A stretch of 64,000 nt of DNA from Winogradskyella haliclonae (GTDB lineage: Bacteria; Bacteroidota; Bacteroidia; Flavobacteriales; Flavobacteriaceae). A program made the translations under genes and the position numbers. Under the pieces are notes generated by a model that was given only the letters and a program-made list of their open reading frames with translations, did not search any database and was not told the origin of the DNA. The stretch spans positions 434,001-498,000 of the forward strand of contig NZ_BMDQ01000002.1 in the NCBI RefSeq assembly GCF_014635865.1. The letters run 5' to 3'. Of this stretch, positions 1 to 64,000 are shown in pieces (the first letter of the stretch is position 1; every line of letters begins with the position of its first letter).

Positions 1-263
1 TCATTGGATCAATTGTAACTATTGCAGGAATTTATTTTAATATTTCTACTACAGAATGGCTAATTCAACTAGTGATGATAGCCATGGTTATGAGTGTTGA
101 AGGCGTAAATACTGCTATAGAATATATGGCAGATTTTATTCACCCGGACCACCACCCTAAAATTGGACTTATTAAAGATATTGGTGCTGGTGCCGTTCTT
201 ATTGCTTCTATAGCAGCGATCATTGCCGCTGGGATTATTTACATTCCCAAAGTATTTGCTTAA
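1..263 (+). CDS. Diacylglycerol/undecaprenol kinase family protein (DgkA-like), C-terminal part
   Basis: The reading frame is open from the window edge (frame of base 3), so only about the last 87 residues are seen. They show two hydrophobic helices and the family signature around VEGVNTAIEYMAD, matching the E-A-L-N-T-A-I-E...D block of small integral-membrane DgkA kinases that phosphorylate diacylglycerol or undecaprenol at the inner membrane. The Glu residues of this block are the conserved metal/substrate residues of the family. The protein ends with a last TM helix and a short tail. The true start lies upstream of the window; an apparent internal Met at base 72 is not the start. Confidence 0.85.
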   Translation, partial: IGSIVTIAGIYFNISTTEWLIQLVMIAMVMSVEGVNTAIEYMADFIHPDHHPKIGLIKDIGAGAVLIASIAAIIAAGIIYIPKVFA

Positions 264-306
264 TCTTTATATTGTTAATAACACCTTGGTATAAATACCA
301 AAACCG

Positions 307-337
307 TTAGGATAAACGTTACTTATTTGTATTTTTG
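307..337 (+). promoter_or_regulatory. Probable Bacteroidota-type promoter of ftsK
   Basis: A perfect -7 box TATTTTTG (330-337) is preceded at exactly 19 nt by TTAG (307-310), one mismatch from the -33 consensus TTTG. It lies 42 bp before the ftsK start codon. Inference from consensus only. Confidence 0.5.
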
Positions 338-379
338 ATTTAGTACTAAATCTATCACTTCCTTTATAGGATTTTATTA

Positions 380-2797
380 ATGGCAAAAAGAACAACCAAG
401 AAAAAAACCAAAGCTAAACCAAAGACTAAGCGTAAGCCTATCTCTTTAAAATTATCAAACCAACAAAAATTAATCGTTGGTAGTTTACTGATAATTCTGG
501 GTGTACTTTTATTTATTTCCTTTGTGTCCTTCTTGTTTACAGGTAAAGAAGATCAGAGTATTTTATCTGAATTCCCTTCTAGACAAGTCGAGGCTAAAAA
601 TTGGGCTAACCAATTTGGAGCCAAATTAAGCGAATGGTTTATAACCAAAGGATTTGGTTTACCCTCATTTATATTTTCAGGATTATTATTTCTATCTGGC
701 GTTTATGTAACGCTAAACTTAAAGCTATCTAAGCTACGTAAACATTGGATTTGGGGAACACTAATTGTAATATGGCTATCAATATTTTTTGGATTTTTTA
801 CTCACAAGTACGATATACTTGGTGGTGTCATAGGCTATGAAATGAATCACTTTTTTCAAGATTATATTGGTAAAATAGGTACTGCTCTCCTACTTGCCTT
901 TGGTCTTATTGTGTATTTAGCAATTCGTTTTAAAGTGACTGGTGATACGTTTGTTAATCTATTTAAAAATGCTAAAAAAGATTTTAAAGATGATTTTGAT
1001 TCAAATGAATCAAATACCGCTGAAGATAAAGTAGTCCCTATTGATAATAGTCTATCTGAAGAGGCAGAATCCATCAAATCTGCATTTGAGATTCCATTAG
1101 ATAACATAGAACCTACTATTTCTAAACATTCAAAAATAGAAAAAGACAACCCTACAGAACTTAAGGTTGAACCTCCAAAAGAAATGGAGGTTATTATAAA
1201 AGAGCCTGAAGTTGAGATGAAGATTGAGGTTACCGAAGAAGAAAAATCTGAAACAGATAATCTTGCGGATAAACTCGTTGAGGATTTTGGACAATTTGAC
1301 CCAACATTAGAGTTGAGTAATTTTCAATTTCCGCCATTAGATTTATTAAAAAAATACGATAACGAAGGTATCTCAATTGACCAAGACGAGCTTGAAGAAA
1401 ATAAAAATCGTATCGTAGAAACACTTAATAACTACAAAATAGGTATTACAAGTATTTCTGCCACTATAGGTCCAACTGTGACCTTATATGAGATTGTTCC
1501 TGAAGCTGGTATTCGTATTTCAAAAATCAAAAATCTTGAAGATGATATTGCATTATCACTTTCGGCCTTAGGGATTCGTATCATTGCACCTATTCCTGGA
1601 AAAGGTACTATAGGTATTGAGGTCCCAAATAAAAATGCGACTATTGTTTCTATGCACTCTGCTATAGCATCTAAGAAGTTTCAGAATTCAGCAATGCAAT
1701 TACCCATAGCTTTAGGTAAAACAATTAGCAATGAAACACTCGTTGTAGATTTGGCAAAAATGCCTCACTTACTCATGGCTGGTGCTACAGGTCAAGGTAA
1801 ATCTGTTGGTCTTAATGCTGTACTGACCTCTTTACTTTACAAGAAGCATCCTGCGGAGGTTAAATTTGTTTTAGTTGACCCAAAGAAAGTGGAGCTTACA
1901 CTCTTTAATAAAATAGAACGTCACTATTTAGCGAAACTACCAGACAGTGAAGACGCTATTATAACAGATAATACTAAGGTAATTAATACTTTAAATTCTC
2001 TATGTATTGAAATGGATAACCGCTACGATTTGCTAAAAAATGCATTTTGTAGGAATATTGCTGAATACAATAAGAAATTTAAAGAACGTAAACTTAACCC
2101 AAATGATGGACATCAATTTTTACCTTACATCGTTTTAGTTGTTGATGAGTTTGCAGATTTAATAATGACTGCAGGCAAAGAGGTAGAAACACCTATTGCA
2201 CGCTTAGCACAATTAGCACGTGCCATAGGGATTCACTTAATTATAGCCACGCAACGTCCTTCTGTAAATGTCATCACAGGGATTATTAAAGCAAATTTTC
2301 CAGCCAGAATTGCATTTAGAGTAACCTCAAAAATAGATTCTCGTACTATTCTTGATGGCTCTGGAGCTGACCAATTAATTGGTCGTGGTGATATGTTGTA
2401 TACTCAAGGTAATGACTTAATCCGTATACAATGCGCCTTTGTTGACACACCAGAAGTAGAACGTATAACAGAATTTATTGGTTCTCAGAAAGCATATCCA
2501 GACGCTTATCTTCTGCCAGAATATGTAGGCGAAGAAGGTGGCACAAATCTTGATATAGACATAGCAGATAGAGATAAGTTGTTTAAAGAAGCTGCTCAAA
2601 TTATAGTCACAGCACAACAAGGGTCAGCGTCTTTATTGCAACGAAAACTAAAATTAGGGTACAATAGAGCTGGTAGACTTATTGACCAACTAGAAGCTGC
2701 TGGAATAGTCGGTGGTTTTGAAGGTAGTAAAGCGCGTCAAGTTCTAGTACCAGATTTAATAGCCCTCGAACAATTATTAGAAAACGAAAGCCAATAA
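380..2797 (+). CDS. ftsK: DNA translocase FtsK/SpoIIIE family
   Basis: ATP-driven double-stranded DNA pump at the division septum that clears chromosome ends and activates XerCD at dif. The 805-aa protein has a basic N-terminus, four predicted TM helices (about residues 28-180), an acidic low-complexity linker (about 190-320), and then the motor domain. The Walker A motif GATGQGKS is at residues 468-475 and a Walker B region VVDEFADLI is near 585-592. The last ~65 residues resemble the winged-helix gamma domain that reads KOPS-like sequences. The linker is short compared with E. coli FtsK, as is usual in Bacteroidota. It is followed after 19 bp by a LolA-like gene, so the two are probably co-transcribed. 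Confidence 0.97.
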   Translation: MAKRTTKKKTKAKPKTKRKPISLKLSNQQKLIVGSLLIILGVLLFISFVSFLFTGKEDQSILSEFPSRQVEAKNWANQFGAKLSEWFITKGFGLPSFIFSGLLFLSGVYVTLNLKLSKLRKHWIWGTLIVIWLSIFFGFFTHKYDILGGVIGYEMNHFFQDYIGKIGTALLLAFGLIVYLAIRFKVTGDTFVNLFKNAKKDFKDDFDSNESNTAEDKVVPIDNSLSEEAESIKSAFEIPLDNIEPTISKHSKIEKDNPTELKVEPPKEMEVIIKEPEVEMKIEVTEEEKSETDNLADKLVEDFGQFDPTLELSNFQFPPLDLLKKYDNEGISIDQDELEENKNRIVETLNNYKIGITSISATIGPTVTLYEIVPEAGIRISKIKNLEDDIALSLSALGIRIIAPIPGKGTIGIEVPNKNATIVSMHSAIASKKFQNSAMQLPIALGKTISNETLVVDLAKMPHLLMAGATGQGKSVGLNAVLTSLLYKKHPAEVKFVLVDPKKVELTLFNKIERHYLAKLPDSEDAIITDNTKVINTLNSLCIEMDNRYDLLKNAFCRNIAEYNKKFKERKLNPNDGHQFLPYIVLVVDEFADLIMTAGKEVETPIARLAQLARAIGIHLIIATQRPSVNVITGIIKANFPARIAFRVTSKIDSRTILDGSGADQLIGRGDMLYTQGNDLIRIQCAFVDTPEVERITEFIGSQKAYPDAYLLPEYVGEEGGTNLDIDIADRDKLFKEAAQIIVTAQQGSASLLQRKLKLGYNRAGRLIDQLEAAGIVGGFEGSKARQVLVPDLIALEQLLENESQ

Positions 2798-2816
2798 TGG
2801 CATTTAATAAAACAAA

Positions 2817-3452
2817 ATGAAAAAATTAAGTATTCTTTTAGCATTAATTATCACTAGTACTGTATTTGCACAAGACAAGGCTGAAGCACTTTTAAATGAA
2901 GTTAGCAAGAAAGTTAAAGCTTACGAAAATATTAGTGTGGATTTTAAATACGAACTTAATAATGTTAGTGAAAATATTACGCAAGAAACCAAAGGCGATG
3001 TTACTATACAAGATGATAAATATGTATTAAACGTCCTAGGCGTAACTCGTATTTACGACGGTAAAACACTATATAATATTAGTCCAGAAGATGAAGAAGT
3101 AACTATATCTTCAGAAAACACAGAAGATGAAGGTACAATAACACCTAGCAAGATGTTATCTTTTTATGAAGATGGTTATAACTACAAAATGGACATTGTT
3201 CAGAATGTTAAGGGTAGAAAAATTCAGTATGTAAAATTAACACCTATTGACAGTAACGCAGAAATAAAGCATGTTCTATTAGGTATAGATGCAACAACAA
3301 AACATATTTATAATTTGATAGAAGTTGGTAAAAACGGCACAAAAACAACATTAACCGTTAATTCTTTTAAAACCAACCAAGCTATACCAAAAACTCTATT
3401 TACTTTTGATAAAAATAAGTACAAAGACTATTACATCAATAAAATAGATTAG
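2817..3452 (+). CDS. LolA-like periplasmic lipoprotein carrier
   Basis: 211 aa with a clear signal peptide (cleavage near VFAQ) and no TM afterwards, so periplasmic. The body has the LolA/LolB-type pattern of antiparallel strands: a region around residues 20-50 followed by repeated short beta strands, including a segment around RIYDGKTLYNISPED typical of Bacteroidota outer-membrane lipoprotein carrier proteins. The family shuttles lipoproteins from LolCDE to the outer membrane. It sits between ftsK and an LptF/G-type permease and ends 2 bp before the latter, which fits an envelope-biogenesis operon. Sequence identity to proteobacterial LolA is expected to be low, so the exact cargo is inferred. 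Confidence 0.8.
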   Translation: MKKLSILLALIITSTVFAQDKAEALLNEVSKKVKAYENISVDFKYELNNVSENITQETKGDVTIQDDKYVLNVLGVTRIYDGKTLYNISPEDEEVTISSENTEDEGTITPSKMLSFYEDGYNYKMDIVQNVKGRKIQYVKLTPIDSNAEIKHVLLGIDATTKHIYNLIEVGKNGTKTTLTVNSFKTNQAIPKTLFTFDKNKYKDYYINKID

Positions 3453-3454
3453 AC

Positions 3455-5437
3455 TTGAAGATTTTAGACAGGTACATATTAAAAACCTACCTAAACACAT
3501 TTGTGAGCATATTTGTAATATTTATGTTCATTTTTGTTTTACAAGGGCTTTGGCTATATATCTCAGAGTTAGCTGGTAAGGACTTAGATATTGTTACTAC
3601 CTTTAAATTTATTTTTTATTATTCTCCTAAGTTAATTCCTCTCGTTATTCCACTAACAGTATTATTAGCTTCAATCATGGTTTTTGGGAATTTTGCAGAA
3701 AACTATGAGTTTGCGGCGATGAAATCTACAGGGATTTCGCTGCAACGTGCAATGAGAAGTTTATCTGTCTTTATAGTAGCACTTGGTTTTGGGTGTTTCT
3801 TTTTTGCCAATAATGTGATTCCTTGGGGAGAATACAATTTTTATAATCTAAGACGAAATATAGCTAAAGTAAAACCTGCATTGGCAATTGCAGAAGGGCA
3901 ATTCAATACTATAGGTAATATTAATATCAAAGTTGATAAAAAAAGTGGTGAGCGTGGACAGTTTTTAAATAACGTCGTTATTCATCAAAAAAAGTCATTT
4001 AGAAGCGGAAACTATACTGTTATTATTGCTGAAAAAGGAGAGCTAAAAAGTGCTGAAGATTCTAATATACTTAAGCTTGAACTCTCAGATGGTAATTTTT
4101 ATGACGAACTAATTACTAGAGATATACGAAAATTCAATAAGCGGAAACCTCATGCTCAAAGTCAATTTAAAACCTATACTATAAACATAGATTTAGGTAA
4201 TTTAAAAATAGATGTAGATGAGAAAAATACTGACGATAGATACAGCATGCAGGATGTTAGTGATTTAAATTACTCAATAGATAGCTTGTATAAAAAACGG
4301 AATAAAGATTATGAAGCATTTTCTACAAGTTTATATAACAGAAGTACATATACTAACCTAAAGACCTCTTATGAAGCGACAAATGATACTATTCATGATA
4401 CAGATATCTTAGATCTTTTTAATACCAAAACCAAAGTTCAAATTTTAGGATTAGCATTTAACACTGCAACTAGTACTTCTCAAATTATTCAAACCAACGA
4501 AAAAACATTTAACGCACAAACTTCTAACAGAAACAGACATATTATAGCATTGCATGAAAAATATGCTTTAGGCTTTGCTTGTATTATTCTATTTTTTGTT
4601 GGGGCTCCTCTAGGTGCTTTAATTAGAAAAGGTGGCATAGGCCTGCCAATGGTTATAGCCATATTATTGTTTCTTACCTATCATTTTATTGGGATTTTTA
4701 TTAAAAATAACGCCAAAACAGATGCTATAGACCCAGCATTAGGTACTTGGTTATCTACTTTAATAATGCTACCTCTGAGTATCTATCTAACCTATCGAGC
4801 TACAAATGACAGAGGACTAATAAATCTCGACTTTATAACAGTACCTCTAAAAAAGTTCTTTGCCTTTAAACCAAAGTCAGAACTAAACACTATTAAAAAT
4901 ATTCAATCTTATAGTTATTACAACAAACACTCAATAGATGAACTTATTGATATTGTTAAAACACAAGATGAGTTTGATTTAGATAAAAAACCAAAACAAA
5001 TAGCGCTTCAGCATTTATTTGATAGAAAAATTACAATTGCTGAGTTAGAAGAAAAAGAATTGGTTGTTCCTGAAAATATTAAAAATGCCAAATATTATTT
5101 AAAAGATTATATAGACTACTCAAAAACTAATTTGGTCACATTCAGTTTAGGAGTCATATTCTTGATTCTTCATTTTGTATTTAAAAACAATAAACTACCA
5201 GAGTTATCAGAAATTGTAAAGTCATTAAGTTTTATAGCCTTTGGCATGTTTGGACTATACGTTATAGTTTCGTCTGTATATTATTCCAAATTTTATAAAT
5301 CCATTGGACAATCTAGTAAGAGGGTTAATCCGTTACTCATAGTATTAAGTTTGCCCTTCTACCCAATAAAGCACTTTTTATTAAAGACAAGAGTCAAAGA
5401 AGACTTCCATTTAAGTTGCTTAGAGCAAATAAAATAA
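3455..5437 (+). CDS. LptF/LptG (YjgP/YjgQ) family LPS-transport permease with extra C-terminal membrane domain
   Basis: Inner-membrane permease subunit that works with the ATPase LptB to extract lipopolysaccharide. The start MKILDRYILKTYL is the hallmark of the family but is encoded by TTG, two bases after the LolA-like stop; no in-frame ATG fits. N-terminal TM helices (about 10-120) are followed by a large periplasmic beta-jellyroll-like segment (about 140-360) and a second TM block (about 370-450). At 660 aa it is much longer than the roughly 360 aa of E. coli LptF/G. Residues from about 470 add a charged region and further hydrophobic helices (about 555-640). This long form is common in Bacteroidota, where one gene may serve for both subunits (inference). 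Confidence 0.92.
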   Translation: MKILDRYILKTYLNTFVSIFVIFMFIFVLQGLWLYISELAGKDLDIVTTFKFIFYYSPKLIPLVIPLTVLLASIMVFGNFAENYEFAAMKSTGISLQRAMRSLSVFIVALGFGCFFFANNVIPWGEYNFYNLRRNIAKVKPALAIAEGQFNTIGNINIKVDKKSGERGQFLNNVVIHQKKSFRSGNYTVIIAEKGELKSAEDSNILKLELSDGNFYDELITRDIRKFNKRKPHAQSQFKTYTINIDLGNLKIDVDEKNTDDRYSMQDVSDLNYSIDSLYKKRNKDYEAFSTSLYNRSTYTNLKTSYEATNDTIHDTDILDLFNTKTKVQILGLAFNTATSTSQIIQTNEKTFNAQTSNRNRHIIALHEKYALGFACIILFFVGAPLGALIRKGGIGLPMVIAILLFLTYHFIGIFIKNNAKTDAIDPALGTWLSTLIMLPLSIYLTYRATNDRGLINLDFITVPLKKFFAFKPKSELNTIKNIQSYSYYNKHSIDELIDIVKTQDEFDLDKKPKQIALQHLFDRKITIAELEEKELVVPENIKNAKYYLKDYIDYSKTNLVTFSLGVIFLILHFVFKNNKLPELSEIVKSLSFIAFGMFGLYVIVSSVYYSKFYKSIGQSSKRVNPLLIVLSLPFYPIKHFLLKTRVKEDFHLSCLEQIK

Positions 5438-5467
5438 GCTTATCTTTGCAATATCAAAATACACGTC

Positions 5468-6616
5468 ATGATTACTGAAACTGTGAGTACAAAAATCATT
5501 CTAAATACTATTGAAGAGGCCATTGAAGACATACGCCAAGGAAAGGTGATTATTGTAGTTGATGATGAGAATAGGGAAAACGAAGGCGATTTTTTAGCAG
5601 CAGCGGAAGCTGTTACTCCAGAGATGGTAAACTTTATGGCCACTCATGGACGTGGTCTTATATGCACACCTTTGACAGAACAGCGCTGTAAAGAGTTAGA
5701 GCTAAACATGATGGTACGTAATAATACGGACCCAATGGAAACTGCTTTTACTGTTTCTGTAGACTTAAGAGGTAATGGCGTTACTACAGGAATTTCTGCA
5801 AGTGACCGTGCTAAAACTATAAAAGCTTTAGTCGATAAAGACACAAAGCCATTTGAACTCGCTAGACCAGGTCATATTTTTCCTTTAGTTGCCAAAGAAG
5901 GTGGTGTTTTAAGACGTACTGGACATACTGAAGCAGCTATAGATTTTGCGCGTTTAGCAGGTTTTAAACCAGCTGGTTTCATTGTTGAAATAATGAACGA
6001 AGATGGAACAATGGCCCGTTTACCTCAATTAGTAGATGTTGCCAAAAAATTTGATTTAAAAATTGTATCTATTGAAGATTTAGTAGCCTATCGTATGGAG
6101 CACGATTCTTTAATAGAAAAGAAAGAAGATTTTGATATTGAAACGCGTTTTGGTAAATATAGATTACGCGCATACAAACAAACTACAAATAATCAAATTC
6201 ATATAGCGCTAACTAAAGGCAACTGGAATTCTGGTGACGAAGTGTTAACTAGAATAAACTCTACATTAGTAAATAATGATATTTTAGGCACTTTAACCAA
6301 CAATCCTGATAAGAAGTTAGATAACATGTTTAATGTTATTAATAAAGCCGGAAAAGGTGCAATAGTATTTATAAATCAGCAAAACCAAACTACAAATTTA
6401 TTAAGTAGACTTTCTATTCTAAAAAGTAGCCAAAAAGAAGGGCAAATTGCTAAAGCGCCACGTATTGCTATGGATACAAAAGATTTTGGTATTGGTGCTC
6501 AAATCTTGCATGATTTAAACATCAGTAAAATAAAATTAATTTCTAACAGTGAGCAAACCAAACGTGTTGGTATGATTGGTTATGGTTTAGAAATAATTGA
6601 TTATGTCAATTACTAA
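5468..6616 (+). CDS. ribB: 3,4-dihydroxy-2-butanone 4-phosphate synthase with degenerate GTP cyclohydrolase II domain
   Basis: Riboflavin pathway: RibB converts ribulose 5-phosphate to 3,4-dihydroxy-2-butanone 4-phosphate. The N-terminal ~200 residues carry intact RibB motifs: DDENRENEGD near residues 35-44, HGRGLICTPL, TGISASDRAKT, and RRTGHTEAAIDFARLAG. The C-terminal ~175 residues still align with GTP cyclohydrolase II, ending in a DFGIGAQILHDL...GYGLEI-like block. They contain no cysteine at all, so the three zinc-binding Cys and the catalytic segment are gone. The protein is therefore probably RibB only, with a structural remnant of RibA. A TATCTTTG box at 5441-5448 may be its -7 element. 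It converges with the next gene, overlapping by 4 bp. Confidence 0.93.
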   Translation: MITETVSTKIILNTIEEAIEDIRQGKVIIVVDDENRENEGDFLAAAEAVTPEMVNFMATHGRGLICTPLTEQRCKELELNMMVRNNTDPMETAFTVSVDLRGNGVTTGISASDRAKTIKALVDKDTKPFELARPGHIFPLVAKEGGVLRRTGHTEAAIDFARLAGFKPAGFIVEIMNEDGTMARLPQLVDVAKKFDLKIVSIEDLVAYRMEHDSLIEKKEDFDIETRFGKYRLRAYKQTTNNQIHIALTKGNWNSGDEVLTRINSTLVNNDILGTLTNNPDKKLDNMFNVINKAGKGAIVFINQQNQTTNLLSRLSILKSSQKEGQIAKAPRIAMDTKDFGIGAQILHDLNISKIKLISNSEQTKRVGMIGYGLEIIDYVNY

Positions 6617-7806
6617 AGATTAGCTTTTATGAGCTGAGCCATTTTTTTAGCTCTTTGCTTTACTTCTTCTTCTCTCCAAGATAATTTTATTAAACAAGAA
6701 ATATTTCTTGCAATATAACTATCTGACTGTTTGTAAGTTTTACCTTGAAGATACTGAAGCCCTTCTTTTACTTCTTGAGCAATAGGGAATAATGACTTTA
6801 GTTCTTTTAAGTGATTCCATTTTCTGATATAATGCCAATTATTATCATAATAATGAAAGCAAGCATCTACTCCACTTTCCTTAAAAGCTTGAGAGACTCT
6901 GCGGGCTATATCTAAATCTGGTAAAAAGAAATTTAGAAAAGCACAACTTTCTACTCCTCCATCGGGCACAGTTCTAAACTCAACTTCAGGGATTTGCTGC
7001 AATTCTGCTCTAATGATATCAAAATTACGTTTCTGTAGTGCTAAAAATTCTGGTAAGCGCTTTACTTGAGCCAAACCAACAGCAGCATGCAATTCTGATA
7101 TTCTAAAATTATAGCCTAAAAATGGATGTGTTTCAGCACCTCTATCACTTCCAATATGGTCATGACCGTGATCACTATAATGGTCTGCATTAATATAATA
7201 CGTTTTATTATTACTAATTACTGCACCACCTTCGCCGCAGGTTATAGTTTTTACAAAATCAAAAGAAAAACAACCTAAATCAGCAATACTACCAAGAGGT
7301 TTGCCTTTATAAGAACCTCCAATGGCTTGGCACGCATCTTCAACAAAAACTAAATTATGCTTATCACAAACAGATTTAAGTGCATCCATATCTGCCATAC
7401 TCCCACACATTTGCACAACCATAACAGCTTTTGTTTTTGGAGTAATTGCAGCTTCTACAGCTTTTGGATCTAGAGTTAATGTACTATCAATATCTACTAG
7501 AATAGGAATTGCACCTAGCATCATTATGGCTTCAAAACTCGCAACAAATGTAAATGTTGGCATAATAACCTCATCTCCAGCACCAATACCTGCAGATGCT
7601 AAAGCAACAGAAACCGCAGCAGTTCCACTAGATACTAATTGCACATGATTGGTTTGAAATGTTTTTTGAAGCTCAGCTTCAAGCGCTTTGGCTTTCCAAT
7701 GTCCATTGCGCATACCATCAAAACCATAGCGCATTAAAACGCCATTATCTAAGACGTCATTGACACTTTCGCGTTCAGCGTCTCCAAATAATTCAAATCC
7801 TGGCAT
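6613..7806 (-). CDS. DegT/DnrJ/EryC1/StrS-family PLP aminotransferase
   Basis: Sugar-nucleotide or related keto-sugar aminotransferase family (fold type I PLP enzymes). Lys186 in FDFVKTITCGEGG matches the PLP-binding lysine of the family, and VEDACQAIG (Asp157) is the conserved pyridine-ring Asp motif. An N-terminal SGTAAVSVALASAGIG phosphate-binding region is also present. At 397 aa it is full length. It is not inside a visible sugar biosynthesis cluster: the upstream neighbour (2 bp away) is a thioredoxin-like protein. The substrate is therefore unknown. Transcribed opposite to ribB and overlapping its stop by 4 bp. Confidence 0.92.
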   Translation of the reverse strand: MPGFELFGDAERESVNDVLDNGVLMRYGFDGMRNGHWKAKALEAELQKTFQTNHVQLVSSGTAAVSVALASAGIGAGDEVIMPTFTFVASFEAIMMLGAIPILVDIDSTLTLDPKAVEAAITPKTKAVMVVQMCGSMADMDALKSVCDKHNLVFVEDACQAIGGSYKGKPLGSIADLGCFSFDFVKTITCGEGGAVISNNKTYYINADHYSDHGHDHIGSDRGAETHPFLGYNFRISELHAAVGLAQVKRLPEFLALQKRNFDIIRAELQQIPEVEFRTVPDGGVESCAFLNFFLPDLDIARRVSQAFKESGVDACFHYYDNNWHYIRKWNHLKELKSLFPIAQEVKEGLQYLQGKTYKQSDSYIARNISCLIKLSWREEEVKQRAKKMAQLIKANL

Positions 7807-7808
7807 AG

Positions 7809-8237
7809 TTAATTAGATAAATCTTTAAATTCATTTAAGAAGAGTTCAATATTTGCATCTTCAAATTTTGTAAGCAAAGGCAAGTAATTTCTTGTTTTAA
7901 AGCGTACCGCTGTTATAGCAGGAAATACTTTATTCTTGTTATAACTTGAAATAACTCTACTATTATATCTATGCTTCTCATTATTATTTGCATCCTCAAT
8001 TAATAATCCAACAATACTGTTTGAATTATTTTTAAACTCATCCGATTTTAAAATGCGCTTCTTTATTACACGTTCTATATTTGGGCTCTGTCCATTATTA
8101 AAATAAATAACTAAAATTTTATTATCCTTTTGAGCCTTACTTAGTGCCGTAGGATAGTCTGTTTCCCAAACAATACTTTGCGATAAAACTGGCATAGATA
8201 CCAAACACAGCAAAACTAAAAATATGTAATTTTTCAT
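7809..8237 (-). CDS. Secreted thioredoxin-fold protein lacking the CxxC motif
   Basis: The start is placed at the internal ATG at 8235-8237, because the protein then begins with a normal signal peptide (MKNYIFLVLLCLVSMPVLSQ); an upstream in-frame start would put 11 extra residues before it. The mature part opens with the pattern W-x-T-D-x-x-x-A-x-x-x-A-x-x-x-N-K of secreted DUF255/thioredoxin-like proteins. The place of the WCGPC active site, however, reads FNNGQSPNIERV with no cysteine. A redox role is therefore unlikely, and a binding or structural role is inferred. It lies 2 bp upstream of the DegT-family gene and is probably co-transcribed with it. Confidence 0.7.
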   Translation of the reverse strand: MKNYIFLVLLCLVSMPVLSQSIVWETDYPTALSKAQKDNKILVIYFNNGQSPNIERVIKKRILKSDEFKNNSNSIVGLLIEDANNNEKHRYNSRVISSYNKNKVFPAITAVRFKTRNYLPLLTKFEDANIELFLNEFKDLSN

Positions 8238-8292
8238 ATCATAAAATTTATCAAAAAACAAATATAACACTTTGATATACTTAAGCTAAAAA

Positions 8293-8922
8293 CTATAAAT
8301 CTATTACTGTAGCATCTATAGATTTTCTAACTTTTTTTAATGTAGAAAACATATCGTCTTCTGCTCTATAGCCTACTGGTAACAACAATACTGATTTCAA
8401 TCCTTTTTCTGATAATCCTAGCACTTTATCATAAGCCTCAGGGTTAAAGCCTTCCATAGGACAGCTATCAATCTTCTCTAACGCACAAACTGTCATCAAA
8501 TTGCCTAAAGCTATATAAGCTTGACGTGTTGCCCAATCGATTTTTTTTGCTTCTGGCATCGTTTTAATTGTAGACTTTAATTGATTCTTAAAAGGCTCCA
8601 AGATTGATTCTGGCGTATTCCTAATTGCAGTAATATTTTCAAAATGCTCATCTACATCGCTATTATCAATTTCATTTTGAATACATAAAATCAATAAATG
8701 CGAAGCATCAACGACCTGACGCTGATTATAAGAATGTTCTACTAAAGCTTCTCGCTTAACTTTATCTTCAATGACTACAAGCTTTAGGGTTTGCAGGCCA
8801 TAAGATAATGCCGTAAGGTTAAAGGCCTCTTTAAGTATTGATAATTGCTCATGAGATATAGATTTAGTGGCATCAAACTTTTTGGTTGCGTACCGCCATT
8901 TTAATTGCTCAATAACGTTCAT
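8293..8922 (-). CDS. NAD(P)H-dependent nitroreductase-family oxidoreductase
   Basis: 209-aa flavoprotein of the nitroreductase superfamily (NfsB/YodC-type). The N-terminal EQLKWRYATKKFD contains the Arg-Ser/Thr-type FMN-phosphate-binding segment. The middle has EALVEHSYNQRQVVDASHLL, and the C-terminal QAYIALGNLMTVCALEKIDSCPMEGFNPEAYD block is diagnostic for this family. Such enzymes use NAD(P)H to reduce quinones, nitro compounds or FMN. No pathway-specific partner is adjacent. It lies just downstream (minus strand) of the tRNA-Ser terminator and so has its own transcription start in the 8923-8972 interval. Confidence 0.92.
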   Translation of the reverse strand: MNVIEQLKWRYATKKFDATKSISHEQLSILKEAFNLTALSYGLQTLKLVVIEDKVKREALVEHSYNQRQVVDASHLLILCIQNEIDNSDVDEHFENITAIRNTPESILEPFKNQLKSTIKTMPEAKKIDWATRQAYIALGNLMTVCALEKIDSCPMEGFNPEAYDKVLGLSEKGLKSVLLLPVGYRAEDDMFSTLKKVRKSIDATVIDL

Positions 8923-8972
8923 AGACTTTTTTTTGCAAAAATACGGAATGTTATATTGAAGTAATCCACAAA

Positions 8973-9003
8973 AAAAGCTTCATCAAAATTTGATGAAGCT
9001 TTT
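8973..9003 (-). terminator. Rho-independent terminator of tRNA-Ser
   Basis: A perfect 15-bp stem (AAAAGCTTCATCAAA / TTTGATGAAGCTTTT) around a single central base. Read on the minus strand, it is followed by a run of T's, directly after the tRNA-Ser 3' end. Confidence 0.85.
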
Positions 9004-9004
9004 G

Positions 9005-9089
9005 CGGAGAAAGAGGGATTCGAACCCCCGGAGGTGTGACCCTCGCCAGTTTTCAAGACTGGTGCATTCGACCACTCTGCCATTTCTCC
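9005..9089 (-). tRNA. tRNA-Ser (anticodon UGA)
   Basis: The minus strand folds into a class II tRNA: acceptor GGAGAAA/TTTCTCC, anticodon stem CCAGT/ACTGG with loop CTTGAAA (anticodon TGA), a long variable arm GAGGGTCACACCTC typical of serine tRNAs, and T-arm GGGGGTTCGAATCCC. Discriminator base G. No CCA is encoded. Confidence 0.95.
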
Positions 9090-9289
9090 TTGAGTGTCTC
9101 ATTAGGTATTACCTAAATGCGGATGCAAATATAAAATCCTTTTTTGCTTTTGCCAAGGCTTTTTTCTATTTATTTAAAATAATAACTAAAGCATCGAATT
9201 ATTCAACAAAAAGTATTCAATTTTAATAATCCATTGTATTTTCGGCACAATAAATGTTTAATACTTCGTTATTAAAAAAACTTTAATCA

Positions 9290-10069
9290 ATGAAACGACT
9301 ATCACTTACGTTTATTCTTTTTACTGGAGTTTTACTCTCTGCACAAAACAAGACTATTGGCTTTGGAGAGAAATTAGTCTTTACTGCGTCATATAACATA
9401 TCTGGTCTACTTACAGACATTGCTCAAGTAACAATGGAAACCAGTAAAGTAAGTACTTCAAAAAGCACTTTGATGCGTTTAAAATGTAGAGCTACAACAT
9501 TTAGCAGCTTCGATAGTTTTTTTAAGGTTAGAGACTTATACGAGAGCTATGTTAGCCCAACCAGTTTAACGCCATATTTGTATAAACGTGATATTAATGA
9601 AGGTGGGTATTACAAATTTATGCAATACAAATACAGGCGCAAATCAAAATCAGTTGAGAGTATAAAAAAGAAACGTCGAAGCGATGGCACTATATGGGAA
9701 GAAAAGAAAACCTTAAATATTAGTAGCTCAACAAAAGATTTGGTAGCAACACTATATACATTACGAAATTTAGATATTAATAAAGCTAAGGTTGGAGACT
9801 CTTCTAGCTTTAAAGTATTGTTTGATAATGAAGAATCTACAGTAGTGTTTAAATATTTAGGAAAAGAAACTATTGCATCAAATATTGGACGTAAAGAATG
9901 CTATAAAATAGCCATAAGCCTTAGAGGTTCAGATTTGCTTAAAGGAAATAACTCTAATGTTATATGGTTAACGGCTGATGCAAATAAAGTTCCTGTACTA
10001 GCAAAATTTAAAATCCCTGTAGGCAATGGTGAATTAAAAATTAAGTCAGCCTCAGGTTTAAAAAACTAA
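9290..10069 (+). CDS. DUF3108 domain-containing secreted protein
   Basis: 259 aa with a signal peptide (cleavage near LLSAQ) and no other TM segment, so probably periplasmic or outer-membrane associated. The pattern GFGEKLVFTASYNISGLLTDIAQVTM at the start of the mature protein is the signature of DUF3108 proteins, which are predicted beta-rich and have no known reaction. It is followed after 4 bp by a small membrane protein. Residues about 110-130 are strongly basic (KRRSDGTIWEEKK). Function unknown; an envelope role is inferred from the signal peptide only. Confidence 0.85.
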   Translation: MKRLSLTFILFTGVLLSAQNKTIGFGEKLVFTASYNISGLLTDIAQVTMETSKVSTSKSTLMRLKCRATTFSSFDSFFKVRDLYESYVSPTSLTPYLYKRDINEGGYYKFMQYKYRRKSKSVESIKKKRRSDGTIWEEKKTLNISSSTKDLVATLYTLRNLDINKAKVGDSSSFKVLFDNEESTVVFKYLGKETIASNIGRKECYKIAISLRGSDLLKGNNSNVIWLTADANKVPVLAKFKIPVGNGELKIKSASGLKN

Positions 10070-10073
10070 TATT

Positions 10074-10403
10074 ATGAAAAAACTACTAATAATTCTAGGG
10101 TTCATTTCTGCTATATTAAGTGTTATATTATCAGTTACGCCACTCTACAAAATAGCTGTATTTCCAATTATTATAGCTTTTATTTGTGGTATAGCACTAC
10201 TCTACTTAGCAAAGAAAAAACAGATAAAGACTAAGGCCATACAATATGTTTTCTTGCTATCCATTATTTCGTTATCATTTGTAATCTATAAGAGCATATT
10301 CCAAGAAACTGAAGTTGACAATACTGAAGAGCTCGAAAAATTAGATGAATCTTCTGAAGAAGAGGCTATAAAAGAATTAGAAGACCTAGAAATTGATGAT
10401 TAG
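10074..10403 (+). CDS. Small membrane protein with acidic C-terminal tail, unknown function
   Basis: 109 aa: three predicted TM helices (about residues 3-25, 28-46 and 57-73) and then a very acidic C-terminal tail (NTEELEKLDESSEEEAIKEL) predicted to be soluble. It is 4 bp downstream of the DUF3108 gene, so the pair is probably one transcription unit. I do not recognise a family with certainty. The length, codon use and position support a real gene. Confidence 0.7.
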   Translation: MKKLLIILGFISAILSVILSVTPLYKIAVFPIIIAFICGIALLYLAKKKQIKTKAIQYVFLLSIISLSFVIYKSIFQETEVDNTEELEKLDESSEEEAIKELEDLEIDD

Positions 10404-10460
10404 ATTTTTTATTCAATTCTAATTTTTCCTTTATTTTTGAGCTTCAATAATTTAGTATAA

Positions 10461-11492
10461 ATGAAGATATTAGTTGTTCCCCTACTACTTTTAGTTGGTA
10501 CATGTTCTAATCAACGACATAGTGAAAAAGTTGATAATTTAAAAAACTCAATATCTTATTCTGAAAAAGCCCCTGTAGAAACGTATCTAAATACAATTAC
10601 TACTGAAGACTTAGAAGTCCACCTTAATGAAATTGCCTCGGATAAGTATGCTGGTCGTAGAGCTGGTGCTGATGGACACAATGAAGTTTGTGATTATATC
10701 CGAAAGTATTACGATTCTCTACAAATAAAAGCACCAAAGGCGTATCCTGATTATTTTCAAACTATACCAAAGTCTTATTTACCGGAAGAATTAAAAGTCT
10801 CTCAAAATGTAATCGCTTATATAGAAGGTTCAGAATTTCCAGAAGAAGTTTTAGTAGTCTCTGCGCACTCAGACCATATGGGTGTAATTGATGGTAAAAT
10901 ACATAATGGTGCTGATGACAATGCTTCCGGCACATCTGCAATTATGGAGGTTGCACAAGCTTTTCAATTAGCAGTTGAAAATGGACACAGACCAAGACGA
11001 AGTATCGTTTTTTTGCATTTGACCGCTGAAGAATATGGCCTCTATGGGTCTCTTTTTTATACTGAAAATCCCGCTTTTCCTTTAGAAAATACAGTGGCAA
11101 ATTTAAACACAGATATGATTGGTCGTGTAGACAAAAGGCATGAAGACAATGAAGAATATATTTATTTAATAGGCTCTGACCGTATTAGTACAGAGTTAGA
11201 TTTCATAGTTAGAAAAGCTAATGAAGAGTTTACACATCTAGAACTAGATTATAAATACAATGCTTTAAATGACTCAAACAGATACTACAACCGTTCAGAT
11301 CATTATAATTTTGCTCTAAAAAACATACCTGTAATTTTCTTTTTTAATGGTGAGCATAAAGATTATCATAAGCCAACAGACACTGTAGAAAAAATCAATT
11401 ATAAAGTGCTTCAGAAAAGAGCTCAGTTAATTTTTGCAACTGCTTGGTATGTGGCAAATTCTGATAATCCGCCTGCAAAAGAAGTGCTTTGA
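10461..11492 (+). CDS. M28-family zinc metallopeptidase (first of tandem pair)
   Basis: 343-aa exported aminopeptidase-like enzyme. The two-zinc M28 ligands are visible: SAHSDHMG (His, Asp), NGADDNASGT (bridging Asp), HLTAEEYGLYGS (catalytic Glu pair), NTDMIGR (Asp), and a final His in HKDYHKPTDT. The N-terminus is a signal sequence ending near LLLVGTC; a lipoprotein site is possible but the residue before Cys is Thr, which is unusual. It lacks the protease-associated domain found in the next gene. It is closely related to the downstream M28 gene, sharing YNRSDHYNFA-type blocks, so the two look like a tandem duplication. Confidence 0.93.
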   Translation: MKILVVPLLLLVGTCSNQRHSEKVDNLKNSISYSEKAPVETYLNTITTEDLEVHLNEIASDKYAGRRAGADGHNEVCDYIRKYYDSLQIKAPKAYPDYFQTIPKSYLPEELKVSQNVIAYIEGSEFPEEVLVVSAHSDHMGVIDGKIHNGADDNASGTSAIMEVAQAFQLAVENGHRPRRSIVFLHLTAEEYGLYGSLFYTENPAFPLENTVANLNTDMIGRVDKRHEDNEEYIYLIGSDRISTELDFIVRKANEEFTHLELDYKYNALNDSNRYYNRSDHYNFALKNIPVIFFFNGEHKDYHKPTDTVEKINYKVLQKRAQLIFATAWYVANSDNPPAKEVL

Positions 11493-11608
11493 TGTTAAAG
11501 TATGTTAATCAAATATTGATTTGTGTTTTTACTCCTCAATATTTAGTTATTTTTAAACCTAAGACTAAATGCAGTCATAATTAACCGAAAACAAAATTCA
11601 ATTACATA

Positions 11609-13165
11609 ATGAAAAAATTAGTTCCTATCATATGTTTATCTACTATCATATTTGCCTGTGGTAGCGGAAAAGGTAATAACTCAAATGCTTCAAGTAAAAG
11701 TGTTGCCAATCCTGTAGACTATGCTAAAACCATAACGCAAGATGAGCTTAAGACCTTGCTGTATAAATATGCTTCTGATGAATTTGAAGGAAGAAATACT
11801 GGAGAGAAAGGTCAAAAAATGGCTGTCGAGTATTTAAAAGAACAGTACATGTCCATGGGAATTTCTTCACCCTATAATAATGATAATTACTTTCAAGAAG
11901 TGCCGCTTCAAAAACAACAAGTAGCAGAAGCAGAAATTATGGTTAACGGAACGTCTTACGATGCCTACACTAATCATATAGTCTTAGCAATCTCCAAAAG
12001 CTTAGACTTAAAAGCATCAGAAATCGTATATGTAGGTCACGGTATTGATGCAGATAATTATTCTGATTATAAAGATGTAGATGTTAAAGGAAAGATTGTT
12101 TTAGCGAAAGCGGGCGAACCAAAAGATGCAAGTGGAAACTACATAACTTCTGGAACAACAGAAAATACAAAATGGACAAATGGTCGTCAATCACTATCTA
12201 GTAAAAGAAATGCAGCTAAAGATAATGGTGCAAAAGCAATGTTATATTTTGATGGCAATTTGTTTTCTAGATATGCGCCATTCTACAAAAGAGGCATCTC
12301 AGGAAGGTTATCTTTAAAGACTAAAAGTGATGATTTTGCTTTTCTTATGATTGAAGAAAACTTGGCTAAGGCATTACATGACTCAATATCTGAAGATGGT
12401 TCAGCTAAAGTTTTGAGTACAAACCTAACATTGAAAGCTGAAAGAAAAGCTGAGGACATCATGTCAGAAAATGTTGTAGCTTTTATAAAAGGGTCTGAAA
12501 AGCCTGATGAAGTATTAGTTATATCTGCGCATTTAGATCATGAAGGTATTAAAAACGGTCAAGTATATAACGGTGCGGATGATGATGGCTCCGGTACAGT
12601 TGCAATTTTAGAAATAGCTGAAGCTTTTCAAGAAGCAGTAAAAAACGGACACACACCTAAGCGTTCTATATTGTTTTTACATGTTACTGGTGAAGAAAAA
12701 GGTCTTTTAGGATCTAGATATTACACAGATATGGATCCTATTTACCCTCTTAAAAATACTGTTGCTGATCTTAATATAGATATGATAGGTAGAATTGACC
12801 CTAAGCGTAAGGAAGGTGACCGTAACTATGTTTACCTTATTGGTAGTGACAAATTAAGTACAGAGTTGCATGAACTATCTGAAGACGTCAATAAAAAGTA
12901 TACTAACATAGAATTAGACTACACATACAATGATGAAAATGATCCTAACCGTTATTATTACCGTTCTGATCATTATAATTTTGCCAAAAATAATGTTCCT
13001 GTAATTTTCTATTTCAACGGAACTCACGCTGATTATCACAAACCAAGTGATACACCAGATAAAATTGAATACGATTTGTTAGAAAACAGAACTCGCTTAG
13101 TGTTTCATACAGCATGGGAAGTTGCTAATAGAGATGAGCGCATTGTCGTAGATAAAGCTGAATAA
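11609..13165 (+). CDS. M28-family zinc metallopeptidase lipoprotein with protease-associated domain
   Basis: 518 aa. The signal peptide ends in IIFAC followed by GSG, so it is probably a surface or periplasmic lipoprotein. Residues about 120-270 form a PA-type insertion (YVGHGIDADNYSDYKDVDVKGKIVLAKAGEP). The catalytic part has all M28 zinc ligands: SAHLDHEG, NGADDDGSGT, HVTGEEKGLLGS, NIDMIGRID and HADYHKPSDT. It is longer than its upstream paralogue mainly because of the PA domain. Likely role: extracytoplasmic peptide degradation for nutrition. It ends in a bidirectional terminator. Confidence 0.95.
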   Translation: MKKLVPIICLSTIIFACGSGKGNNSNASSKSVANPVDYAKTITQDELKTLLYKYASDEFEGRNTGEKGQKMAVEYLKEQYMSMGISSPYNNDNYFQEVPLQKQQVAEAEIMVNGTSYDAYTNHIVLAISKSLDLKASEIVYVGHGIDADNYSDYKDVDVKGKIVLAKAGEPKDASGNYITSGTTENTKWTNGRQSLSSKRNAAKDNGAKAMLYFDGNLFSRYAPFYKRGISGRLSLKTKSDDFAFLMIEENLAKALHDSISEDGSAKVLSTNLTLKAERKAEDIMSENVVAFIKGSEKPDEVLVISAHLDHEGIKNGQVYNGADDDGSGTVAILEIAEAFQEAVKNGHTPKRSILFLHVTGEEKGLLGSRYYTDMDPIYPLKNTVADLNIDMIGRIDPKRKEGDRNYVYLIGSDKLSTELHELSEDVNKKYTNIELDYTYNDENDPNRYYYRSDHYNFAKNNVPVIFYFNGTHADYHKPSDTPDKIEYDLLENRTRLVFHTAWEVANRDERIVVDKAE

Positions 13166-13190
13166 TAATCTTTATAACATAATACAAACA

Positions 13191-13224
13191 AAAAAAGCCT
13201 TTCAAATTTGAAAGGCTTTTTTTT
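13191..13224. terminator. Bidirectional Rho-independent terminator
   Basis: A perfect stem AAAAAAGCCTTTCAAA / TTTGAAAGGCTTTTTT is flanked by A's on the left and T's on the right. It can end the M28 peptidase transcript on plus and tRNA-His on minus. Confidence 0.85.
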
Positions 13225-13225
13225 G

Positions 13226-13300
13226 GGTGGAAGATGGGGCTCGAACCCACGACTTTCGGTACCACAAACCGACGCTCTAACCAACTGAGCTACAACCACC
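13226..13300 (-). tRNA. tRNA-His (anticodon GUG)
   Basis: The minus strand gives a tRNA with an extra 5' G (G-1, base 13300) opposite discriminator C73, the identity mark of tRNA-His. D stem GCTC/GAGC; anticodon loop TTGTGGT (GTG) on stem TCGGT/ACCGA; T arm GTGGG TTCGAGC CCCAT. The acceptor stem GTGGTTG/CTTCCAC pairs except for two adjacent U-U oppositions (5:68 and 6:67). Confidence 0.93.
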
Positions 13301-13359
13301 ATTTTAATAGGACTGCAAATGTAAATTATTTCCCATTTTCTGCAAAGGCTTTTTTTAAC

Positions 13360-14079
13360 TTATTTTAAATCAAATAAGCTTTCCACAGCAGGAAAACGTT
13401 CAACAGTATAACCTTCAGCATGTTCTACTCCTACCATACGGCCAGTGTTTCTTGCACGATACTCAATACTATCGGAAAAATTCTTACTAGATATTGGTGT
13501 TTCTGGTTCTTTACTATCAGGGTTATAAAACTGTGTTTTATAAGCAAATACAGATGCCATTTTTTGTTCCATAAAACCAGTTATATCTACTACAACATCA
13601 GGCTTTAAATCTTTCCATTGTATATAATGATAAACTGCTTTTGGTCGCCATGATGATTGACTTTTCCCATTTATCTCAGTTTCAATTTTAATTAATCCGC
13701 TTAAAAAACAAGCATTACTAACCAGTTGACTTCCCTTTCTATGATCTATGTGTCTATCATCAATAGCATTACAAAGCACAATTTCTGGCTGATACTTTCT
13801 AATCATTTTAATGACTTCTAATTGATGTGCCTTATCATTAACAAAAAAACCATCCGCAAAAGCTACATTTTCTCTAACTGCTACACCTAATATTTGTGCA
13901 GCATCAGCAGCTTCTTGATCCCTGGTTTCTGCTGTTCCACGTGTCCCTAACTCTCCACGTGTTAAATCAAGAATACCTACCTTTTTTCCGTTGGCAACTT
14001 CTTTGGCTACTGTGCCACCACATCCTAACTCTACATCATCAGGATGAGCGCCAATGGCTAATATGTCTAATTTCATCAT
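13360..14079 (-). CDS. bshB1: Bacillithiol biosynthesis deacetylase BshB1
   Basis: Removes the acetyl group from GlcNAc-malate to give GlcN-malate, the second step of bacillithiol synthesis. The protein has PIG-L/LmbE-fold zinc motifs: AHPDDVELGCGGT at residues about 10-22 (His and two Asp) and HIDHRKG near 113-119. Its 239-aa length and the LTRGELGTRGTAETRDQEA block match BshB1. Start is uncertain by one codon (two consecutive ATGs). It is 22 bp downstream of a sulphur amino-acid PLP enzyme, which fits thiol metabolism. BshA and BshC are not in the window. Confidence 0.93.
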   Translation of the reverse strand: MMKLDILAIGAHPDDVELGCGGTVAKEVANGKKVGILDLTRGELGTRGTAETRDQEAADAAQILGVAVRENVAFADGFFVNDKAHQLEVIKMIRKYQPEIVLCNAIDDRHIDHRKGSQLVSNACFLSGLIKIETEINGKSQSSWRPKAVYHYIQWKDLKPDVVVDITGFMEQKMASVFAYKTQFYNPDSKEPETPISSKNFSDSIEYRARNTGRMVGVEHAEGYTVERFPAVESLFDLK

Positions 14080-14101
14080 AATATTTTTAAAACATCATTA
14101 G

Positions 14102-15247
14102 CTATGCATTCATAGCTTGTTCAATATCCTTCTTTAAATCTTTAAGGTTTTCTATTCCAACTGAAAAACGAATCAATTGGTCACTTATACCTACAGCGTT
14201 ACGTTCTTCTTGAGTTAATAATGCATGTGAAGTCAAATGTGGAGAAATAACTGTACTCTCTATTCCTGCTAAACTCATAGAAGATTTTATCAATTTTAAA
14301 GCCTTCTGAAAGGTTTCGGAATCTAAACTTTTATCTAATTCAAAAGATAACATAGCACCAAAGCCTTTCATTTGGGCTTTTGCTAATTTATACTCGGGAT
14401 GTGATTTTAACCCTGGATAATATACCTTAGAAACTTTTGGATGTTTATTTAACCATTTGGCAAGTTTTAAAGCGCTTTTTGTTTGGGCTTTTACACGCAA
14501 TCCCAAGGTTTTCATACTACGTTCTAGCATCCAAACCGTCATATCACTTAGGCTTCCTCCTAAATTCTTTGATACGTTCCAAATACGATCCATATGTTCT
14601 TTTGAACTTGCTACAGCTCCTGCACAAATATCGCTATGACCTCCAAAATATTTAGTAGCGGAATGCATTACCATATCAATACCGTAGCTAGCCGGGTTTT
14701 GATTTATAGGTGAGGCAAATGTATTGTCAATGGAAGTTAATATCCCTTTTGACTTTGCCAGCTCAGCAATAGCTTTAATATTAGTAATTGTAAGCAAAGG
14801 ATTTGAAGGTGTTTCAATATGTATCAGTTTTGTATTTGACTGAATTGCTGCTTCAAAATCTTTTACTTCATAACCATTTGTAAAGGTATATTCTATGCCA
14901 TACTTTGGGAATTCTTCTTTTATAAAATTCACTGTGCCTCCATACAGTGTATTCTGTACGACTAAATGGTCACCCTTACTTAAAAAAGCCAAAAACATAT
15001 GGCTAATCGCTGCCATTCCAGACCCAAATATCATAGCGGTTTCAGTACCTTCTAATGCAGCTATTTTTTTTGATAAATACTCCTGGTTTGGCGTATTAAA
15101 ATAACGAGGATATCGCTTAACATCCACATCTAAAAACTCATAGGAAGAGCTCAAATACATTGGAGAGACAGCGCCTTTAAACTGCTTATCTTTAATTTCA
15201 CCAACATGAGTACAGATTGTATTTACACCTAATTTCTTTTCTGACAT
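14102..15247 (-). CDS. Cys/Met metabolism PLP enzyme (cystathionine gamma-synthase / methionine gamma-lyase-like)
   Basis: Trans-sulfuration family PLP enzyme, 381 aa from the ATG of MSEKKLGVNT; two upstream in-frame ATGs (15256, 15268) are alternatives. PLP lysine in MHSATKYFGGHSD (Lys199 with this start), Asp in SIDNTFASP, phosphate loop SGMAAIS, substrate region SLAGIEST. The family includes cystathionine gamma-synthase, O-acetyl/succinylhomoserine sulfhydrylase and methionine gamma-lyase; the residues visible do not settle which. It is directly upstream of bshB1 on the minus strand, so a role supplying or recycling cysteine for bacillithiol is plausible (inference). Confidence 0.92.
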   Translation of the reverse strand: MSEKKLGVNTICTHVGEIKDKQFKGAVSPMYLSSSYEFLDVDVKRYPRYFNTPNQEYLSKKIAALEGTETAMIFGSGMAAISHMFLAFLSKGDHLVVQNTLYGGTVNFIKEEFPKYGIEYTFTNGYEVKDFEAAIQSNTKLIHIETPSNPLLTITNIKAIAELAKSKGILTSIDNTFASPINQNPASYGIDMVMHSATKYFGGHSDICAGAVASSKEHMDRIWNVSKNLGGSLSDMTVWMLERSMKTLGLRVKAQTKSALKLAKWLNKHPKVSKVYYPGLKSHPEYKLAKAQMKGFGAMLSFELDKSLDSETFQKALKLIKSSMSLAGIESTVISPHLTSHALLTQEERNAVGISDQLIRFSVGIENLKDLKKDIEQAMNA

Positions 15248-15287
15248 ATTGTGCATTTTTATTACCATAAAAGTAATGAAAAGTGTG

Positions 15288-16694
15288 CTATACTTTTACT
15301 GATTTCCAATATCCTTTTTTAAACCAAAAAATACCTAAAATTACGATGAGAACCTCAGCCAAAGTTATAGCTAAAAATACGCCTAATGGTCCAAAATCAA
15401 ATGTCAACGCCATGAGGTAAGCAAACGGTAATTGAAATAACCAAAAACATATAAAGTTTATCCAAGTTGGTGTTTTTGTATCACCAGCTCCGTTAAAGGC
15501 ATTAATAACTACCATACCATAGCCATAGAAAATATAGCCTGCTGCAATAATTCTAAGGCATAGCGCTCCATTTCTAACTACCTCAGCTTCTTGAGAAAAC
15601 AACCCAACTATTTGGGGTGCAAATAATAAATATATAACAGAAACTATACCCATAAAAGCAGCACTGTACTTTCCGGTTTTCCATACAGATTGTTCTGCAC
15701 GGTCTGGTTTCTTAGCTCCTAAATTTTGACCAACTAATGTAGCCGCTGCATTACTCATTCCCCATGCTGGCATTAATGTAAACATCATAACACGAATAGC
15801 AATTGTGTAACCTGCTAATACTTCACTACCAAATTCGCTCATTATACGCATTAAAAAGACCCATGACGATGTTCCTATTAAGAATTGTCCAATACCACCA
15901 AGTGAAACTTTTATGAGATTAACCATAACAGCCACTCTTATCATGAGATCCTTGAGACCAACTTTAATACGACTCCATCCGTAGAACAATACAAATAATT
16001 GAAAGATAACTGCTGTACCTCTACCAATTGTTGTAGCTATTGCAGCACCTTGTACACCATAAGCAGGAATTGGTCCAAATCCAAAAATAAATATTGGGTC
16101 CAAAATAATATTTAAGCTATTAGAAACAATTAAAGCCCACATAGCAACTGAAGCGTCTCCTGCACCTCTAAAAATGGCATTGATTAAAAAGAGTAACATA
16201 ATGGTTACGTTGCCGCCTAAAAGTATTTGTGTATAACCATAGCCTTCTTCAATGAGATCAGCTTCTCCGCCCATAAGACCAAGAATCTCTTTAGGATATA
16301 ATATTCCTATTGCACTGATAAGGGCAGCAACGATAATACCAAGAAAAATAACTTGAACTGCTGCCTGAGAAGCACCTTCATTATCTTTTTCACCAATACG
16401 TCTTGCTACAATAGCAGTAGCAGCCATACTAAGACCAATTGCAACAGCATATACAAGAGTAATAACTGATTCTGTAAGACCAATAGTAGCTACAGCATTA
16501 ACGCTAACTTGAGAGACGTAAAAAATATCTACGATAGCAAAAATAGATTCCATAAGCATTTCCAATATCATTGGAATGGATAACATAAAGACGGCTCTTC
16601 GGATACTACCAGAAGTAAAATCTTGTTCCTTGCCAGAAACAGCGATTTTAAAATATTTAAAAAATTGTTTTATTGAGATTTTGTTTGATTGCAT
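15288..16694 (-). CDS. MATE-family multidrug/toxin efflux transporter
   Basis: 468 aa from the ATG of MQSNKISIKQFFKY, chosen because the 26 residues before it in the open frame resemble non-coding translation. About 12 TM helices in two related halves, with family blocks SIPMILEMLMESIFAIVD in TM1, GLSMAATAIVARRIGE in the first half, and GMSNAAATLVGQNLGAKKP starting the second half. MATE proteins export cationic drugs or metabolites by Na+ or H+ antiport. It is 40 bp upstream of the trans-sulfuration gene on the same strand. Substrate unknown. Confidence 0.94.
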   Translation of the reverse strand: MQSNKISIKQFFKYFKIAVSGKEQDFTSGSIRRAVFMLSIPMILEMLMESIFAIVDIFYVSQVSVNAVATIGLTESVITLVYAVAIGLSMAATAIVARRIGEKDNEGASQAAVQVIFLGIIVAALISAIGILYPKEILGLMGGEADLIEEGYGYTQILLGGNVTIMLLFLINAIFRGAGDASVAMWALIVSNSLNIILDPIFIFGFGPIPAYGVQGAAIATTIGRGTAVIFQLFVLFYGWSRIKVGLKDLMIRVAVMVNLIKVSLGGIGQFLIGTSSWVFLMRIMSEFGSEVLAGYTIAIRVMMFTLMPAWGMSNAAATLVGQNLGAKKPDRAEQSVWKTGKYSAAFMGIVSVIYLLFAPQIVGLFSQEAEVVRNGALCLRIIAAGYIFYGYGMVVINAFNGAGDTKTPTWINFICFWLFQLPFAYLMALTFDFGPLGVFLAITLAEVLIVILGIFWFKKGYWKSVKV

Positions 16695-16854
16695 AGTTGA
16701 AATAAGTTTAATATAAAATGTATCAAGTAATACTATTACTTGATAATTAAGACATCGCAGAGGAAGCGACAATTTTTCCGAAAGGTTAACTTATGCTATC
16801 ATAATGTCAAATATGCACATTATTTTTCAATTAGAAAGGAGTTCTATTAAGTAA

Positions 16855-16965
16855 TTAATCTCTTTTACCAATATTATTGTAGGCTCTAATAATAAAAAAT
16901 GCCCAAAGTGCTACTAGTGCAGAAACAACAATAGAAAACCAAAATACAATATCATCTGCCTCCAT
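16855..16965 (-). CDS. Tiny single-TM membrane protein (36 aa), unknown function
   Basis: Starts ATG GAG GCA GAT and reads MEADDIVFWFSIVVSALVAL... with one TM helix (residues about 5-27) and a basic tail ending GKRD. It overlaps the end of the 62-aa membrane protein upstream by 14 bp in another frame, which is typical of translational coupling. I do not recognise a family. The hydrophobic helix flanked by acidic (outside) and basic (inside) ends makes a random ORF less likely. Confidence 0.55.
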   Translation of the reverse strand: MEADDIVFWFSIVVSALVALWAFFIIRAYNNIGKRD

Positions 16966-17140
16966 TGTTAAGAATTTTAAGGTAAATCATCACACCTAAT
17001 AACGTTGGAGCCCATAGGCCTACAAAGATACCATGCAATTTATCACCAGTTAAGAATAAGTATTCTGCTACAATAATTATGACTGCACATAATGCAAGCA
17101 TTAAGAAGTTTGCAGTGCCTAACTTTTTGAAGTTATTCAT
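16952..17140 (-). CDS. Small two-TM membrane protein (62 aa), unknown function
   Basis: A basic start MNNFKKLG is followed by TM1 (about residues 10-30) and TM2 (about 36-56), with a short tail. It lies 75 bp downstream of the large CcsBA gene on the same strand and overlaps the following 36-aa ORF. The context suggests a small accessory to cytochrome c maturation or the respiratory chain, but that is only guilt by association. No recognised domain. Confidence 0.6.
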   Translation of the reverse strand: MNNFKKLGTANFLMLALCAVIIIVAEYLFLTGDKLHGIFVGLWAPTLLGVMIYLKILNNGGR

Positions 17141-17215
17141 TTAATGAGTTGGTTTTATGCCAACAAGTTAACAAAAATGAATTTTACTTCAATAAATTCT
17201 AGTAAAATAAATATG

Positions 17216-20200
17216 CTAGTAATGCTGTTTATATTTTTTATAAGCGAAAAAGGCAACTATGGTAATAATACCTAATGTAATTGCTATAAACTGAAAACTT
17301 ATTATTTGATCTCCACTTGCATAAGCATGCAAACCTGACAAATAAAAGTTAACACCAAAGTAAGTCATCAAGATACTAGCAAATGTTAATACAGATAATA
17401 AGTTATATAACCATTTACTTCGTAATCCTGGTACCAATCGCATGTGTATAACAAACGCATAAAACATTATACTAATCAATGCCCATGTCTCTTTTGGGTC
17501 CCAACCCCAATAACGTCCCCAACTTTCGTTTGCCCACATACCACCAAGAAAATTACCTATAGTTAGCATAACCAAACCTACGGTTAAAGCCATCTCATTA
17601 ATAATGGTTATTTCTTTAATATTCAAGCCTACTCTCTCTTTATTTTCTTTTGTTGTAATAATCATTAAGAATAACGATACAAGTCCAAGTATCATACCTA
17701 TAGCAAAAGGCCCATAACTGGCTACAATAACTGACACATGTATCATTAACCAATACCCTTGTAAAACAGGCTGCAAATTACCAATAGCTGGGTCCATCCA
17801 ATTCCAATGTGCAACCATTAAAATTACTGATACCACAAAAGCAGATGCTGTTAATGTTAATCTACTTTTTCTTCCAAAGAGTAAACCAAACAACATTGTA
17901 GCCCAGGCTACATATATCAAGGATTCATATGCATCACTCCAAGGTGCATGACCAGATAAATACCAACGCGTAATTAATCCTCCAGTATGAAGAATAAACA
18001 AGAAAATAATAACACCTACTAAAATCTTAATAGCTACTTCTAGAGCTTTACTTCTATGCTTGAGTATTTGCCATATGATAAGAATAAATAGTAAAGTACT
18101 TGCATACATATACCAACTGAAAAGTTTCTTGAAAATATCGTATTTGTTATATGCTATTTCTGTTCTAACTTTTTCATCGGATAACATCACGTCACTACCG
18201 AGCTTTTTTTGAGTGGATTTAAAATCTTCAAGTAATCTATCTGCATTGGTGAAATCATTTTTTTGTTTGGCATTATTTAAAGTCATTAAATAATAAGCAA
18301 AACCATTTCTTATAAAGTTACCATATAAAGAATCTGTTTGTTTTATTTCATCTTTAAAACGACCGGCCTTGAATTCATAAGACGAAATCCAAGTATTGTT
18401 TTCGTCATTTGGTACTGGGAATACTTTAAGTGAGCGTCCTTCTATTAAATCCGAAAGGAGGCTCAAACGCTCGTAAGCCATTTTAATTTCTTTTTGCGAC
18501 CCATTAGGTATTTGAGCACTAAAGGCATCTTCTAAATAAGGTTCTAACTTATAGGTACCGTCAGGATTAATAAAATCTAGTAAACTAGCATATTTTACAG
18601 ATGTATCTACTCCAATAATACCTCGAACAGAATCGGCTTTTCGAGCAGCTAAATAAATAATTGGAATATTATACCAAAGTTGTGGACTTTCTTGAATAGA
18701 CAATAGGACTTGAGTTGCTTCTAACCCTTCATAAGTATCACTTTTACTTAACTTACGCAATACCTCTGAGGCATAGGTATGCATTGGCATCATACGCCCG
18801 CTAACATCTTGAATCACCATCTTAGCAAACTTATCGGCATGCTCTTTTGGTGTTATGTTTACCTTTAAAATAGAATCTAACTGTGATTTTGTTGGTCGCT
18901 TATTTTCTTTATTGTGATTGTGACCATCATTTGCAGAATGATCTTGAGAGAAGCCAAACAAGCCTATACAAAGTAACAATCCTGTTAATAATTTTGTCTT
19001 TTTCTTTTTAAGCCTTTCAAGCTGTTTTCTTAATTCATCAAAACGTGTATTCTTTGAAAACATGATAGCCATAAGTCCAAAATAGAGTAATAAATATCCC
19101 GCATAGGTGATGTAAGTTCCCCACATGTCATGGTTTACAGAGAGGATAGTCCCTTTTTCATCTGGATCATAGCCTGATTGAAAAAAACGATAGCCTTTAT
19201 GGTCTAATACATTATTCATATAAATTCGATAATCAAAATCTTCTTTTTCATTATCAAATACTGTCACTTTACTTTCAAATGATTTTGGAACATTCTGTGT
19301 TCCTGGATATTTTTCAGCAATAAAATCATTCAACTTTATTGAAAAAGGCAATTCTATTATTTTAGATCCATATAGCATTTCAATATCTAATCCACCAACT
19401 TCAATTTTTTCTAAACCCCCATAAGTGCCTTTTCCACCAATTAATCCAATTTCTTTAGTCTCGCCATTTGCAGTAACATCTATAATAAGTCCGTCTTCAT
19501 CATTTTTTAATATTCTAGATTTTTTAACCACTCCAAACTCGCCCTTTAACACAGGATTAGGAATTACAATCTGCATATTTCCTATGATATAACGAGAACG
19601 CAGCGCTAAACGTTGTAAACTATCTTTGACTAATTTACCCTGTTGCATCGTAGCCATCGTTAAATACTCACCATCATAGGGCGAATTGATAAAAATACCA
19701 TCATCTGTGTTGGTTATATTTATAGCACCTTCTTGATATTTATTTAATGAAAAAAGAATGTTATGAATACTCTGAACTTGACCTTCTTCTAAAAAGTGAT
19801 TATGTGGCTTTCCATTTCCAGCTTCAACTATCTTTAAGTATGATTTTCCATTATCATTAGGAATGACATCCTTTTCGGCACCAACAATAAACTCTTTTAA
19901 CTTAATTGTAACTTCGGTATTACCGTAATCAAAAGTTTTTTCAAAATCGTTATCTAGACGTGGAGAAAAATCAACTTCTTCTTGAATATTACGTTGTTGT
20001 AGTTGTCCTTTGACCTTATAATCTCCTACTATTCGACCTTGAATATAAGTTTTAAGAGATAGCATCTGGTTCGCAGTTTCTCCTTCTCTAATGGGCATAG
20101 CGCCTTCATAACCAATATAGCGTGTCACTCCCGCACCTACGATAATGAATATCCACGACAAATGTAAAATCAAAGTAGCCCATTTCTCTTTGCGCCATAG

Positions 20201-20419
20201 ACGATACCTTCCGATATTACCAAAAAAGTTGATAAGAAAAAAGACCATTATAGCTTCAAACCACCAAGCATTATATATGTAATGTCTTGTAAAAGGGGTT
20301 GGCGAAGTATCCATGTTGCGGTCTAAAATAGTACCGACAGCCATGGCAACGGCAAAAACAATAAATAAAGTGGCAGTAAGTCTTGTGGAAAATAGGAAAT
20401 TAGCGATTTTCTTTTGCAT
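17216..20419 (-). CDS. ccsBA: Fused cytochrome c biogenesis protein CcsB/ResB-CcsA (system II)
   Basis: System II cytochrome c synthase: moves haem across the inner membrane and attaches it to CxxCH of apocytochromes. The N-terminal ResB-like part (about residues 1-460) has three early TM helices and one near 430-455, enclosing a large periplasmic domain. A second periplasmic segment (about 490-760) follows a cleavable-looking hydrophobic stretch. The C-terminal CcsA part (about 780-1060) has the haem-handling motif WGRYWGWDPKETW near residue 975 and conserved His residues in TM loops. At 1067 aa it is a full-length Bacteroidota fusion. A TATCTTTG -7 box is visible on the minus strand at 20445-20452. 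Confidence 0.96.
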   Translation of the reverse strand: MQKKIANFLFSTRLTATLFIVFAVAMAVGTILDRNMDTSPTPFTRHYIYNAWWFEAIMVFFLINFFGNIGRYRLWRKEKWATLILHLSWIFIIVGAGVTRYIGYEGAMPIREGETANQMLSLKTYIQGRIVGDYKVKGQLQQRNIQEEVDFSPRLDNDFEKTFDYGNTEVTIKLKEFIVGAEKDVIPNDNGKSYLKIVEAGNGKPHNHFLEEGQVQSIHNILFSLNKYQEGAINITNTDDGIFINSPYDGEYLTMATMQQGKLVKDSLQRLALRSRYIIGNMQIVIPNPVLKGEFGVVKKSRILKNDEDGLIIDVTANGETKEIGLIGGKGTYGGLEKIEVGGLDIEMLYGSKIIELPFSIKLNDFIAEKYPGTQNVPKSFESKVTVFDNEKEDFDYRIYMNNVLDHKGYRFFQSGYDPDEKGTILSVNHDMWGTYITYAGYLLLYFGLMAIMFSKNTRFDELRKQLERLKKKKTKLLTGLLLCIGLFGFSQDHSANDGHNHNKENKRPTKSQLDSILKVNITPKEHADKFAKMVIQDVSGRMMPMHTYASEVLRKLSKSDTYEGLEATQVLLSIQESPQLWYNIPIIYLAARKADSVRGIIGVDTSVKYASLLDFINPDGTYKLEPYLEDAFSAQIPNGSQKEIKMAYERLSLLSDLIEGRSLKVFPVPNDENNTWISSYEFKAGRFKDEIKQTDSLYGNFIRNGFAYYLMTLNNAKQKNDFTNADRLLEDFKSTQKKLGSDVMLSDEKVRTEIAYNKYDIFKKLFSWYMYASTLLFILIIWQILKHRSKALEVAIKILVGVIIFLFILHTGGLITRWYLSGHAPWSDAYESLIYVAWATMLFGLLFGRKSRLTLTASAFVVSVILMVAHWNWMDPAIGNLQPVLQGYWLMIHVSVIVASYGPFAIGMILGLVSLFLMIITTKENKERVGLNIKEITIINEMALTVGLVMLTIGNFLGGMWANESWGRYWGWDPKETWALISIMFYAFVIHMRLVPGLRSKWLYNLLSVLTFASILMTYFGVNFYLSGLHAYASGDQIISFQFIAITLGIITIVAFFAYKKYKQHY

Positions 20420-20533
20420 AGTGTATGCTTATTTTAAGCTCGTGCAAAGATAAGCCTTTTAACCGATTTTTCTAGCCTAGAGTTTATACTAAAAGTTGTT
20501 AAATTTCTTTAAGAAACTATAGTCTTTATTTTG

Positions 20534-20923
20534 TCATGAATTTCGAGCTTCAAAAATCTTCAAATACAAGAAAGTACCCATTTTACGTGCTCGGCGTTTA
20601 GCATTCTCTGCATAATCGCCTTCAAATAACTCATCTATGGTCTCAAACCATAAGTTTAACCATAATCCAAAATGCAACTCAGTAATACTATTATTATGCT
20701 TAGCATCTACATTAACATGAGCTTTTAAGGGATTACCCGTAAACTTTGTTTTTAGAAACAAACTCGATTCCCAAAATGTGGTTAAGTGCTGTAAATGCTC
20801 TTCCCAATTCTTAATTGTTTCATTAAAAAAAGGGCCCAAAACCTTGTCTCTTCTAATCTTTTGATAGAATGAAGAAACTAATAAATAGATATCTTCTCGA
20901 GTTTTAATATCTGTCTTTTTCAT
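20534..20923 (-). CDS. Group III truncated haemoglobin
   Basis: 129-aa 2-over-2 globin. Typical group III features: DIYLLVSSFYQKIRRDKVLGPFF at the A/B helices with B10 Tyr20, a HLQHLTTFWESSLF C/E region, and proximal His84 in ITELHFGLWLNLW. These proteins bind O2 or NO and are often linked to NO detoxification or microaerobic life. Upstream of ccsBA on the minus strand but 114 bp away, so it has its own promoter. A TACCTTTG -7 box lies on the minus strand at 20931-20938, 7 bp before the start. Confidence 0.93.
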   Translation of the reverse strand: MKKTDIKTREDIYLLVSSFYQKIRRDKVLGPFFNETIKNWEEHLQHLTTFWESSLFLKTKFTGNPLKAHVNVDAKHNNSITELHFGLWLNLWFETIDELFEGDYAENAKRRARKMGTFLYLKIFEARNS

Positions 20924-21007
20924 ACACTACCAAAGGTAGGTTTTAATTTTAAGTTATTGAGACTAAGAGTATTTTTGTCTCGGTAGATTTCTTAGTATTT
21001 TAGCAGT

Positions 21008-21808
21008 ATGATTTCAGTAATATTACTTGGAGCTGGTAATGTAGCTTCTCACTTATATAACGCATTTTCAGCTTCAGATTCTGTTGAAATAAAACAATGG
21101 TATAATCGCTCGTATGATGCTATAAAAAGTTTTGAAAATGACACTGAAGTTATTGATGACTTATCACAATTAAAAGAAGCAGACATTTACATAATTGCAG
21201 TAAGCGATGATGCCATTGCAAATTTATCTAAGTTATTACCTTTTGACAATCGTTTTATTGTTCATACATCTGGAAGTGTGAGTCTTCACGATTTGGATAA
21301 AAAAAATTCGAGAGGTGTTTTCTATCCGCTACAGAGTTTTTCTAAAGATGCTGAAATTGATTTTTCGACTGTTCCTATTTGTATTGAAACTGAAGATAAA
21401 AGCAGATTACAAACTCTTAAAACTATAGCAGAAGCTATAGGAAGCAAGCATTATAAAATTTCAACCGAACAGCGACAAACACTGCATCTTTCAGCTGTAT
21501 TTGTAAATAATTTTACGAATCAAATGTACCGTATTGCACATGAAATAAGTGACGCAAAAAGTATTAATTTTGAGATACTAAAACCTCTGATTTTAGAAAC
21601 TGCAAACAAAGTTCAAGACATGTCTCCATACATGGCACAAACTGGTCCAGCAAAACGAAATGATAAAAAAACTTTGAAAAAGCATTTAAAGCTTATTAAA
21701 GACGAAGAACATCAAGACATCTATAAATTGATGACAAAATCAATTCAGAAAACACACGGTATTAAATATCGCTTTGATATAAAACGAAAAAATAATAATG
21801 AACGATAA
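21008..21808 (+). CDS. Rossmann-fold/DUF2520 domain-containing oxidoreductase
   Basis: 266 aa. The N-terminal NAD(P)-binding fold has the glycine motif VILLGAGNVASHL at residues 4-16, then a loop containing SVSLHDLDKKNSRGVFYPLQSFSKD. The C-terminal alpha-helical domain resembles 6-phosphogluconate/ketopantoate-type dehydrogenase C-termini (DUF2520), including HLSAVFVNNFTNQMYRIAHEI. The substrate is unknown. It overlaps the next gene by 11 bp, indicating co-transcription and coupling with the KdsC-like phosphatase. Confidence 0.9.
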   Translation: MISVILLGAGNVASHLYNAFSASDSVEIKQWYNRSYDAIKSFENDTEVIDDLSQLKEADIYIIAVSDDAIANLSKLLPFDNRFIVHTSGSVSLHDLDKKNSRGVFYPLQSFSKDAEIDFSTVPICIETEDKSRLQTLKTIAEAIGSKHYKISTEQRQTLHLSAVFVNNFTNQMYRIAHEISDAKSINFEILKPLILETANKVQDMSPYMAQTGPAKRNDKKTLKKHLKLIKDEEHQDIYKLMTKSIQKTHGIKYRFDIKRKNNNER

Positions 21809-22328
21809 AAGCTATAAAGAATACTTAAATGATATTACGACATTTATTTTTGATGTTGATGGTGTATTAACTGACGGTTCTGTGACTGTGACTACAGATG
21901 GCGAAATGCTTCGCACAATGAATATTAAAGACGGATTTGCTCTAAAAACAGCTGTTGATGCGGGTTACAATGTCTGTATTATTTCTGGAGGGTCTAACGA
22001 AGGTGTTCGTAAAAGACTTAGTGGTTTGGGCATTAAGGATATTTATTTAGGCGCTCATAACAAGATTGAGCAACTCAATGATTATTTCAGCAAAAACGAA
22101 ATTGCCAATAACCAAACGCTCTACATGGGAGATGATATTCCGGATTATCCAGTAATGAAGCTAGTGGCTTTACCATGTTGTCCTCAGGATGCTGTACCAG
22201 AAATAAAAGAGGTTTCTAAATATATTTCTCACAAGAATGGTGGTAAAGGAGCCGTTAGAGATGTTATTGAACAAGTACTTAAAGTACAAGGCAAATGGAA
22301 TGGTAATTTTAATGCCAAGTATGATTAA
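21798..22328 (+). CDS. KdsC-like HAD phosphatase (3-deoxy-D-manno-octulosonate 8-phosphate phosphatase family)
   Basis: 176-aa HAD hydrolase without a cap domain. The nucleophile motif FDVDGVLTDG is at residues about 18-27, motif II in CIISGGSN, a Lys region, and the acid motif MGDDIPDYPVM near 112-122. This matches KdsC, which makes KDO for the LPS core, though related acylneuraminate or other sugar phosphatases cannot be excluded. First ATG overlaps the end of the DUF2520 gene by 11 bp; the UbiA gene follows after 24 bp. Confidence 0.9.
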   Translation: MNDKSYKEYLNDITTFIFDVDGVLTDGSVTVTTDGEMLRTMNIKDGFALKTAVDAGYNVCIISGGSNEGVRKRLSGLGIKDIYLGAHNKIEQLNDYFSKNEIANNQTLYMGDDIPDYPVMKLVALPCCPQDAVPEIKEVSKYISHKNGGKGAVRDVIEQVLKVQGKWNGNFNAKYD

Positions 22329-22352
22329 AATCAGTCTTCTGTACAACCATCT

Positions 22353-23282
22353 ATGATATACTTTTTTAAACTTATTCGCTGGAAAAATCTTCTACTAATA
22401 ATACTTGCGCAGCTTCTAATAAAGTATGCACTTTTAGAACCCTTAAAAGTAGATTACGGATTAGATACTGCATTAACACCTCTTGGCTTTATTTTGCTGG
22501 TAATAGCAACCATATCAATTGCTGCTGCTGGTTATATTATTAATGATATAGAAGATGTTGAAGCAGATACGATTAATAAACCCGATTCTGTAATCATCGG
22601 TAAGCAAATCTCTGAAAAATCAGCAACAAACCTATTTATCATATTGAATATTATAGGTGTTGTTTCAGGTTTTTTAATATCAAGAGCTGTTGATAAATCT
22701 GCATTTTTTGTTTTATTTATTATCACATCTGGGTTATTGTACCTCTACTCTACTTATCTAAAGCGAATCACATTAATAGGTAATATAGTAATAGCTGGTT
22801 TAGTAAGTTTAAGTATTCTTTTGGTAGGTATTTTCGATTTAATTCCTGTGATTAGTGATAGCAATAAATCTTCACAATTATTCTTTCTGAGCCTTATTAA
22901 GGACTATGCCATCTTTGCCTTTATGATTAATTTACTCAGAGAGTTAGTAAAAGACATTGAAGACACAGACGGAGATTATAAAATGAATATACAAAGCATG
23001 CCTATACTTTTAGGAAGAAGTAGAGCAACAAAACTCGTTTTTATCCTATCATTAATTCCCCTGATGATTATTGTTTTTTATCTTTCTAACAACCTCTACA
23101 AACAACCTATGGCTATTGGCTATGTTCTTATTCTAATCGTAGCCCCGATGATTTATAGTACAATAAAACTCTTCAATGCCACGCATAAAAAAGATTACAA
23201 ACACATTAGTACCGTTTTAAAACTGATAATGCTAACTGGTGTTTTATCATTATTACTATTTCAATTTATTCTCCTCAAATAA
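22353..23282 (+). CDS. UbiA-family prenyltransferase (geranylgeranylglycerol-phosphate geranylgeranyltransferase-like)
   Basis: 309 aa with about nine TM helices. The first Asp-rich motif NDIEDVEADTINKP (residues about 65-78) and the second in LVKDIEDTDGDYKMN (about 200-214) are the Mg-diphosphate-binding sites of UbiA enzymes. In Bacteroidota this subgroup is usually named geranylgeranylglycerol-phosphate geranylgeranyltransferase by similarity to archaeal lipid enzymes, but the real prenyl acceptor is not known. The stop codon shares one base with the ATG of the downstream maf gene. Confidence 0.88.
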   Translation: MIYFFKLIRWKNLLLIILAQLLIKYALLEPLKVDYGLDTALTPLGFILLVIATISIAAAGYIINDIEDVEADTINKPDSVIIGKQISEKSATNLFIILNIIGVVSGFLISRAVDKSAFFVLFIITSGLLYLYSTYLKRITLIGNIVIAGLVSLSILLVGIFDLIPVISDSNKSSQLFFLSLIKDYAIFAFMINLLRELVKDIEDTDGDYKMNIQSMPILLGRSRATKLVFILSLIPLMIIVFYLSNNLYKQPMAIGYVLILIVAPMIYSTIKLFNATHKKDYKHISTVLKLIMLTGVLSLLLFQFILLK

Positions 23283-23875
23283 TGCTGAAAGAGATTCTAA
23301 AGCCATATCGTCTTATTTTAGCATCAGGTTCTCCAAGACGCCACCAATTCTTCAAAGACTTAGGCTTAGAATTTGAGATAATTCTTAAGCCCATAGAGGA
23401 AGTTTATCCAGAACATTTGAAGCGTGAAGAAATCACAGACTACTTATCTAACTTAAAAGCCAAGCCTTTTGTTTTAGATTTAAAGTCTAACGACATCTTA
23501 ATTACAAGTGACACAATTGTCTGGCACAATAATAAAGCACTTGGCAAACCAAAAGACGAACAAGACGCTTTTAGCATGCTTAAATCTATGAGTGATGGGA
23601 CACATGATGTTATCTCTTCTGTTTGTTTTACTCAAAAAAACAAACAAAAAGTAGTGAATACAACTACCAGAGTAACCTTCAAAAAACTAACAGATCAAGA
23701 GATTTGGTATTATATAAAAACCTATAAGCCTTTTGACAAAGCTGGTGCATATGGCATCCAAGAATGGATTGGAGCTATAGGCATTACTTCTATTGAAGGT
23801 TCTTATAACAATGTAGTTGGTCTACCAACACACATCCTATACGAAACGTTAATTAACATTTCTAAAGACGAATAA
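23282..23875 (+). CDS. maf: Maf-family nucleotide pyrophosphatase
   Basis: 197-aa house-cleaning NTP pyrophosphatase that hydrolyses non-canonical or modified nucleotides (dTTP/UTP type). Signature LASGSPRRHQFFKDLGL at residues about 14-30, ITSDTIVWHNNKALGKP around 73-89 (catalytic Asp), and FDKAGAYGIQEWIG around 153-166. Starts on the last base of the UbiA stop codon, so tightly coupled in the DUF2520-kdsC-ubiA-maf operon. Confidence 0.95.
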   Translation: MLKEILKPYRLILASGSPRRHQFFKDLGLEFEIILKPIEEVYPEHLKREEITDYLSNLKAKPFVLDLKSNDILITSDTIVWHNNKALGKPKDEQDAFSMLKSMSDGTHDVISSVCFTQKNKQKVVNTTTRVTFKKLTDQEIWYYIKTYKPFDKAGAYGIQEWIGAIGITSIEGSYNNVVGLPTHILYETLINISKDE

Positions 23876-23903
23876 ATCGTATCTTTAAAACAAAAAAATT
23901 GAA

Positions 23904-24854
23904 ATGAATAATTCTGTAAAAAGCATCACAGTTTTTGTGAGTTTTATTTGTGCTTTTGTTATTGCAATTTCTTGCAAAGATGAAATATCAAAGCAAGAAT
24001 CAGATAATACAATCATTGCTAAAGCCGAAAAAAAGCCTGAGATTCTAAAGCCTGCTTTTGAGTTATCAAAAGATTTTAATGAGTATTGGTATGCTGGCGA
24101 AGCAGAAATAACATCTTATAAATTAGAGCAAGCACGTTACGGCGAGATTAGAGACGGTAAAGCTGTATTGGTTTTTGTAACCGAAGATTTTTTACCAGAG
24201 ATACAAGTAAAGGCAGATAACTACAGTAAAGACAATATCCCTGTTCTAAAATTGAATGCTACAAAGAATTTTAATACTGGCATTTATCCGTATTCAATAA
24301 TGCAGAGTACATTCTATCCTGTTTCTAATAACAAACATGCTATAAAAGTGTCTGCTTCAATACAGGAATGGTGTGGTCATGTATACGCACAATTAAATAA
24401 TAGAGATGATTTTGAAATTAAGTCTCACTCCTATTTTCAATCTGAAGCTGACCAAGAAATATCTCTCGAAAAATCTATAACAGAAAATCAATTATGGACC
24501 CAGTTACGTATTAACCCAAAATCACTTCCTACTGGAAAAATAAAAGCCATTCCGTCATTAGAATATATGCGATTAAAGCATGGTAAATTTAAAGCTTACG
24601 AAGCCGAAGCAGAGTTAAAAAATGATGCTTATACACTTTTCTACCCAGATTTAAATAGAACACTAAAAATCAATTTTAATCAAGAGTTTCCACATGACAT
24701 TATGGGTTGGGAAGAAACGTTTCGGGATGGTTATGGGCCAAATGCAAAGCTCTTGACAACTAAAGCTACCAAAATTAAAACCATAAAATCTGCTTATTGG
24801 GGCAAAAACTCTAATGCAGATGAAGGTTTAAGAGAAACTTTAGGGTTGAAATAA
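23904..24854 (+). CDS. Lipoprotein of unknown function (Bacteroidota family often mislabelled Maf)
   Basis: 316 aa. Signal peptide with a lipobox ending AISC near residue 24, followed by KDE, so probably lipidated. The mature part has the segment FNEYWYAGEAEITSYKLEQARYGE, a later YPYSIMQSTFYP block, and IQEWCGHVYAQLN, which recur in a Bacteroidota-specific protein family. It has no Maf motifs; databases may call it septum formation inhibitor only because it follows maf. 28 bp after maf, so likely the last gene of that operon. Function unknown. Confidence 0.8.
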   Translation: MNNSVKSITVFVSFICAFVIAISCKDEISKQESDNTIIAKAEKKPEILKPAFELSKDFNEYWYAGEAEITSYKLEQARYGEIRDGKAVLVFVTEDFLPEIQVKADNYSKDNIPVLKLNATKNFNTGIYPYSIMQSTFYPVSNNKHAIKVSASIQEWCGHVYAQLNNRDDFEIKSHSYFQSEADQEISLEKSITENQLWTQLRINPKSLPTGKIKAIPSLEYMRLKHGKFKAYEAEAELKNDAYTLFYPDLNRTLKINFNQEFPHDIMGWEETFRDGYGPNAKLLTTKATKIKTIKSAYWGKNSNADEGLRETLGLK

Positions 24855-24942
24855 TACATTCTTATAACCGTTAAATAAATCTAAAATCTCATACACGGCA
24901 TAGTAACTTTTTTACCTTTGAGAAGTAACTAACTAAAACACT

Positions 24943-27465
24943 ATGCATCGCATAAAACTAGGTATCTTATTCCTTATTGCTATTACATATTCTGTAAATG
25001 CACAACAACCAAAAAAACTAAATTCATCAGAAATATATGAAGCCGTACAAAAGCTCAATGTATTAGCCTCTGTGCTTTATGTAGCTGCGCATCCCGATGA
25101 TGAAAATACACGCTTAATTGCATACATGTCCAATGAAGTTAAGGCACGTACAGCTTATTTGTCTTTAACTCGTGGCGATGGTGGTCAAAATCTTATTGGT
25201 CCAGAAATAAGAGAATTACTAGGAATTATGCGTACACAAGAGTTACTAGCTGCAAGAGGCGTTGATGGTGGAGAACAACGTTTTACTCGCGCTAATGACT
25301 TTGGTTTTTCCAAGCATCCTGATGAGACTTTAAATATATGGGATAAAGATGAAGTTTTAGCCGATGTGGTTTGGAATATTCGTCAATTTAAACCAGACAT
25401 TATTATAAACCGTTTTGACCACAGAAGAGCTGGAAGAACACATGGGCATCACACGAGTTCTGCAATGCTAAGTTTAGAGGCATTTGACTTGGTAAACGAT
25501 GCTTCAAAATACGCATCACAATTAAAGTATACAGACACTTGGCAGCCACAACGTATATTCTACAATACATCATGGTGGCGTTACGGAAGTCGTGAAGCTT
25601 TCGAAAAAGTAGATAAAAGCAATATGCTCAACTTTGATGTGGGTATTTACTATCCATTAAAAGGATTATCCAATAACGAATTGGCGTCTATTGCAAGTAG
25701 TCAACATTTGTGTCAAGGGTTTGGCCGCATGACTTCCCGTGGAACTCAAGACGAATATATTGAGTTCTTAAAAGGAAAACCTCTTGATGGTGATAGTCCA
25801 TTTGCCGGTATAGATATTAGCTGGAACAGAATTGATGGTGGAAAAGCCATAGGAGACCTATTAGAAAATGTTGAGGCAAATTTCAATTTTGCAAACCCTT
25901 CTATTCACATTCCAGAATTGGTTAGAGCCTATCAATTGCTTCAAAATGTAGAAGATGAGCATTGGAAAAACATTAAAACAGAAGAACTAAAAACAATCAT
26001 TCAAGCTTGTACCGGCTTGTATCTAGAGGTTTCGGCTAATAGCCCAACAGCAACTAAAAACGAAGCTGTACAATTAAGAATTGAAGCTTTAAATAGAAGT
26101 AATACTAATATTCAATTAGTGTCTTATTCTATGACCTCTTTAAAAAATGCTGTCACTAAAAATATTAGCCTTCAAAAAAATAAAAGGATTAATCTCGAAG
26201 AAGGCATTACAATACCGAATAACACATCATATACGTCTGCCTATTGGTTAACTAAAAAAGGGAGTTTAGGCATGTACGATGTTGCAGACCAGACTCTAAT
26301 TGGTAAGCCTGAAACACCAAGAGCAATTAATATTACATTCAATTTAAATATTGAAAATGTATTAATTCCTATTACCAAACCTGTAGTTTACAGATATTCT
26401 AAACCTGATAAGGGTGAATTATACCGTCCTTTCGAGATTGTACCACCTGTATCTGCTAGCCTTAAAGACAAGGTTTTCATTTTTGAAAATGATAAGCAAA
26501 AAGAAATCGAAGTTGTTGTAAAAGCTGGCAAAAATAATATTGAAGGCTATGTACAAATGGCCTATCCAAACGATTGGAGTGTTTTCCCTGAGAAACAAAA
26601 AATTAAAATCGAAAATAAAGGAGATGCTCAAACATTAGTGTTTACCGTCATTCCGCCAAAAAATCAAAGTGAAGGATTAATTACACCTATGGTAAATTTG
26701 GATGATGAGTTTTATACCAAAGAGCTTGTAGAAATTGATTATGCACATATCCCATATCAAACGGTTTATTTGCCAAGTGAAAGTAAATTGGTGCGCCTAG
26801 ATATTCAGAAAAAAGGAAATAATATTGGCTATATAGAAGGTGCTGGAGATGTTGTTCCGGAAAGTTTAAGACAAATTGGCTATAAGGTTACCATTATTAA
26901 ACCTGAGCAAATCACTGCCGATAATCTAAGTGATTTTGATGCGATAGTTGTTGGCATTAGAGCTTATAATATTTTAGATGACTTAAAGTTCAAGCAAAAA
27001 TACTTACTAGATTATGTAAATGATGGTGGAAACCTTATTGTACAATACAATACCAGTAGAAGAATAAAAGTCGATAAAATAGCGCCATATGAATTAAAGT
27101 TATCACGTGATAGAGTTACTGACGAAAATGCTGAGATTACAATTCTTGAACCTAATCATCCCGTATTAAACTTTCCAAATAAGATTACAGAAAATGACTT
27201 TAAAGGTTGGGTACAAGAACGTGGCTTGTACTTCCCAAACAAATGGGGAGAAGAATTTACACCGCTGTTTTCTGCAAATGACAAAGGAGAGTCTGCTAAA
27301 AAAGGAAGTTTATTAGTTGCTAAATACGGAAAAGGGAATTACATCTATACTGGTTTGAGTTTCTTTAGAGAATTCCCTGCTGGAGTTCCTGGAGCCTATC
27401 GACTATTCGCAAATTTACTATCTGCAGGAAAAGAGAATACACCAAACTCAAAACTAAACGATTAA
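24943..27465 (+). CDS. Large secreted PIG-L/LmbE-family deacetylase
   Basis: 840 aa with signal peptide (cleavage near VNAQ). The N-terminal ~300 residues form a PIG-L zinc deacetylase: AAHPDDENTRLIAY at residues about 47-60 and GRTHGHHTSSAM near 166-177. The C-terminal ~500 residues are beta-rich domains plus a glutamine-amidotransferase-like segment near 620-700 (DAIVVGIRAYNIL...GGNLIVQYN). The family acts on N-acetylated sugars; this exported long form probably works in polysaccharide or glycoconjugate degradation (inference). It is followed after 3 bp by a tiny membrane ORF and then an SSS symporter, suggesting hydrolysis plus uptake. Confidence 0.88.
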   Translation: MHRIKLGILFLIAITYSVNAQQPKKLNSSEIYEAVQKLNVLASVLYVAAHPDDENTRLIAYMSNEVKARTAYLSLTRGDGGQNLIGPEIRELLGIMRTQELLAARGVDGGEQRFTRANDFGFSKHPDETLNIWDKDEVLADVVWNIRQFKPDIIINRFDHRRAGRTHGHHTSSAMLSLEAFDLVNDASKYASQLKYTDTWQPQRIFYNTSWWRYGSREAFEKVDKSNMLNFDVGIYYPLKGLSNNELASIASSQHLCQGFGRMTSRGTQDEYIEFLKGKPLDGDSPFAGIDISWNRIDGGKAIGDLLENVEANFNFANPSIHIPELVRAYQLLQNVEDEHWKNIKTEELKTIIQACTGLYLEVSANSPTATKNEAVQLRIEALNRSNTNIQLVSYSMTSLKNAVTKNISLQKNKRINLEEGITIPNNTSYTSAYWLTKKGSLGMYDVADQTLIGKPETPRAINITFNLNIENVLIPITKPVVYRYSKPDKGELYRPFEIVPPVSASLKDKVFIFENDKQKEIEVVVKAGKNNIEGYVQMAYPNDWSVFPEKQKIKIENKGDAQTLVFTVIPPKNQSEGLITPMVNLDDEFYTKELVEIDYAHIPYQTVYLPSESKLVRLDIQKKGNNIGYIEGAGDVVPESLRQIGYKVTIIKPEQITADNLSDFDAIVVGIRAYNILDDLKFKQKYLLDYVNDGGNLIVQYNTSRRIKVDKIAPYELKLSRDRVTDENAEITILEPNHPVLNFPNKITENDFKGWVQERGLYFPNKWGEEFTPLFSANDKGESAKKGSLLVAKYGKGNYIYTGLSFFREFPAGVPGAYRLFANLLSAGKENTPNSKLND

Positions 27466-27468
27466 TCT

Positions 27469-27579
27469 ATGGAACAACAATCTCCAGAAAAGCAACCATG
27501 GTTAAAATCGTATACCATTGTACTTGTAGCAAATCTTATTTATATCATTTTGTTTTACCTCATAACTCAAGCATTTTAG
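27469..27579 (+). CDS. Tiny single-TM protein (36 aa) upstream of SSS symporter
   Basis: ATG at 27469 gives MEQQSPEKQPWLKSYTIVLV..., one TM helix (residues about 14-35) and a stop exactly one base before the symporter ATG. The 3-bp gap to the PIG-L gene and 1-bp gap to the symporter make translation in this operon very likely. It may be a small subunit or leader of the symporter; no family recognised. Confidence 0.65.
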   Translation: MEQQSPEKQPWLKSYTIVLVANLIYIILFYLITQAF

Positions 27580-27580
27580 T

Positions 27581-29377
27581 ATGGTTTTAAGTTGGATTGA
27601 CTGGACGGTACTAGCCGCTACCCTATTAACAATAGTTGGCTATGGTACTTGGGTTACTAGAAATAATAAAAGCGCACAAGATTATATAAAAGGTGGAAAC
27701 TCTACTAAATGGTGGACTATTGGCCTTTCCGTTATGGCGACGCAAGCTAGTGCTATAACGTTTTTATCGACCACAGGCCAAGCTTTTTCTGATGGTATGG
27801 GCTTTGTACAGTTTTATTTTGGTTTACCCATTGCAATGGTTATTATCTGTGCTATTTTTATTCCACTATATCATCGTTTAAAGGTTTACACAGCTTATGA
27901 ATTTTTAGAAAATCGTTTTGACTTAAAAACAAGAAGCTTAACCGCTATTCTATTTTTAATTCAACGCGGTTTGGCAGCAGGTATAACCATTTTTGCTCCA
28001 GCAATTATTTTATCTATAGTCTTAGGCATTAACATTGTTTACCTCAATATTATCATTGGTGTTTTAGTCATTATCTATACAGTTTCTGGTGGAACAAAAG
28101 CTGTTACCGTAACTCAAAAACAGCAAATGTTTGTCATTTTTGCTGGTATGCTTGCCGCACTTTTTATCACTTTAAATTTAATTCCTGATGAAGTCACTTT
28201 TGGAGATGCATTAGAAATTGCAGGTGCAAGTGGACGTATGGAAGTTCTTGATTTTTCATTTGATTTAGAAAATAGATACACGGTTTGGTCTGGCTTAATT
28301 GGCGGAACATTTTTAGCGCTTTCTTATTTTGGTACAGATCAGAGTCAAGTTCAGCGTTACCTCTCCGGAAAAAGCATGAAAGAAATGCAAATGGGACTAC
28401 TTTTTAACGGTTTACTTAAAGTACCAATGCAGTTTTTTATTCTACTTGTTGGTATTATGGTATTCGTTTTTTATCAATTTAATCCATCTCCATTAAACTT
28501 TATCGATGCCTCAACAAAAACAGTTTTGACTTCAGAGTACGGAGATGAATATAGATCCTTACAGCAAAAGCAAAACCTACTTTTTACTGAGAAAAAGGAG
28601 TTAAGTCTTTCATTGGCCAAAAACGAAAGTGCTATTTTAATCGAAAAAATTTCTAAACTAGATAGTGTTGAAAAAACGTATCGCCTAGAATCTAAATTTC
28701 TAATCAAAAAAGCAATTGATTCTGCTTACACCACTAAATACAATGCCTTAAAATCTGAAGTCGAAGCTCTAAAATCAAATCCCAAGAGTGAAACATACAT
28801 TTCAAAGTCAGAAGAATTAAATACATTGTACAAATCCGCAGCCAAGGATACGCAAACTAATGATCGAGACTATATGTTCATTAGATTTATCCTTAATCAA
28901 TTACCTGTTGGTCTAATTGGGTTATTGTTAGCCGTTATATTATCTGCTGCTATGTCCTCAACAGCTTCAGAGATTAATGCACTTGCCACAATTACTTCGA
29001 TAGATTTATATGGACGAAATATAAAAGAGAAAAAAGATGATGCTAGCATGGTAAGAGTGACCAAATGGTTTACATTGGGTTGGGGTATCGTTGCTATAAT
29101 AATTGCTTGCTTTGCTAATCTAGCAGAAAATCTCATTCAACTTGTAAACATCATTGGTTCTATTTTTTATGGAAACGTACTAGGTATTTTCTTATTGGCT
29201 TTTTTCTTTAAACATATTAAAGGTAATGCAGTATTTACTGGAGCCTTAATTACCCAAGTAATTATAATCGTTGGTTGGTGGTATGATTGGATGCCCTACC
29301 TATGGCTAAATTTATTTGGATGTGTACTAGTTATTGTAATTACTAATCTTATTCAAAGTGTAACAAAGTCTAAGTAA
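27581..29377 (+). CDS. Sodium:solute symporter (SSS/SLC5 family)
   Basis: 598-aa LeuT-fold transporter with about 13-14 TM helices. SSS features: WWTIGLSVMATQASAITFLSTTG in TM1, IPLYHRLKVYTAYEFLENRF, TVSGGTKAVTVTQKQQM, and LSAAMSSTASEINALATITSID of the Na2-site helix (Ser-Ser-Thr). Between about residues 300 and 425 there is a long hydrophilic, helix-prone insertion rich in Lys/Glu/Ser (SLQQKQNLLFTEKKELSLSL...). This is larger than in SGLT/PutP but seen in Bacteroidota members. The substrate is unknown; linkage to the PIG-L deacetylase suggests a sugar or sugar derivative. Confidence 0.93.
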   Translation: MVLSWIDWTVLAATLLTIVGYGTWVTRNNKSAQDYIKGGNSTKWWTIGLSVMATQASAITFLSTTGQAFSDGMGFVQFYFGLPIAMVIICAIFIPLYHRLKVYTAYEFLENRFDLKTRSLTAILFLIQRGLAAGITIFAPAIILSIVLGINIVYLNIIIGVLVIIYTVSGGTKAVTVTQKQQMFVIFAGMLAALFITLNLIPDEVTFGDALEIAGASGRMEVLDFSFDLENRYTVWSGLIGGTFLALSYFGTDQSQVQRYLSGKSMKEMQMGLLFNGLLKVPMQFFILLVGIMVFVFYQFNPSPLNFIDASTKTVLTSEYGDEYRSLQQKQNLLFTEKKELSLSLAKNESAILIEKISKLDSVEKTYRLESKFLIKKAIDSAYTTKYNALKSEVEALKSNPKSETYISKSEELNTLYKSAAKDTQTNDRDYMFIRFILNQLPVGLIGLLLAVILSAAMSSTASEINALATITSIDLYGRNIKEKKDDASMVRVTKWFTLGWGIVAIIIACFANLAENLIQLVNIIGSIFYGNVLGIFLLAFFFKHIKGNAVFTGALITQVIIIVGWWYDWMPYLWLNLFGCVLVIVITNLIQSVTKSK

Positions 29378-29384
29378 AATCAAT

Positions 29385-29420
29385 AAAAAAAGCGACTTAA
29401 AATATAAGCCGCCTTTTTTT
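29385..29420. terminator. Imperfect hairpin terminator between convergent genes
   Basis: Stem GCGACTTA / TAAGCCGC with one mismatch, A-run on the left and T-run on the right, between the symporter (+) and DUF2911 gene (-). Confidence 0.6.
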
Positions 29421-29437
29421 TACTTAAAATTAAATAA

Positions 29438-30289
29438 TTACAATGCGCCCCATTCTTTTAATGAATCTTCATTCATTTTCACATAACCTGCATTGTTTGA
29501 TTTCTTTGCATCAGCTAATGACGCCTTAGCAGCTTCAATGGCTCCTTTTTTATCACCTGCGGCAGCATATACCAAAGATTTTTGTCTTAAATGCCAAAAA
29601 CGTGGCTTATCAACCATACTCAAGGCTTTATCCATCCATTTCTTAGCGAGTTGAGGGTCTTTTCCTTCTGTAGTATAATACACCGCAGCATTATAATAAT
29701 CTCCCATACCAGGTCCAGCTAATGCTTTGTCTATAGTCGCTTGAACTTTATCTTCTGTTGGAACTGTAAATGGAACAGCGGCATAGCTTTTTTCCCAAAT
29801 CAACTCTAGATGAGCACCATTGTTTGTAATGCTATTAATATCTATTGCAAATGTTTCAACATTAAAAGGAATTTCCATCACTTCAACTTTTGCCGAAGCT
29901 ACGACTTTGCTATCGTCCCACTCTGCTGGTGCTCCCCAATTTTCAGTATCAGCATACAGCATAACATCCCAATCTGTTTTAGAATTTAATCTTGTGAAAA
30001 TAGCGTAAGAACCCGCTTTTACATCTTGTCCAGCAATAGTTACGTCATCACTAAAAGTAATGATTGTATTCTTATTTGCTCCAGTTCTCCAAATGTTTCC
30101 TCCATAAGGCTCTAAAGAACCAAATATTTGACGTCCTTTAACACTTGGTCTAGAATATTCTATAGTAATATCTGTTAATCCGACCTTCTGCTCAATTTTA
30201 GAAAAAGGACTTGGTTGTGGCGTTTCAACCTGAGCATTTACAGAAAAAAATAATGCAAATGCAAAAGTTAATAGTGCTAATTTTTTCAT
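29438..30289 (-). CDS. DUF2911 domain-containing secreted protein
   Basis: 283 aa with signal peptide (cleavage near VNAQ). The N-terminal ~170 residues match DUF2911: SPFSKIEQKVGLTDITIEYSRPSVKGR, GGNIWRTGANKNT, and AGSYAIFTRLNSKTDWDV. The C-terminal ~100 residues are helical and TPR-like (WMDKALSMVDKPRFWHLRQKSLVYAAAGDKKGAIEAAKASL). Function unknown; predicted periplasmic. Single-gene unit. Confidence 0.9.
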   Translation of the reverse strand: MKKLALLTFAFALFFSVNAQVETPQPSPFSKIEQKVGLTDITIEYSRPSVKGRQIFGSLEPYGGNIWRTGANKNTIITFSDDVTIAGQDVKAGSYAIFTRLNSKTDWDVMLYADTENWGAPAEWDDSKVVASAKVEVMEIPFNVETFAIDINSITNNGAHLELIWEKSYAAVPFTVPTEDKVQATIDKALAGPGMGDYYNAAVYYTTEGKDPQLAKKWMDKALSMVDKPRFWHLRQKSLVYAAAGDKKGAIEAAKASLADAKKSNNAGYVKMNEDSLKEWGAL

Positions 30290-30406
30290 TTTATATAGTG
30301 TTAGAATTTGTTAGTTTGTAAAATTAAGACTTAGCCAAAGCAGAAGATGTTAAGAAATCCTTAAAATCAATTAGTGACGATTTACTAGAACATTTTTGAC
30401 AAAACT

Positions 30407-30442
30407 ATTGGGCATAACATATATTAATCGTAATATTGCAAT
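30407..30442 (+). promoter_or_regulatory. Candidate ars operon promoter with overlapping ArsR dyad
   Basis: ATTG (30407-30410), 20 nt, then TAATATTG (30431-30438) approximates the Bacteroidota promoter. An imperfect 16-bp dyad ATCGTAATATTGCAAT (30427-30442; 6 of 8 pairs match) overlaps the -7 box, the right place for ArsR repression. It ends 17 bp before the ArsR start codon. Confidence 0.45.
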
Positions 30443-30459
30443 AAACAAATTAATAGGAT

Positions 30460-30789
30460 ATGGGATTAATTAAATCTGAAATATTTACAGACAATCAAAA
30501 CAAGATTTCTACTCTAGCAAAGGCTTTTGCACATCCGGCAAGAGTTGCAATCTTACAGCATATTTTTCAATCAAACTCGTGTATTTGTGGTGATTTGGTT
30601 GAAGAAATTGGCTTGGCACAATCCACTATATCTCAACATTTAAAAGAGTTAAAAAATATTGGATTAATTAAAGGAAATATTGAAGGTACAAGTGTTTGCT
30701 ATTGTATTGACAAAGACAATTGGTCCAATATGAAAAATACTATAAACGAATTTTTAAACCAAGATGCATTAGAGAATAACTGTTGTTAA
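30460..30789 (+). CDS. arsR: ArsR/SmtB-family metalloregulatory repressor
   Basis: 109-aa winged-helix repressor that releases DNA on binding As(III)/Sb(III). HTH region residues about 44-72 (DLVEEIGLAQSTISQHLKEL). Cys41-Ile-Cys43 sits at the start of the recognition helix region, as in As(III)-sensing ArsR (E. coli CVC motif), and VCYC near residue 85 and a terminal NNCC add more thiols. First gene of a four-gene operon with 12 bp to the next gene. A dyad overlapping the -7 box probably is its operator. Confidence 0.93.
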   Translation: MGLIKSEIFTDNQNKISTLAKAFAHPARVAILQHIFQSNSCICGDLVEEIGLAQSTISQHLKELKNIGLIKGNIEGTSVCYCIDKDNWSNMKNTINEFLNQDALENNCC

Positions 30790-30801
30790 AACCTATAAAT
30801 T

Positions 30802-31275
30802 ATGAAACTATCAGAAATAAAAACACACTTAGAACAACTTGAAACCATTGCGTTTAAGTTACCAAATGGCAACTTAGTACCAAGTCATTTTCACGTAACA
30901 GAAGTTGGTAAAATATCAAAAACATTTATTGATTGTGGTGGCACATTAAGACAAGAAAGTGTCATTAATTTTCAACTCTGGGAAGCTAATGATTATGACC
31001 ATAGATTGCACCCAGAAAAACTATTAAGTATTATCAATCTTTCTGAAGAAAAATTAGAATTGAAAGATGTAGAAATTGAGGTTGAGTACCAGTCAGATAC
31101 TATTGGAAAATATAGTTTAGGATATTCCGAAGGTAACTTTTTATTGCTATCTAAACAAACAGATTGTTTGGCAAAAGATAACTGCGGTATACCAGTTGAA
31201 AAACCAAAATTAAAACTTTCAGAACTACAAACTCAAGCCGCAGGATGTTGCTCTCCTGAATCTGGTTGTTGTTAA
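30802..31275 (+). CDS. DUF6428 family protein with Cys-rich C-terminus
   Basis: 157 aa, soluble, no signal peptide. It begins MKLSEIKTHLEQLETIAFKLPNG and has the SHFHVTEVGKISKTFIDCGGTLR block typical of DUF6428 proteins found in Bacteroidota arsenic operons. The last ~12 residues are AAGCCSPESGCC, four cysteines in two pairs, suggesting metal(loid) binding. Located between arsR and the phosphatase/arsenate reductase-like gene. Reaction unknown; a metallochaperone-like role is inference only. Confidence 0.85.
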   Translation: MKLSEIKTHLEQLETIAFKLPNGNLVPSHFHVTEVGKISKTFIDCGGTLRQESVINFQLWEANDYDHRLHPEKLLSIINLSEEKLELKDVEIEVEYQSDTIGKYSLGYSEGNFLLLSKQTDCLAKDNCGIPVEKPKLKLSELQTQAAGCCSPESGCC

Positions 31276-31292
31276 AACTTAATAAACCAATT

Positions 31293-31904
31293 ATGAACGA
31301 AAAACTAAATCAACTTATCGAAACGCTTGAGCTTTCTACAATATCAGAAGAAAGAAAAACGATACTTAACAAACTCGTAACGTTTATTCAATCAAAAAAA
31401 GACAAAGGCTTACCTGTAAACCTCAACTTTATTTGCACGCACAATTCACGTCGTAGTCATTTGTCTCAGATATGGGCACAAACCATGGCTCACAAATTCA
31501 AAATAGCAAATATATTTTGCTATTCTGGAGGAACAGAAGCTACTGCCATGTTTCCTTTCGTTGGTGACACTCTTAAAAAACAAGGATTTGAGATTCATAA
31601 ACTTTCAAACGAGGAGAATCCTGTATATGCTGTAAAATTTGCTGAAGACTTACTTCCTATTATCTGTTTTTCTAAGACTTTTGATGCAAATTTTAACCCC
31701 AAAACTAATTTTGCAGCAGTAATGACCTGTTCTCATGCTGATGAGAATTGTCCATTTATAGCCGGTGCTGAACAACGTATTCCTGTTAGGTATGAAGACC
31801 CCAAAGCATATGATAATACACCATTACAAGACGAAAAGTATACCGAACGAAGCCTGCAAATTGCTACCGAAATGAAATATATTTTTTCTAAAATCAAGTC
31901 ATAA
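31293..31904 (+). CDS. LMW protein-tyrosine-phosphatase-fold arsenate reductase-like protein
   Basis: 203 aa from ATG of MNEKLNQLIETLE, chosen over the upstream in-frame start at 31266 because that one overlaps the DUF6428 gene. The P-loop is CTHNSRR (Cys48-x5-Arg54), preceded by LNFI as in ArsC-type LMW phosphatases. The C-terminal part keeps PVRYEDPKAYDNTP near residues 170-183 (acid-base Asp region). The second P-loop cysteine seen in many thioredoxin-linked ArsC (CxGNSCR) is Arg here. In this operon it most likely reduces arsenate to arsenite (inference). It ends one base into the aquaporin ATG region. Confidence 0.88.
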   Translation: MNEKLNQLIETLELSTISEERKTILNKLVTFIQSKKDKGLPVNLNFICTHNSRRSHLSQIWAQTMAHKFKIANIFCYSGGTEATAMFPFVGDTLKKQGFEIHKLSNEENPVYAVKFAEDLLPIICFSKTFDANFNPKTNFAAVMTCSHADENCPFIAGAEQRIPVRYEDPKAYDNTPLQDEKYTERSLQIATEMKYIFSKIKS

Positions 31905-32572
31905 TGAAAAAAGAAATTAGTGAATTAATTGGCACTTTTGCTATGGTTTTTTGCGGTTGTGGCGCCATGACTATTAACGAAATTACAGGTGGAGACATTT
32001 CTCATGTAGGCGTAGCCATAACTTGGGGATTAATTGTAATGGCAATGATTTATGCATTTGGAGAGATTTCTGGTGCACACTTTAACCCTGCAGTAACAGT
32101 AGCATTTGCAGTTGCAAAAAAGTTTAATTGGAAATATGTACCAAGATATATTTTGTTTCAAATAGTCGGTGCTTTTTTAGCAATAGGAGTATTATGGTTT
32201 TTATTCCCCGATTCTACAAGTTATGGTCATACTTATCCAGCAGAAGGTTTCGAGCCTTATAAGGCTTTTATTCTAGAACTTATACTAACCTTCTTTCTAA
32301 TGGTGGTTATCATTAACGTTTCTACAGGTAGCAAAGAAATTGGTACCATGGCAGCAATTGCCGTAGGTGGAATTATTTTATTAGAAGCTATGTTTGCTGG
32401 ACCTATGACTAAGGCCTCGATGAATCCAGCGCGTTCAATAGCCCCTGCCATAATTTCAGGGAATTTACAGCATTTATGGCTGTACGTGACTGCTCCATTT
32501 ATTGGAGCAATTTTAGCAGTAATAAGCTGTAAACTTGTTAAAGATGACAACTGTTGTAATGAGGGCTGTTAA
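31904..32572 (+). CDS. MIP/aquaporin-family channel in arsenic operon (AqpS-like)
   Basis: 222 aa, six TM helices and two NPA half-helices: HFNPAVTVA (NPA 61-63) and MNPARSIAPA (NPA 174-176, with the selectivity-filter Arg177). In an ars operon without ArsB/Acr3, such channels (AqpS of Sinorhizobium meliloti is the known case) let arsenite made by ArsC flow out. The C-terminus is DDNCCNEGC, a cysteine-rich cytosolic tail not normal for aquaporins. It overlaps the phosphatase stop by one base. Confidence 0.9.
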   Translation: MKKEISELIGTFAMVFCGCGAMTINEITGGDISHVGVAITWGLIVMAMIYAFGEISGAHFNPAVTVAFAVAKKFNWKYVPRYILFQIVGAFLAIGVLWFLFPDSTSYGHTYPAEGFEPYKAFILELILTFFLMVVIINVSTGSKEIGTMAAIAVGGIILLEAMFAGPMTKASMNPARSIAPAIISGNLQHLWLYVTAPFIGAILAVISCKLVKDDNCCNEGC

Positions 32573-32600
32573 TTAAACACCATAAGGAGTTTCGTATTGT

Positions 32601-32652
32601 TGTTAAATTTTGTTTAACTATTTTATAATATAGTTAAACATTCTTATATTAG
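32601..32652 (+). promoter_or_regulatory. Composite operator/promoter A of the photolyase island (before the TetR gene)
   Basis: A perfect 10-bp inverted repeat TGTTTAACTA (32611-32620) / TAGTTAAACA (32631-32640) with a 10-bp AT spacer, preceded by an extra inverted half-site GTTAAA (32602-32607). Four bases after the right arm comes TATATTAG (32645-32652), close to the -7 consensus. The same arrangement with the same spacing occurs at 41167-41218. No TTTG lies at the normal -33 position, so activation or a special sigma factor may be needed. Confidence 0.7.
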
Positions 32653-32672
32653 CATTGTAAATTTATATTACA

Positions 32673-33329
32673 ATGGCTAAGAAAAAAACTATTTCAAAAT
32701 CAGATTTAATTACATTTTTTATGGATCATGTACTTATGCATGACCATAAACCAAAATCAGTGTATGCTTTTGCAAAAGCTCATAATTTTGATGAAGCTAA
32801 ATTTTACGAGCATTATGGTTCATTTGAGGCATTAGAACAATCGATTTTTAAAACTTTTTTTGATAATACGCATTCTATTTTAAACAAAAGCGAAGAATAC
32901 CAATCGTTTGATGCCCGTAACAAACTACTGAGCTTTTATTTTACGTTTTTTGAAAACTTAACTGCAAACCGAAGCTACGTTGTTTATGCATTAGGAAATC
33001 ATAAAGAACAGATGAAATCTCTTAAAACATTATCTCAATTAAAGAGTAGTTTCAATAACTACATAGAGCAATTAGGCATAAACATGCTTGATTTAAAACA
33101 AGACCGATTAGAAAAAATTCAAAATAGAGGTCTTAAGGAATCTACATGGCTTCAACTTTTAATCACCATAAAGTTTTGGTTAGACGATACATCACCTTCA
33201 TTTGAAAAAACAGACATATTTATTGAAAAATCAATAAATACAGGATTCGATTTAATTGATACTACGCCATTACAAAGCATTATAGATTTAGGCAAGTTTA
33301 TGATTAGGGAAAAAATAAGAATGAATTAA
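32673..33329 (+). CDS. TetR-family transcriptional regulator
   Basis: 218 aa. The N-terminal ~60 residues form a TetR-type HTH (KPKSVYAFAKAHNFDEAKFYEHYGSFEALEQSIFKTFF), and the rest is an all-helical ligand domain of a Bacteroidota type. First gene downstream of operator A and of the photolyase island, so it probably regulates itself and the genes after it. The next gene, an ABC1-family kinase, starts 4 bp later; a TetR-ABC1 pair suggests a membrane-lipid or quinone-linked signal, but the ligand is unknown. Confidence 0.8.
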   Translation: MAKKKTISKSDLITFFMDHVLMHDHKPKSVYAFAKAHNFDEAKFYEHYGSFEALEQSIFKTFFDNTHSILNKSEEYQSFDARNKLLSFYFTFFENLTANRSYVVYALGNHKEQMKSLKTLSQLKSSFNNYIEQLGINMLDLKQDRLEKIQNRGLKESTWLQLLITIKFWLDDTSPSFEKTDIFIEKSINTGFDLIDTTPLQSIIDLGKFMIREKIRMN

Positions 33330-33332
33330 TGC

Positions 33333-34643
33333 ATGAAAACAATAGACAGTATACCAATTACTAAAATATCTAGAGCAACAAAGCTCGTCTCAACAGGTGC
33401 AAAAGTTGGTGTAAACTATTTAAAATACTACGGTGATAAATTAGTAAATCCGGAAAAAGAAGCTAAAGAGCGTCTAAATAAAAACAATGCAGAAGACATA
33501 TACGATAGTCTGAAAAAGCTTAAAGGTAGTGCGCTTAAAGTTGCACAAATGCTAAGTATGGAAAAAAGCATTTTGCCTCAAGCTTATGTCGAAAAGTTTT
33601 CGCTATCACAATTTTCGGTTCCCCCATTATCACCCCCATTGGTGGTAAAAACTTTCAAAAACTATTTTGGAAAACATCCCGAAGATTTGTTCGATACTTT
33701 TAATGCAACCTCGGTTAACGCTGCCAGTATTGGTCAGGTCCACCTTGCAGAAAAGGATGGGAAAAAATTTGCTGTGAAAATTCAATATCCTGGGGTTGCA
33801 GAAAGTATTGCGTCAGATTTGGCTTTGGTAAAACCTATTGCCATCAAAATGTTTAACATCAAAGGAAAAGATTCGGATAAGTATTTTAAAGAAGTTGAAA
33901 ATAAACTAACCGAAGAAACTAATTACATCTTAGAAGTTGCACAAAGTAAAGCTGTTGTAAATGCCTGTAAACATATTCCTAATCTAGAATTTCCTGAGTA
34001 TTATGAAGAATTATCTTCTGAACGTATCATCACTATGGATTACATGAAAGGTGAACATCTTTCTGAATTTGTTGCGCACAACAAAGACCAAAATGTATCA
34101 AACAAATTAGGTCAAGCCCTTTGGGATTTTTATATGTTCCAAATTCACAACCTACGTAAAGTACATGCAGATCCTCATCCAGGAAATTTCCTGGTATCTA
34201 AAGAAGGTAAACTAATTGCTCTAGATTTTGGATGTATGAAAGCCATTCCTGATGATTTCTACATTCCCTATTTTGAATTAGCCAAAAAAGAAAGCATAGA
34301 AAACCCTAAGGTTTTTACAGAAAAACTATATGAATTAGAAATCTTACGTTCTGACGATTCTCCTGAAGAAATAGAATTCTTTAGCGCGATGTTCCATGAT
34401 TTGTTAAGTTTATTTACACAACCGTTTCATAACGAGACTTTCGATTTTTCGAATCCCGAATTCTTCAATAAAGTTGCAGAAATGGGACAACGCTACTCAA
34501 AAAGTACAGAGCTCAGAAAAATGAATGGTAATAGAGGCTCTACTCATTTCATTTACATTAACCGCACATTTTTTGGCTTGTACAATCTTATGTTTGACTT
34601 AAAAGCCGAAGACGTTAAGATTAATAATTTTATAAAACTTTAA
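33333..34643 (+). CDS. ABC1/AarF/UbiB-family atypical kinase
   Basis: 436-aa protein kinase-like fold. Family marks: KLKGSALKVAQMLSM (the KxGQ-like N-terminal motif, here K-x-A-Q) at residues about 50-64, the A-rich loop NAASIGQVHLAEKDGKKFAVKIQYPGV near 128-154 with the VAIK-type lysine, HADPHPGNFLV (catalytic loop) near 278-288, and ALDFGCMK (DFG). UbiB/ADCK proteins support quinone or other isoprenoid metabolism. Here it is inside the photo-protection island after a TetR regulator and overlaps the next gene by one base. Confidence 0.92.
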   Translation: MKTIDSIPITKISRATKLVSTGAKVGVNYLKYYGDKLVNPEKEAKERLNKNNAEDIYDSLKKLKGSALKVAQMLSMEKSILPQAYVEKFSLSQFSVPPLSPPLVVKTFKNYFGKHPEDLFDTFNATSVNAASIGQVHLAEKDGKKFAVKIQYPGVAESIASDLALVKPIAIKMFNIKGKDSDKYFKEVENKLTEETNYILEVAQSKAVVNACKHIPNLEFPEYYEELSSERIITMDYMKGEHLSEFVAHNKDQNVSNKLGQALWDFYMFQIHNLRKVHADPHPGNFLVSKEGKLIALDFGCMKAIPDDFYIPYFELAKKESIENPKVFTEKLYELEILRSDDSPEEIEFFSAMFHDLLSLFTQPFHNETFDFSNPEFFNKVAEMGQRYSKSTELRKMNGNRGSTHFIYINRTFFGLYNLMFDLKAEDVKINNFIKL

Positions 34644-35281
34644 TGGCAGCGTTTAGTATAGACGATATTAATGAGATGCATCATCTTTATCGCATCAATC
34701 TAATTAACAGTTGTTCTGGTTACAAATCTGCTAATCTTATAGGCACAAAAGATAAAGATGGCAATAGCAATGTTGCGATATTTAGTTCAATAACCCATCT
34801 AGGTTCTAATCCGGGTTTGCTTGGTGTTTTTATGAGGCCTACAACAGTAATTAGACACACCTATGATAATATTAAATCTACTGGGAAATACACTATTAAT
34901 CATATCCATGAAGGCATTATAGAAGACGCACACCATACTTCGGCTAAATATGCCAAATCGGTATCTGAGTTTGATGTTACCAAATTAGAAGAAGAATACA
35001 AGAATGAGTTCCCTGCACCATTTGTAAAAGGTTGTCCAATACAAATTGCAATGCAATACCAAGAGGAATATCATATTAAAGTAAACAATACCATTTTATT
35101 AGTAGGAAAAATTGAAAAACTTTATGTAGAAAATGAGCTTTTAGAAAAAGATGGGTTTATCAATTTGTCAAAAGGAAAAGTGGCAACTATAAATGGTCTT
35201 GATGCGTATGCCGTACCTGAATTGAAAACTAGATTAGAATACCAACGTCCTAAACAAGGATTTGCACATCGTGATGGCTGA
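34643..35281 (+). CDS. Flavin reductase-like domain protein
   Basis: 212 aa, FMN-binding split-barrel fold. Characteristic start YRINLINSCSGYKSANLIGTKDKDGNSNVAIFSS and the FMRPTTVIRHTYDNIKSTGKYTINHI segment of flavin reductase-like oxidoreductases that bind FMN. It could supply reduced flavin to neighbouring flavoproteins (four photolyase-family genes follow), which is inference. Overlaps the ABC1 gene by one base and precedes the DUF2867 gene by 19 bp. Confidence 0.88.
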   Translation: MAAFSIDDINEMHHLYRINLINSCSGYKSANLIGTKDKDGNSNVAIFSSITHLGSNPGLLGVFMRPTTVIRHTYDNIKSTGKYTINHIHEGIIEDAHHTSAKYAKSVSEFDVTKLEEEYKNEFPAPFVKGCPIQIAMQYQEEYHIKVNNTILLVGKIEKLYVENELLEKDGFINLSKGKVATINGLDAYAVPELKTRLEYQRPKQGFAHRDG

Positions 35282-35300
35282 ATTTTGAAGACTACAAACA

Positions 35301-36722
35301 ATGAAAATCTTACTTACCGGAACAACGGGTTATATAGCGAAGCGATTGGCACTTCAATTGCTCAAGGATAACCATGAGCTGGTTTGTTGTGTGAGAGATA
35401 TGGAGCGTATCCCGGATGAAATTGAAAAACATCCAAGATGCATTTTTATCAAAGTCGATTTTCTTAAACCTGATTTAGCCCGTATTGCAAAAGATATAGA
35501 TGCCGCTTATTACTTAATTCATTCCATGTCCACATCGGGTTCCGACTTTCAGGAATTAGAGAAAACGTGTGCCGAAAATTTTAAAAATTTAATCAACAAA
35601 ACCCAATGCAAACATGTCATCTATTTAAGTGGCATAGTCAATGACAATTCCTTATCAAAACATTTAAAATCAAGACTTCAAGTAGAGCATACTTTAAAAT
35701 CTAAAAAATATGCGCTCACAACTTTTAGAGCAGGAATTATTGTTGGTAGCGGTAGCGCTTCCTTTGAAATCATAAGAGATATTGTTGAGAAATTACCGTT
35801 AATGATTACTCCTAAATGGTTGAATACAAAAACCCAACCTATTGGTATAAGAGATGTATTAACTTACCTATCTAACGCACTCAGTAATGAAAAGCTCTAT
35901 AATAACTCTTATGATATTTTTGGTCCTGAAATATTGACCTACAAAGAAATGCTACTCCAGTTTGCTGAAGTTAGAGGTTTAAAACGCTACATCTATACAT
36001 TGCCTGTTTTAACACCTAAGCTATCTTCTTACTGGTTGTATTTTGTAACGTCTACTTCATTTCAACTGGCTGCTGCTTTAGTGGATAGTATGAAAGTCGA
36101 AGTTATCGGTAAAGACAGTGCTATCAATTTGCATATCGATATTAAACCTATGCCCTACAAAACAGCTGTTGATTTGGCATTTCAGAAAATACAGCAAAAT
36201 GCTGTGGTTTCTAGTTGGAAAGATGCAGTGAGTAGTGGTGTATTTAAAGATCAGTTATCAAAACACATAGAATTACCTCAATACGGATGCTTTAAAGATG
36301 TTCGCTCACGAGAAATAAAAGACGAAAACTATACAATAAACAAAATTTGGAGCATTGGTGGCAGAAATGGTTGGTATAGCTTTAATTTTCTATGGAAGTT
36401 AAGAGGTTATGTCGACAAACTTTTTGGCGGTGTAGGACTTAGACGTGGAAGAACTCACGACACTTATTTAGAAGCTGGTGATCCATTAGATTTTTGGCGT
36501 GTTCTATTTGCTGATAAGAACGAAAAACGATTGCTACTTTTTGCCGAAATGAAATTACCTGGTGAAGCCTGGTTAGAATTTAAAATAGTAAAAAACAAAC
36601 TCTATCAGCGTGCAGTTTTTAGACCAAAAGGGGTTTGGGGACGATTGTACTGGTACTCGGTATTACCATTTCATGCCTTTGTGTTTAAAGGGATGATAAA
36701 TGCCTTAGTTCATAAAAATTGA
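35301..36722 (+). CDS. NAD(P)-binding SDR-like protein with DUF2867 C-terminal domain
   Basis: 473 aa. N-terminal atypical/extended SDR: the dinucleotide motif LTGTTGYIAKRL at residues 4-15, a AAYYLIHSM strand and STSGSDFQELEKTCAENFKN helix. The C-terminal ~170 residues (from about 300) match DUF2867, with GGRNGWYSF and VGLRRGR and a hydrophobic end. Such two-domain proteins are frequent next to photolyases in marine Bacteroidota and Proteobacteria. Substrate unknown. DUF2256 follows after 3 bp. Confidence 0.9.
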   Translation: MKILLTGTTGYIAKRLALQLLKDNHELVCCVRDMERIPDEIEKHPRCIFIKVDFLKPDLARIAKDIDAAYYLIHSMSTSGSDFQELEKTCAENFKNLINKTQCKHVIYLSGIVNDNSLSKHLKSRLQVEHTLKSKKYALTTFRAGIIVGSGSASFEIIRDIVEKLPLMITPKWLNTKTQPIGIRDVLTYLSNALSNEKLYNNSYDIFGPEILTYKEMLLQFAEVRGLKRYIYTLPVLTPKLSSYWLYFVTSTSFQLAAALVDSMKVEVIGKDSAINLHIDIKPMPYKTAVDLAFQKIQQNAVVSSWKDAVSSGVFKDQLSKHIELPQYGCFKDVRSREIKDENYTINKIWSIGGRNGWYSFNFLWKLRGYVDKLFGGVGLRRGRTHDTYLEAGDPLDFWRVLFADKNEKRLLLFAEMKLPGEAWLEFKIVKNKLYQRAVFRPKGVWGRLYWYSVLPFHAFVFKGMINALVHKN

Positions 36723-36725
36723 AAA

Positions 36726-36878
36726 ATGCCTAAAGGAATAAAAAAACAACATCTGCCTCAAAAAGTATGTATTGCCTGCGAGCGACCTTTTAGCTGGCGT
36801 AAAAAATGGGAGAGAGACTGGGAAAACGTAAAATATTGTAGTGATAAATGCAAAAAACAAAAAGCAATACAAGTATAG
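36726..36878 (+). CDS. DUF2256 zinc-ribbon-like small protein
   Basis: 50-aa gene. Reads [22 protein letters not shown]... with four cysteines (CIAC at residues 15-18, C38 and C42), a typical small zinc ribbon. The conserved [22 protein letters not shown] block is the DUF2256 signature. DUF2256 genes are almost always beside cryptochrome/photolyase genes, as here: it overlaps the Cry-DASH start by 31 bp. Function unknown. Confidence 0.92.
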
Positions 36879-38155
36879 TTTGGTTTAGAAATGATTTACG
36901 AGTATACGATAATGCTGTATTGTATGAGGCTTGTAAAACTGGTAATAAGCTCATTGGCGTGTACTGTTTTGACCCAAAGCAGTACACAATAGATAAATAT
37001 GGTTTTAAAAGAACTGAAAAGTATAGAACGCGCTTTCTATTAGAGACCATTATTGATTTAAAGCAAAACCTTGATAAGTTAAACATAGACTTACTGGTTT
37101 ATAATGCAGCACCCGAAGATATTATTCCAAAGCTTGTTGAGGAGTTTAACGTAAGGGATATCTACTTTCAAACAGAATGGACACAAGAAGAATTAGATAC
37201 GGAGTATCTTGTTAAATCTAAATTGAAGAATGTCGATTTTAAGAGTGTATACAATCAGTTTTTATATCATCCTGAAGACATCAATTTTAAAATTCAAAAT
37301 CTTCCTCAAGTCTTTACTGTGTTTCGAAAAAAATTGGAGAAGTATCTCCCTATTAGAGAAGAGTTAGCGATTGAAAGACTGCCAAAATCAAATCGTGTTG
37401 AACACACTACGCAAATTCCAAGTTTACAAGATTTAGGCTTTGATAATTTTAAAACACACCCAAATTCAGCATTTCTCTTTAAGGGTGGAGAAACTGAAGC
37501 ACTGAATCGGTTAAAAGATTATTTCTTCACTACTAAAAAATTGGAGTTTTATAAAAAAACGCGTAACGGTTTGGTAGGTGTTGATTACAGCTCTAAATTT
37601 TCGCCATGGTTAGCAAATGGTAGTATTTCTGCAAGAACCATTTATCATCAAGTCAAACAATTTGAAAATAAATATGTAAAAAACCAATCGACATATTGGC
37701 TCATATTCGAATTAATTTGGCGCGATTATTTTAAATACGTTTCTCTAAAACATGGTCATCAAATTTTCAAACTAGAAGGCATTCTTAAAAAAGAATACGA
37801 CTGGAGTACAAATACAAATTTGATTGGCAAATGGCTTAACGGAGAAACCCAATCCGACTTTGTAAATGCCAATATGATTGAGCTCAAAGAAACCGGTTGG
37901 ATGAGCAATCGTGGACGCCAAAACGTGGCCTCGTATTTTGCCAAAGAGCTTAAGCTAGATTGGCGTATTGGTGCTGCATATTTTGAGTCACTCCTACTCG
38001 ACTATGACGTACACAGCAACTATGGCAATTGGATGTATGTGGCTGGTGTTGGCAATGACCCAAGAGATAGAAAGTTTAACGTAGACCTACAAGCCGAGCG
38101 CTACGACACTACCGGAAAGTTTAGACGTTTATGGTTACAACCCAGTCTATTTTAG
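36848..38155 (+). CDS. DASH-family cryptochrome / single-strand CPD photolyase
   Basis: 435-aa FAD photoreceptor. N-terminal antenna-binding alpha/beta domain ([13 protein letters not shown] at residues 10-22), then the FAD domain with [16 protein letters not shown] near 250-265, [38 protein letters not shown] and the DASH-specific [18 protein letters not shown] near 395-412. Cry-DASH proteins bind MTHF and FAD and repair CPD in single-stranded or loop DNA, some also signalling blue light. Its start overlaps DUF2256 and its stop is 2 bp before the next photolyase-family gene. Confidence 0.94.
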
Positions 38156-38157
38156 AA

Positions 38158-39645
38158 ATGAACATTAAAGACATACATATTGTATTCCCACATCAGCTCT
38201 TTAAAACCACAGCAGTTCTTGAGCGAGTAGACACAATTTATCTAGTTGAAGAATATCTGTTTTTTAATCAGTATAAATTTCATAAACAAAAAATAGCTTT
38301 CCACCGTGCAAGTATGAAAGCTTATGCTGATCATTTAAAAAGTAAACGTAAAACGGTTAAATATATAGAAGCTACTGATGAAAAAAGTGATGTTCGAAAA
38401 CTATTGCCATATCTAAAAGAAAAAGGCACTAGACTTATGCATATCATTGACCCAACAGATAATTGGCTAGAAAAGCATATTAATAATGCGTCAGGCGGGA
38501 TAGAAATCATCTGGCACAACAACCCGCTATTCATTAATTCGAAATGTGACTTATCGGTATTTTTTAAACCAACAAAAAAGAAATTCTTTCAAACCTCGTT
38601 TTACAAAAATGAACGTAAGAATCGAAATATTTTAATGAATGGCGATTCACCAGAAGGTGGAAAACTAACATTCGATTCTGAAAACCGAAAGAAATATCCA
38701 AAGGATAAAACTCCTCCAAATATTCAATTTCCGGATAAAACAGATTACCACAAGGACGCTGAGAATTATGTGCTTGATAATTTCCCAAATAATTATGGTG
38801 ACTTGAATGATTTTGTTGTTTATCCAATAGATTTTAAATCCGCTGAAGCCTGGTTAAAACAGTTTTTGGACTACCGCTTCCATGAGTTTGGTGTTTATGA
38901 AGATGCTATTGTCAAAGAAGAACATTTCTTAAACCATAGTTTGCTATCGCCACTAATAAATGTTGGGCTTTTACATCCAATGGAGGTTATTGATAAAGCC
39001 ATATCGTACGCCTATGCCAATGGTGTTCCTTTAAATTCTACAGAAGGATTTGTGCGTCAAATACTAGGCTGGCGCGAGTTTATTCGTGGTGTTTATGAGG
39101 CTAAAGGCACTGAGGAGCGCACAAAGAATTTCTGGAATTTTAACCGAAAGATTCCCAAATCATTTTATAAGGGTTCAACTGGTATTCAGCCCATTGACGA
39201 CGTCATCAAAAAAGTAAATAAAACCGCCTATGCCCATCACATTGAACGTTTGATGATACTAGGAAACTTTATGGTGCTTTGCGAGTTTAACCCTGACGAT
39301 GTATACCAATGGTTCATGGAATTATTTATTGATGCTTACGATTGGGTTATGGTACCTAATGTATACGGTATGAGCTTGTTTGCAGATGGTGGCTTAATGT
39401 CAACAAAACCTTATATAAGCAGTAGCAATTATATTATGAAAATGAGTAACTACGCTAAGGGCGAATGGCAAAAAACTTGGGATGGCTTATTCTGGACATT
39501 TATGGATAAACATCGTGACTTCTTTCTTAGTAACTCAAGATTAGGAATGCTGATAAGAACATTTGATAAAATGAAAATTGAAACAAAAGAAGCTCATATA
39601 AATAATGCCCGAATCTTTTTTGAAACACTAGATAATGACAACTAA
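38158..39645 (+). CDS. Prokaryotic (6-4)/FeS-BCP-type cryptochrome-photolyase, apparently without Fe-S cysteines
   Basis: 495 aa from ATG of MNIKDIHIVFPHQLF; an upstream start at 38131 would overlap Cry-DASH. The family fold is clear: PHQLF start, EGFVRQILGWREFIRGVYEAKG, AHHIERLMILGNFMVLCEFNPD, and YDWVMVPNVYGMSLFADGGLMSTKPYISSS (FAD/substrate region). Known members carry four Cys ligating a [4Fe-4S] cluster, including a CxxC-type segment just after the KPY...SNY helix. Here that segment reads NYAKGEWQKTWDGLFW with no Cys, and the whole protein has only two Cys. The predicted role is UV photoproduct repair or blue-light sensing. It overlaps the next gene by 11 bp. Confidence 0.9.
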   Translation: MNIKDIHIVFPHQLFKTTAVLERVDTIYLVEEYLFFNQYKFHKQKIAFHRASMKAYADHLKSKRKTVKYIEATDEKSDVRKLLPYLKEKGTRLMHIIDPTDNWLEKHINNASGGIEIIWHNNPLFINSKCDLSVFFKPTKKKFFQTSFYKNERKNRNILMNGDSPEGGKLTFDSENRKKYPKDKTPPNIQFPDKTDYHKDAENYVLDNFPNNYGDLNDFVVYPIDFKSAEAWLKQFLDYRFHEFGVYEDAIVKEEHFLNHSLLSPLINVGLLHPMEVIDKAISYAYANGVPLNSTEGFVRQILGWREFIRGVYEAKGTEERTKNFWNFNRKIPKSFYKGSTGIQPIDDVIKKVNKTAYAHHIERLMILGNFMVLCEFNPDDVYQWFMELFIDAYDWVMVPNVYGMSLFADGGLMSTKPYISSSNYIMKMSNYAKGEWQKTWDGLFWTFMDKHRDFFLSNSRLGMLIRTFDKMKIETKEAHINNARIFFETLDNDN

Positions 39646-41125
39646 AGAAACGATAAATGTAGTATGGTTAAAACGTGATTTAAGACTTCAGGACAATGAA
39701 GCAATTACTAATGCGTTGAAGTCTAATAAGCGAACACTACTACTCTATGTTTTTGAAAACATATTATTAAATGATAGTCATTACAGCGACCGCCATTTTA
39801 ACTTTATAAAGGAATCTATTAGAGATATAAACAATCAGTTGCAACCACATAACACCAAAGTACTAGCTATTAACTCAGATATTACAAGTGCTTTTAATAC
39901 AGTTCAAGAGCTTTATAAAATAGATACCGTTTTCTCTCATACTGAAACAGGAATTTTAGTCACTTATAATCGTGATAAAGAATTTAACCGCTATTGTAGA
40001 AACAACTTTATTAGATGGAAAGAAACTAAAAATAATGGTGTAGAGCGCGGTTTAGTCAATAGAGACAATTGGTTTGAAAATTGGGAAGACTATATGTCTC
40101 AAAATTTAGAGGTTTTTGAACCATCGCATAATCAATTCTTAAATTTAGAAGAAATTGCAAGCTTGGAAAGCCTTCTATCCGTTACTGACTTAACAACACC
40201 TATAGACGTTAGTTTTCAAAAAGGTGGCACAACAACTGGATGGAAATATGCCAACTCCTTTTTTGAAGACCGATATAAAGACTACATGTTCAACATATCA
40301 AAACCAGAAAATTCTAGAACAAGCTGTAGTCGTATATCTCCTTATATAGCTTGGGGCAATCTTTCTATTCGCCAAGTGTTTCAAAAAGGTAAAGCCCTAA
40401 AAGCAAAAAGTAAAGATAAAAGACATATTGGTGCTTTTTTATCGCGATTACGTTGGCAAGCTCATTTTATTCAAAAGTTTGAAATGGAGCATACTATGGA
40501 ACATGCCAGTGTAAATAAAGGTTACCATAAACTCAAAAAGCGTATTTCTAAAAATTACCAAACAGCTTGGAAGGAAGGTCAAACTGGATTTCCACTTGTA
40601 GATGCCAGTATGCGCTGTTTAATAGAGACTGGTTATGTTAACTTTAGAATGCGCGCCATGCTCGCCTCATTTTTTACACATATTTTATGGCAACCATGGC
40701 AAGCTGCTACCACACACCTATCCCAACAGTTTCTTGATTTTGAACCTGGTGTTCATTTTCCTCAATTACAAATGCAAGCAGGAGAAACAGGCATTAATAA
40801 CTTAAGAATATACAATCCAACAACAAATAGTCTAAAGTATGATGCTGATGCTACATTCATAAAAAAATGGGTTCCTGAGTTGGCTCACTTAGACATTCCC
40901 TTTATACACGAGCCTTATCTTATGACACCAATGGAATCTGCCTTTTACAATTTTGAGCTCGGTAGAGATTATCCTAAGCCCATTGTAGACATTAAAATAA
41001 ACCGCAAAAAAGCGAGTGATATTCTTTGGAATATGAAAAAAGACCCTGATGTTATTCGTGAAAGTTTTAGGATACTAAAACGACATACTATTAACGATAG
41101 AAATCGTATGCTCAGGTCTGATTAA
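39635..41125 (+). CDS. Divergent FAD-binding photolyase/cryptochrome
   Basis: 496 aa. N-terminal photolyase domain (NVVWLKRDLRLQDNEA), antenna-binding Rossmann fold, and FAD domain with CSRISPYIAWGNLSIRQVF near 230-248, LRWQAHFIQKFE, TGFPLVDASMRCLIETGYVNFRMR and LASFFTHILWQPW. Near residues 365-395 the usual DYDxxxNxGNWQW segment is replaced by FEPGVHFPQLQMQAGETG. The FAD-N5 Asn and last electron-transfer Trp of class I photolyases are therefore not where expected. Repair activity or a sensory role is open. Last gene of unit 1; about 100 bp without a gene follow. Confidence 0.87.
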   Translation: MTTKETINVVWLKRDLRLQDNEAITNALKSNKRTLLLYVFENILLNDSHYSDRHFNFIKESIRDINNQLQPHNTKVLAINSDITSAFNTVQELYKIDTVFSHTETGILVTYNRDKEFNRYCRNNFIRWKETKNNGVERGLVNRDNWFENWEDYMSQNLEVFEPSHNQFLNLEEIASLESLLSVTDLTTPIDVSFQKGGTTTGWKYANSFFEDRYKDYMFNISKPENSRTSCSRISPYIAWGNLSIRQVFQKGKALKAKSKDKRHIGAFLSRLRWQAHFIQKFEMEHTMEHASVNKGYHKLKKRISKNYQTAWKEGQTGFPLVDASMRCLIETGYVNFRMRAMLASFFTHILWQPWQAATTHLSQQFLDFEPGVHFPQLQMQAGETGINNLRIYNPTTNSLKYDADATFIKKWVPELAHLDIPFIHEPYLMTPMESAFYNFELGRDYPKPIVDIKINRKKASDILWNMKKDPDVIRESFRILKRHTINDRNRMLRSD

Positions 41126-41166
41126 TTGCTTCATCTACTATAAAAAAAATTGCAATCATAATTCTC

Positions 41167-41218
41167 TGTTAATTTTTGTTTAACTATTATTAAAAAAGAT
41201 TAAACATTTGTAATTTTG
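41167..41218 (+). promoter_or_regulatory. Composite operator/promoter B of the photolyase island (before unit 2)
   Basis: The first 20 bases (41167-41186) match 32601-32620 at 19 of 20 positions and include the left arm TGTTTAACTA. After the same 10-bp spacing comes AGATTAAACA (41197-41206; TTAAACA complements the left arm), then 4 bp and a perfect -7 box TAATTTTG (41211-41218). There is no TTTG at -33. Start codon 7 bp after the box, so the mRNA may be nearly leaderless or start further downstream. Confidence 0.7.
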
Positions 41219-41225
41219 AGGATAT

Positions 41226-41651
41226 ATGATATTGGATACAACTTATAATAGCAAAGAACACAAGCAACTAATAGCGGATTTGGTTGGTCCTGAATTTTCT
41301 TTGGTACAAAAGTTGAAGATGAATGGTGTGGGCAGTAAGCGCATGATAATTGATGAAGTAAGTCCAAACATGAAATCAATGATGAATTTGGTATCGGACA
41401 TTAATTATTCTAACATAGAATTACGACCAAAAGGTATATTATTAATGATAAACCAAGGACTAAAAAATTTTACATGGATAATTCCTTATTATCAATTGGT
41501 CATATACAAAACAAACGGTAGTAGCATACATGCACAAGGAAGATTTGTTCATTATAGAAATAACAAAACCTTTAAAGAAAATAAAAAGTTTTTTAACAAG
41601 CTTTTAAACGAAAAAGTAAAGTACGACATGGCACACACCATGCCCATGTAA
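41226..41651 (+). CDS. Unknown soluble protein, first gene of photolyase-island unit 2
   Basis: 141 aa, no signal peptide, mixed alpha/beta and basic. Segments such as LRPKGILLMINQGLKNFTWIIPYYQLVIYKTNGSSIHAQGRFVHYRNN suggest a PH-like or small beta-sandwich fold, but I recognise no family. It is directly under operator B, followed one base later by the DUF2805 gene, so it is expressed with folE and the photo-protection genes. Function unknown. Confidence 0.7.
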   Translation: MILDTTYNSKEHKQLIADLVGPEFSLVQKLKMNGVGSKRMIIDEVSPNMKSMMNLVSDINYSNIELRPKGILLMINQGLKNFTWIIPYYQLVIYKTNGSSIHAQGRFVHYRNNKTFKENKKFFNKLLNEKVKYDMAHTMPM

Positions 41652-41652
41652 A

Positions 41653-41925
41653 ATGGAATTAACAGAAATAGAAATAGACCGAATAATAGAAATGGCTTGG
41701 GAAGATAGAACAACCTTCGACGCTATTAAATTTCAGTTTGGTCTAAAAGAACAGGAAGTGATTACCCTGATGCGTCAAGAAATGAAACCAAGTAGTTTCA
41801 AAATGTGGAGAGCACGTGTGCAAGGTAGAGCTACAAAACATAGTAAAAAAAGAAATTTTGAAGAAGGCAGATTTAAATGCTCGAGACAAAAATCTATATC
41901 AAATAACTCTATATCAAAACGATAA
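41653..41925 (+). CDS. DUF2805 / TIGR03643 family protein
   Basis: 90 aa. Typical text ELTEIEIDRIIEMAWEDRTTFDAIKFQFGLKEQEVI followed by MRQEMKPSSFKMWRARVQGR, an HTH-like helical domain of the DUF2805/TIGR03643 family. Homologues are usually found beside cryptochrome or photolyase genes. The last ~25 residues are basic and low in complexity. Possibly a small DNA-binding protein (inference from HTH-like pattern). Confidence 0.9.
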   Translation: MELTEIEIDRIIEMAWEDRTTFDAIKFQFGLKEQEVITLMRQEMKPSSFKMWRARVQGRATKHSKKRNFEEGRFKCSRQKSISNNSISKR

Positions 41926-41982
41926 ACCGTGCTTTGATTTAAGCTTGGAGTACTTAAAGACAGCACATTAAAAAGATTCTTA

Positions 41983-42675
41983 ATGGAAACAAAAACAATT
42001 CCCACAAAAAATGGTCATGCCTTAAACGGTTTCAGTATCGATGATATTGGTGATGACCATTTATTCACAAGTTTAGACACACCAATGAAGCCCAATGCTT
42101 TTGATATGTCTGACAAAGAAAAAAAAGAACGCATCTCTATATTATTTTCAGAAATCATGGATGTCTTAGGCTTAGACTTAACCGATGATTCTTTACAAGG
42201 AACTCCAGACCGAGTAGCTAAAATGTATGTAGAGGAAATATTTTCGGGTTTAGACCCAAAAAATAAACCTAAAGTGGCACTGTTTGATAATAAATATCAA
42301 TACAACCAAATGTTAGTCGAGAAGGATATTACCTTCTACTCTAACTGCGAGCATCATTTTGTACCAATCATAGGTAAAGCTCATGTCGCTTATATCTCTT
42401 CAGGTAAGGTCATAGGCTTATCAAAATTAAATAGAATCGTACAATATTATGCTAAACGTCCTCAGGTACAAGAACGTTTAACACAGCAAATCGCACACGA
42501 ATTAAAAACAGTTTTAGGTACAGAGGATGTCGCGGTTATTATAGATGCAAAACATTTATGTGTGTCATCTAGAGGCGTAAAAGATGATACGTCTGCAACC
42601 GTGACAACTTTTTATGGAGGCGCTTTTAATTCGCCAGAAAAAATTAATGAACTTCAAAATTATATAAACAGTTAA
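41983..42675 (+). CDS. folE: GTP cyclohydrolase I
   Basis: 230 aa. Converts GTP to 7,8-dihydroneopterin triphosphate, the first step to folates and pterins. Zinc ligands CEHH (in FYSNCEHHFVPI near residues 118-130) and the later Cys in HLCVSSRGV near 190; catalytic QVQERLT block and ATVTTFYGG end. The N-terminal ~40 residues are an extension. In this island it may boost 5,10-methenyl-tetrahydrofolate, the antenna cofactor of photolyases (inference). The chromosome may hold another folE copy; not visible here. A 75-aa gene follows after 2 bp. Confidence 0.96.
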   Translation: METKTIPTKNGHALNGFSIDDIGDDHLFTSLDTPMKPNAFDMSDKEKKERISILFSEIMDVLGLDLTDDSLQGTPDRVAKMYVEEIFSGLDPKNKPKVALFDNKYQYNQMLVEKDITFYSNCEHHFVPIIGKAHVAYISSGKVIGLSKLNRIVQYYAKRPQVQERLTQQIAHELKTVLGTEDVAVIIDAKHLCVSSRGVKDDTSATVTTFYGGAFNSPEKINELQNYINS

Positions 42676-42677
42676 TT

Positions 42678-42905
42678 ATGGATATTTTAAAAAGAGCTGT
42701 AGAATTTGAAAACAGAAAGTTTTCTTTCAAAACTACAAGTGATAGAATCATAGCCGCTAGAGAGGCAAAAGAATTAATTCTTGGTGTTAATGAAGTCTAC
42801 AAACAAAAAAAAGATGCAAAATTAATGGACTTAATGAAGCGTCTTACAGTTATAAAGCAAAAGATAGAAAAGCGCCTTAAAGGACGTCCTTTAACAGCTG
42901 CATAA
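42678..42905 (+). CDS. Small basic helical protein (75 aa), unknown function
   Basis: 75 aa, strongly helical and lysine-rich: FSFKTTSDRIIAAREAKELILGVNEVYKQKKDAKL then MDLMKRLTVIKQKIEKRLKGRP. No signal peptide or TM. It is tightly placed between folE (2 bp) and the SDR gene (2 bp). The shape suggests a two-helix hairpin or coiled coil. No family recognised with certainty. Confidence 0.7.
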   Translation: MDILKRAVEFENRKFSFKTTSDRIIAAREAKELILGVNEVYKQKKDAKLMDLMKRLTVIKQKIEKRLKGRPLTAA

Positions 42906-42907
42906 TT

Positions 42908-43591
42908 ATGGGCAAGTATATTGTTGTAGGTGGCAGCAGAGGTATTGGTAATGCTATAGTAAATAACCTATTGGAAAACCATGACGTTATAAATCTAAGC
43001 CGTTCCGCTCCAGAAATTTCTCATGAGAATCTCACGCATCATGATTGCGATGTCCTTTCTGATGAGCTCCCCCAAATTTCTGGAGCAGATGGCTTAGTGT
43101 ATTGTCCTGGAAGCATTAATCTAAAGCCAATAAATCGACTTAAAGTCGAAGATTTTAGAGATGATTTTGAAATCAATGTCATTGGTGCTGTAAAAACTGT
43201 TCAGGCTTATTTACCAATTTTAAAGGAAGGCAAAAATCCATCAGTCCTACTTTTTAGTACTGTGGCTTCAGATTTAGGAATGCCATTTCATGCTTCAGTA
43301 GCAGCTTCAAAATCAGCTGTAGAAGGCTTAACAAAATCTCTTGGAGCAGAATTAGCACCAACTATTCGTGTGAATGCAATTGCACCTACGGTTACTGATA
43401 CAGATTTAGCTTCAAAATTATTGCGCAATGATCGGATGATAGAAAATATGAAAGAACGCCATCCGCTTAAAAAATATTTACAACCACAAGAAGTTGCGGA
43501 TATGGCTACATTTTTACTTTCTGATAAAGCTGCGGCTTTATCTGGTCAAGTCTTTAAAATGGATTGTGGGATAACTAGTTTCAAAATATAA
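42908..43591 (+). CDS. SDR-family protein with missing catalytic tyrosine
   Basis: 227-aa classical SDR. Nucleotide motif VVGGSRGIGNAI at residues 6-17, a VYCPGSI (N-A-G-like) strand, Ser117 in LLFSTVAS, and Lys135 in the YxxxK region. The expected Tyr four residues before the Lys is Val131 (HASVAASK), so normal hydride-transfer chemistry is doubtful, unless it uses another residue. The C-terminus has typical PTVTDTDLA and PQEVADMATFLLSDKAAALSGQVF. In an operon between the 75-aa gene and GPx; substrate unknown. Confidence 0.85.
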   Translation: MGKYIVVGGSRGIGNAIVNNLLENHDVINLSRSAPEISHENLTHHDCDVLSDELPQISGADGLVYCPGSINLKPINRLKVEDFRDDFEINVIGAVKTVQAYLPILKEGKNPSVLLFSTVASDLGMPFHASVAASKSAVEGLTKSLGAELAPTIRVNAIAPTVTDTDLASKLLRNDRMIENMKERHPLKKYLQPQEVADMATFLLSDKAAALSGQVFKMDCGITSFKI

Positions 43592-43598
43592 CTTGCAT

Positions 43599-44138
43599 AT
43601 GAATCCAATAAAAGCTTTTGTTGGTACACTTTCAACATCAGATAAACATATAAAACAAAATGCGACAGAATCTTTACATCATATTGCTATTAATTCTTTA
43701 CAAGGTCATCCGATTGATCTATCCGAATTCAAAGGCAGAAAAATCTTATTCGTAAACGTCGCCTCCAAATGTGGATTTACGCCGCAGTATAGAGCACTTC
43801 AGGAGTTAAGCGATACTTATAAAGATAAACTGGTAGTTATTGGCGTACCGTGTAATCAGTTTGGTAAACAAGAGCCTGGAACTTCTAACGAAATTCAAGA
43901 ATTCTGTGACATAAATTATGGCGTTACGTTCTTAATGACAGAAAAAATAGATGTCAAAGGATTGCTACAACACCCGCTTTATGCATGGCTGACTAAAAAA
44001 GCCATAAATGGTAAGCAAAACTCTACTGTTAAGTGGAATTTTCAGAAATATTTGGTGGACGAAGATGGTGAGTTTTTGGACTACTTCTACTCCATTACCA
44101 AACCTATGAATTCTCGTATCACATCTCACCTAAAATAA
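43599..44138 (+). CDS. Glutathione peroxidase-family (thioredoxin-type) peroxidase
   Basis: 179 aa from ATG of MNPIKAFVGT; an in-frame TTG at 43593 is the alternative start. Active-site Cys58 in VNVASKCGFTPQY, Gln in PCNQFGKQEPG, and Trp in VKWNFQKYLVDEDG give the GPx catalytic set, with additional Cys in GVPCNQ and EEFCD-like EFCDINYG, suggesting a thioredoxin-dependent 2-Cys cycle. Reduces hydroperoxides. Fits an oxidative or photo-oxidative stress role next to photolyases. The active-site codon is TGT, so no selenocysteine. Confidence 0.93.
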   Translation: MNPIKAFVGTLSTSDKHIKQNATESLHHIAINSLQGHPIDLSEFKGRKILFVNVASKCGFTPQYRALQELSDTYKDKLVVIGVPCNQFGKQEPGTSNEIQEFCDINYGVTFLMTEKIDVKGLLQHPLYAWLTKKAINGKQNSTVKWNFQKYLVDEDGEFLDYFYSITKPMNSRITSHLK

Positions 44139-44144
44139 AATAGT

Positions 44145-44315
44145 ATGTTTGGCTTGTTTAAAAAAACATCAGAATTAGAAAAGCTTCAAAAGCAATACGA
44201 AAAGCTTTTAGCAGAGTCACACAAATTGTCTACAACAAATCGCTCTGCTAGTGACAAAAAAGTTGCAGAAGCGCAACTAATTTTAGAAAAGATAGAAACG
44301 CTTTCTCCTAAGTAA
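44145..44315 (+). CDS. Lacal_2735-type small coiled-coil protein
   Basis: 56 aa: MFGLFKKTSELEKLQKQYEK... a short N-terminal Phe-rich head then one long amphipathic helix with heptad spacing, ending ETLSPK. Six bp after the GPx gene, one base before tspO. The sequence start and the long E/K-rich helix match the small Lacal_2735 family of Flavobacteriaceae (recognised from memory). Function unknown. Confidence 0.75.
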   Translation: MFGLFKKTSELEKLQKQYEKLLAESHKLSTTNRSASDKKVAEAQLILEKIETLSPK

Positions 44316-44316
44316 A

Positions 44317-44781
44317 ATGAAAAAGATCTACTTTTTTATACTCTTTCTAGTTATAAATTTTGGAGGCCTTGCGCTTGGTAGCTGGCTCATGGATGGGGGC
44401 TCAACAGGAGATTGGTACAACAATCTTAACAAAGCACCATGGACACCACCTGGTTGGGTTTTTGGAGCCGCATGGACTACAATTATGCTTTGTTTTTCTT
44501 GGTATCTTGTAGAGCTTTTTCATTTGAGAGCTTCAAAATTCTTGTGGGCACTCTATGGATTTCAGGTCTTGCTTAACGTAAGTTGGAATTGGGTGTTCTT
44601 TAATCAGCACTTAATGCAAATGGGGTTAGTTATTATAATTCTCTTAACCTTAGTCATTTTCTACTATTTTATCACCTTCAGAAATGAGCGTTTAAAGAAT
44701 TTTAAATACTTACTACTTCCCTATTTAATTTGGTTGTGCATTGCCACATCACTCAATGCCTATATCGTGCTTAATAACTAG
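44317..44781 (+). CDS. tspO: TspO/MBR-family tryptophan-rich sensory protein
   Basis: 154 aa, five TM helices. Family marks: KAPWTPPGWVFGAAWT (residues about 41-56), MLCFSWYL, LNVSWNWVFFNQH near 88-100, and LIWLCIATSLNAYIVLNN at the end. TspO binds porphyrins or other tetrapyrroles and is linked to light and oxidative stress control in bacteria. Here it is inside the photolyase island, matching that role. It starts one base after the coiled-coil protein stop. Confidence 0.95.
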   Translation: MKKIYFFILFLVINFGGLALGSWLMDGGSTGDWYNNLNKAPWTPPGWVFGAAWTTIMLCFSWYLVELFHLRASKFLWALYGFQVLLNVSWNWVFFNQHLMQMGLVIIILLTLVIFYYFITFRNERLKNFKYLLLPYLIWLCIATSLNAYIVLNN

Positions 44782-44809
44782 AACTATCATCAACTATATG
44801 CCGTTATAA

Positions 44810-45280
44810 ATGAAAATATATACACTCCACAAAAAGCAAAATCTGCCAATAACAAAAGAAGACGCGTGGGCGTTTCTTTCTAGTCCAAAAAATCTAAAAA
44901 CCATCACACCAGATTATATGGGGTTTCATATCTTATCTGGGGCAGACAGGCCAATGTTTCCTGGGCAAATCATTCAGTATATAGTCACACCAGTTTTAGG
45001 GATAAAAACAAAATGGGTCACAGAAATAACACACGTTAAAGACCACGAATATTTTGTTGATGAGCAACGTTTTGGACCCTATGCTCTCTGGCATCATAAA
45101 CATTTTATAAAGGAAATAGATGGTGGTATTGAGATGGAAGACATCATAGATTATAAAATCCCTTTTGGTATCTTAGGGCAATTAGTACATCCAATATTGG
45201 TAAAACCCAAATTAGAAGAAATATTCAATTATAGAACAACCAAATTAGAAGAATTATTTGGCAAGTATGAAAACCCTTGA
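44810..45280 (+). CDS. SRPBCC (START/Bet v1-like) ligand-binding protein
   Basis: 156 aa. Typical SRPBCC order: IYTLHKKQNLPITKEDAWAFLSSPKNLKTITPDYMGF at the start, then beta strands with DHEYFVDEQRFGPYALWHHKHFIKEIDGGIEMEDIIDYKIPFG, and the C-terminal long helix. This subgroup (cell division inhibitor-like) often accompanies photolyases and DUF2867 proteins. Ligand unknown. The downstream photolyase begins inside its last codons (14-bp overlap). Confidence 0.9.
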   Translation: MKIYTLHKKQNLPITKEDAWAFLSSPKNLKTITPDYMGFHILSGADRPMFPGQIIQYIVTPVLGIKTKWVTEITHVKDHEYFVDEQRFGPYALWHHKHFIKEIDGGIEMEDIIDYKIPFGILGQLVHPILVKPKLEEIFNYRTTKLEELFGKYENP

Positions 45281-46577
45281 AAAAGTAAATGTATTTTGGT
45301 TTAGACGCGATTTAAGGCTCGATGATAATGTAGGCCTTTATCATGCACTTAATAGTCATTTACCCGTTTTACCAATTTTTATTTTTGATACTGAAATATT
45401 GAACAAGCTTCCAAAAAAGGATGCTAGAGTCAGCTTCATACACCATACATTACAAAGCTTAAGAAACACACTGCAACAAGACTATCAAAGTAGTTTGGCC
45501 ATGTACAATGGCAAACCTATTGACGTGTATAAACAATTGGTTAATACGTATGACATAGAAACTGTATTTACCAACCATGATTATGAGCCTTATGCCAGAA
45601 CCCGTGATACAGAGATTTCAGAATTTTTATCATCAAATGCTATAGCATTTAAAACGTATAAGGACCAAGTTATTTTTGAAAAGGACGACGTTGTAAAAAA
45701 GGACGGCAATCCATATGTGGTTTACACACCTTATTCTCGCATGTGGAAAGAAACTTTTAAAACAATAGATTTTAAAATTTATGATTCTGAGTCCTTATTA
45801 AGGCATACGATTTCAGATTCTGACTTACCAAACTTAAGTCTATCTGATATTGGTTTTGAAGAAAGTTCTCAGGAGATAAAACCTTATAATGTATCGCCTA
45901 AACGCATTCAAGACTACGAAGCCACCAGAAATTTTCCTGCGATGGACAACACATCACGTCTTGGACCGCATTTGCGCTTTGGCACTGTAAGCATCCGTAA
46001 AATGATGCAAAAAGCCATGGCAGAAGAGAATGACACATTTATGAAAGAGCTTATTTGGCGCGAATTCTTTATGCAAATTCTTTGGCATTTTCCGCATACA
46101 AAAAACCAATCATTCAAGGCCAAATACGACCGGATACAATGGCGTAACAATGCAGAGGAATTTAAAAAATGGTGCGATGGACAAACTGGTTATCCTCTAG
46201 TAGATGCTGGTATGCGTCAATTAAACGAAACCGGCTTTATGCATAATCGAGTGCGCATGCTTGTAGGCAGTTTTTTATGCAAACATTTACTCATCGATTG
46301 GCGCTGGGGCGAAGCCTATTTTGCAGAGAAATTGCACGATTACGATATGTCTAGCAATGTTGGCAATTGGCAATGGGTTGCTGGCTCTGGTGTTGATGCT
46401 GCGCCATATTTTAGAATTTTTAATCCTACCTCGCAAATTTTAAAGTTTGACAAGCAATTGGCTTACATCAAAAAATGGGTACCAGACTTTCAAGAGCTAA
46501 CGTATCCGCAACCAATGGTAGATCACAAAACAGCTAGAGAACGTTGTTTAGAAACCTATAAAAGTGCTCTAAACTAG
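45267..46577 (+). CDS. phrB: Class I CPD deoxyribodipyrimidine photolyase
   Basis: 436 aa from ATG of MKTLEKVNVFWFRRDLRLDDN; an earlier in-frame TTG (45258) is rejected. Repairs cyclobutane pyrimidine dimers with blue light using FAD and an antenna. Antenna domain residues 1-135; FAD domain with TSRLGPHLRFGTVSIRKMM, ELIWREFFMQILWHFP, TGYPLVDAGMRQLNETGFMHNR, LIDWRWGEAYFAEKLHDYDMSSNVGNWQWVAGSG (N5 Asn and Trp present) and PYFRIFNP. The fourth photolyase-family gene of the island and its last gene; a terminator follows at 46683. Confidence 0.96.
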   Translation: MKTLEKVNVFWFRRDLRLDDNVGLYHALNSHLPVLPIFIFDTEILNKLPKKDARVSFIHHTLQSLRNTLQQDYQSSLAMYNGKPIDVYKQLVNTYDIETVFTNHDYEPYARTRDTEISEFLSSNAIAFKTYKDQVIFEKDDVVKKDGNPYVVYTPYSRMWKETFKTIDFKIYDSESLLRHTISDSDLPNLSLSDIGFEESSQEIKPYNVSPKRIQDYEATRNFPAMDNTSRLGPHLRFGTVSIRKMMQKAMAEENDTFMKELIWREFFMQILWHFPHTKNQSFKAKYDRIQWRNNAEEFKKWCDGQTGYPLVDAGMRQLNETGFMHNRVRMLVGSFLCKHLLIDWRWGEAYFAEKLHDYDMSSNVGNWQWVAGSGVDAAPYFRIFNPTSQILKFDKQLAYIKKWVPDFQELTYPQPMVDHKTARERCLETYKSALN

Positions 46578-46682
46578 ATATTTAAAAAATATTTTAAAGT
46601 TTATACAATAAAATAAAATTGTCAACGTTACGATATTAAGACAGTAATGTCTTAGACGGAATAACCATTTCAAAAACAATTT

Positions 46683-46709
46683 AAAAAGCTCTGATTTTCA
46701 GGGCTTTTT
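46683..46709 (+). terminator. Rho-independent terminator after the photolyase island
   Basis: Stem AAAAAGCTCTGA / TCAGGGCTTTTT with one G-T pair, loop TTT, T-rich tail. Lies 106 bp after phrB. Confidence 0.7.
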
Positions 46710-46965
46710 ATTTATCCAAAAGTAAAGTTTTTACATCAATAGTCTTCTAAGTACTATAGTGATTACAACAAAACATACACATATATCTGTTATTAGCAAT
46801 GCTTCATACGAGAAAACCTTAGCAAATACTAGGGACTTCCTTTAGCTCTATTGCCACTAACGGCCAGACAGTAAGACTGTCATCCGCTCGCAATAGTATA
46901 AGCTGACATAACAACTAAGAACATTATATGAGAATAATTCGACAGATATAATTGGCTATGCTTTA
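46710..46965. other. Gene-free accessory stretch with nested hairpin (46848-46896)
   Basis: No ORF of note. A strong fold is visible: outer stem CTATTGC (46848-46854) / GCAATAG (46890-46896) and inner stem GACAGT (46867-46872) / ACTGTC (46876-46881) with loop AAG. Base composition is less AT-rich than around it. This resembles the structured non-coding flanks of small accessory cassettes, but no known element is identified. Confidence 0.5.
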
Positions 46966-47217
46966 ATGGAAACGAGAGATATTCTAAACAGAATTGGAGA
47001 GTTTAAACCACTCGAAAACTCTGTTTTACCACCTTGGTTGGCTTACCCTGAAATCGATAGATATAGTATTGGTTGGAGAATGGGATATGGAGAATCTCAT
47101 ATTATCGAATTAGGAAAATATTTTGACCAATTAACTGAATCTGAAAAGACAATATACGAACTTACATATCCAGAAAGTGAAGAATGGAAAGGTTGGTATA
47201 ATGATGATTATGAATAA
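46966..47217 (+). CDS. Orphan small acidic protein (83 aa), unknown function
   Basis: 83 aa, soluble, rich in Trp, Tyr and Glu: METRDILNRIGEFKPLENSV, then LPPWLAYPEIDRYSIGWRMG and a C-terminal YPESEEWKGWYNDDYE. The sequence looks like a real protein (aromatic, compositionally even), yet it stands alone between two structured gene-free stretches. No family recognised. It could be cargo of a mobile cassette or an immunity-like protein; that is speculation. Confidence 0.6.
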   Translation: METRDILNRIGEFKPLENSVLPPWLAYPEIDRYSIGWRMGYGESHIIELGKYFDQLTESEKTIYELTYPESEEWKGWYNDDYE

Positions 47218-47426
47218 AAAACTAAAGGCAACAATGGCTATGAGTAGTGGCTTGAGGTTGGCAAGTGTCAATCGGAATTTCAGGCCTTTTTGCTAAATTT
47301 ATGGTTACGGCGGAATGATACTCGCATATCATTCATTACTAGTAAAGCATACTTATAAAAGTTCTTGCGGATTTTATATTCGTTTTGTATTTGTTATTTT
47401 AGTTACTAAAACACACAACATTAATT
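47218..47426. other. Gene-free stretch with hairpin (47313-47334)
   Basis: No ORF. A perfect 8-bp stem GAATGATA / TATCATTC with loop CTCGCA, within a segment containing TGCTAAATTTATGGTTACGG. Forms the 3' flank of the orphan 83-aa gene. Confidence 0.45.
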
Positions 47427-47861
47427 ATGGATAATATCAACTGGCTTTCGATGATTCTTTCTACCATAACCCCATTAGTTATAGGTTTGACTTACTTTCA
47501 TAAAAAGGTATTTGGTAAAGCCTTGTCAGATTCAATAGATACATCAGATAAAAAATTGAATAAGTTTATACTTGTAATTGTATCTCTTATTCTCTCCTTT
47601 TTTCTTTCGTTTTTCTTATTGAATTTTAACAATGATGGTATTAATCAAGAAGGCGATTTTGACACGTTTGGACATGGTGTATGGCATGGTGTCTTTATTG
47701 CCATTACTGTAGTTTCTCCAGTAGTCATAATTACTGAAACATTTGGTCTTAAACGCTGGAAAAACATGTTGATTATTATATGTTATTGGATAATAACACT
47801 CGCTCTAATGGGAGGCCTTTTGGATGCTATGAATCACTGGGAAAATGTAATAGTCTCTTAA
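47427..47861 (+). CDS. Membrane protein with four TM helices, unknown function
   Basis: 144 aa. Predicted TMs at about residues 6-22, 46-66, 90-105 and 112-135, with a hydrophilic loop NDGINQEGDFDTFGHGVWHG between the second and third. No recognised domain. It stands alone in the accessory region between the orphan gene and the amine oxidase. Not clearly linked to either. Confidence 0.7.
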   Translation: MDNINWLSMILSTITPLVIGLTYFHKKVFGKALSDSIDTSDKKLNKFILVIVSLILSFFLSFFLLNFNNDGINQEGDFDTFGHGVWHGVFIAITVVSPVVIITETFGLKRWKNMLIIICYWIITLALMGGLLDAMNHWENVIVS

Positions 47862-47981
47862 GATTTTATTTACGTTAAGCCTTGCAAAAAAATTCTATCT
47901 CCTTCAATTAATTGTAATTTGCTATCTTTCAGTTACTGCGGAAAATCATCGTCGAGACCGCTATAAAGAGTTATAAAAAGT

Positions 47982-49148
47982 ATGACCAGACAAGAGTTCA
48001 TAAAAATGTGTAGCCTTTTGGGTATTAGCATTCCTTTTCAATCTGTACTAGCTGCATGTAAATCTAATAACATTAATTCTGAAACAACCTTTGAAGGAAA
48101 GGTTTTAATAATTGGAGCTGGTGCTGCTGGTCTTACAGCAGGATATCTTTTAAATCAGAAAGGTATAGAGTTTCAAATATTAGAAGCGTCTTCAGTATAT
48201 GGCGGTAGAATGAAAATAAACACAGAGTTTGTGGATTTCCCTATTCCTCTAGGTGCAGAGTGGCTACATGTAGAAAGAGGCATTTTTGATGAAATCATCA
48301 ACAATTCTTCTGTACAGAATACCATTGAAACCACACCTTATGATCCAGATAATGATTATGCTTTGTTTGAAGGACAACAAGTGTCGTTGGGAGATTTAGG
48401 TTTTGATATTGACCAAAAGTTTATAAATGCGTCATGGTACGATTTTTTTGCACAATATATTGTACCATCAATTCAAGATAAAATTATATTCAATCAGCTT
48501 GTAGATACTATTAATTATTCTGATGAAAATATATTGGTAACTACTGAAAATGAAGAATTTACAGCGGATAAGGTTATTATAACTACACCCGTAAAATTAT
48601 TGCAAAATGGTCTAATTTCTTTTACACCTCAATTACCCGAAAACAAATTGAATGCTATAAATAATGTAACTGTTTGGGATGGTTTTAAAGCATTTATTGA
48701 GTTTTCAGAAAAATTTTATCCAGCAGCAGTGGGCTTTAATATTATACCGGAATCTGCAGGACAAAAGCTGTATTATGATGCCTCTTATGGTCAAAATTCT
48801 GATAGACATATTTTAGGTCTATTTACAGTTGGCACAGGGACACTTCCTTACAGAAATTTATCGGATAGCGAATTGATTGATTACATGCTTGAGGAGCTAG
48901 ATGGTATTTTTAATAATCAAGCCTCTTCAAACTATATAAAACATATATCTCAAAATTGGAATAATGAACCTTTTGCAAAAGGCGCTTATGTCTCTGACCA
49001 GGAAGATTGGAGGCGAATAAGAACTCTTGGAGAGTCTGTAGACAATAAGTTGTTTTTTGCAGGAACTGTTTACACTACTGGAGAAGATTGGAGCAGCGTA
49101 CATACAGCAGCACGATCTGCAATAAGAACCATTAACGAAATTACATAA
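47982..49148 (+). CDS. FAD-dependent amine oxidase / monoamine oxidase-like flavoprotein
   Basis: 388 aa. N-terminal export signal with a possible lipobox (SVLAAC) after a MTRQEFIKM start. FAD dinucleotide motif VLIIGAGAAGLTAGYLL near residues 42-58, ASSVYGGRM (second FAD contact), and the C-terminal LFFAGTVYTTGEDWSSVHTAARSAIR motif of flavin amine oxidases. Oxidises an amine or related substrate, probably outside the cytoplasm. Shorter than typical MAO (450+). Its own promoter region precedes it; substrate unknown. Confidence 0.88.
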   Translation: MTRQEFIKMCSLLGISIPFQSVLAACKSNNINSETTFEGKVLIIGAGAAGLTAGYLLNQKGIEFQILEASSVYGGRMKINTEFVDFPIPLGAEWLHVERGIFDEIINNSSVQNTIETTPYDPDNDYALFEGQQVSLGDLGFDIDQKFINASWYDFFAQYIVPSIQDKIIFNQLVDTINYSDENILVTTENEEFTADKVIITTPVKLLQNGLISFTPQLPENKLNAINNVTVWDGFKAFIEFSEKFYPAAVGFNIIPESAGQKLYYDASYGQNSDRHILGLFTVGTGTLPYRNLSDSELIDYMLEELDGIFNNQASSNYIKHISQNWNNEPFAKGAYVSDQEDWRRIRTLGESVDNKLFFAGTVYTTGEDWSSVHTAARSAIRTINEIT

Positions 49149-49282
49149 CGATAGATTATCAGTCTTTTAAATAAAAAAATATGTGATTTTTTCAGTAGAT
49201 GCATCTAGCATTTCAATAGTTCTTTTAAAACTGTAACACTTAAATTTTTAAATACTCTTTAGCAATACATCAATCAAAAACT

Positions 49283-49894
49283 ATGTACAAAAAAATCTCT
49301 TGGATTCTATTAGGCATCCTATCTTCGGCTATAGGTTTGTATCCTTTAATTTATTTTATTATTGATAGTCGTTTTGGGCTATTACTCACAAAACCAGACG
49401 AACTACTTTTAGATACGATATGGAATATTGCATTCTACGGACATATTGTTTTTGGTGGCATAGCATTGCTCATTGGGTGGTTACAATTCAATACAAAGCT
49501 TAGAAACAAAAACCTAAAGCTGCATAGGACTATTGGTAAAACATATATCATTTCTGTAGTTATTAGTGGTCTCTGCGGAATTTATATTGCCATTTTTGCA
49601 ACTGGCGGTATGGTAAGTGTTGTTGGTTTTCTATCTCTTGCACTAATATGGCTGACCTCAACACTGTGGGCATTAATGGCTATAAAAACTAAAAATATAC
49701 GGCTACATCAAAAGCTGATGATATATAGCTATGCAGCATGTTTCTCAGCAGTTACACTAAGAATTTGGTTACCAATTCTTATTTCTACAATTGGATTTAG
49801 CAAAGGTTATCCAATTGTGGCTTGGTTAGCCTGGGTTCCTAATATAATTGTAGCCTACTTTATAGTGAATAAAAAAAGCTTCAAGACCTCTTGA
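49283..49894 (+). CDS. DUF2306 membrane protein
   Basis: 203 aa, about six to seven TM helices. The pattern YGHIVFGGIALLIGWLQFNTKLRNKNLKLHRTIGKTYI with the conserved His-Arg pair and the later RLHQKLMIYSYAACFSAVTLRIWLP is the DUF2306 signature. Function unknown; possibly haem or quinone related because conserved histidines sit at helix ends (inference). Its 3' end lies inside the bidirectional terminator shared with murA. Confidence 0.88.
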   Translation: MYKKISWILLGILSSAIGLYPLIYFIIDSRFGLLLTKPDELLLDTIWNIAFYGHIVFGGIALLIGWLQFNTKLRNKNLKLHRTIGKTYIISVVISGLCGIYIAIFATGGMVSVVGFLSLALIWLTSTLWALMAIKTKNIRLHQKLMIYSYAACFSAVTLRIWLPILISTIGFSKGYPIVAWLAWVPNIIVAYFIVNKKSFKTS

Positions 49895-49907
49895 AGCTTA
49901 TATTTTT
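49871..49907. terminator. Bidirectional terminator between DUF2306 gene and murA
   Basis: Stem AAGCTTCAAGA (49876-49886) / TCTTGAAGCTT (49889-49899), A-run on the left and T-rich on the right. The DUF2306 stop codon is inside the right arm. Strongest for the minus strand (murA). Confidence 0.8.
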
Positions 49908-49924
49908 ATGTATTGAAAAGTTTT

Positions 49925-51241
49925 CTAATTTCCTTCTAGTCGTTGAATTTTAGCACCGATTGCACGTAAACGTCCATCTATGTTTTCGTAACCTCTATCG
50001 ATTTGTTCAATATTATGAATGGTCGATGTGCCTTTTGCTGAAAGAGCAGCAATTAATAAAGATACACCTGCTCTAATATCAGGTGATGTCATTGTTGTAG
50101 CCTTTAATTGCGATTTAAAATCATGACCAATAATAGTTGCTCTATGCGGATCGCAAAGAATAATTTTCGCGCCCATATCAATCAATTTGTCGACAAAGAA
50201 CAAACGACTTTCAAACATTTTTTGATGCACAACAGCTTCACCTCTTGCTTGTATTAACACTGTTAATACGATACTCAATAAATCTGGTGTAAATCCTGGC
50301 CATGGTGCATCTGCAATGGTGAGAATAGAACCATCAATATAGTTTTGTATTTCGTAACCATCTTTGTGCTCAGGAATAAAAATATCATCGCCTTTACGCT
50401 CAACAGTTATTCCTATTTTTCTAAAAACACTTGGTATAACACCCAAGTCATCCCAACTTACATTTTTAATTGTTAACTCACTCTTTGTCATAGCAGCTAG
50501 ACCTATCCAACTTCCAATTTCAATCATGTCTGGAAGCATTCTGTGCTCAGTTCCACCTAAACTATCTACACCTTCTATTTTCAACATATTAGAACCTACA
50601 CCAGTAATTTTAGCGCCCATTCTATTCAGCATTTTACAAAGCTGTTGTAAATAAGGCTCGCAAGCAGCATTATAAATGGTCGTTTCGCCTTTGGCTAAAA
50701 CAGCAGCCATTACAATATTTGCAGTACCGGTAACAGATGCTTCATCTAAAAGCATATAGGTACCTTTTAGCTCGTCTGCTTCAACACCATAGAAATAGTC
50801 TTCTCTATTGTATCTAAATTTTGCACCTAGATTGATAAAGCCTTCAAAATGTGTGTCTAATCGTCTACGTCCTATTTTATCTCCTCCAGGCTTCGGAATG
50901 TATCCTTTTCCAAAACGGGCTAATAACGGGCCTACAATCATAATAGAACCTCTGAGACCTCGTCCTTCAACTTTGAAAGCTTCAGATTCTAAATATTCTA
51001 AATTGACATTTTCTGCTTTAAAAGTATACTTGTTTGGGCCAAGTTTATGGACTTCAACACCAAGGTTACTCAATAATTTAATAAGCTTATTGACATCAAC
51101 AATATCAGGAATATTGTCTATAGTAATTGTTTCTGATGTTAATAATACAGCGCATAAAATTTGTAATGCTTCGTTTTTTGCACCTTGCGGCGTGATGTCT
51201 CCTTTGAGTTGATGACCACCTTCTATTTTAAATGTTCCCAT
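49925..51241 (-). CDS. murA: UDP-N-acetylglucosamine 1-carboxyvinyltransferase with Asp at the catalytic Cys position
   Basis: 438 aa. Adds enolpyruvate from PEP to UDP-GlcNAc, the first committed step of peptidoglycan synthesis. EPSP-synthase-like two-domain fold, with Lys22-Asn23 in GAKNEALQ and a RGLRGSIMIVGPLLARFG region. The catalytic loop reads KPGGDKIGRRRLD: residue 121 is Asp where E. coli has Cys115. MurA with Asp here stays active and does not react with fosfomycin (known from Mycobacterium and Chlamydia). Located 6 bp after the DUF4290 gene, forming a two-gene unit. Confidence 0.97.
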   Translation of the reverse strand: MGTFKIEGGHQLKGDITPQGAKNEALQILCAVLLTSETITIDNIPDIVDVNKLIKLLSNLGVEVHKLGPNKYTFKAENVNLEYLESEAFKVEGRGLRGSIMIVGPLLARFGKGYIPKPGGDKIGRRRLDTHFEGFINLGAKFRYNREDYFYGVEADELKGTYMLLDEASVTGTANIVMAAVLAKGETTIYNAACEPYLQQLCKMLNRMGAKITGVGSNMLKIEGVDSLGGTEHRMLPDMIEIGSWIGLAAMTKSELTIKNVSWDDLGVIPSVFRKIGITVERKGDDIFIPEHKDGYEIQNYIDGSILTIADAPWPGFTPDLLSIVLTVLIQARGEAVVHQKMFESRLFFVDKLIDMGAKIILCDPHRATIIGHDFKSQLKATTMTSPDIRAGVSLLIAALSAKGTSTIHNIEQIDRGYENIDGRLRAIGAKIQRLEGN

Positions 51242-51247
51242 ACGTTT

Positions 51248-51898
51248 TTAGTAACGTTTTCTATTGTTGGAATACTTCTTCTTATTATTACTCTTCTTAT
51301 TACTGCTCTTGTTTCCATATTTGGATTTTGTGCGTAACAAACTGCTAGAATCCGTTAAATCATCTTCGCTATCTTTAAGATTAAGCTTTCCGTTAGACAG
51401 CTCAAAAAGGTGATCAAAAATGACTGCATCTTCAACAGTATCCTTATTCCAGTTTAAGAAACACTTTTTCATGTGATTTGCTATTGTATATACGAGCGCT
51501 TCTTTCATTTCGCCTTCTTCCCAAGTAATTGCAACATCTATCATCGTTTTTATGTTGTTTCCATAAAAACGGTATTTAGGATGGTTCTGAGGATATTCTA
51601 ATGGTTCTGGACGTGCATGAATGACTTCTCGCTCAGGCTTGTCATATGGTGAGTCAACATCAATATCAAAATCTGCCATGATAAATAATTGATCCCAAAG
51701 TTTATGCTGAAAATCTGGAACATCTCTTAAATGCGGTTGCAAATTACCCATTACAGAGATAATTGCTTTTGCTAATTTGTTGCGCTCTTCTTTTGTTTCA
51801 CGCGATTTTGCATGATTAATCATCTTTTGCAGATGACGCCCATATTCTGGAATAATTAAATGCTCACGCTCTGTATTGTATTCTAAATCGTCTATCAA
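51248..51898 (-). CDS. DUF4290 domain-containing protein
   Basis: 216 aa, cytoplasmic. DUF4290 core at residues 1-170 (LEYNTEREHLIIPEYGRHLQKMINHA, and PEPLEYPQNHPKYRFYGNN). The last ~45 residues are a basic, disordered tail rich in Lys, Asn and Ser (SKYGNKSSNKKSNNKKKYSN), suggesting nucleic-acid or polyanion binding. Genes of this family sit just upstream of murA in many Bacteroidota. Function unknown. Confidence 0.9.
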   Translation of the reverse strand: MIDDLEYNTEREHLIIPEYGRHLQKMINHAKSRETKEERNKLAKAIISVMGNLQPHLRDVPDFQHKLWDQLFIMADFDIDVDSPYDKPEREVIHARPEPLEYPQNHPKYRFYGNNIKTMIDVAITWEEGEMKEALVYTIANHMKKCFLNWNKDTVEDAVIFDHLFELSNGKLNLKDSEDDLTDSSSLLRTKSKYGNKSSNKKSNNKKKYSNNRKRY

Positions 51899-51986
51899 AA
51901 TTGTAAAAATGTGTAGTAAATATTGTGCAAACCTGTAGTTACTGGTTCTGTCGCAAAGTACAAAAATTTAGATACCTATACCAACA

Positions 51987-52280
51987 TTATAAAGAAATAA
52001 CATCCTCTATTTTTTTGGCCACTTCTTTGTACTTAGCAATTACAGCATCAGGGTTTTTCATCTTTACGTTAATCGATACACTTGTGTACTTTCCGTTTTT
52101 TGATTCTTTTGTTGTAATTACTGCGCCTTGATTGTCAAATAAGTTGCTCAATTTTTTTATTTTGGAAGCATCTGTTATTACAATAAATTTATACAAATAC
52201 TCTGAAGGCCAAAGTGCCGTATCTTGTAATTGCGTTTTTAGCTTTTTGTAAAATGCTTCTGATTTATCCGATGTACTCAT
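51987..52280 (-). CDS. DUF493 family protein
   Basis: 97 aa from ATG of MSTSDKSEAFYKKLKTQ; a TTG two codons upstream is less likely. Ferredoxin-like ACT/DUF493 fold: PSEYLYKFIVITDASKIKKLSNLF and GKYTSVSINVKMKNPDAVIAKYKEV. Regulatory small protein of unknown role. Divergent from the AAA ATPase gene, leaving about 90 bp between them. Confidence 0.88.
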   Translation of the reverse strand: MSTSDKSEAFYKKLKTQLQDTALWPSEYLYKFIVITDASKIKKLSNLFDNQGAVITTKESKNGKYTSVSINVKMKNPDAVIAKYKEVAKKIEDVISL

Positions 52281-52370
52281 AATCAATTTTTGAACTGCAA
52301 AGATACAGTTAACTTTATATTTTTCTGTCTAATATTTTATTACGAATTTTACAGCAAAAACATTGCCATT

Positions 52371-52931
52371 TTGAATATAGAGCGAATAGTAATTACTGGT
52401 GGGCCAGCCACAGGAAAAACTGCAATAATTGATGATTTAGCATCAAGAGGTCATTACTGTTTTGAAGAAGTTATAAGAAAGCTAACTGCAAAAGCAAAAG
52501 ACACAGGAGATATTACCGATTTACATTCAAACCCTATTGCATTAGTTTCAGACTCAAATGCGTTTAATACCAACCTCATTAATCTTAGGATTGATGACTT
52601 TAACAAAGCAACTTCTGCGAATGAAAAACTGGTATTTTATGACCGAGGAATTCCTGATGTTTTGGCTTACATGTCGTACTTTGATCAGCCTATTAGTGAG
52701 GCTTTTAACACCATTTGTAACACCTACAAATACGATAAAATATTTTTGTTACCGCCTTGGGAAGCCATTTATACAGACGATGGTGAGCGATTTGAAACCT
52801 TTGAACAAGCCGTTGACATTTACCATAGCTTAAAACAAACATACCAAGAATTTGGTTATTCTATAATTGAGGTTCCTTTTGGCACTATTGAAGAAAGAAC
52901 CGATTTTATTATGTCTCATACACACCTTTAA
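52371..52931 (+). CDS. AAA-type ATP-binding protein (AAA_28 / P-loop kinase-like)
   Basis: 186 aa. The best start is TTG at 52371, just before NIERIVITGGPATGKTAIIDDL, because homologues begin a few residues before the Walker A motif. An upstream in-frame TTG at 52290 adds a hydrophobic stretch with no sense. Walker A GGPATGKT at residues 9-16, Walker B-like FYDRGIPDVLAYM near 85-97. Resembles AAA_28 nucleotide kinases. Function unknown. Ends just before recQ. Confidence 0.85.
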   Translation: MNIERIVITGGPATGKTAIIDDLASRGHYCFEEVIRKLTAKAKDTGDITDLHSNPIALVSDSNAFNTNLINLRIDDFNKATSANEKLVFYDRGIPDVLAYMSYFDQPISEAFNTICNTYKYDKIFLLPPWEAIYTDDGERFETFEQAVDIYHSLKQTYQEFGYSIIEVPFGTIEERTDFIMSHTHL

Positions 52932-52932
52932 C

Positions 52933-54828
52933 ATGCATCCAATTGAAGTATTAGAGCGTTATTGGAATCATACCTCTTTTAGACCATTTCAAGAGGAAAT
53001 CATAACGTCTGTACTTGATGGTAATGACACCTTTGCATTATTACCAACTGGTGGTGGAAAATCAGTTTGTTTTCAAATTCCTGCACTTATTAAACCGGGA
53101 ATATGCATCGTTATATCGCCTTTAGTCGCACTCATGCAAGATCAGGTGAACGCACTGAAACAAAAAGGTATTAAAGCCATGTCTATTTCTGCAGGAATGT
53201 CTTATTCAGATTTAGATACGCAATTAGACAATTGTATTTATGGCAATTATAAATTTTTATACCTATCACCAGAGCGTTTACAACAAACTTTAGTACAAGA
53301 ACGCATTCAACGCATGAATGTTAATCTTATAGCTGTTGATGAAGCGCATTGTATTAGCCAATGGGGAAACGATTTTAGACCTGCATATCAAAATATTTCA
53401 AAACTAAGAGAGCTTCAACCTACTGTTAATTGCATTGCCTTGACCGCAACTGCAAAATCTAAAGTTATTGACGATACTTTAGTGGCCTTGGATTTTATAG
53501 ATGCCAAAATATTTAAAGGGTCTTTTATTAGAGAAAATATAAGCTACCAAGTCATACATACCGAAGATAAAAACTACCATCTTGAATATCTTTTAAATCA
53601 GAACAAAGGTGCTTCTATTATATATACTCGAAGTCGAAAAGCGACAGTAAACATCAGTAATTATCTTGAGTCTAAAGGGTTCGGAGTCACTTTCTATCAT
53701 GGTGGCTTAACCAACATTCAGAAAACCGAACGATTACATCTTTGGACCAACAATCAGAAACCAATAATGGTTGCCACAACGGCTTTTGGTATGGGAATTG
53801 ATAAAGCTGATGTAAAAAGCATTATTCATTACAATTTACCAGAAAGTTTAGAAAGTTATTATCAAGAAGCAGGTCGTGCAGGACGAAATGGTGAAAGTGC
53901 TATAGCTGTAATACTCAAGAAAAATATTGATGAGGATAAACTTAAGTCCCAATTTTTAAGCAATTTACCCTCAATAGACGCTATAAAGTATGTTTATAAA
54001 AAACTATGTAACTATTTTCAGGTTTCTTATGGCGAAGGTCAAAACACAGCACATCAGCTTAACTTTAAAACGTTTTGTCATATATACCAACTAAAAAAAA
54101 CATTGACTTATAATGCCTTGAGAGTTTTAGATAGTAACAGTATTATCGCATTAGATCAACGATTCAATTTTAAAACAACGGTTCAATTCAAAATATCAAA
54201 TTCAGAAATATTCAACTATTTAGAACAAAATAAGTCTCAAAACAAGCCCATAAAAGCACTTTTAAGAACCTATGGTGGCATTTTGGATTACCCAACTAAA
54301 ATAGATGTTGATTTAGTAGCTACAAAAGCCGAAATTAATGCAAAGCAGTTTTTAGCAATTTTAAAAGACTTAGAAGCTCATAATATTATAGACTTAAACA
54401 TTGCCAACACAGATTCTGAAATTACTTTTATTAAACCCCGTGAGGATGAAAAGACCATCAACCCAATCATACCTATTATAGAGCAACAACAGCAATTAAA
54501 AAAGCAACAGATACAAAGTGTTATAGATTACACTAATGATGATTCTGTCTGTAAAAGTTTGCAATTGTTAAGCTATTTTAATGAAGTATCAACAGCAGAT
54601 TGCGGCCATTGCTCTGTCTGTATCTCTAATAAAAAAAGTGATTCAGAACAGTCTAATCAATCTATTAAACAAAACATACTAGATTTGTTAAAGGATAAGG
54701 ACAGGTCTTCTAGAGAATTATTAAATCATATTCAATGCAGTCAAATACAATTATTACAAGTCTTATCTTATCTTACAGAAGATGAAACTGTAGTTATTAC
54801 TGCAACAAATACATACAAGCTCAAATGA
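52933..54828 (+). CDS. recQ: ATP-dependent DNA helicase RecQ
   Basis: 631 aa from ATG of MHPIEVLERYW. The longer frame from 52867 lies inside the AAA gene and is rejected. 3'-5' helicase in recombination repair. Motifs: FRPFQEEII (motif 0), LLPTGGGKSVCFQ (Walker A), VDEAHCISQWGNDFRP (DEAH and aromatic loop), TTAFGMGIDKADVKSIIHYN, YYQEAGRAGRNGE. Zinc site in the RQC region near residue 555: CGHCSVC with an earlier Cys. There is no evident HRDC domain, so it is the short RecQ form. Overlaps fmt by 4 bp. Confidence 0.95.
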   Translation: MHPIEVLERYWNHTSFRPFQEEIITSVLDGNDTFALLPTGGGKSVCFQIPALIKPGICIVISPLVALMQDQVNALKQKGIKAMSISAGMSYSDLDTQLDNCIYGNYKFLYLSPERLQQTLVQERIQRMNVNLIAVDEAHCISQWGNDFRPAYQNISKLRELQPTVNCIALTATAKSKVIDDTLVALDFIDAKIFKGSFIRENISYQVIHTEDKNYHLEYLLNQNKGASIIYTRSRKATVNISNYLESKGFGVTFYHGGLTNIQKTERLHLWTNNQKPIMVATTAFGMGIDKADVKSIIHYNLPESLESYYQEAGRAGRNGESAIAVILKKNIDEDKLKSQFLSNLPSIDAIKYVYKKLCNYFQVSYGEGQNTAHQLNFKTFCHIYQLKKTLTYNALRVLDSNSIIALDQRFNFKTTVQFKISNSEIFNYLEQNKSQNKPIKALLRTYGGILDYPTKIDVDLVATKAEINAKQFLAILKDLEAHNIIDLNIANTDSEITFIKPREDEKTINPIIPIIEQQQQLKKQQIQSVIDYTNDDSVCKSLQLLSYFNEVSTADCGHCSVCISNKKSDSEQSNQSIKQNILDLLKDKDRSSRELLNHIQCSQIQLLQVLSYLTEDETVVITATNTYKLK

Positions 54829-55784
54829 CAAAACAAAGAGATTTAAGAATCGTCTTTATGGGAACTCCAGATTTTGCTGTAGCTACCTTAAAAAATCTTA
54901 TAGATTATAATTATAATATTGTAGGTGTAATTACTGCACCAGATAGACCAGCAGGACGTGGAAGAAAACTAAAGGCATCGGCTGTAAAAGAATTTGCTGT
55001 CGCTAATAACTTAAACGTTATGCAACCTACAAATCTTAAATCGGAAGCCTTTGTTGACGAACTAAAAACACTCAACGCAAATTTGCAGATTGTAGTGGCT
55101 TTTAGAATGCTACCAAAAGTGGTTTGGCAAATGCCAGAATTTGGTACATTTAATTTGCATGCCTCTCTCCTACCTAATTACCGTGGTGCCGCTCCAATAC
55201 ATTGGGCCATTATCAATGGTGAAGAAAAAACTGGTGTTACAACGTTCTTTATTGATGAAAAAATAGACACTGGTGCAATTATAATGAAAGAAGAAACAGG
55301 TATTACAGATAATGAAACAGTAGGTGAATTACACAATAAGCTAATGGCTATTGGAAGCAACTTAGTCATTAAAACCATAAAACAAATTGAAGCTGATAAC
55401 GTAAAGACTACCATACAACCAAAAGACAAAAATCTAAAAACAGCATATAAACTTAATAGAGAGAACTGCAAAATAGATTGGAATCAAAATATAGACCATA
55501 TCTATAACAAAATTCGAGGATTAAATCCATTTCCGACAGCTTGGTGTTATTTAGACAATGGAGATAAAGAACATATGGCCATAAAAGTATATGCAGTTTC
55601 AAAACTATTAGCCTTGCATAATTATGAAAATGGGACTATAAAAATTTCAGATAATGAAATAAAAGTGGCTTGTAAAAATGGATATATCAAAGTTGAAGAA
55701 TTACAACTTCCAAATAAGCGAAAAATGGACTCAAAATCTTTATTAAATGGTTTTGAATTTGATAAAAATGCAAAAATGCTCTAA
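54825..55784 (+). CDS. fmt: Methionyl-tRNA formyltransferase
   Basis: 319 aa. Formylates initiator Met-tRNA using 10-formyl-THF. Motifs: FMGTPDFAVATLKNLI at residues 11-26, RPAGRGRKLKAS, FNLHASLLPNYRGAAPIHWAI (catalytic Asn/His region), and FIDEKIDTGAI (Asp). C-terminal beta-barrel domain present. The start ATGA overlaps the recQ stop, so translation is coupled. Confidence 0.96.
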   Translation: MTKQRDLRIVFMGTPDFAVATLKNLIDYNYNIVGVITAPDRPAGRGRKLKASAVKEFAVANNLNVMQPTNLKSEAFVDELKTLNANLQIVVAFRMLPKVVWQMPEFGTFNLHASLLPNYRGAAPIHWAIINGEEKTGVTTFFIDEKIDTGAIIMKEETGITDNETVGELHNKLMAIGSNLVIKTIKQIEADNVKTTIQPKDKNLKTAYKLNRENCKIDWNQNIDHIYNKIRGLNPFPTAWCYLDNGDKEHMAIKVYAVSKLLALHNYENGTIKISDNEIKVACKNGYIKVEELQLPNKRKMDSKSLLNGFEFDKNAKML

Positions 55785-55887
55785 ACCCTTATTTTCATTA
55801 GGTTTCTGTAAATAATCGATAAAATGCACACCTTTATTAACAAATGCACTAAGTTATTAACAAAACCCCGTATTTACTAGGCTATTA

Positions 55888-55918
55888 CTTGCATGAACGG
55901 ATTATACGTATAAATTTG
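55888..55918 (+). promoter_or_regulatory. Bacteroidota-type promoter of the HU gene
   Basis: CTTG (55888-55891), spacer of exactly 19 nt, then TAAATTTG (55911-55918), one mismatch in the -33 box and none in the -7 box. It lies 61 bp before the HU start codon. Confidence 0.7.
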
Positions 55919-55979
55919 TGTACAGATTTTAACATTTATGTTGAAAACCTAATACTTAACAATTTAAATTTAACATTTT

Positions 55980-56252
55980 ATGAACAAAACAGATTTAATC
56001 AACAGCATGGCTGAAAATGCAGGCATCACTAAAGCTGCAGCTAAGAAAGCATTAGACGGATTATTAATTGATATCGAAGGTTCTTTACAAAAAGGTAACC
56101 GTGTATCATTAGTAGGTTTCGGTTCTTGGTCAGTTACAAGAAGAGCTGCTAGAGACGGAAGAAATCCTCAAACAGGAAAGACAATAAAAATCAAAGCTAA
56201 AAATGTAGTAAAGTTTAAGGCAGGTTCTGACTTAAGCGATGCTGTAAACTAA
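55980..56252 (+). CDS. HU-family DNA-binding protein
   Basis: 90-aa histone-like dimeric DNA-bending protein. Full-length HU/IHF fold: NKTDLINSMAENAGITKAAAKKALDGLL, VSLVGFGSWSVTRRAARDGRNPQTGKTIKIKAK (DNA-clamping arm with the GFG and RxGRNPQTG signatures). Preceded by a good Bacteroidota promoter and ended by a terminator at 56274, so a strong single-gene unit. Confidence 0.97.
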   Translation: MNKTDLINSMAENAGITKAAAKKALDGLLIDIEGSLQKGNRVSLVGFGSWSVTRRAARDGRNPQTGKTIKIKAKNVVKFKAGSDLSDAVN

Positions 56253-56273
56253 GCTTAATTTGTTTACGATATT

Positions 56274-56301
56274 AAAGCCTGCTATACAGCAGGCTTTTTT
56301 T
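56274..56301 (+). terminator. Rho-independent terminator of HU
   Basis: Stem AAAGCCTGCT (56274-56283) / AGCAGGCTTT (56288-56297), loop ATAC, followed by T's. 21 bp after the HU stop. Confidence 0.9.
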
Positions 56302-56381
56302 ATGATATAAATTTGACTTTCAAATAATTGTGTATCTAAAAAAAAATAGTAACTTTAAGTAGCATTAATCCTACATCAATT

Positions 56382-56936
56382 GTGAAAAAGCCAGAAAAAG
56401 GGAGCTTACTAATTGCTGAACCATCTATTATTGGAGACTTATCTTTCAATAGAGCCGTTATTCTTTTGGCTGATCATAACAACCTAGGCTCAGTAGGGTT
56501 TATTCTCAATAAAAAGCTAGATTATAATCTTAAAGACCTTATAGAAGGTACAGATTCTGAACTTCCAGTATACAATGGTGGCCCAGTTGAACAAGATAAT
56601 CTTTATTTTATTCATAAATCACCAGAATTGATACCTAATAGCATTGAAATCTCTCAAGGTATTTTTTGGGGAGGCGATTTTAATACGGTTCTAGAGTTAA
56701 TTAACTCTAGTAAAATTACGTCTGAGGATATCAAATTTTTCTTAGGGTATTCTGGTTGGGAAGAAAAACAACTCAAAGATGAATTAGATTCGCATGCATG
56801 GTTTGTTTCTAAAAACAATTATGATAACAGCATTATATCTAAATGCTGTAATGAGTTTTGGAAAGAAAAAATGCTAGAACTTGGTGGCGAATATTCTATA
56901 TGGTCTAATGCACCAGAAAATCCAAGCTATAATTAA
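56382..56936 (+). CDS. YqgE/AlgH family protein
   Basis: 184 aa, starting with GTG (reads MKKPEKGSLLIAEP). YqgE/AlgH signature: KGSLLIAEPSIIGDLSFNRAVILLADHNNLGSVGFILNKKLD near the start, NGGPVEQDNLYFIHKSP, and SGWEEKQLKDELDSHAWFV. Cytoplasmic protein of unclear function. Converges with the class IV aminotransferase gene, overlapping it by 4 bp. Confidence 0.93.
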   Translation: MKKPEKGSLLIAEPSIIGDLSFNRAVILLADHNNLGSVGFILNKKLDYNLKDLIEGTDSELPVYNGGPVEQDNLYFIHKSPELIPNSIEISQGIFWGGDFNTVLELINSSKITSEDIKFFLGYSGWEEKQLKDELDSHAWFVSKNNYDNSIISKCCNEFWKEKMLELGGEYSIWSNAPENPSYN

Positions 56937-57784
56937 GTTAAGCGCAATTTTACATTTAGCATTTTTATAATTTCTGCTGCAATAGTATTTACATATTTCT
57001 TTTTGCGATACTGTCCAATTGACTGGATACCAACTATAGTATTGGTTATAAAAAGCTCATCAGCTTTTTGAAGCTCAAAAGGAGAAATTGAAGCTTCTTC
57101 TATAATATAGTTGGGATTGTTTTGCAATAAGGCTAAGATTTGTTTTCGCATAACACCTTTTAAACAGCCATCTTCTAAAGGAGGCGTTTTAATGGTACTG
57201 TCTTTTACTAAAAATAAATTTCCATTCAACGCTTCTATAACACTTTTGTTGGTATTTAAAACCAAACAATTGTCCAAGCCGTTTTCTTTTGCGTAGATAC
57301 TTCCAATAACCTGGATGGCTTTATTGTTAGATTTTAATCCAGAAAGCAGACCAGGTGCCATGTAATAATCCTTGTACAAATCCACAATATATGTATCAAA
57401 GGAATTTACAGGATAGAATGGGCTACTCAAAGTTTCAACTACAATATTATAGCCAACTGTACTACTCGCATTGGGCATATACTTACCACCTTCTCCTCTA
57501 TCTATATTTAGCCTTACTCTAGCGGAATTTTGCAATAAATCATTGGCATCAACAGTTTTTAGAATCTCTTTTTCAAGAAATTCCATCGTAAAATGCATTG
57601 GGATTTCCATACGCAAAATGCGCATGGATGCCATTAATCTAAAATAATGATCTTCGAAAAAAAAGATGTTACCATTGACAACTTTAAGAGTTTCAAATAA
57701 GGCATCACCATACTTGTATCCTCTATTTCCGATTGAAATTTTAGCGTCTTGAGCGCTAATTAAATTCCCGTTTATATTTATCAT
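56933..57784 (-). CDS. Class IV PLP aminotransferase / lyase (BCAT or ADC-lyase type)
   Basis: 283 aa, fold type IV PLP enzyme. Start of family: NGNLISAQDAKISIGNRGYKYGDALFETLKV; Arg in RLMASMRILRMEIP; the Lys of SGLKSNNKAIQVIG is the candidate PLP lysine; C-terminal ELFITNTIVGIQSIGQYRKK. The class includes branched-chain aminotransferase, D-amino acid aminotransferase and 4-amino-4-deoxychorismate lyase; no residue seen decides between them. Separated from the START-like gene by a terminator. Confidence 0.9.
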   Translation of the reverse strand: MININGNLISAQDAKISIGNRGYKYGDALFETLKVVNGNIFFFEDHYFRLMASMRILRMEIPMHFTMEFLEKEILKTVDANDLLQNSARVRLNIDRGEGGKYMPNASSTVGYNIVVETLSSPFYPVNSFDTYIVDLYKDYYMAPGLLSGLKSNNKAIQVIGSIYAKENGLDNCLVLNTNKSVIEALNGNLFLVKDSTIKTPPLEDGCLKGVMRKQILALLQNNPNYIIEEASISPFELQKADELFITNTIVGIQSIGQYRKKKYVNTIAAEIIKMLNVKLRLT

Positions 57785-57811
57785 AAAAAAATCCCGAATA
57801 AAAATCGGGAT
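57785..57811 (-). terminator. Terminator of the START-like gene (minus strand)
   Basis: Stem ATCCCGA (57791-57797) / TCGGGAT (57805-57811), loop of 7 nt. Read on minus the stem is followed by T's (57785-57790), ending just before the aminotransferase ATG. Confidence 0.75.
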
Positions 57812-57839
57812 AAAGATAAGGTTTGTATGTATTAATCGT

Positions 57840-58232
57840 TTATGCTGATCCTAAAACTTGCTTTAAACTTCCAATCATATTCTCCCATAGCATTTTTGAT
57901 TCTTCAATTTCATCTTCTTCAGCAAAATCTGTAATCATTAATGACACGTCTTTAGTTATTTCATCGACTTGAATTCGTATTTCAAAATAACAAGAATTAT
58001 CATCTTCTTCATCTTCTAACCAACGAAATTTTACACGTTCAGCACTTTTTTTAAGCAATAATTTTGCTTGCTCTTCACTACCATCCCAAATAAAAGTAAA
58101 TAGTTCTCCTCTACTATTTACATTATCTGCGTACCATTCTGATAAGCCTGAAGGTGTCGATATATATTGAAACAATAACTGCGGCGATGCGTGTATTGGA
58201 AATTCTAATTCGTACTTAATTTTATCGTCCAT
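57840..58232 (-). CDS. START-like / SRPBCC small protein
   Basis: 130 aa. Aha1/SRPBCC-like: LEFPIHASPQLLFQYISTPSGLSEWYADNVNSRGELFTFIWDGSEEQAKLL, then a C-terminal helix MLWENMIGSLKQVLG. Acidic, soluble; ligand or client unknown. Single gene, with its own terminator. Typical of Bacteroidota and near the aminotransferase in related genomes (recalled). Confidence 0.88.
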   Translation of the reverse strand: MDDKIKYELEFPIHASPQLLFQYISTPSGLSEWYADNVNSRGELFTFIWDGSEEQAKLLLKKSAERVKFRWLEDEEDDNSCYFEIRIQVDEITKDVSLMITDFAEEDEIEESKMLWENMIGSLKQVLGSA

Positions 58233-58317
58233 ATAAGTAATATATTATTAGCTCAATATATACAATTATGATTCAATTCAAAACTTTAAACTAAATTTAT
58301 TTTTTTAGAATCTTAAG

Positions 58318-58348
58318 TTTGCCATAGCGGAATTTGTTTTTATATTTG
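58318..58348 (+). promoter_or_regulatory. Consensus Bacteroidota promoter for tRNA-Met
   Basis: Perfect TTTG (58318-58321), exactly 19 nt, perfect TATATTTG (58341-58348). The tRNA starts 12 bp later. Confidence 0.9.
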
Positions 58349-58359
58349 CACCCGCAAAC

Positions 58360-58433
58360 GGCGAGGTAGCTCAGTTGGTTAGAGCGTCGGATTCATAACC
58401 CGGAGGTCTCGAGTTCAAATCTCGATCTCGCTA
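58360..58433 (+). tRNA. tRNA-Met (anticodon CAU)
   Basis: Acceptor GGCGAGG/TCTCGCT (end pairs G-U), D stem GCTC/GAGC, anticodon loop TTCATAA with CAT, T arm TCGAG TTCAAAT CTCGA, discriminator A. The G-U first pair and lack of an unpaired position 1 suggest elongator Met; a lysidine-modified Ile tRNA with CAU cannot be excluded. Confidence 0.93.
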
Positions 58434-58457
58434 CTAAATGTAAATTACCTAAAACTG

Positions 58458-58488
58458 ACGGCTTAGTTCATCCTAAGCCGTTTTTTTT
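58458..58488 (+). terminator. Rho-independent terminator after tRNA-Met
   Basis: Stem ACGGCTTAG / CTAAGCCGT (9 bp), loop TTCATC, then eight T's. Confidence 0.9.
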
Positions 58489-58538
58489 GTAATGCATCAA
58501 TCAATAAAGGAGTAAATAACAGCTAATGGATGCATCCT

Positions 58539-59669
58539 TTACCCCATCACATTACTCAACTCAAACATTGGTAAATACATAGCCACCAATATAAAACCTA
58601 CAAAAACACCAACAATGAGTATAATTGTAGGTTCTAAAACAGTGGAGAGCATTTTGGAGCGCTGTTGCACTTTGGTGTTGTATTGCTGGTTAAGGCGCTC
58701 AAACATGTATTGGGTTTGGTTGGTTTCTTCTGCAACTTTTACAAGTGCAATCATTTTATCATCAAAGATGTTGTGTTTAGAAAGACTATAACTTAATGAT
58801 TTACCTTTTAGTAATTCTAATTCTATAGCTTCTAAAGCTTGGGTTAAGGGTTGATACCGTATCATTTGTTTTACAAGCTTAATACTATTGACTACAGGAA
58901 CTTTTGATGCGGTTAGCAAAGCCACAGCTTGTGTAAATTGCGATAAGTAAACCGTTTTAATAAAATCTCCAATAAATGGAATTCTACGTAGTAATGCATC
59001 TTTAAGTTTGAGATATTTAGGATTTTCTTTTAGTAATACTATTGAAATAATTATACCAACTATGGTTAGTAAAATAAACCATCCGTACTCTTGTGTTTTT
59101 TGAGATAATGACATTACAAAAAGCGTTATACCAGGAAGCTCAGCATTTTGCTGTTTAAATATATCTTGAAATATGGGCACAACAAACTGTAGCATAAATA
59201 TAACGACCAACAAAGCTGTAGAAATGATTATTGCAGGATACGTAAGTCCGTTAATCAGATGTCTGCGTTGTTCATTTTTGCGAGAAAAGAAATCACCTAA
59301 TTGTTTCGTGATTTCGGGAGTTCTGCCAGTTTCTTCTCCAATTTTTAAGGAATAATATTCATATCGTGAGAATGATTTTAAATCTTTCACAGATTCGGAC
59401 AAGCTCTTACCAGAAATAACATCTGTAAGCATTGTATTAATCATGTCTTTATTGTGTTTGTTTTTTTGAGAATTGTAAAGTAATTCTAGAGTTTCCTTTA
59501 AGTTAACACCAGCATTTAATAGTACACTAACCTCAGTATAGAAATCTTCTTTTACTTTATTAGAAAACCCTTTTCTAAAAAGCACAATTTCTTTTTCAAG
59601 AAAAGAAGTTGTCTCTTTTGAAATCGCTTTGGATTTGGACTGTTCTATGTTAGCTAAATCAAATGCCAT
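58539..59669 (-). CDS. Type II secretion / type IV pilus inner-membrane platform protein (GspF/PilC)
   Basis: 376 aa. Polytopic platform protein that couples the assembly ATPase to pilin. Two GspF repeats: one from residue about 45 (FYTEVSVLLNAGVNLKETLELL...SGKSLSESVKDL...YYSLKIGEETGRTPEITKQLGDF) and the second near 240-330 (QFTQAVALLTASKVPVVNSIKLVKQMI...VKVAEETNQTQYMFERLNQQYN). TM helices near 155-175, 205-225 and 345-370. Last gene of the six-gene minus-strand operon; overlaps the upstream prepilin-like gene by one base. Confidence 0.95.
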   Translation of the reverse strand: MAFDLANIEQSKSKAISKETTSFLEKEIVLFRKGFSNKVKEDFYTEVSVLLNAGVNLKETLELLYNSQKNKHNKDMINTMLTDVISGKSLSESVKDLKSFSRYEYYSLKIGEETGRTPEITKQLGDFFSRKNEQRRHLINGLTYPAIIISTALLVVIFMLQFVVPIFQDIFKQQNAELPGITLFVMSLSQKTQEYGWFILLTIVGIIISIVLLKENPKYLKLKDALLRRIPFIGDFIKTVYLSQFTQAVALLTASKVPVVNSIKLVKQMIRYQPLTQALEAIELELLKGKSLSYSLSKHNIFDDKMIALVKVAEETNQTQYMFERLNQQYNTKVQQRSKMLSTVLEPTIILIVGVFVGFILVAMYLPMFELSNVMG

Positions 59670-60133
59670 TACTTAATAAATTGGTTAGCATCGCTACGTT
59701 TATAAACAAAGAGAGTCTTTTCATTTGGAGATTTGCCTAAAGTGAGTTTTAGAGCATCAATAGATCCCGAATTTGCAATATGACCATTAAAATAAAACGC
59801 TTTTGATTTTAGTTTAATATTGAAACTGTCCTTTGCTTTTATGATGTAGTCATTAGAGAAATGATAACTTACCGAATCTATTTCAGATTTTAATTTAAGA
59901 ACAGACTGTTGACTATTATACTCTGCAATAGGATATCTATTTAGCTCGATCCATAAAGATTGCTCTAACTGTATTAAAGTTGTATTCGCTGTCATGTGTT
60001 TTTGTATTGACCACATATGCTTTTGTACCATATTCAATACGGAAAATGCCATTCCAGCAACTATCGCAGTTATTATAATGGTGACTAATAGTTCTTGAAG
60101 GGTAAAGGATTTTATTTTATTATCAATAGTCAT
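59669..60133 (-). CDS. Prepilin-like protein (GspJ-type pseudopilin)
   Basis: 154 aa. N-terminal type III signal: IKSFTLQELLVTIIITAIVAGMAF, where the FTLxE motif with Glu+5 follows the prepilin peptidase cleavage; the residue before Phe is Ser rather than the usual Gly. One TM helix, then a soluble globular domain. Overlaps the downstream gspF by one base and the upstream prepilin gene by 11 bp. Confidence 0.85.
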   Translation of the reverse strand: MTIDNKIKSFTLQELLVTIIITAIVAGMAFSVLNMVQKHMWSIQKHMTANTTLIQLEQSLWIELNRYPIAEYNSQQSVLKLKSEIDSVSYHFSNDYIIKAKDSFNIKLKSKAFYFNGHIANSGSIDALKLTLGKSPNEKTLFVYKRSDANQFIK

Positions 60134-60452
60134 AAATGGTCTTTTCTATTTGCTTTTTAGTGTCTTTATTAATTGCTATAATTTTTATTTCTCCAGATAT
60201 ATTAGCATCACTATAAATTGAGATATCCCACTTGTTATATTCAGTAGAATACGGCAGACTCATCTTATTGTTTAAGTATTGGTATTCTAACTCATAAATG
60301 TAGTTATGCACTTGATGCTTTTTACTTCTTATAAGGTTAGAAAATGTATTATTAAGTATGAGACTTGCCATCACAAACACAACAACAATTAATACTGTTG
60401 CGACTAATGTTTCCATTAGCGTGGCTGCTTTTATTTTTTTTAATATAGCCAT
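60123..60452 (-). CDS. Small prepilin-like protein (GspI/GspH-type pseudopilin)
   Basis: 109 aa. Starts MAILKKIKAATLMETLVATVLIVVVF: basic leader, then A-ATLMETLVA as a variant of the xFTLxE site with Glu+5, and one TM helix. The soluble part is short (about 75 aa). Overlaps its neighbours: 11 bp with the downstream gene and 13 bp with the upstream gene, which points to strict co-translation. Confidence 0.8.
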   Translation of the reverse strand: MAILKKIKAATLMETLVATVLIVVVFVMASLILNNTFSNLIRSKKHQVHNYIYELEYQYLNNKMSLPYSTEYNKWDISIYSDANISGEIKIIAINKDTKKQIEKTIYDY

Positions 60453-61675
60453 TTGGCAATCCCCTTTTTTGAGTTTTGAAATGCTAAACCCACATATTCA
60501 TCTTCAAGTTTATGTCTATTGATTTCTACATCACATAAATGATTTTGGTAGTATGAGCCATTAGCTCTGGTTATAAAACCATCAGTATAGATGGTACCAA
60601 ATACCTTACCCAAGAGTTCGATGGTTTGCTCAGAATAGATTTCCCCTTTAATTTCTACACTTTTATTAATAATAAGTTGCGGATTATAATTTTTAGAGTC
60701 TTTTCTGCCCAGAAGTACAATGCTACCTCTGAGTCTAGAGTTAGAGCCAACATCAATATAGTTATCTTCAGTAAATGAGTTTCTGTAGTCTTTGACTAAC
60801 ACCAAAGCAGATGGATATTTAAGATTACAATGCTTTCCTACAGTGATGTATTCTGAAGCAAATGCCTGAAATGTCCCTTTAGTCGTATCTTCGATTTCTA
60901 TAATAGGTGCAATAAGTATTACATCTTTTAGGTTTGATGAGGCGTCAATAACAATTTTAGCATCGGATTGAATAATAATATTGCCTTTAAGAGTAATGTT
61001 TTCAAGATAAATGGGATTAGGATTTATATAAACCTGAGTTGACCTTTCAAAAGAATTTAGATAAGTGCCTCCAGATTTTATGTATATAGGTTCAGAATTA
61101 GTGTTGTCATAATAGTTTTGAATATTCTGCAAGTAATTTCTAAGCTTGAACTTTAGTTTAGGAAACTGCTTTATAGGTGCAATATTACCATCTACAAACC
61201 TAGGTTTGCTGTAAGTTTGCCCAGCAATGTTCCCAGATTTTATGCCTTGCTCTGGTAAATAAGCATCACCTTTTATAGTAGTATCTCCAACCAGTACCAA
61301 AGCTTTATTATGGTCTTTGATAAACAAAGCATTTTCTTCAATAGGTTGGGAGCTTCCTAGAAGTGCTGTTTTTTTATAGGTATATGTTTTCTGTTTAGAA
61401 ATTATACCAAGCTTCTGGAAAACACCCCAAGGTTCTAATTTGTAGTTAAGAGCGCCTTTATTTGTGTAAATAGAAACACTATCCTGCTTTGGGGCACTAT
61501 TTACAAAATCTAAAATTCCTTTGTCTATATTTTGAATAGTTTCCGTAAGGTTATAAGACTTTGTTTTAAACTTCCGTTGAGTGTGGACCAAAAGGATAAA
61601 ACACCCCAATAATAATGCAATGATTACGGTGATATAAGTAACGAGTTGTAAGGCCCCAGCATTAAGCTTTTTCAT
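60440..61675 (-). CDS. TM-anchored beta-helix (bactofilin-like) protein of the pseudopilus operon
   Basis: 411 aa. N-terminal TM helix (GALQLVTYITVIIALLLGCFILLVHTQ, residues about 7-33) resembling GspK/PilX-type minor pilins that lack a classical prepilin site. From about residue 110 to 375 short beta strands repeat with spacing like a right-handed beta-helix (TTIKGDAYL, ITLKGNIII, DVGSNSRLRGSIVLLG, KSVEIKGEIYSEQTIEL), as in bactofilins and polymer-forming cytoskeletal proteins. The C-terminal ~40 residues contain a CDVEINRH segment. I know no family of this composition. It begins 3 bp after the PilP-like gene. Confidence 0.75.
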   Translation of the reverse strand: MKKLNAGALQLVTYITVIIALLLGCFILLVHTQRKFKTKSYNLTETIQNIDKGILDFVNSAPKQDSVSIYTNKGALNYKLEPWGVFQKLGIISKQKTYTYKKTALLGSSQPIEENALFIKDHNKALVLVGDTTIKGDAYLPEQGIKSGNIAGQTYSKPRFVDGNIAPIKQFPKLKFKLRNYLQNIQNYYDNTNSEPIYIKSGGTYLNSFERSTQVYINPNPIYLENITLKGNIIIQSDAKIVIDASSNLKDVILIAPIIEIEDTTKGTFQAFASEYITVGKHCNLKYPSALVLVKDYRNSFTEDNYIDVGSNSRLRGSIVLLGRKDSKNYNPQLIINKSVEIKGEIYSEQTIELLGKVFGTIYTDGFITRANGSYYQNHLCDVEINRHKLEDEYVGLAFQNSKKGIAKWLY

Positions 61676-61677
61676 AA

Positions 61678-62133
61678 CTATTGTTTTAGCTTAAATGTCT
61701 TGTTCTGATGTTTGTACCTAAGCGTAATGTACTTTTTATTTCCTCTAATAAGTTTTATACTGTCTAGTTGCTGACCGGTTTTAAAAAGTGTTTGCTTATT
61801 CGCAATAGAGATAATAAAGATCTTGTCTCTTTCATTAGCAATAACACCCAAATATTCAATAGGTTTCCAAAGCACTTCTTTCTGCTTTTTTACAACAGAT
61901 TTGCTTTGTGCTTTGGGTTTGTATATCGTTCCTAAAAAAGGATCTCTTTCTAAAGGTTGAATAGAAAACGTGTCTTTTGCATACTCTAATTTATAATCTG
62001 TATGTAATGCAAGATTAGGCGTATTAATTTCTGGCATATCCTCAGAATATGCAGCTATTATCTTATAAGCTATGGTTCCCCAAACGCTAATGACAACAAC
62101 TAATAATAGGTATGTTTTTTTCTTAGTCTTCAA
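61678..62133 (-). CDS. PilP/GspC-like inner-membrane protein
   Basis: 151 aa. N-terminal TM (about residues 7-27), then a low-complexity linker, and ERDPFLGTIYKPK: an RDPF motif like that of PilP lipoproteins. After it follows a small beta domain with WKPIEYLGVIANERDKIFIISIANKQTLFKTGQ, as in the GspC HR/PilP domain. Such proteins connect the inner-membrane platform to the secretin. Overlaps the upstream lipoprotein gene by 11 bp. Confidence 0.8.
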   Translation of the reverse strand: MKTKKKTYLLLVVVISVWGTIAYKIIAAYSEDMPEINTPNLALHTDYKLEYAKDTFSIQPLERDPFLGTIYKPKAQSKSVVKKQKEVLWKPIEYLGVIANERDKIFIISIANKQTLFKTGQQLDSIKLIRGNKKYITLRYKHQNKTFKLKQ

Positions 62134-62482
62134 TAGTAAAGGCCTGTATTTGGTATTGGGTTTGGTATGCTGAGTTTAATCCCTTAACACGCCACTCGTA
62201 ATTACCTTGATTCAATAATTTGCCAAAGCTAGTGGTGCTTATTAGCGTGTCTTCAACGATTTGAGAAGCATTTGCAAAACTTGGCGTTGCAATTTGTAAC
62301 TGGTAGTTCTCAGCAAACTCTAGAGATTGCCATGAAAAGGTAATTGTTGACGGATTAAGAACACTGTTATTAGTTGGCGCAAGTATGCTTACTTGCTCAT
62401 GAGAAATATCTTCAACTTCTATAATTTCCTCGCATGCAGATAGTAATACAAAAAGAAAAAGTAAACTTAGATAGTTTTTCAT
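62123..62482 (-). CDS. Lipoprotein with one fibronectin III-like domain, first gene of pseudopilus operon
   Basis: 119 aa. Signal peptide with lipobox LLSAC at residue about 16, then an acidic stretch EEIIEVEDI and one Fn3-like beta-sandwich (VSILAPTNNSVLNPSTITFSWQSLEFAENYQLQIATP...GNYEWRVKGLNSAYQT). Probably anchored in the inner or outer membrane. Not a known T2SS pilotin family; by position it may act as a pilotin-like or scaffolding lipoprotein (inference). Divergent from the response regulator gene. Confidence 0.8.
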   Translation of the reverse strand: MKNYLSLLFLFVLLSACEEIIEVEDISHEQVSILAPTNNSVLNPSTITFSWQSLEFAENYQLQIATPSFANASQIVEDTLISTTSFGKLLNQGNYEWRVKGLNSAYQTQYQIQAFTIED

Positions 62483-62503
62483 ACATCTATTATTTTTAGA
62501 TAC

Positions 62504-62511
62504 TAAATGTA
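62504..62511 (-). promoter_or_regulatory. Possible -7 box of the pseudopilus operon
   Basis: On the minus strand, TACATTTA is one mismatch from TAnnTTTG, 22 bp before the lipoprotein ATG. At the -33 position there is no TTTG; the dyads at 62533-62590 start right upstream, as expected for an activator-dependent promoter. Confidence 0.4.
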
Positions 62512-62532
62512 TAAGAAAGTGCTTTTTTAACC

Positions 62533-62590
62533 TTAAGGGTTTTCCTTAATACTTTTAAGGGTTTTCCTCACTTATATGAGTTTTACTCAT
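62533..62590. repeat. Spaced direct repeats/dyads between pseudopilus operon and response regulator
   Basis: TTAAGGGTTTTCCT occurs twice exactly 22 bp apart (62533-62546 and 62555-62568), that is two helical turns. Each is itself a dyad (TTAAGG-N5-CCTTAA in the first). A related dyad ATGAGT-TTT-ACTCAT follows at 62576-62590. Likely regulator-binding sites. Confidence 0.6.
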
Positions 62591-62737
62591 CCAAATTAAT
62601 AGCACCCCAATTAAATTCTAGCCTTTACTCATTATCAGATGTTTCTGAATAATAACTTGCCTATTTTAAGTTATTAAATACATAAGAAGCAACCTTTTCT
62701 TACAAATTGCATCTTATAAAAGATTGACCATCAAGAA

Positions 62738-63397
62738 ATGAAAATTATTAATGTCCTTATTGTAGAAAATGAAAACCTACTTGTAGATGTATTAACAAAC
62801 GCATTTACAAGTCTTAGTAATAAGACTAGAAATTTTAACTTAAAAACTGTAAGAAGCTATAGTGAAGCAGTAAAACAAATAGAAGCTAATACGGCTATAG
62901 ATATTACGCTACTTAATATTAATATTCCACCATGTAATAGTGACGTGCTAGTACTCGCAGATGATGTAAACGCTATGCTTCACAAAACAAACCCCAAAGC
63001 AAAAACCATACTATTCTCTTCTTACAGGAATACGATGCACATGCACTCCGTACTAAAAACAATAAACCCCGAATGCTTATTAATTAAAAGTGATATAGAT
63101 TATAAAGAGCTTACAAAAGCTATAGAAACTGTACTTGTAGAGCCGCCTTATTATAGTAAGAGTGTGTTGCGATGTATTAGAAAGCGATTGGCACATAATA
63201 TTGTTATAGATAAAATAGATAAATCCATATTACATTATTTATCACTTGGCATAAAAATGAAAGAGATACCCCAACTTGTGTGTCTATCTAATAGCTCTGT
63301 AGAATATAGAAAACGAAAGCTTAAAGACATTTTTTGTTCAGATAAAGCAACAGATAGAGATTTGCTAAGGGAAGCTAGAGATAAAGGATTTATATAA
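62738..63397 (+). CDS. Atypical response regulator (pseudo-receiver plus LuxR-like HTH)
   Basis: 219 aa. Receiver-fold N-terminus: IVENENLLVDVL replaces the acidic DD pair with E10/N11, and the phospho-acceptor position is Asn60 (LLNINIPP), while Ser94 and Lys117 (LIKSD) are kept. So it is unlikely to be phosphorylated. The C-terminal part (about 155-219) is a LuxR/GerE-like HTH (IDKSILHYLSLGIKMKEIPQLVCLSNSSVEYRKRKLK). It is divergent from the pseudopilus operon and separated from it by the repeated dyads, so it is a candidate regulator of it. Confidence 0.88.
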   Translation: MKIINVLIVENENLLVDVLTNAFTSLSNKTRNFNLKTVRSYSEAVKQIEANTAIDITLLNINIPPCNSDVLVLADDVNAMLHKTNPKAKTILFSSYRNTMHMHSVLKTINPECLLIKSDIDYKELTKAIETVLVEPPYYSKSVLRCIRKRLAHNIVIDKIDKSILHYLSLGIKMKEIPQLVCLSNSSVEYRKRKLKDIFCSDKATDRDLLREARDKGFI

Positions 63398-63411
63398 AAA
63401 AACTATTTTTT

Positions 63412-63429
63412 AAAGAACGTTTCTTTTTA
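63412..63429 (+). terminator. Weak hairpin after the response regulator gene
   Basis: AAAGAA-CGT-TTCTTT followed by TTT. Low GC, so only a weak terminator. Confidence 0.4.
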
Positions 63430-63453
63430 TTAAGAATCCTTAACTAGGAATAG

Positions 63454-64000
63454 CTATCCCCAAAAATAGATTCTTAAATGAGCTTCAAGATAAATCTTGT
63501 TCTTTGAAAAACATATTGTTTTTCTACTTAATCTTTTAATGTGAGTTCTTAAAGTTAAATTCATTCGTTCAATCTTATTAGTGGAATATTGAAAGCGTTT
63601 ATGAATTTCCTTTGGAATTATACTTGGGTAAATATTTAATCTATCAGTGTAAATTTTTGTTGGTTGAAGTAATAGTATTTTATTAATTAATGGTCTAATT
63701 GTTTCTTTCGTTTTTCTACCAACATAAAAATCAATAATATGTTTAGTTTCTCTTTCTATAGCATAGGTAATCCAAGTAAAATTATCTTTATTACCAATAA
63801 AACTCCAAAGTTCATCAACTTCAAACTTACAGCCAAGTTTATTGAAATATGGAATCTTAATGCCTTTACTTATTTTCAACATTCTTGAAAGCACAGTCGT
63901 TGTTGAAATACCAATAATTCTCGAGATACTTCTAACTCCACAACCTTCTACTAAAAGATTTTTAATCAAAGTATTTGTTGTTGGTTCATAAGCATTATAA
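63454..64000 (-). mobile_element. IS1-family transposase, cut by the window end
   Basis: The frame is open to base 64000, so the N-terminal zinc-finger part is outside the window; an in-frame TTG at 63969 is not the true start. Visible: an HTH region (GCGVRSISRIIGISTTTVLSRML), then the DDE domain with FEVDELWSFIGNK (first Asp), YTDRLNIYPS (second Asp) and NKIERMNLTLRTHIKRLSRKT (Glu). The HTH-to-DDE sequence is intact with no frameshift or stop. Terminal inverted repeats were not identified; the right end must lie between 63398 and 63453 or further. Confidence 0.9.

Follow-up and report, generated by a model that had tools for sequence, protein, structure and literature searches.

CarH proteins that have been characterised act as repressors in the dark, with operators overlapping promoter elements, and their known half-site is TnnACA (available part of PMC9304148). 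In the window, i.e., the whole stretch of 64,000 nucleotides of Winogradskyella haliclonae DNA that was analysed, an element located upstream of two photolyase-bearing gene units displays half-sites of this kind in both copies (TGTTAA, TGTTTA, and TAAACA, with TGTnnA as the reverse reading). Based on covariation and on the distribution of its sites among genomes, which point to the candidate binder, we consider it quite likely that a CarH-type B12 photoreceptor, a dark repressor that would be released by light, uses this element as its operator.

A repeated element before two gene units

Sites 1 (32601-32620, TGTTAAATTTTGTTTAACTA) and 2 (41167-41186, TGTTAATTTTTGTTTAACTA) are identical at 19 of 20 bases, base 7 being the sole difference. 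In both, the 20-mer is followed by N13-TTAAACA (corresponding to N10-NNNTTAAACA in an earlier note on this DNA), 4 bp, and a -7 box, namely TATATTAG at 32645 and TAATTTTG at 41211; the consensus of this box is TAnnTTTG. The two sites can be summarised as TGTTAA(A/T)TTT-TGTTTAAC-N14-(G/A)TTAAACA, then 4 bp and the box, with one pair of arms spaced 10 bp and a third, inverted arm 24 bp further on. TTTG was absent 19-21 bp upstream of the -7 box at both promoters. The near-identity, the common architecture, and the missing TTTG at -33, all claimed in the earlier note, were thereby confirmed. The features of the region are as follows.

32601..32606, + strand: arm 1 of site 1 (TGTTAA), an optional arm that recurs directly as arm 2 at a spacing of 10 bp (sequence; GTTAA retained at 63 of the 80 named TetR loci)
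32611..32640, no strand: core dyad of site 1, TGTTTAAC-N14-GTTAAACA, proposed CarH operator (conservation; symmetric change in the K26 clade, see below)
32645..32652, + strand: -7 promoter box of site 1, 4 bp past the dyad (sequence, spacing in relatives)
32673..33329, + strand: TetR-family protein (TetR_C_23) at the head of unit 1, proposed as a target (Pfam PF17931; model with HTH helices)
33333..34643, + strand: ABC1 (UbiB-like) kinase, unit 1 (Pfam scan)
34643..35281, + strand: flavin-reductase-like protein, unit 1 (Pfam scan)
35301..36722, + strand: SDR-type protein with DUF2867, unit 1 (Pfam scan)
36848..38155, + strand: DNA photolyase/cryptochrome, unit 1 (Pfam scan)
38155..39645, + strand: photolyase-related protein (DPRP), unit 1 (Pfam scan)
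39635..41125, + strand: photolyase/cryptochrome, unit 1 (Pfam scan)
41167..41172, + strand: arm 1 of site 2 (TGTTAA; sequence)
41177..41206, no strand: core dyad of site 2, TGTTTAAC-N14-ATTAAACA, proposed CarH operator (sequence, conservation, spacing)
41211..41218, + strand: -7 promoter box of site 2 (sequence, spacing in relatives)
41226..41651, + strand: 141 aa protein without Pfam match, first gene of unit 2 (after site 2 in most islands read)
41653..41925, + strand: DUF2805 protein, unit 2 (Pfam scan)
41983..42675, + strand: GTP cyclohydrolase I (FolE), unit 2 (Pfam scan)
42908..43591, + strand: short-chain dehydrogenase, unit 2 (assigned by eye; synteny)
44317..44781, + strand: TspO/MBR-like protein, unit 2 (named by eye; synteny)
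44810..45280, + strand: SRPBCC-like protein, unit 2 (assigned by eye; at the head of the unit in several genomes with no TetR match)
45267..46577, + strand: photolyase, unit 2 (named by eye; synteny)

Units 1 and 2 presumably form operons. Same-strand pairs of 20-mers with at least 19/20 identity numbered 15 in the window versus 0-6 in 10 Markov surrogates, and a scan of the window with the 30-base part at up to 3 mismatches gave 4 matches, a number reached by 15 of 100 shuffles and not significant. Statistics on the window alone are only suggestive, and the weight of the case rests on comparison between genomes.

Distribution of the site and the CarH-like protein

A genome scan had been proposed in the earlier note, with hits expected before other light-induced genes. 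The three-arm pattern revealed exactly two perfect matches in the W. haliclonae genome, both of them island sites, and none at 1 mismatch. Further sites do exist as full dyads, located upstream of a fasciclin gene and of a GLPGLI/Porph_ging gene, but they are few, with four full dyads in all including the island sites. At up to 1 mismatch, the three-arm pattern was found in 66 of 68 Winogradskyella genomes, usually as two sites some 2-10 kb apart, while the reversed pattern gave near zero (0-2 matches per strand). Among copies with at most 1 mismatch, the gap between TTAAACA and the -7 box was 5 bp in 25/30 copies of site 1 and 15/20 of site 2, and 4 bp in 5/30 and 5/20, respectively. No site was found before the gene for the 141 aa protein in regions L123, L124, and L136 at up to 2 mismatches.

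In the list L168-L197, core sites were located before regulon genes in 17 of 19 rows, two places being counted on both strands, compared to 0 of 13 for non-core sites. A wider set including L226-L245, loci chosen for core-like or puzzling strings and therefore partly selected, revealed 31 of 37. Two further fasciclin cases, in L242 and L245, escaped tblastn and were spotted by eye. A dyad score of 15/16 was reached in 10 of 180 draws of random 200-bp windows from the same loci, a control that is not clean, since some draws were the sites themselves. In G077 (73% complete), CarH and SRPBCC genes were present and the site was not found. G012 harbored CarH and lacked TetR, the site, and the SRPBCC gene; the island thus looks lost, and this genome is no test.

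The W. haliclonae genome encodes one CarH-like MerR protein (L097:820-1722), followed by a crtI-like gene, which fits the earlier suggestion of a MerR/CarH-like sensor encoded elsewhere. Conserved domains were detected for an N-terminal MerR HTH (PF13411, E 4.7e-15) and a helix-bundle B12-binding_2 domain (PF02607, E 3.8e-9), with the GxxW motif as GLLW and EH in AHEHF. In the Rossmann part, the His is kept in EIHELG and GQSVP fits GxxxP, while GxxH reads NEIH and no match to PF02310 was found at E 0.01. The best PDB matches of its model were Thermus CarH chains (5c8f, E 2.3e-13), and it matched the cobalamin-binding domain of TtCarH with a TMt of 0.85 (9s0h_B). Conservation is almost complete in the MerR recognition helix (0.98 versus 0.69 for the B12 part), while the TetR HTH scarcely exceeds the C-terminal part of its protein (0.80-0.83 versus 0.80); as these values come from different samples (22 and 21 sequences, respectively), the comparison is rough. 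CarH was found in 268 of 299 genomes of the family, so that its co-presence with the site says little by itself. The promoter of the Winogradskyella CarH gene itself carries related elements but no full dyad.

Dyad arms and residue 26 of the MerR recognition helix

In one clade, both arms of the dyad are changed, giving TGTCTAAY-N14-RTTAGACA (C-type, TGTCTAAC, versus T-type, TGTTTAAC), and its MerR/B12 regulator has K for I at position 26 of the recognition helix. The known TnnACA half-site fits both TAAACA and TAGACA. When upstream regions were limited to those whose dyad scores at least 15/16 and for which the helix is known, the left arm was C-type in 7/7 cases with K26 versus 0/28 with I26, and the right arm in 6/7 versus 2/28. 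Mixed arms were displayed by G306 and G184 (I26, each with one C arm) and G286 (K26, one T arm). The exact C-type pattern was identified in 11 of 18 K26 genomes, in none of 5 related weak-class genomes without K, and in 2 of 276 others; three-arm matches in the 18 K26 genomes included no core T-type site, with one non-core match in each of 3 genomes. In G246, G261, G119, G278, and G231, the MerR gene itself is preceded by a C-type site at a distance of about 55-140 bp; the one in G246 lies between crtI and merR, which are divergent.

Low dyad scores were obtained for 16 K26 upstream regions, 14 of them SRPBCC upstreams lying mostly inside an operon. The other two are the TetR upstreams of G127, in which the spacer between the C-type arms is longer by one base and the start was set late, and of G103, where no dyad was found before TetR. 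The idea that genomes having just the weak MerR class lack sites, derived from the three-arm scan at up to 1 mismatch, was rejected, as their tetR upstreams carry C-type arms. In the I26 genome G029, a full site before TetR was not found (score 14; dyad degraded).

In the tree, the I-to-K and T-to-C switch falls on just one branch (a group of 18 rows with support 89/90), so that the covariation represents one evolutionary event seen in many genomes. Judged from these sequences, we lean slightly towards the view that one lineage rewrote the operator code at its promoters together, by I26K and T-to-C in both arms, within a family-wide B12-photoreceptor regulon acting through a new, inverted CarH operator.

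Proposed regulation and related light-dependent systems

According to our model, the CarH/LitR-type MerR protein with a B12-binding domain would recognise the repeated element, its recognition helices contacting the TGTTTA/TAAACA half-sites of the wide inverted dyad, which spans the place of a -33 element and stops 4-5 bp short of the -7 box. Adenosylcobalamin-CarH, in a presumably oligomeric state, would occupy the dyad in the dark and block polymerase at both promoters; in the light, the B12 bond would be broken and CarH would leave the DNA. Units 1 and 2 would then be co-expressed, yielding TetR, ABC1 kinase, FolE, the TspO-like protein, three photolyases/cryptochromes, and one related protein. 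The earlier proposal of a shared regulator at the polymerase site is supported; its version with a sensor encoded elsewhere fits, and the one with the adjacent TetR is disfavoured.

Alternatively, the CarH-like MerR could bind as an activator by classic underwinding, the promoters being activator-dependent for want of a -33 element. The dyad lies over the region ahead of the -7 box, the place that MerR activators occupy, and neither promoter has TTTG at -33. However, the characterised CarH proteins mentioned above repress in the dark (PMC9304148), and light lowers the DNA binding of class II LitR via a LOV protein, as given in the available part of PMC9758184; activation is therefore unlikely.

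A third regulator or an alternative sigma factor reading the element appears less likely again. The element is promoter-bound with fixed spacing, and a site is retained in four genomes that gave no intact CarH match: G022 (78% complete) and G028 (83% complete), both with TetR, G303 (91% complete), with a near-core dyad of 15/16, and G008, in which TetR is absent and only a CarH fragment was found. Nevertheless, such a factor would need to imitate the joint change of MerR residue 26 and both arms, and to account for the C-type sites before merR itself.

Finally, the adjacent TetR might bind both sites and repress its own operon and unit 2 until released by a small ligand. Autoregulated TetR systems carry a site immediately before tetR, and a core dyad (at least 15/16) directly precedes tetR in 80/80 named loci; GTTAAA-N5-TTTAAC is a palindrome of TetR size, the HTH helices are kept in the TetR model, and the incomplete genomes G022 and G028 have site and TetR without a CarH match. 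The position before tetR, at first taken as support for this binder, lost that meaning with the TetR-negative genomes, since sites are not confined to genomes with TetR: photolyase units headed by SRPBCC or TspO follow core sites in G204, G268, G181, and G100, as do fasciclin genes in G213, G257, and G302, and a MerR match was obtained in all seven, limited in G181 to the B12 part (residues 99-299). Four genomes with C-type sites upstream of merR (G246, G261, G119, and G278) likewise revealed no TetR match, so that both arm types occur before regulon genes without it, and arm type follows the MerR helix. Moreover, arm 1, required for the TetR-size palindrome, is missing in 17/80 TetR loci, and no dyad precedes TetR in G142 (TetR 59%) and G341 (53%), which lack a CarH match. 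A plasmid search with TetR gave no match. Control by TetR, as suggested earlier, is thus the least probable reading, and TetR is probably a target rather than the binder.

Returning to CarH, it is somewhat more plausible than the opposite that a B12 photoreceptor runs a photo-damage regulon across Flavobacteriaceae via an inverted CarH operator, recoded in one lineage by I26K. If true, this regulon would comprise photolyases, pterin cofactor synthesis, ABC1 kinase, fasciclin, and carotenoids; marine Bacteroidota would gain a named light sensor for DNA photorepair, with the response tied to vitamin B12 supply; B12-type CarH would reach beyond carotenoids; and a single residue together with one base pair in each arm would constitute a natural operator-code switch. 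No report of a CarH operator in Bacteroidetes was found among titles and abstract beginnings, most subscription papers being outside this scope.

Compared to known systems, the protein resembles CarH of Thermus thermophilus and Bacillus megaterium in combining a MerR DNA-binding with a B12-binding domain (GxxW, EH, lower His, GxxxP), in TnnACA half-sites, in an operator over promoter elements, and in a crt gene nearby. Their operators are built from 11-bp direct repeats, three or four in tandem, whereas the present site consists of a wide inverted dyad and an optional additional arm at 10-bp spacing, and the proposed targets differ in including photolyases, pterin synthesis, and fasciclin genes. 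The Myxococcus CarA operator also has inverted repeats overlapping the promoter (available part of PMC9304148), a likeness of layout, but CarA is B12-independent and requires CarS. Pseudomonas class II LitR (PplR1, PmlR2) controls photolyase, cryptochrome-like, and folE genes from two TGTnnA/TnnACA-type hexamers, TGTACA-N12-TGTACA, compared to TGTTTA and TAAACA with N18 between them here; in the same partly available source (PMC9758184), it is said not to bind B12 and to partner a LOV protein, whereas the protein of this study largely keeps the B12 motifs.

Layout and conservation of the repeated element

Re-reading of the window sequence confirmed that the element described in the earlier note sits at both claimed places with 19 of 20 matching bases, namely in:

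32601-32640, site 1, before the TetR-led unit 1
41167-41206, site 2, before unit 2 (141-aa gene, FolE, photolyase)

In both copies, the half-sites can be read as TGTTAA (arm 1), then TGTTTA at 10 bp, and, 24 bp beyond that, TAAACA in inverted orientation, giving the core dyad TGTTTAAC-N14-RTTAAACA, which is separated from the -7 box by 4 bp. The claimed absence of a -33 TTTG held as well, since none was present 19-21 bp ahead of the -7 box in either copy. Based on window statistics alone, the repeated element is only suggestive. The proposed genome scan revealed two perfect matches of the three-arm pattern (arm 1 plus dyad) in the own genome and none at 1 mismatch. At ≤1 mismatch, the pattern occurred in 66 of the 68 genus genomes (reversed-pattern control: 0-2 per strand, mostly 0).

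Across the island regions that were read, tetR was preceded by site 1 and the 141-aa gene or another unit-2 head gene by site 2, apart from locus L108 (no site ahead of tetR at ≤2 mismatches) and loci L123, L124, and L136 (none ahead of the 141-aa gene at ≤2 mismatches); in L122 and L125, both units were fused behind a single site. A consensus of 30 site-1 and 20 site-2 copies displayed fixed arms and a gap of 4-5 bp to the -7 box. All 80 named TetR loci reached a dyad score of ≥15/16, with the dyad mostly 59-63 bp 5' of the start codon and arm 1 present in 63. Within window 32602-32618 and 41168-41184, the base after GTTAA of arm 1 is A in most site-1 and T in most site-2 copies with some exceptions, which makes it an almost constant difference between the sites. 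The 141-aa protein (window 41226-41651), first in unit 2 and following site 2 in most islands read, had no Pfam match. Directly 5' of site 1 lies a further gene group, named by eye; its MIP-like gene is found 5' of the site in several other genomes, too:

30460-32572, arsenic-type group: ArsR-like, 157-aa protein, arsenate-reductase-like, MIP-like channel

TetR and the CarH-like MerR as candidate readers

The adjacent TetR, one of two candidate regulators offered in the earlier note, belongs to family PF17931. Its best named matches are in Winogradskyella. The first search gave a match to it in 39 of 60 genomes, the own genome among them, and 219/299 family genomes had one. The dyad also precedes SRPBCC- or TspO-headed photolyase units (G204, G268, G181, G100) and fasciclin genes (G213, G257, G302) in genomes without a TetR match, and all seven revealed a CarH-like match (G181: residues 99-299 only). 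Adjacency of TetR and an ABC1 kinase (window 32673-34643) recurs in four order-level relatives (L132-L135; TetR identity 38-54%), which suggests a functional pair.

One of the two MerR_1 proteins of the own genome, 300 aa long and followed by a crtI-like gene, combines MerR_1 and B12-binding_2 domains and is the proposed reader, CarH. Among the motifs named in PMC11796333 (GxxW, EH, GxxH, GxxxP), it harbors GxxW, EH, and GxxxP, and the GxxH position reads NEIH with His kept. Its predicted structure (mean pLDDT 88.6) had Thermus CarH as top PDB match, and the top match by sequence was 3whp (3.7e-14). The Pfam scan yielded no PF02310 match in this protein, which was counted against the CarH reading. 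A CarH-like MerR was found in 66/68 genus genomes, with a fragment only in G008 and no match in G022 and G028, and in 268/299 family genomes. Also against CarH stand sites without an intact CarH match in G008, G022, G028, and G303 (the last three 78-91% complete), G077 (73% complete) with CarH and SRPBCC but no site, mixed arms in G184, G306, and G286, and, ahead of tetR, a missing dyad in G103 and a degraded one in G029.

Arm type and the MerR recognition helix

A divergent MerR member was the best match in 23 family genomes (E 1e-41 to 1e-50), and in 18 of them HTLRKW (K26) replaces HTIRIW (I26) in the recognition helix. Upstream of tetR, four HTLRKW genomes (G125, G314, G315, G379) carry the C-type dyad TGTCTAAT...GTTAGACA, a symmetric change of both arms; G127 has it with a longer spacer, the arms of G286 (K26) are mixed, and G103 (K26) revealed no dyad ahead of tetR. 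Where an upstream region had a dyad and the helix was known, C was found in the left arm in 7/7 K versus 0/28 I and in the right arm in 6/7 K versus 2/28 I. The exact C-type pattern matched 13 of 299 family genomes: 11/18 K26, 0/5 weak-class non-K, and 2/276 others (outside the 23 with the divergent member), namely G109 and G209. On the MerR tree, K26 rows formed one group (support 89/90), which makes this a single switch rather than many; just outside lie the I26 genomes G112 (T-type site) and G306.

Further C-type sites precede an ABC1-headed unit (G231), SDR-DUF2867 and an MnmA-like gene (both G368, the latter at its second site and named by eye), a fasciclin-like gene (G286, by eye), and a short gene of no recognised family (G379, second site). 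Those of G209 adjoin a PTPS-like gene with FolE behind and a 75-aa island gene; near that of G109, none of the island genes used as queries was found. About 55-140 bp 5' of merR itself, C-type sites occur in G246, G261, G119, G278, and G231, and the divergent gene across them resembles crtI in G246, whereas by eye it is fasciclin-like in G261, G119, and G231.

Putative regulon and comparison with known systems

In the ≤3-mismatch list of the own genome, only four full dyads appeared, the island pair and:

L004:1501-1530 (C3:338969-338998), dyad 37 bp 5' of a fasciclin gene
L003:1501-1530 (C1:117625-117654), dyad ahead of a GLPGLI/Porph_ging gene, with an outer-membrane-barrel-like gene on its other side

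The L004 gene product has a Fasciclin domain (E 4.3e-47); its dyad overlaps with a divergent frame at the frame's start, and no obvious -7 box stands at island spacing. Among the other family genomes read, at least seven have a fasciclin or fasciclin-like gene behind this kind of site. Judged by these sites, the fasciclin lipoprotein appears to belong to the light regulon. The carH promoter carries TTTTTGTTTAA in 29/30 and TGTTTAAACA in 16/30 loci.

According to PMC9304148, characterised CarH acts as a dark repressor: AdoCbl-bound oligomers occupy TnnACA repeats that overlap promoter elements, and light releases them. PMC9758184 describes control of photolyase, cry, and folE genes by class II LitR in Pseudomonas. 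For the present system, we infer operon structure, binding, oligomer state, and light response. The site itself is consistent with the logic of these CarH/LitR systems, in a different operator layout.
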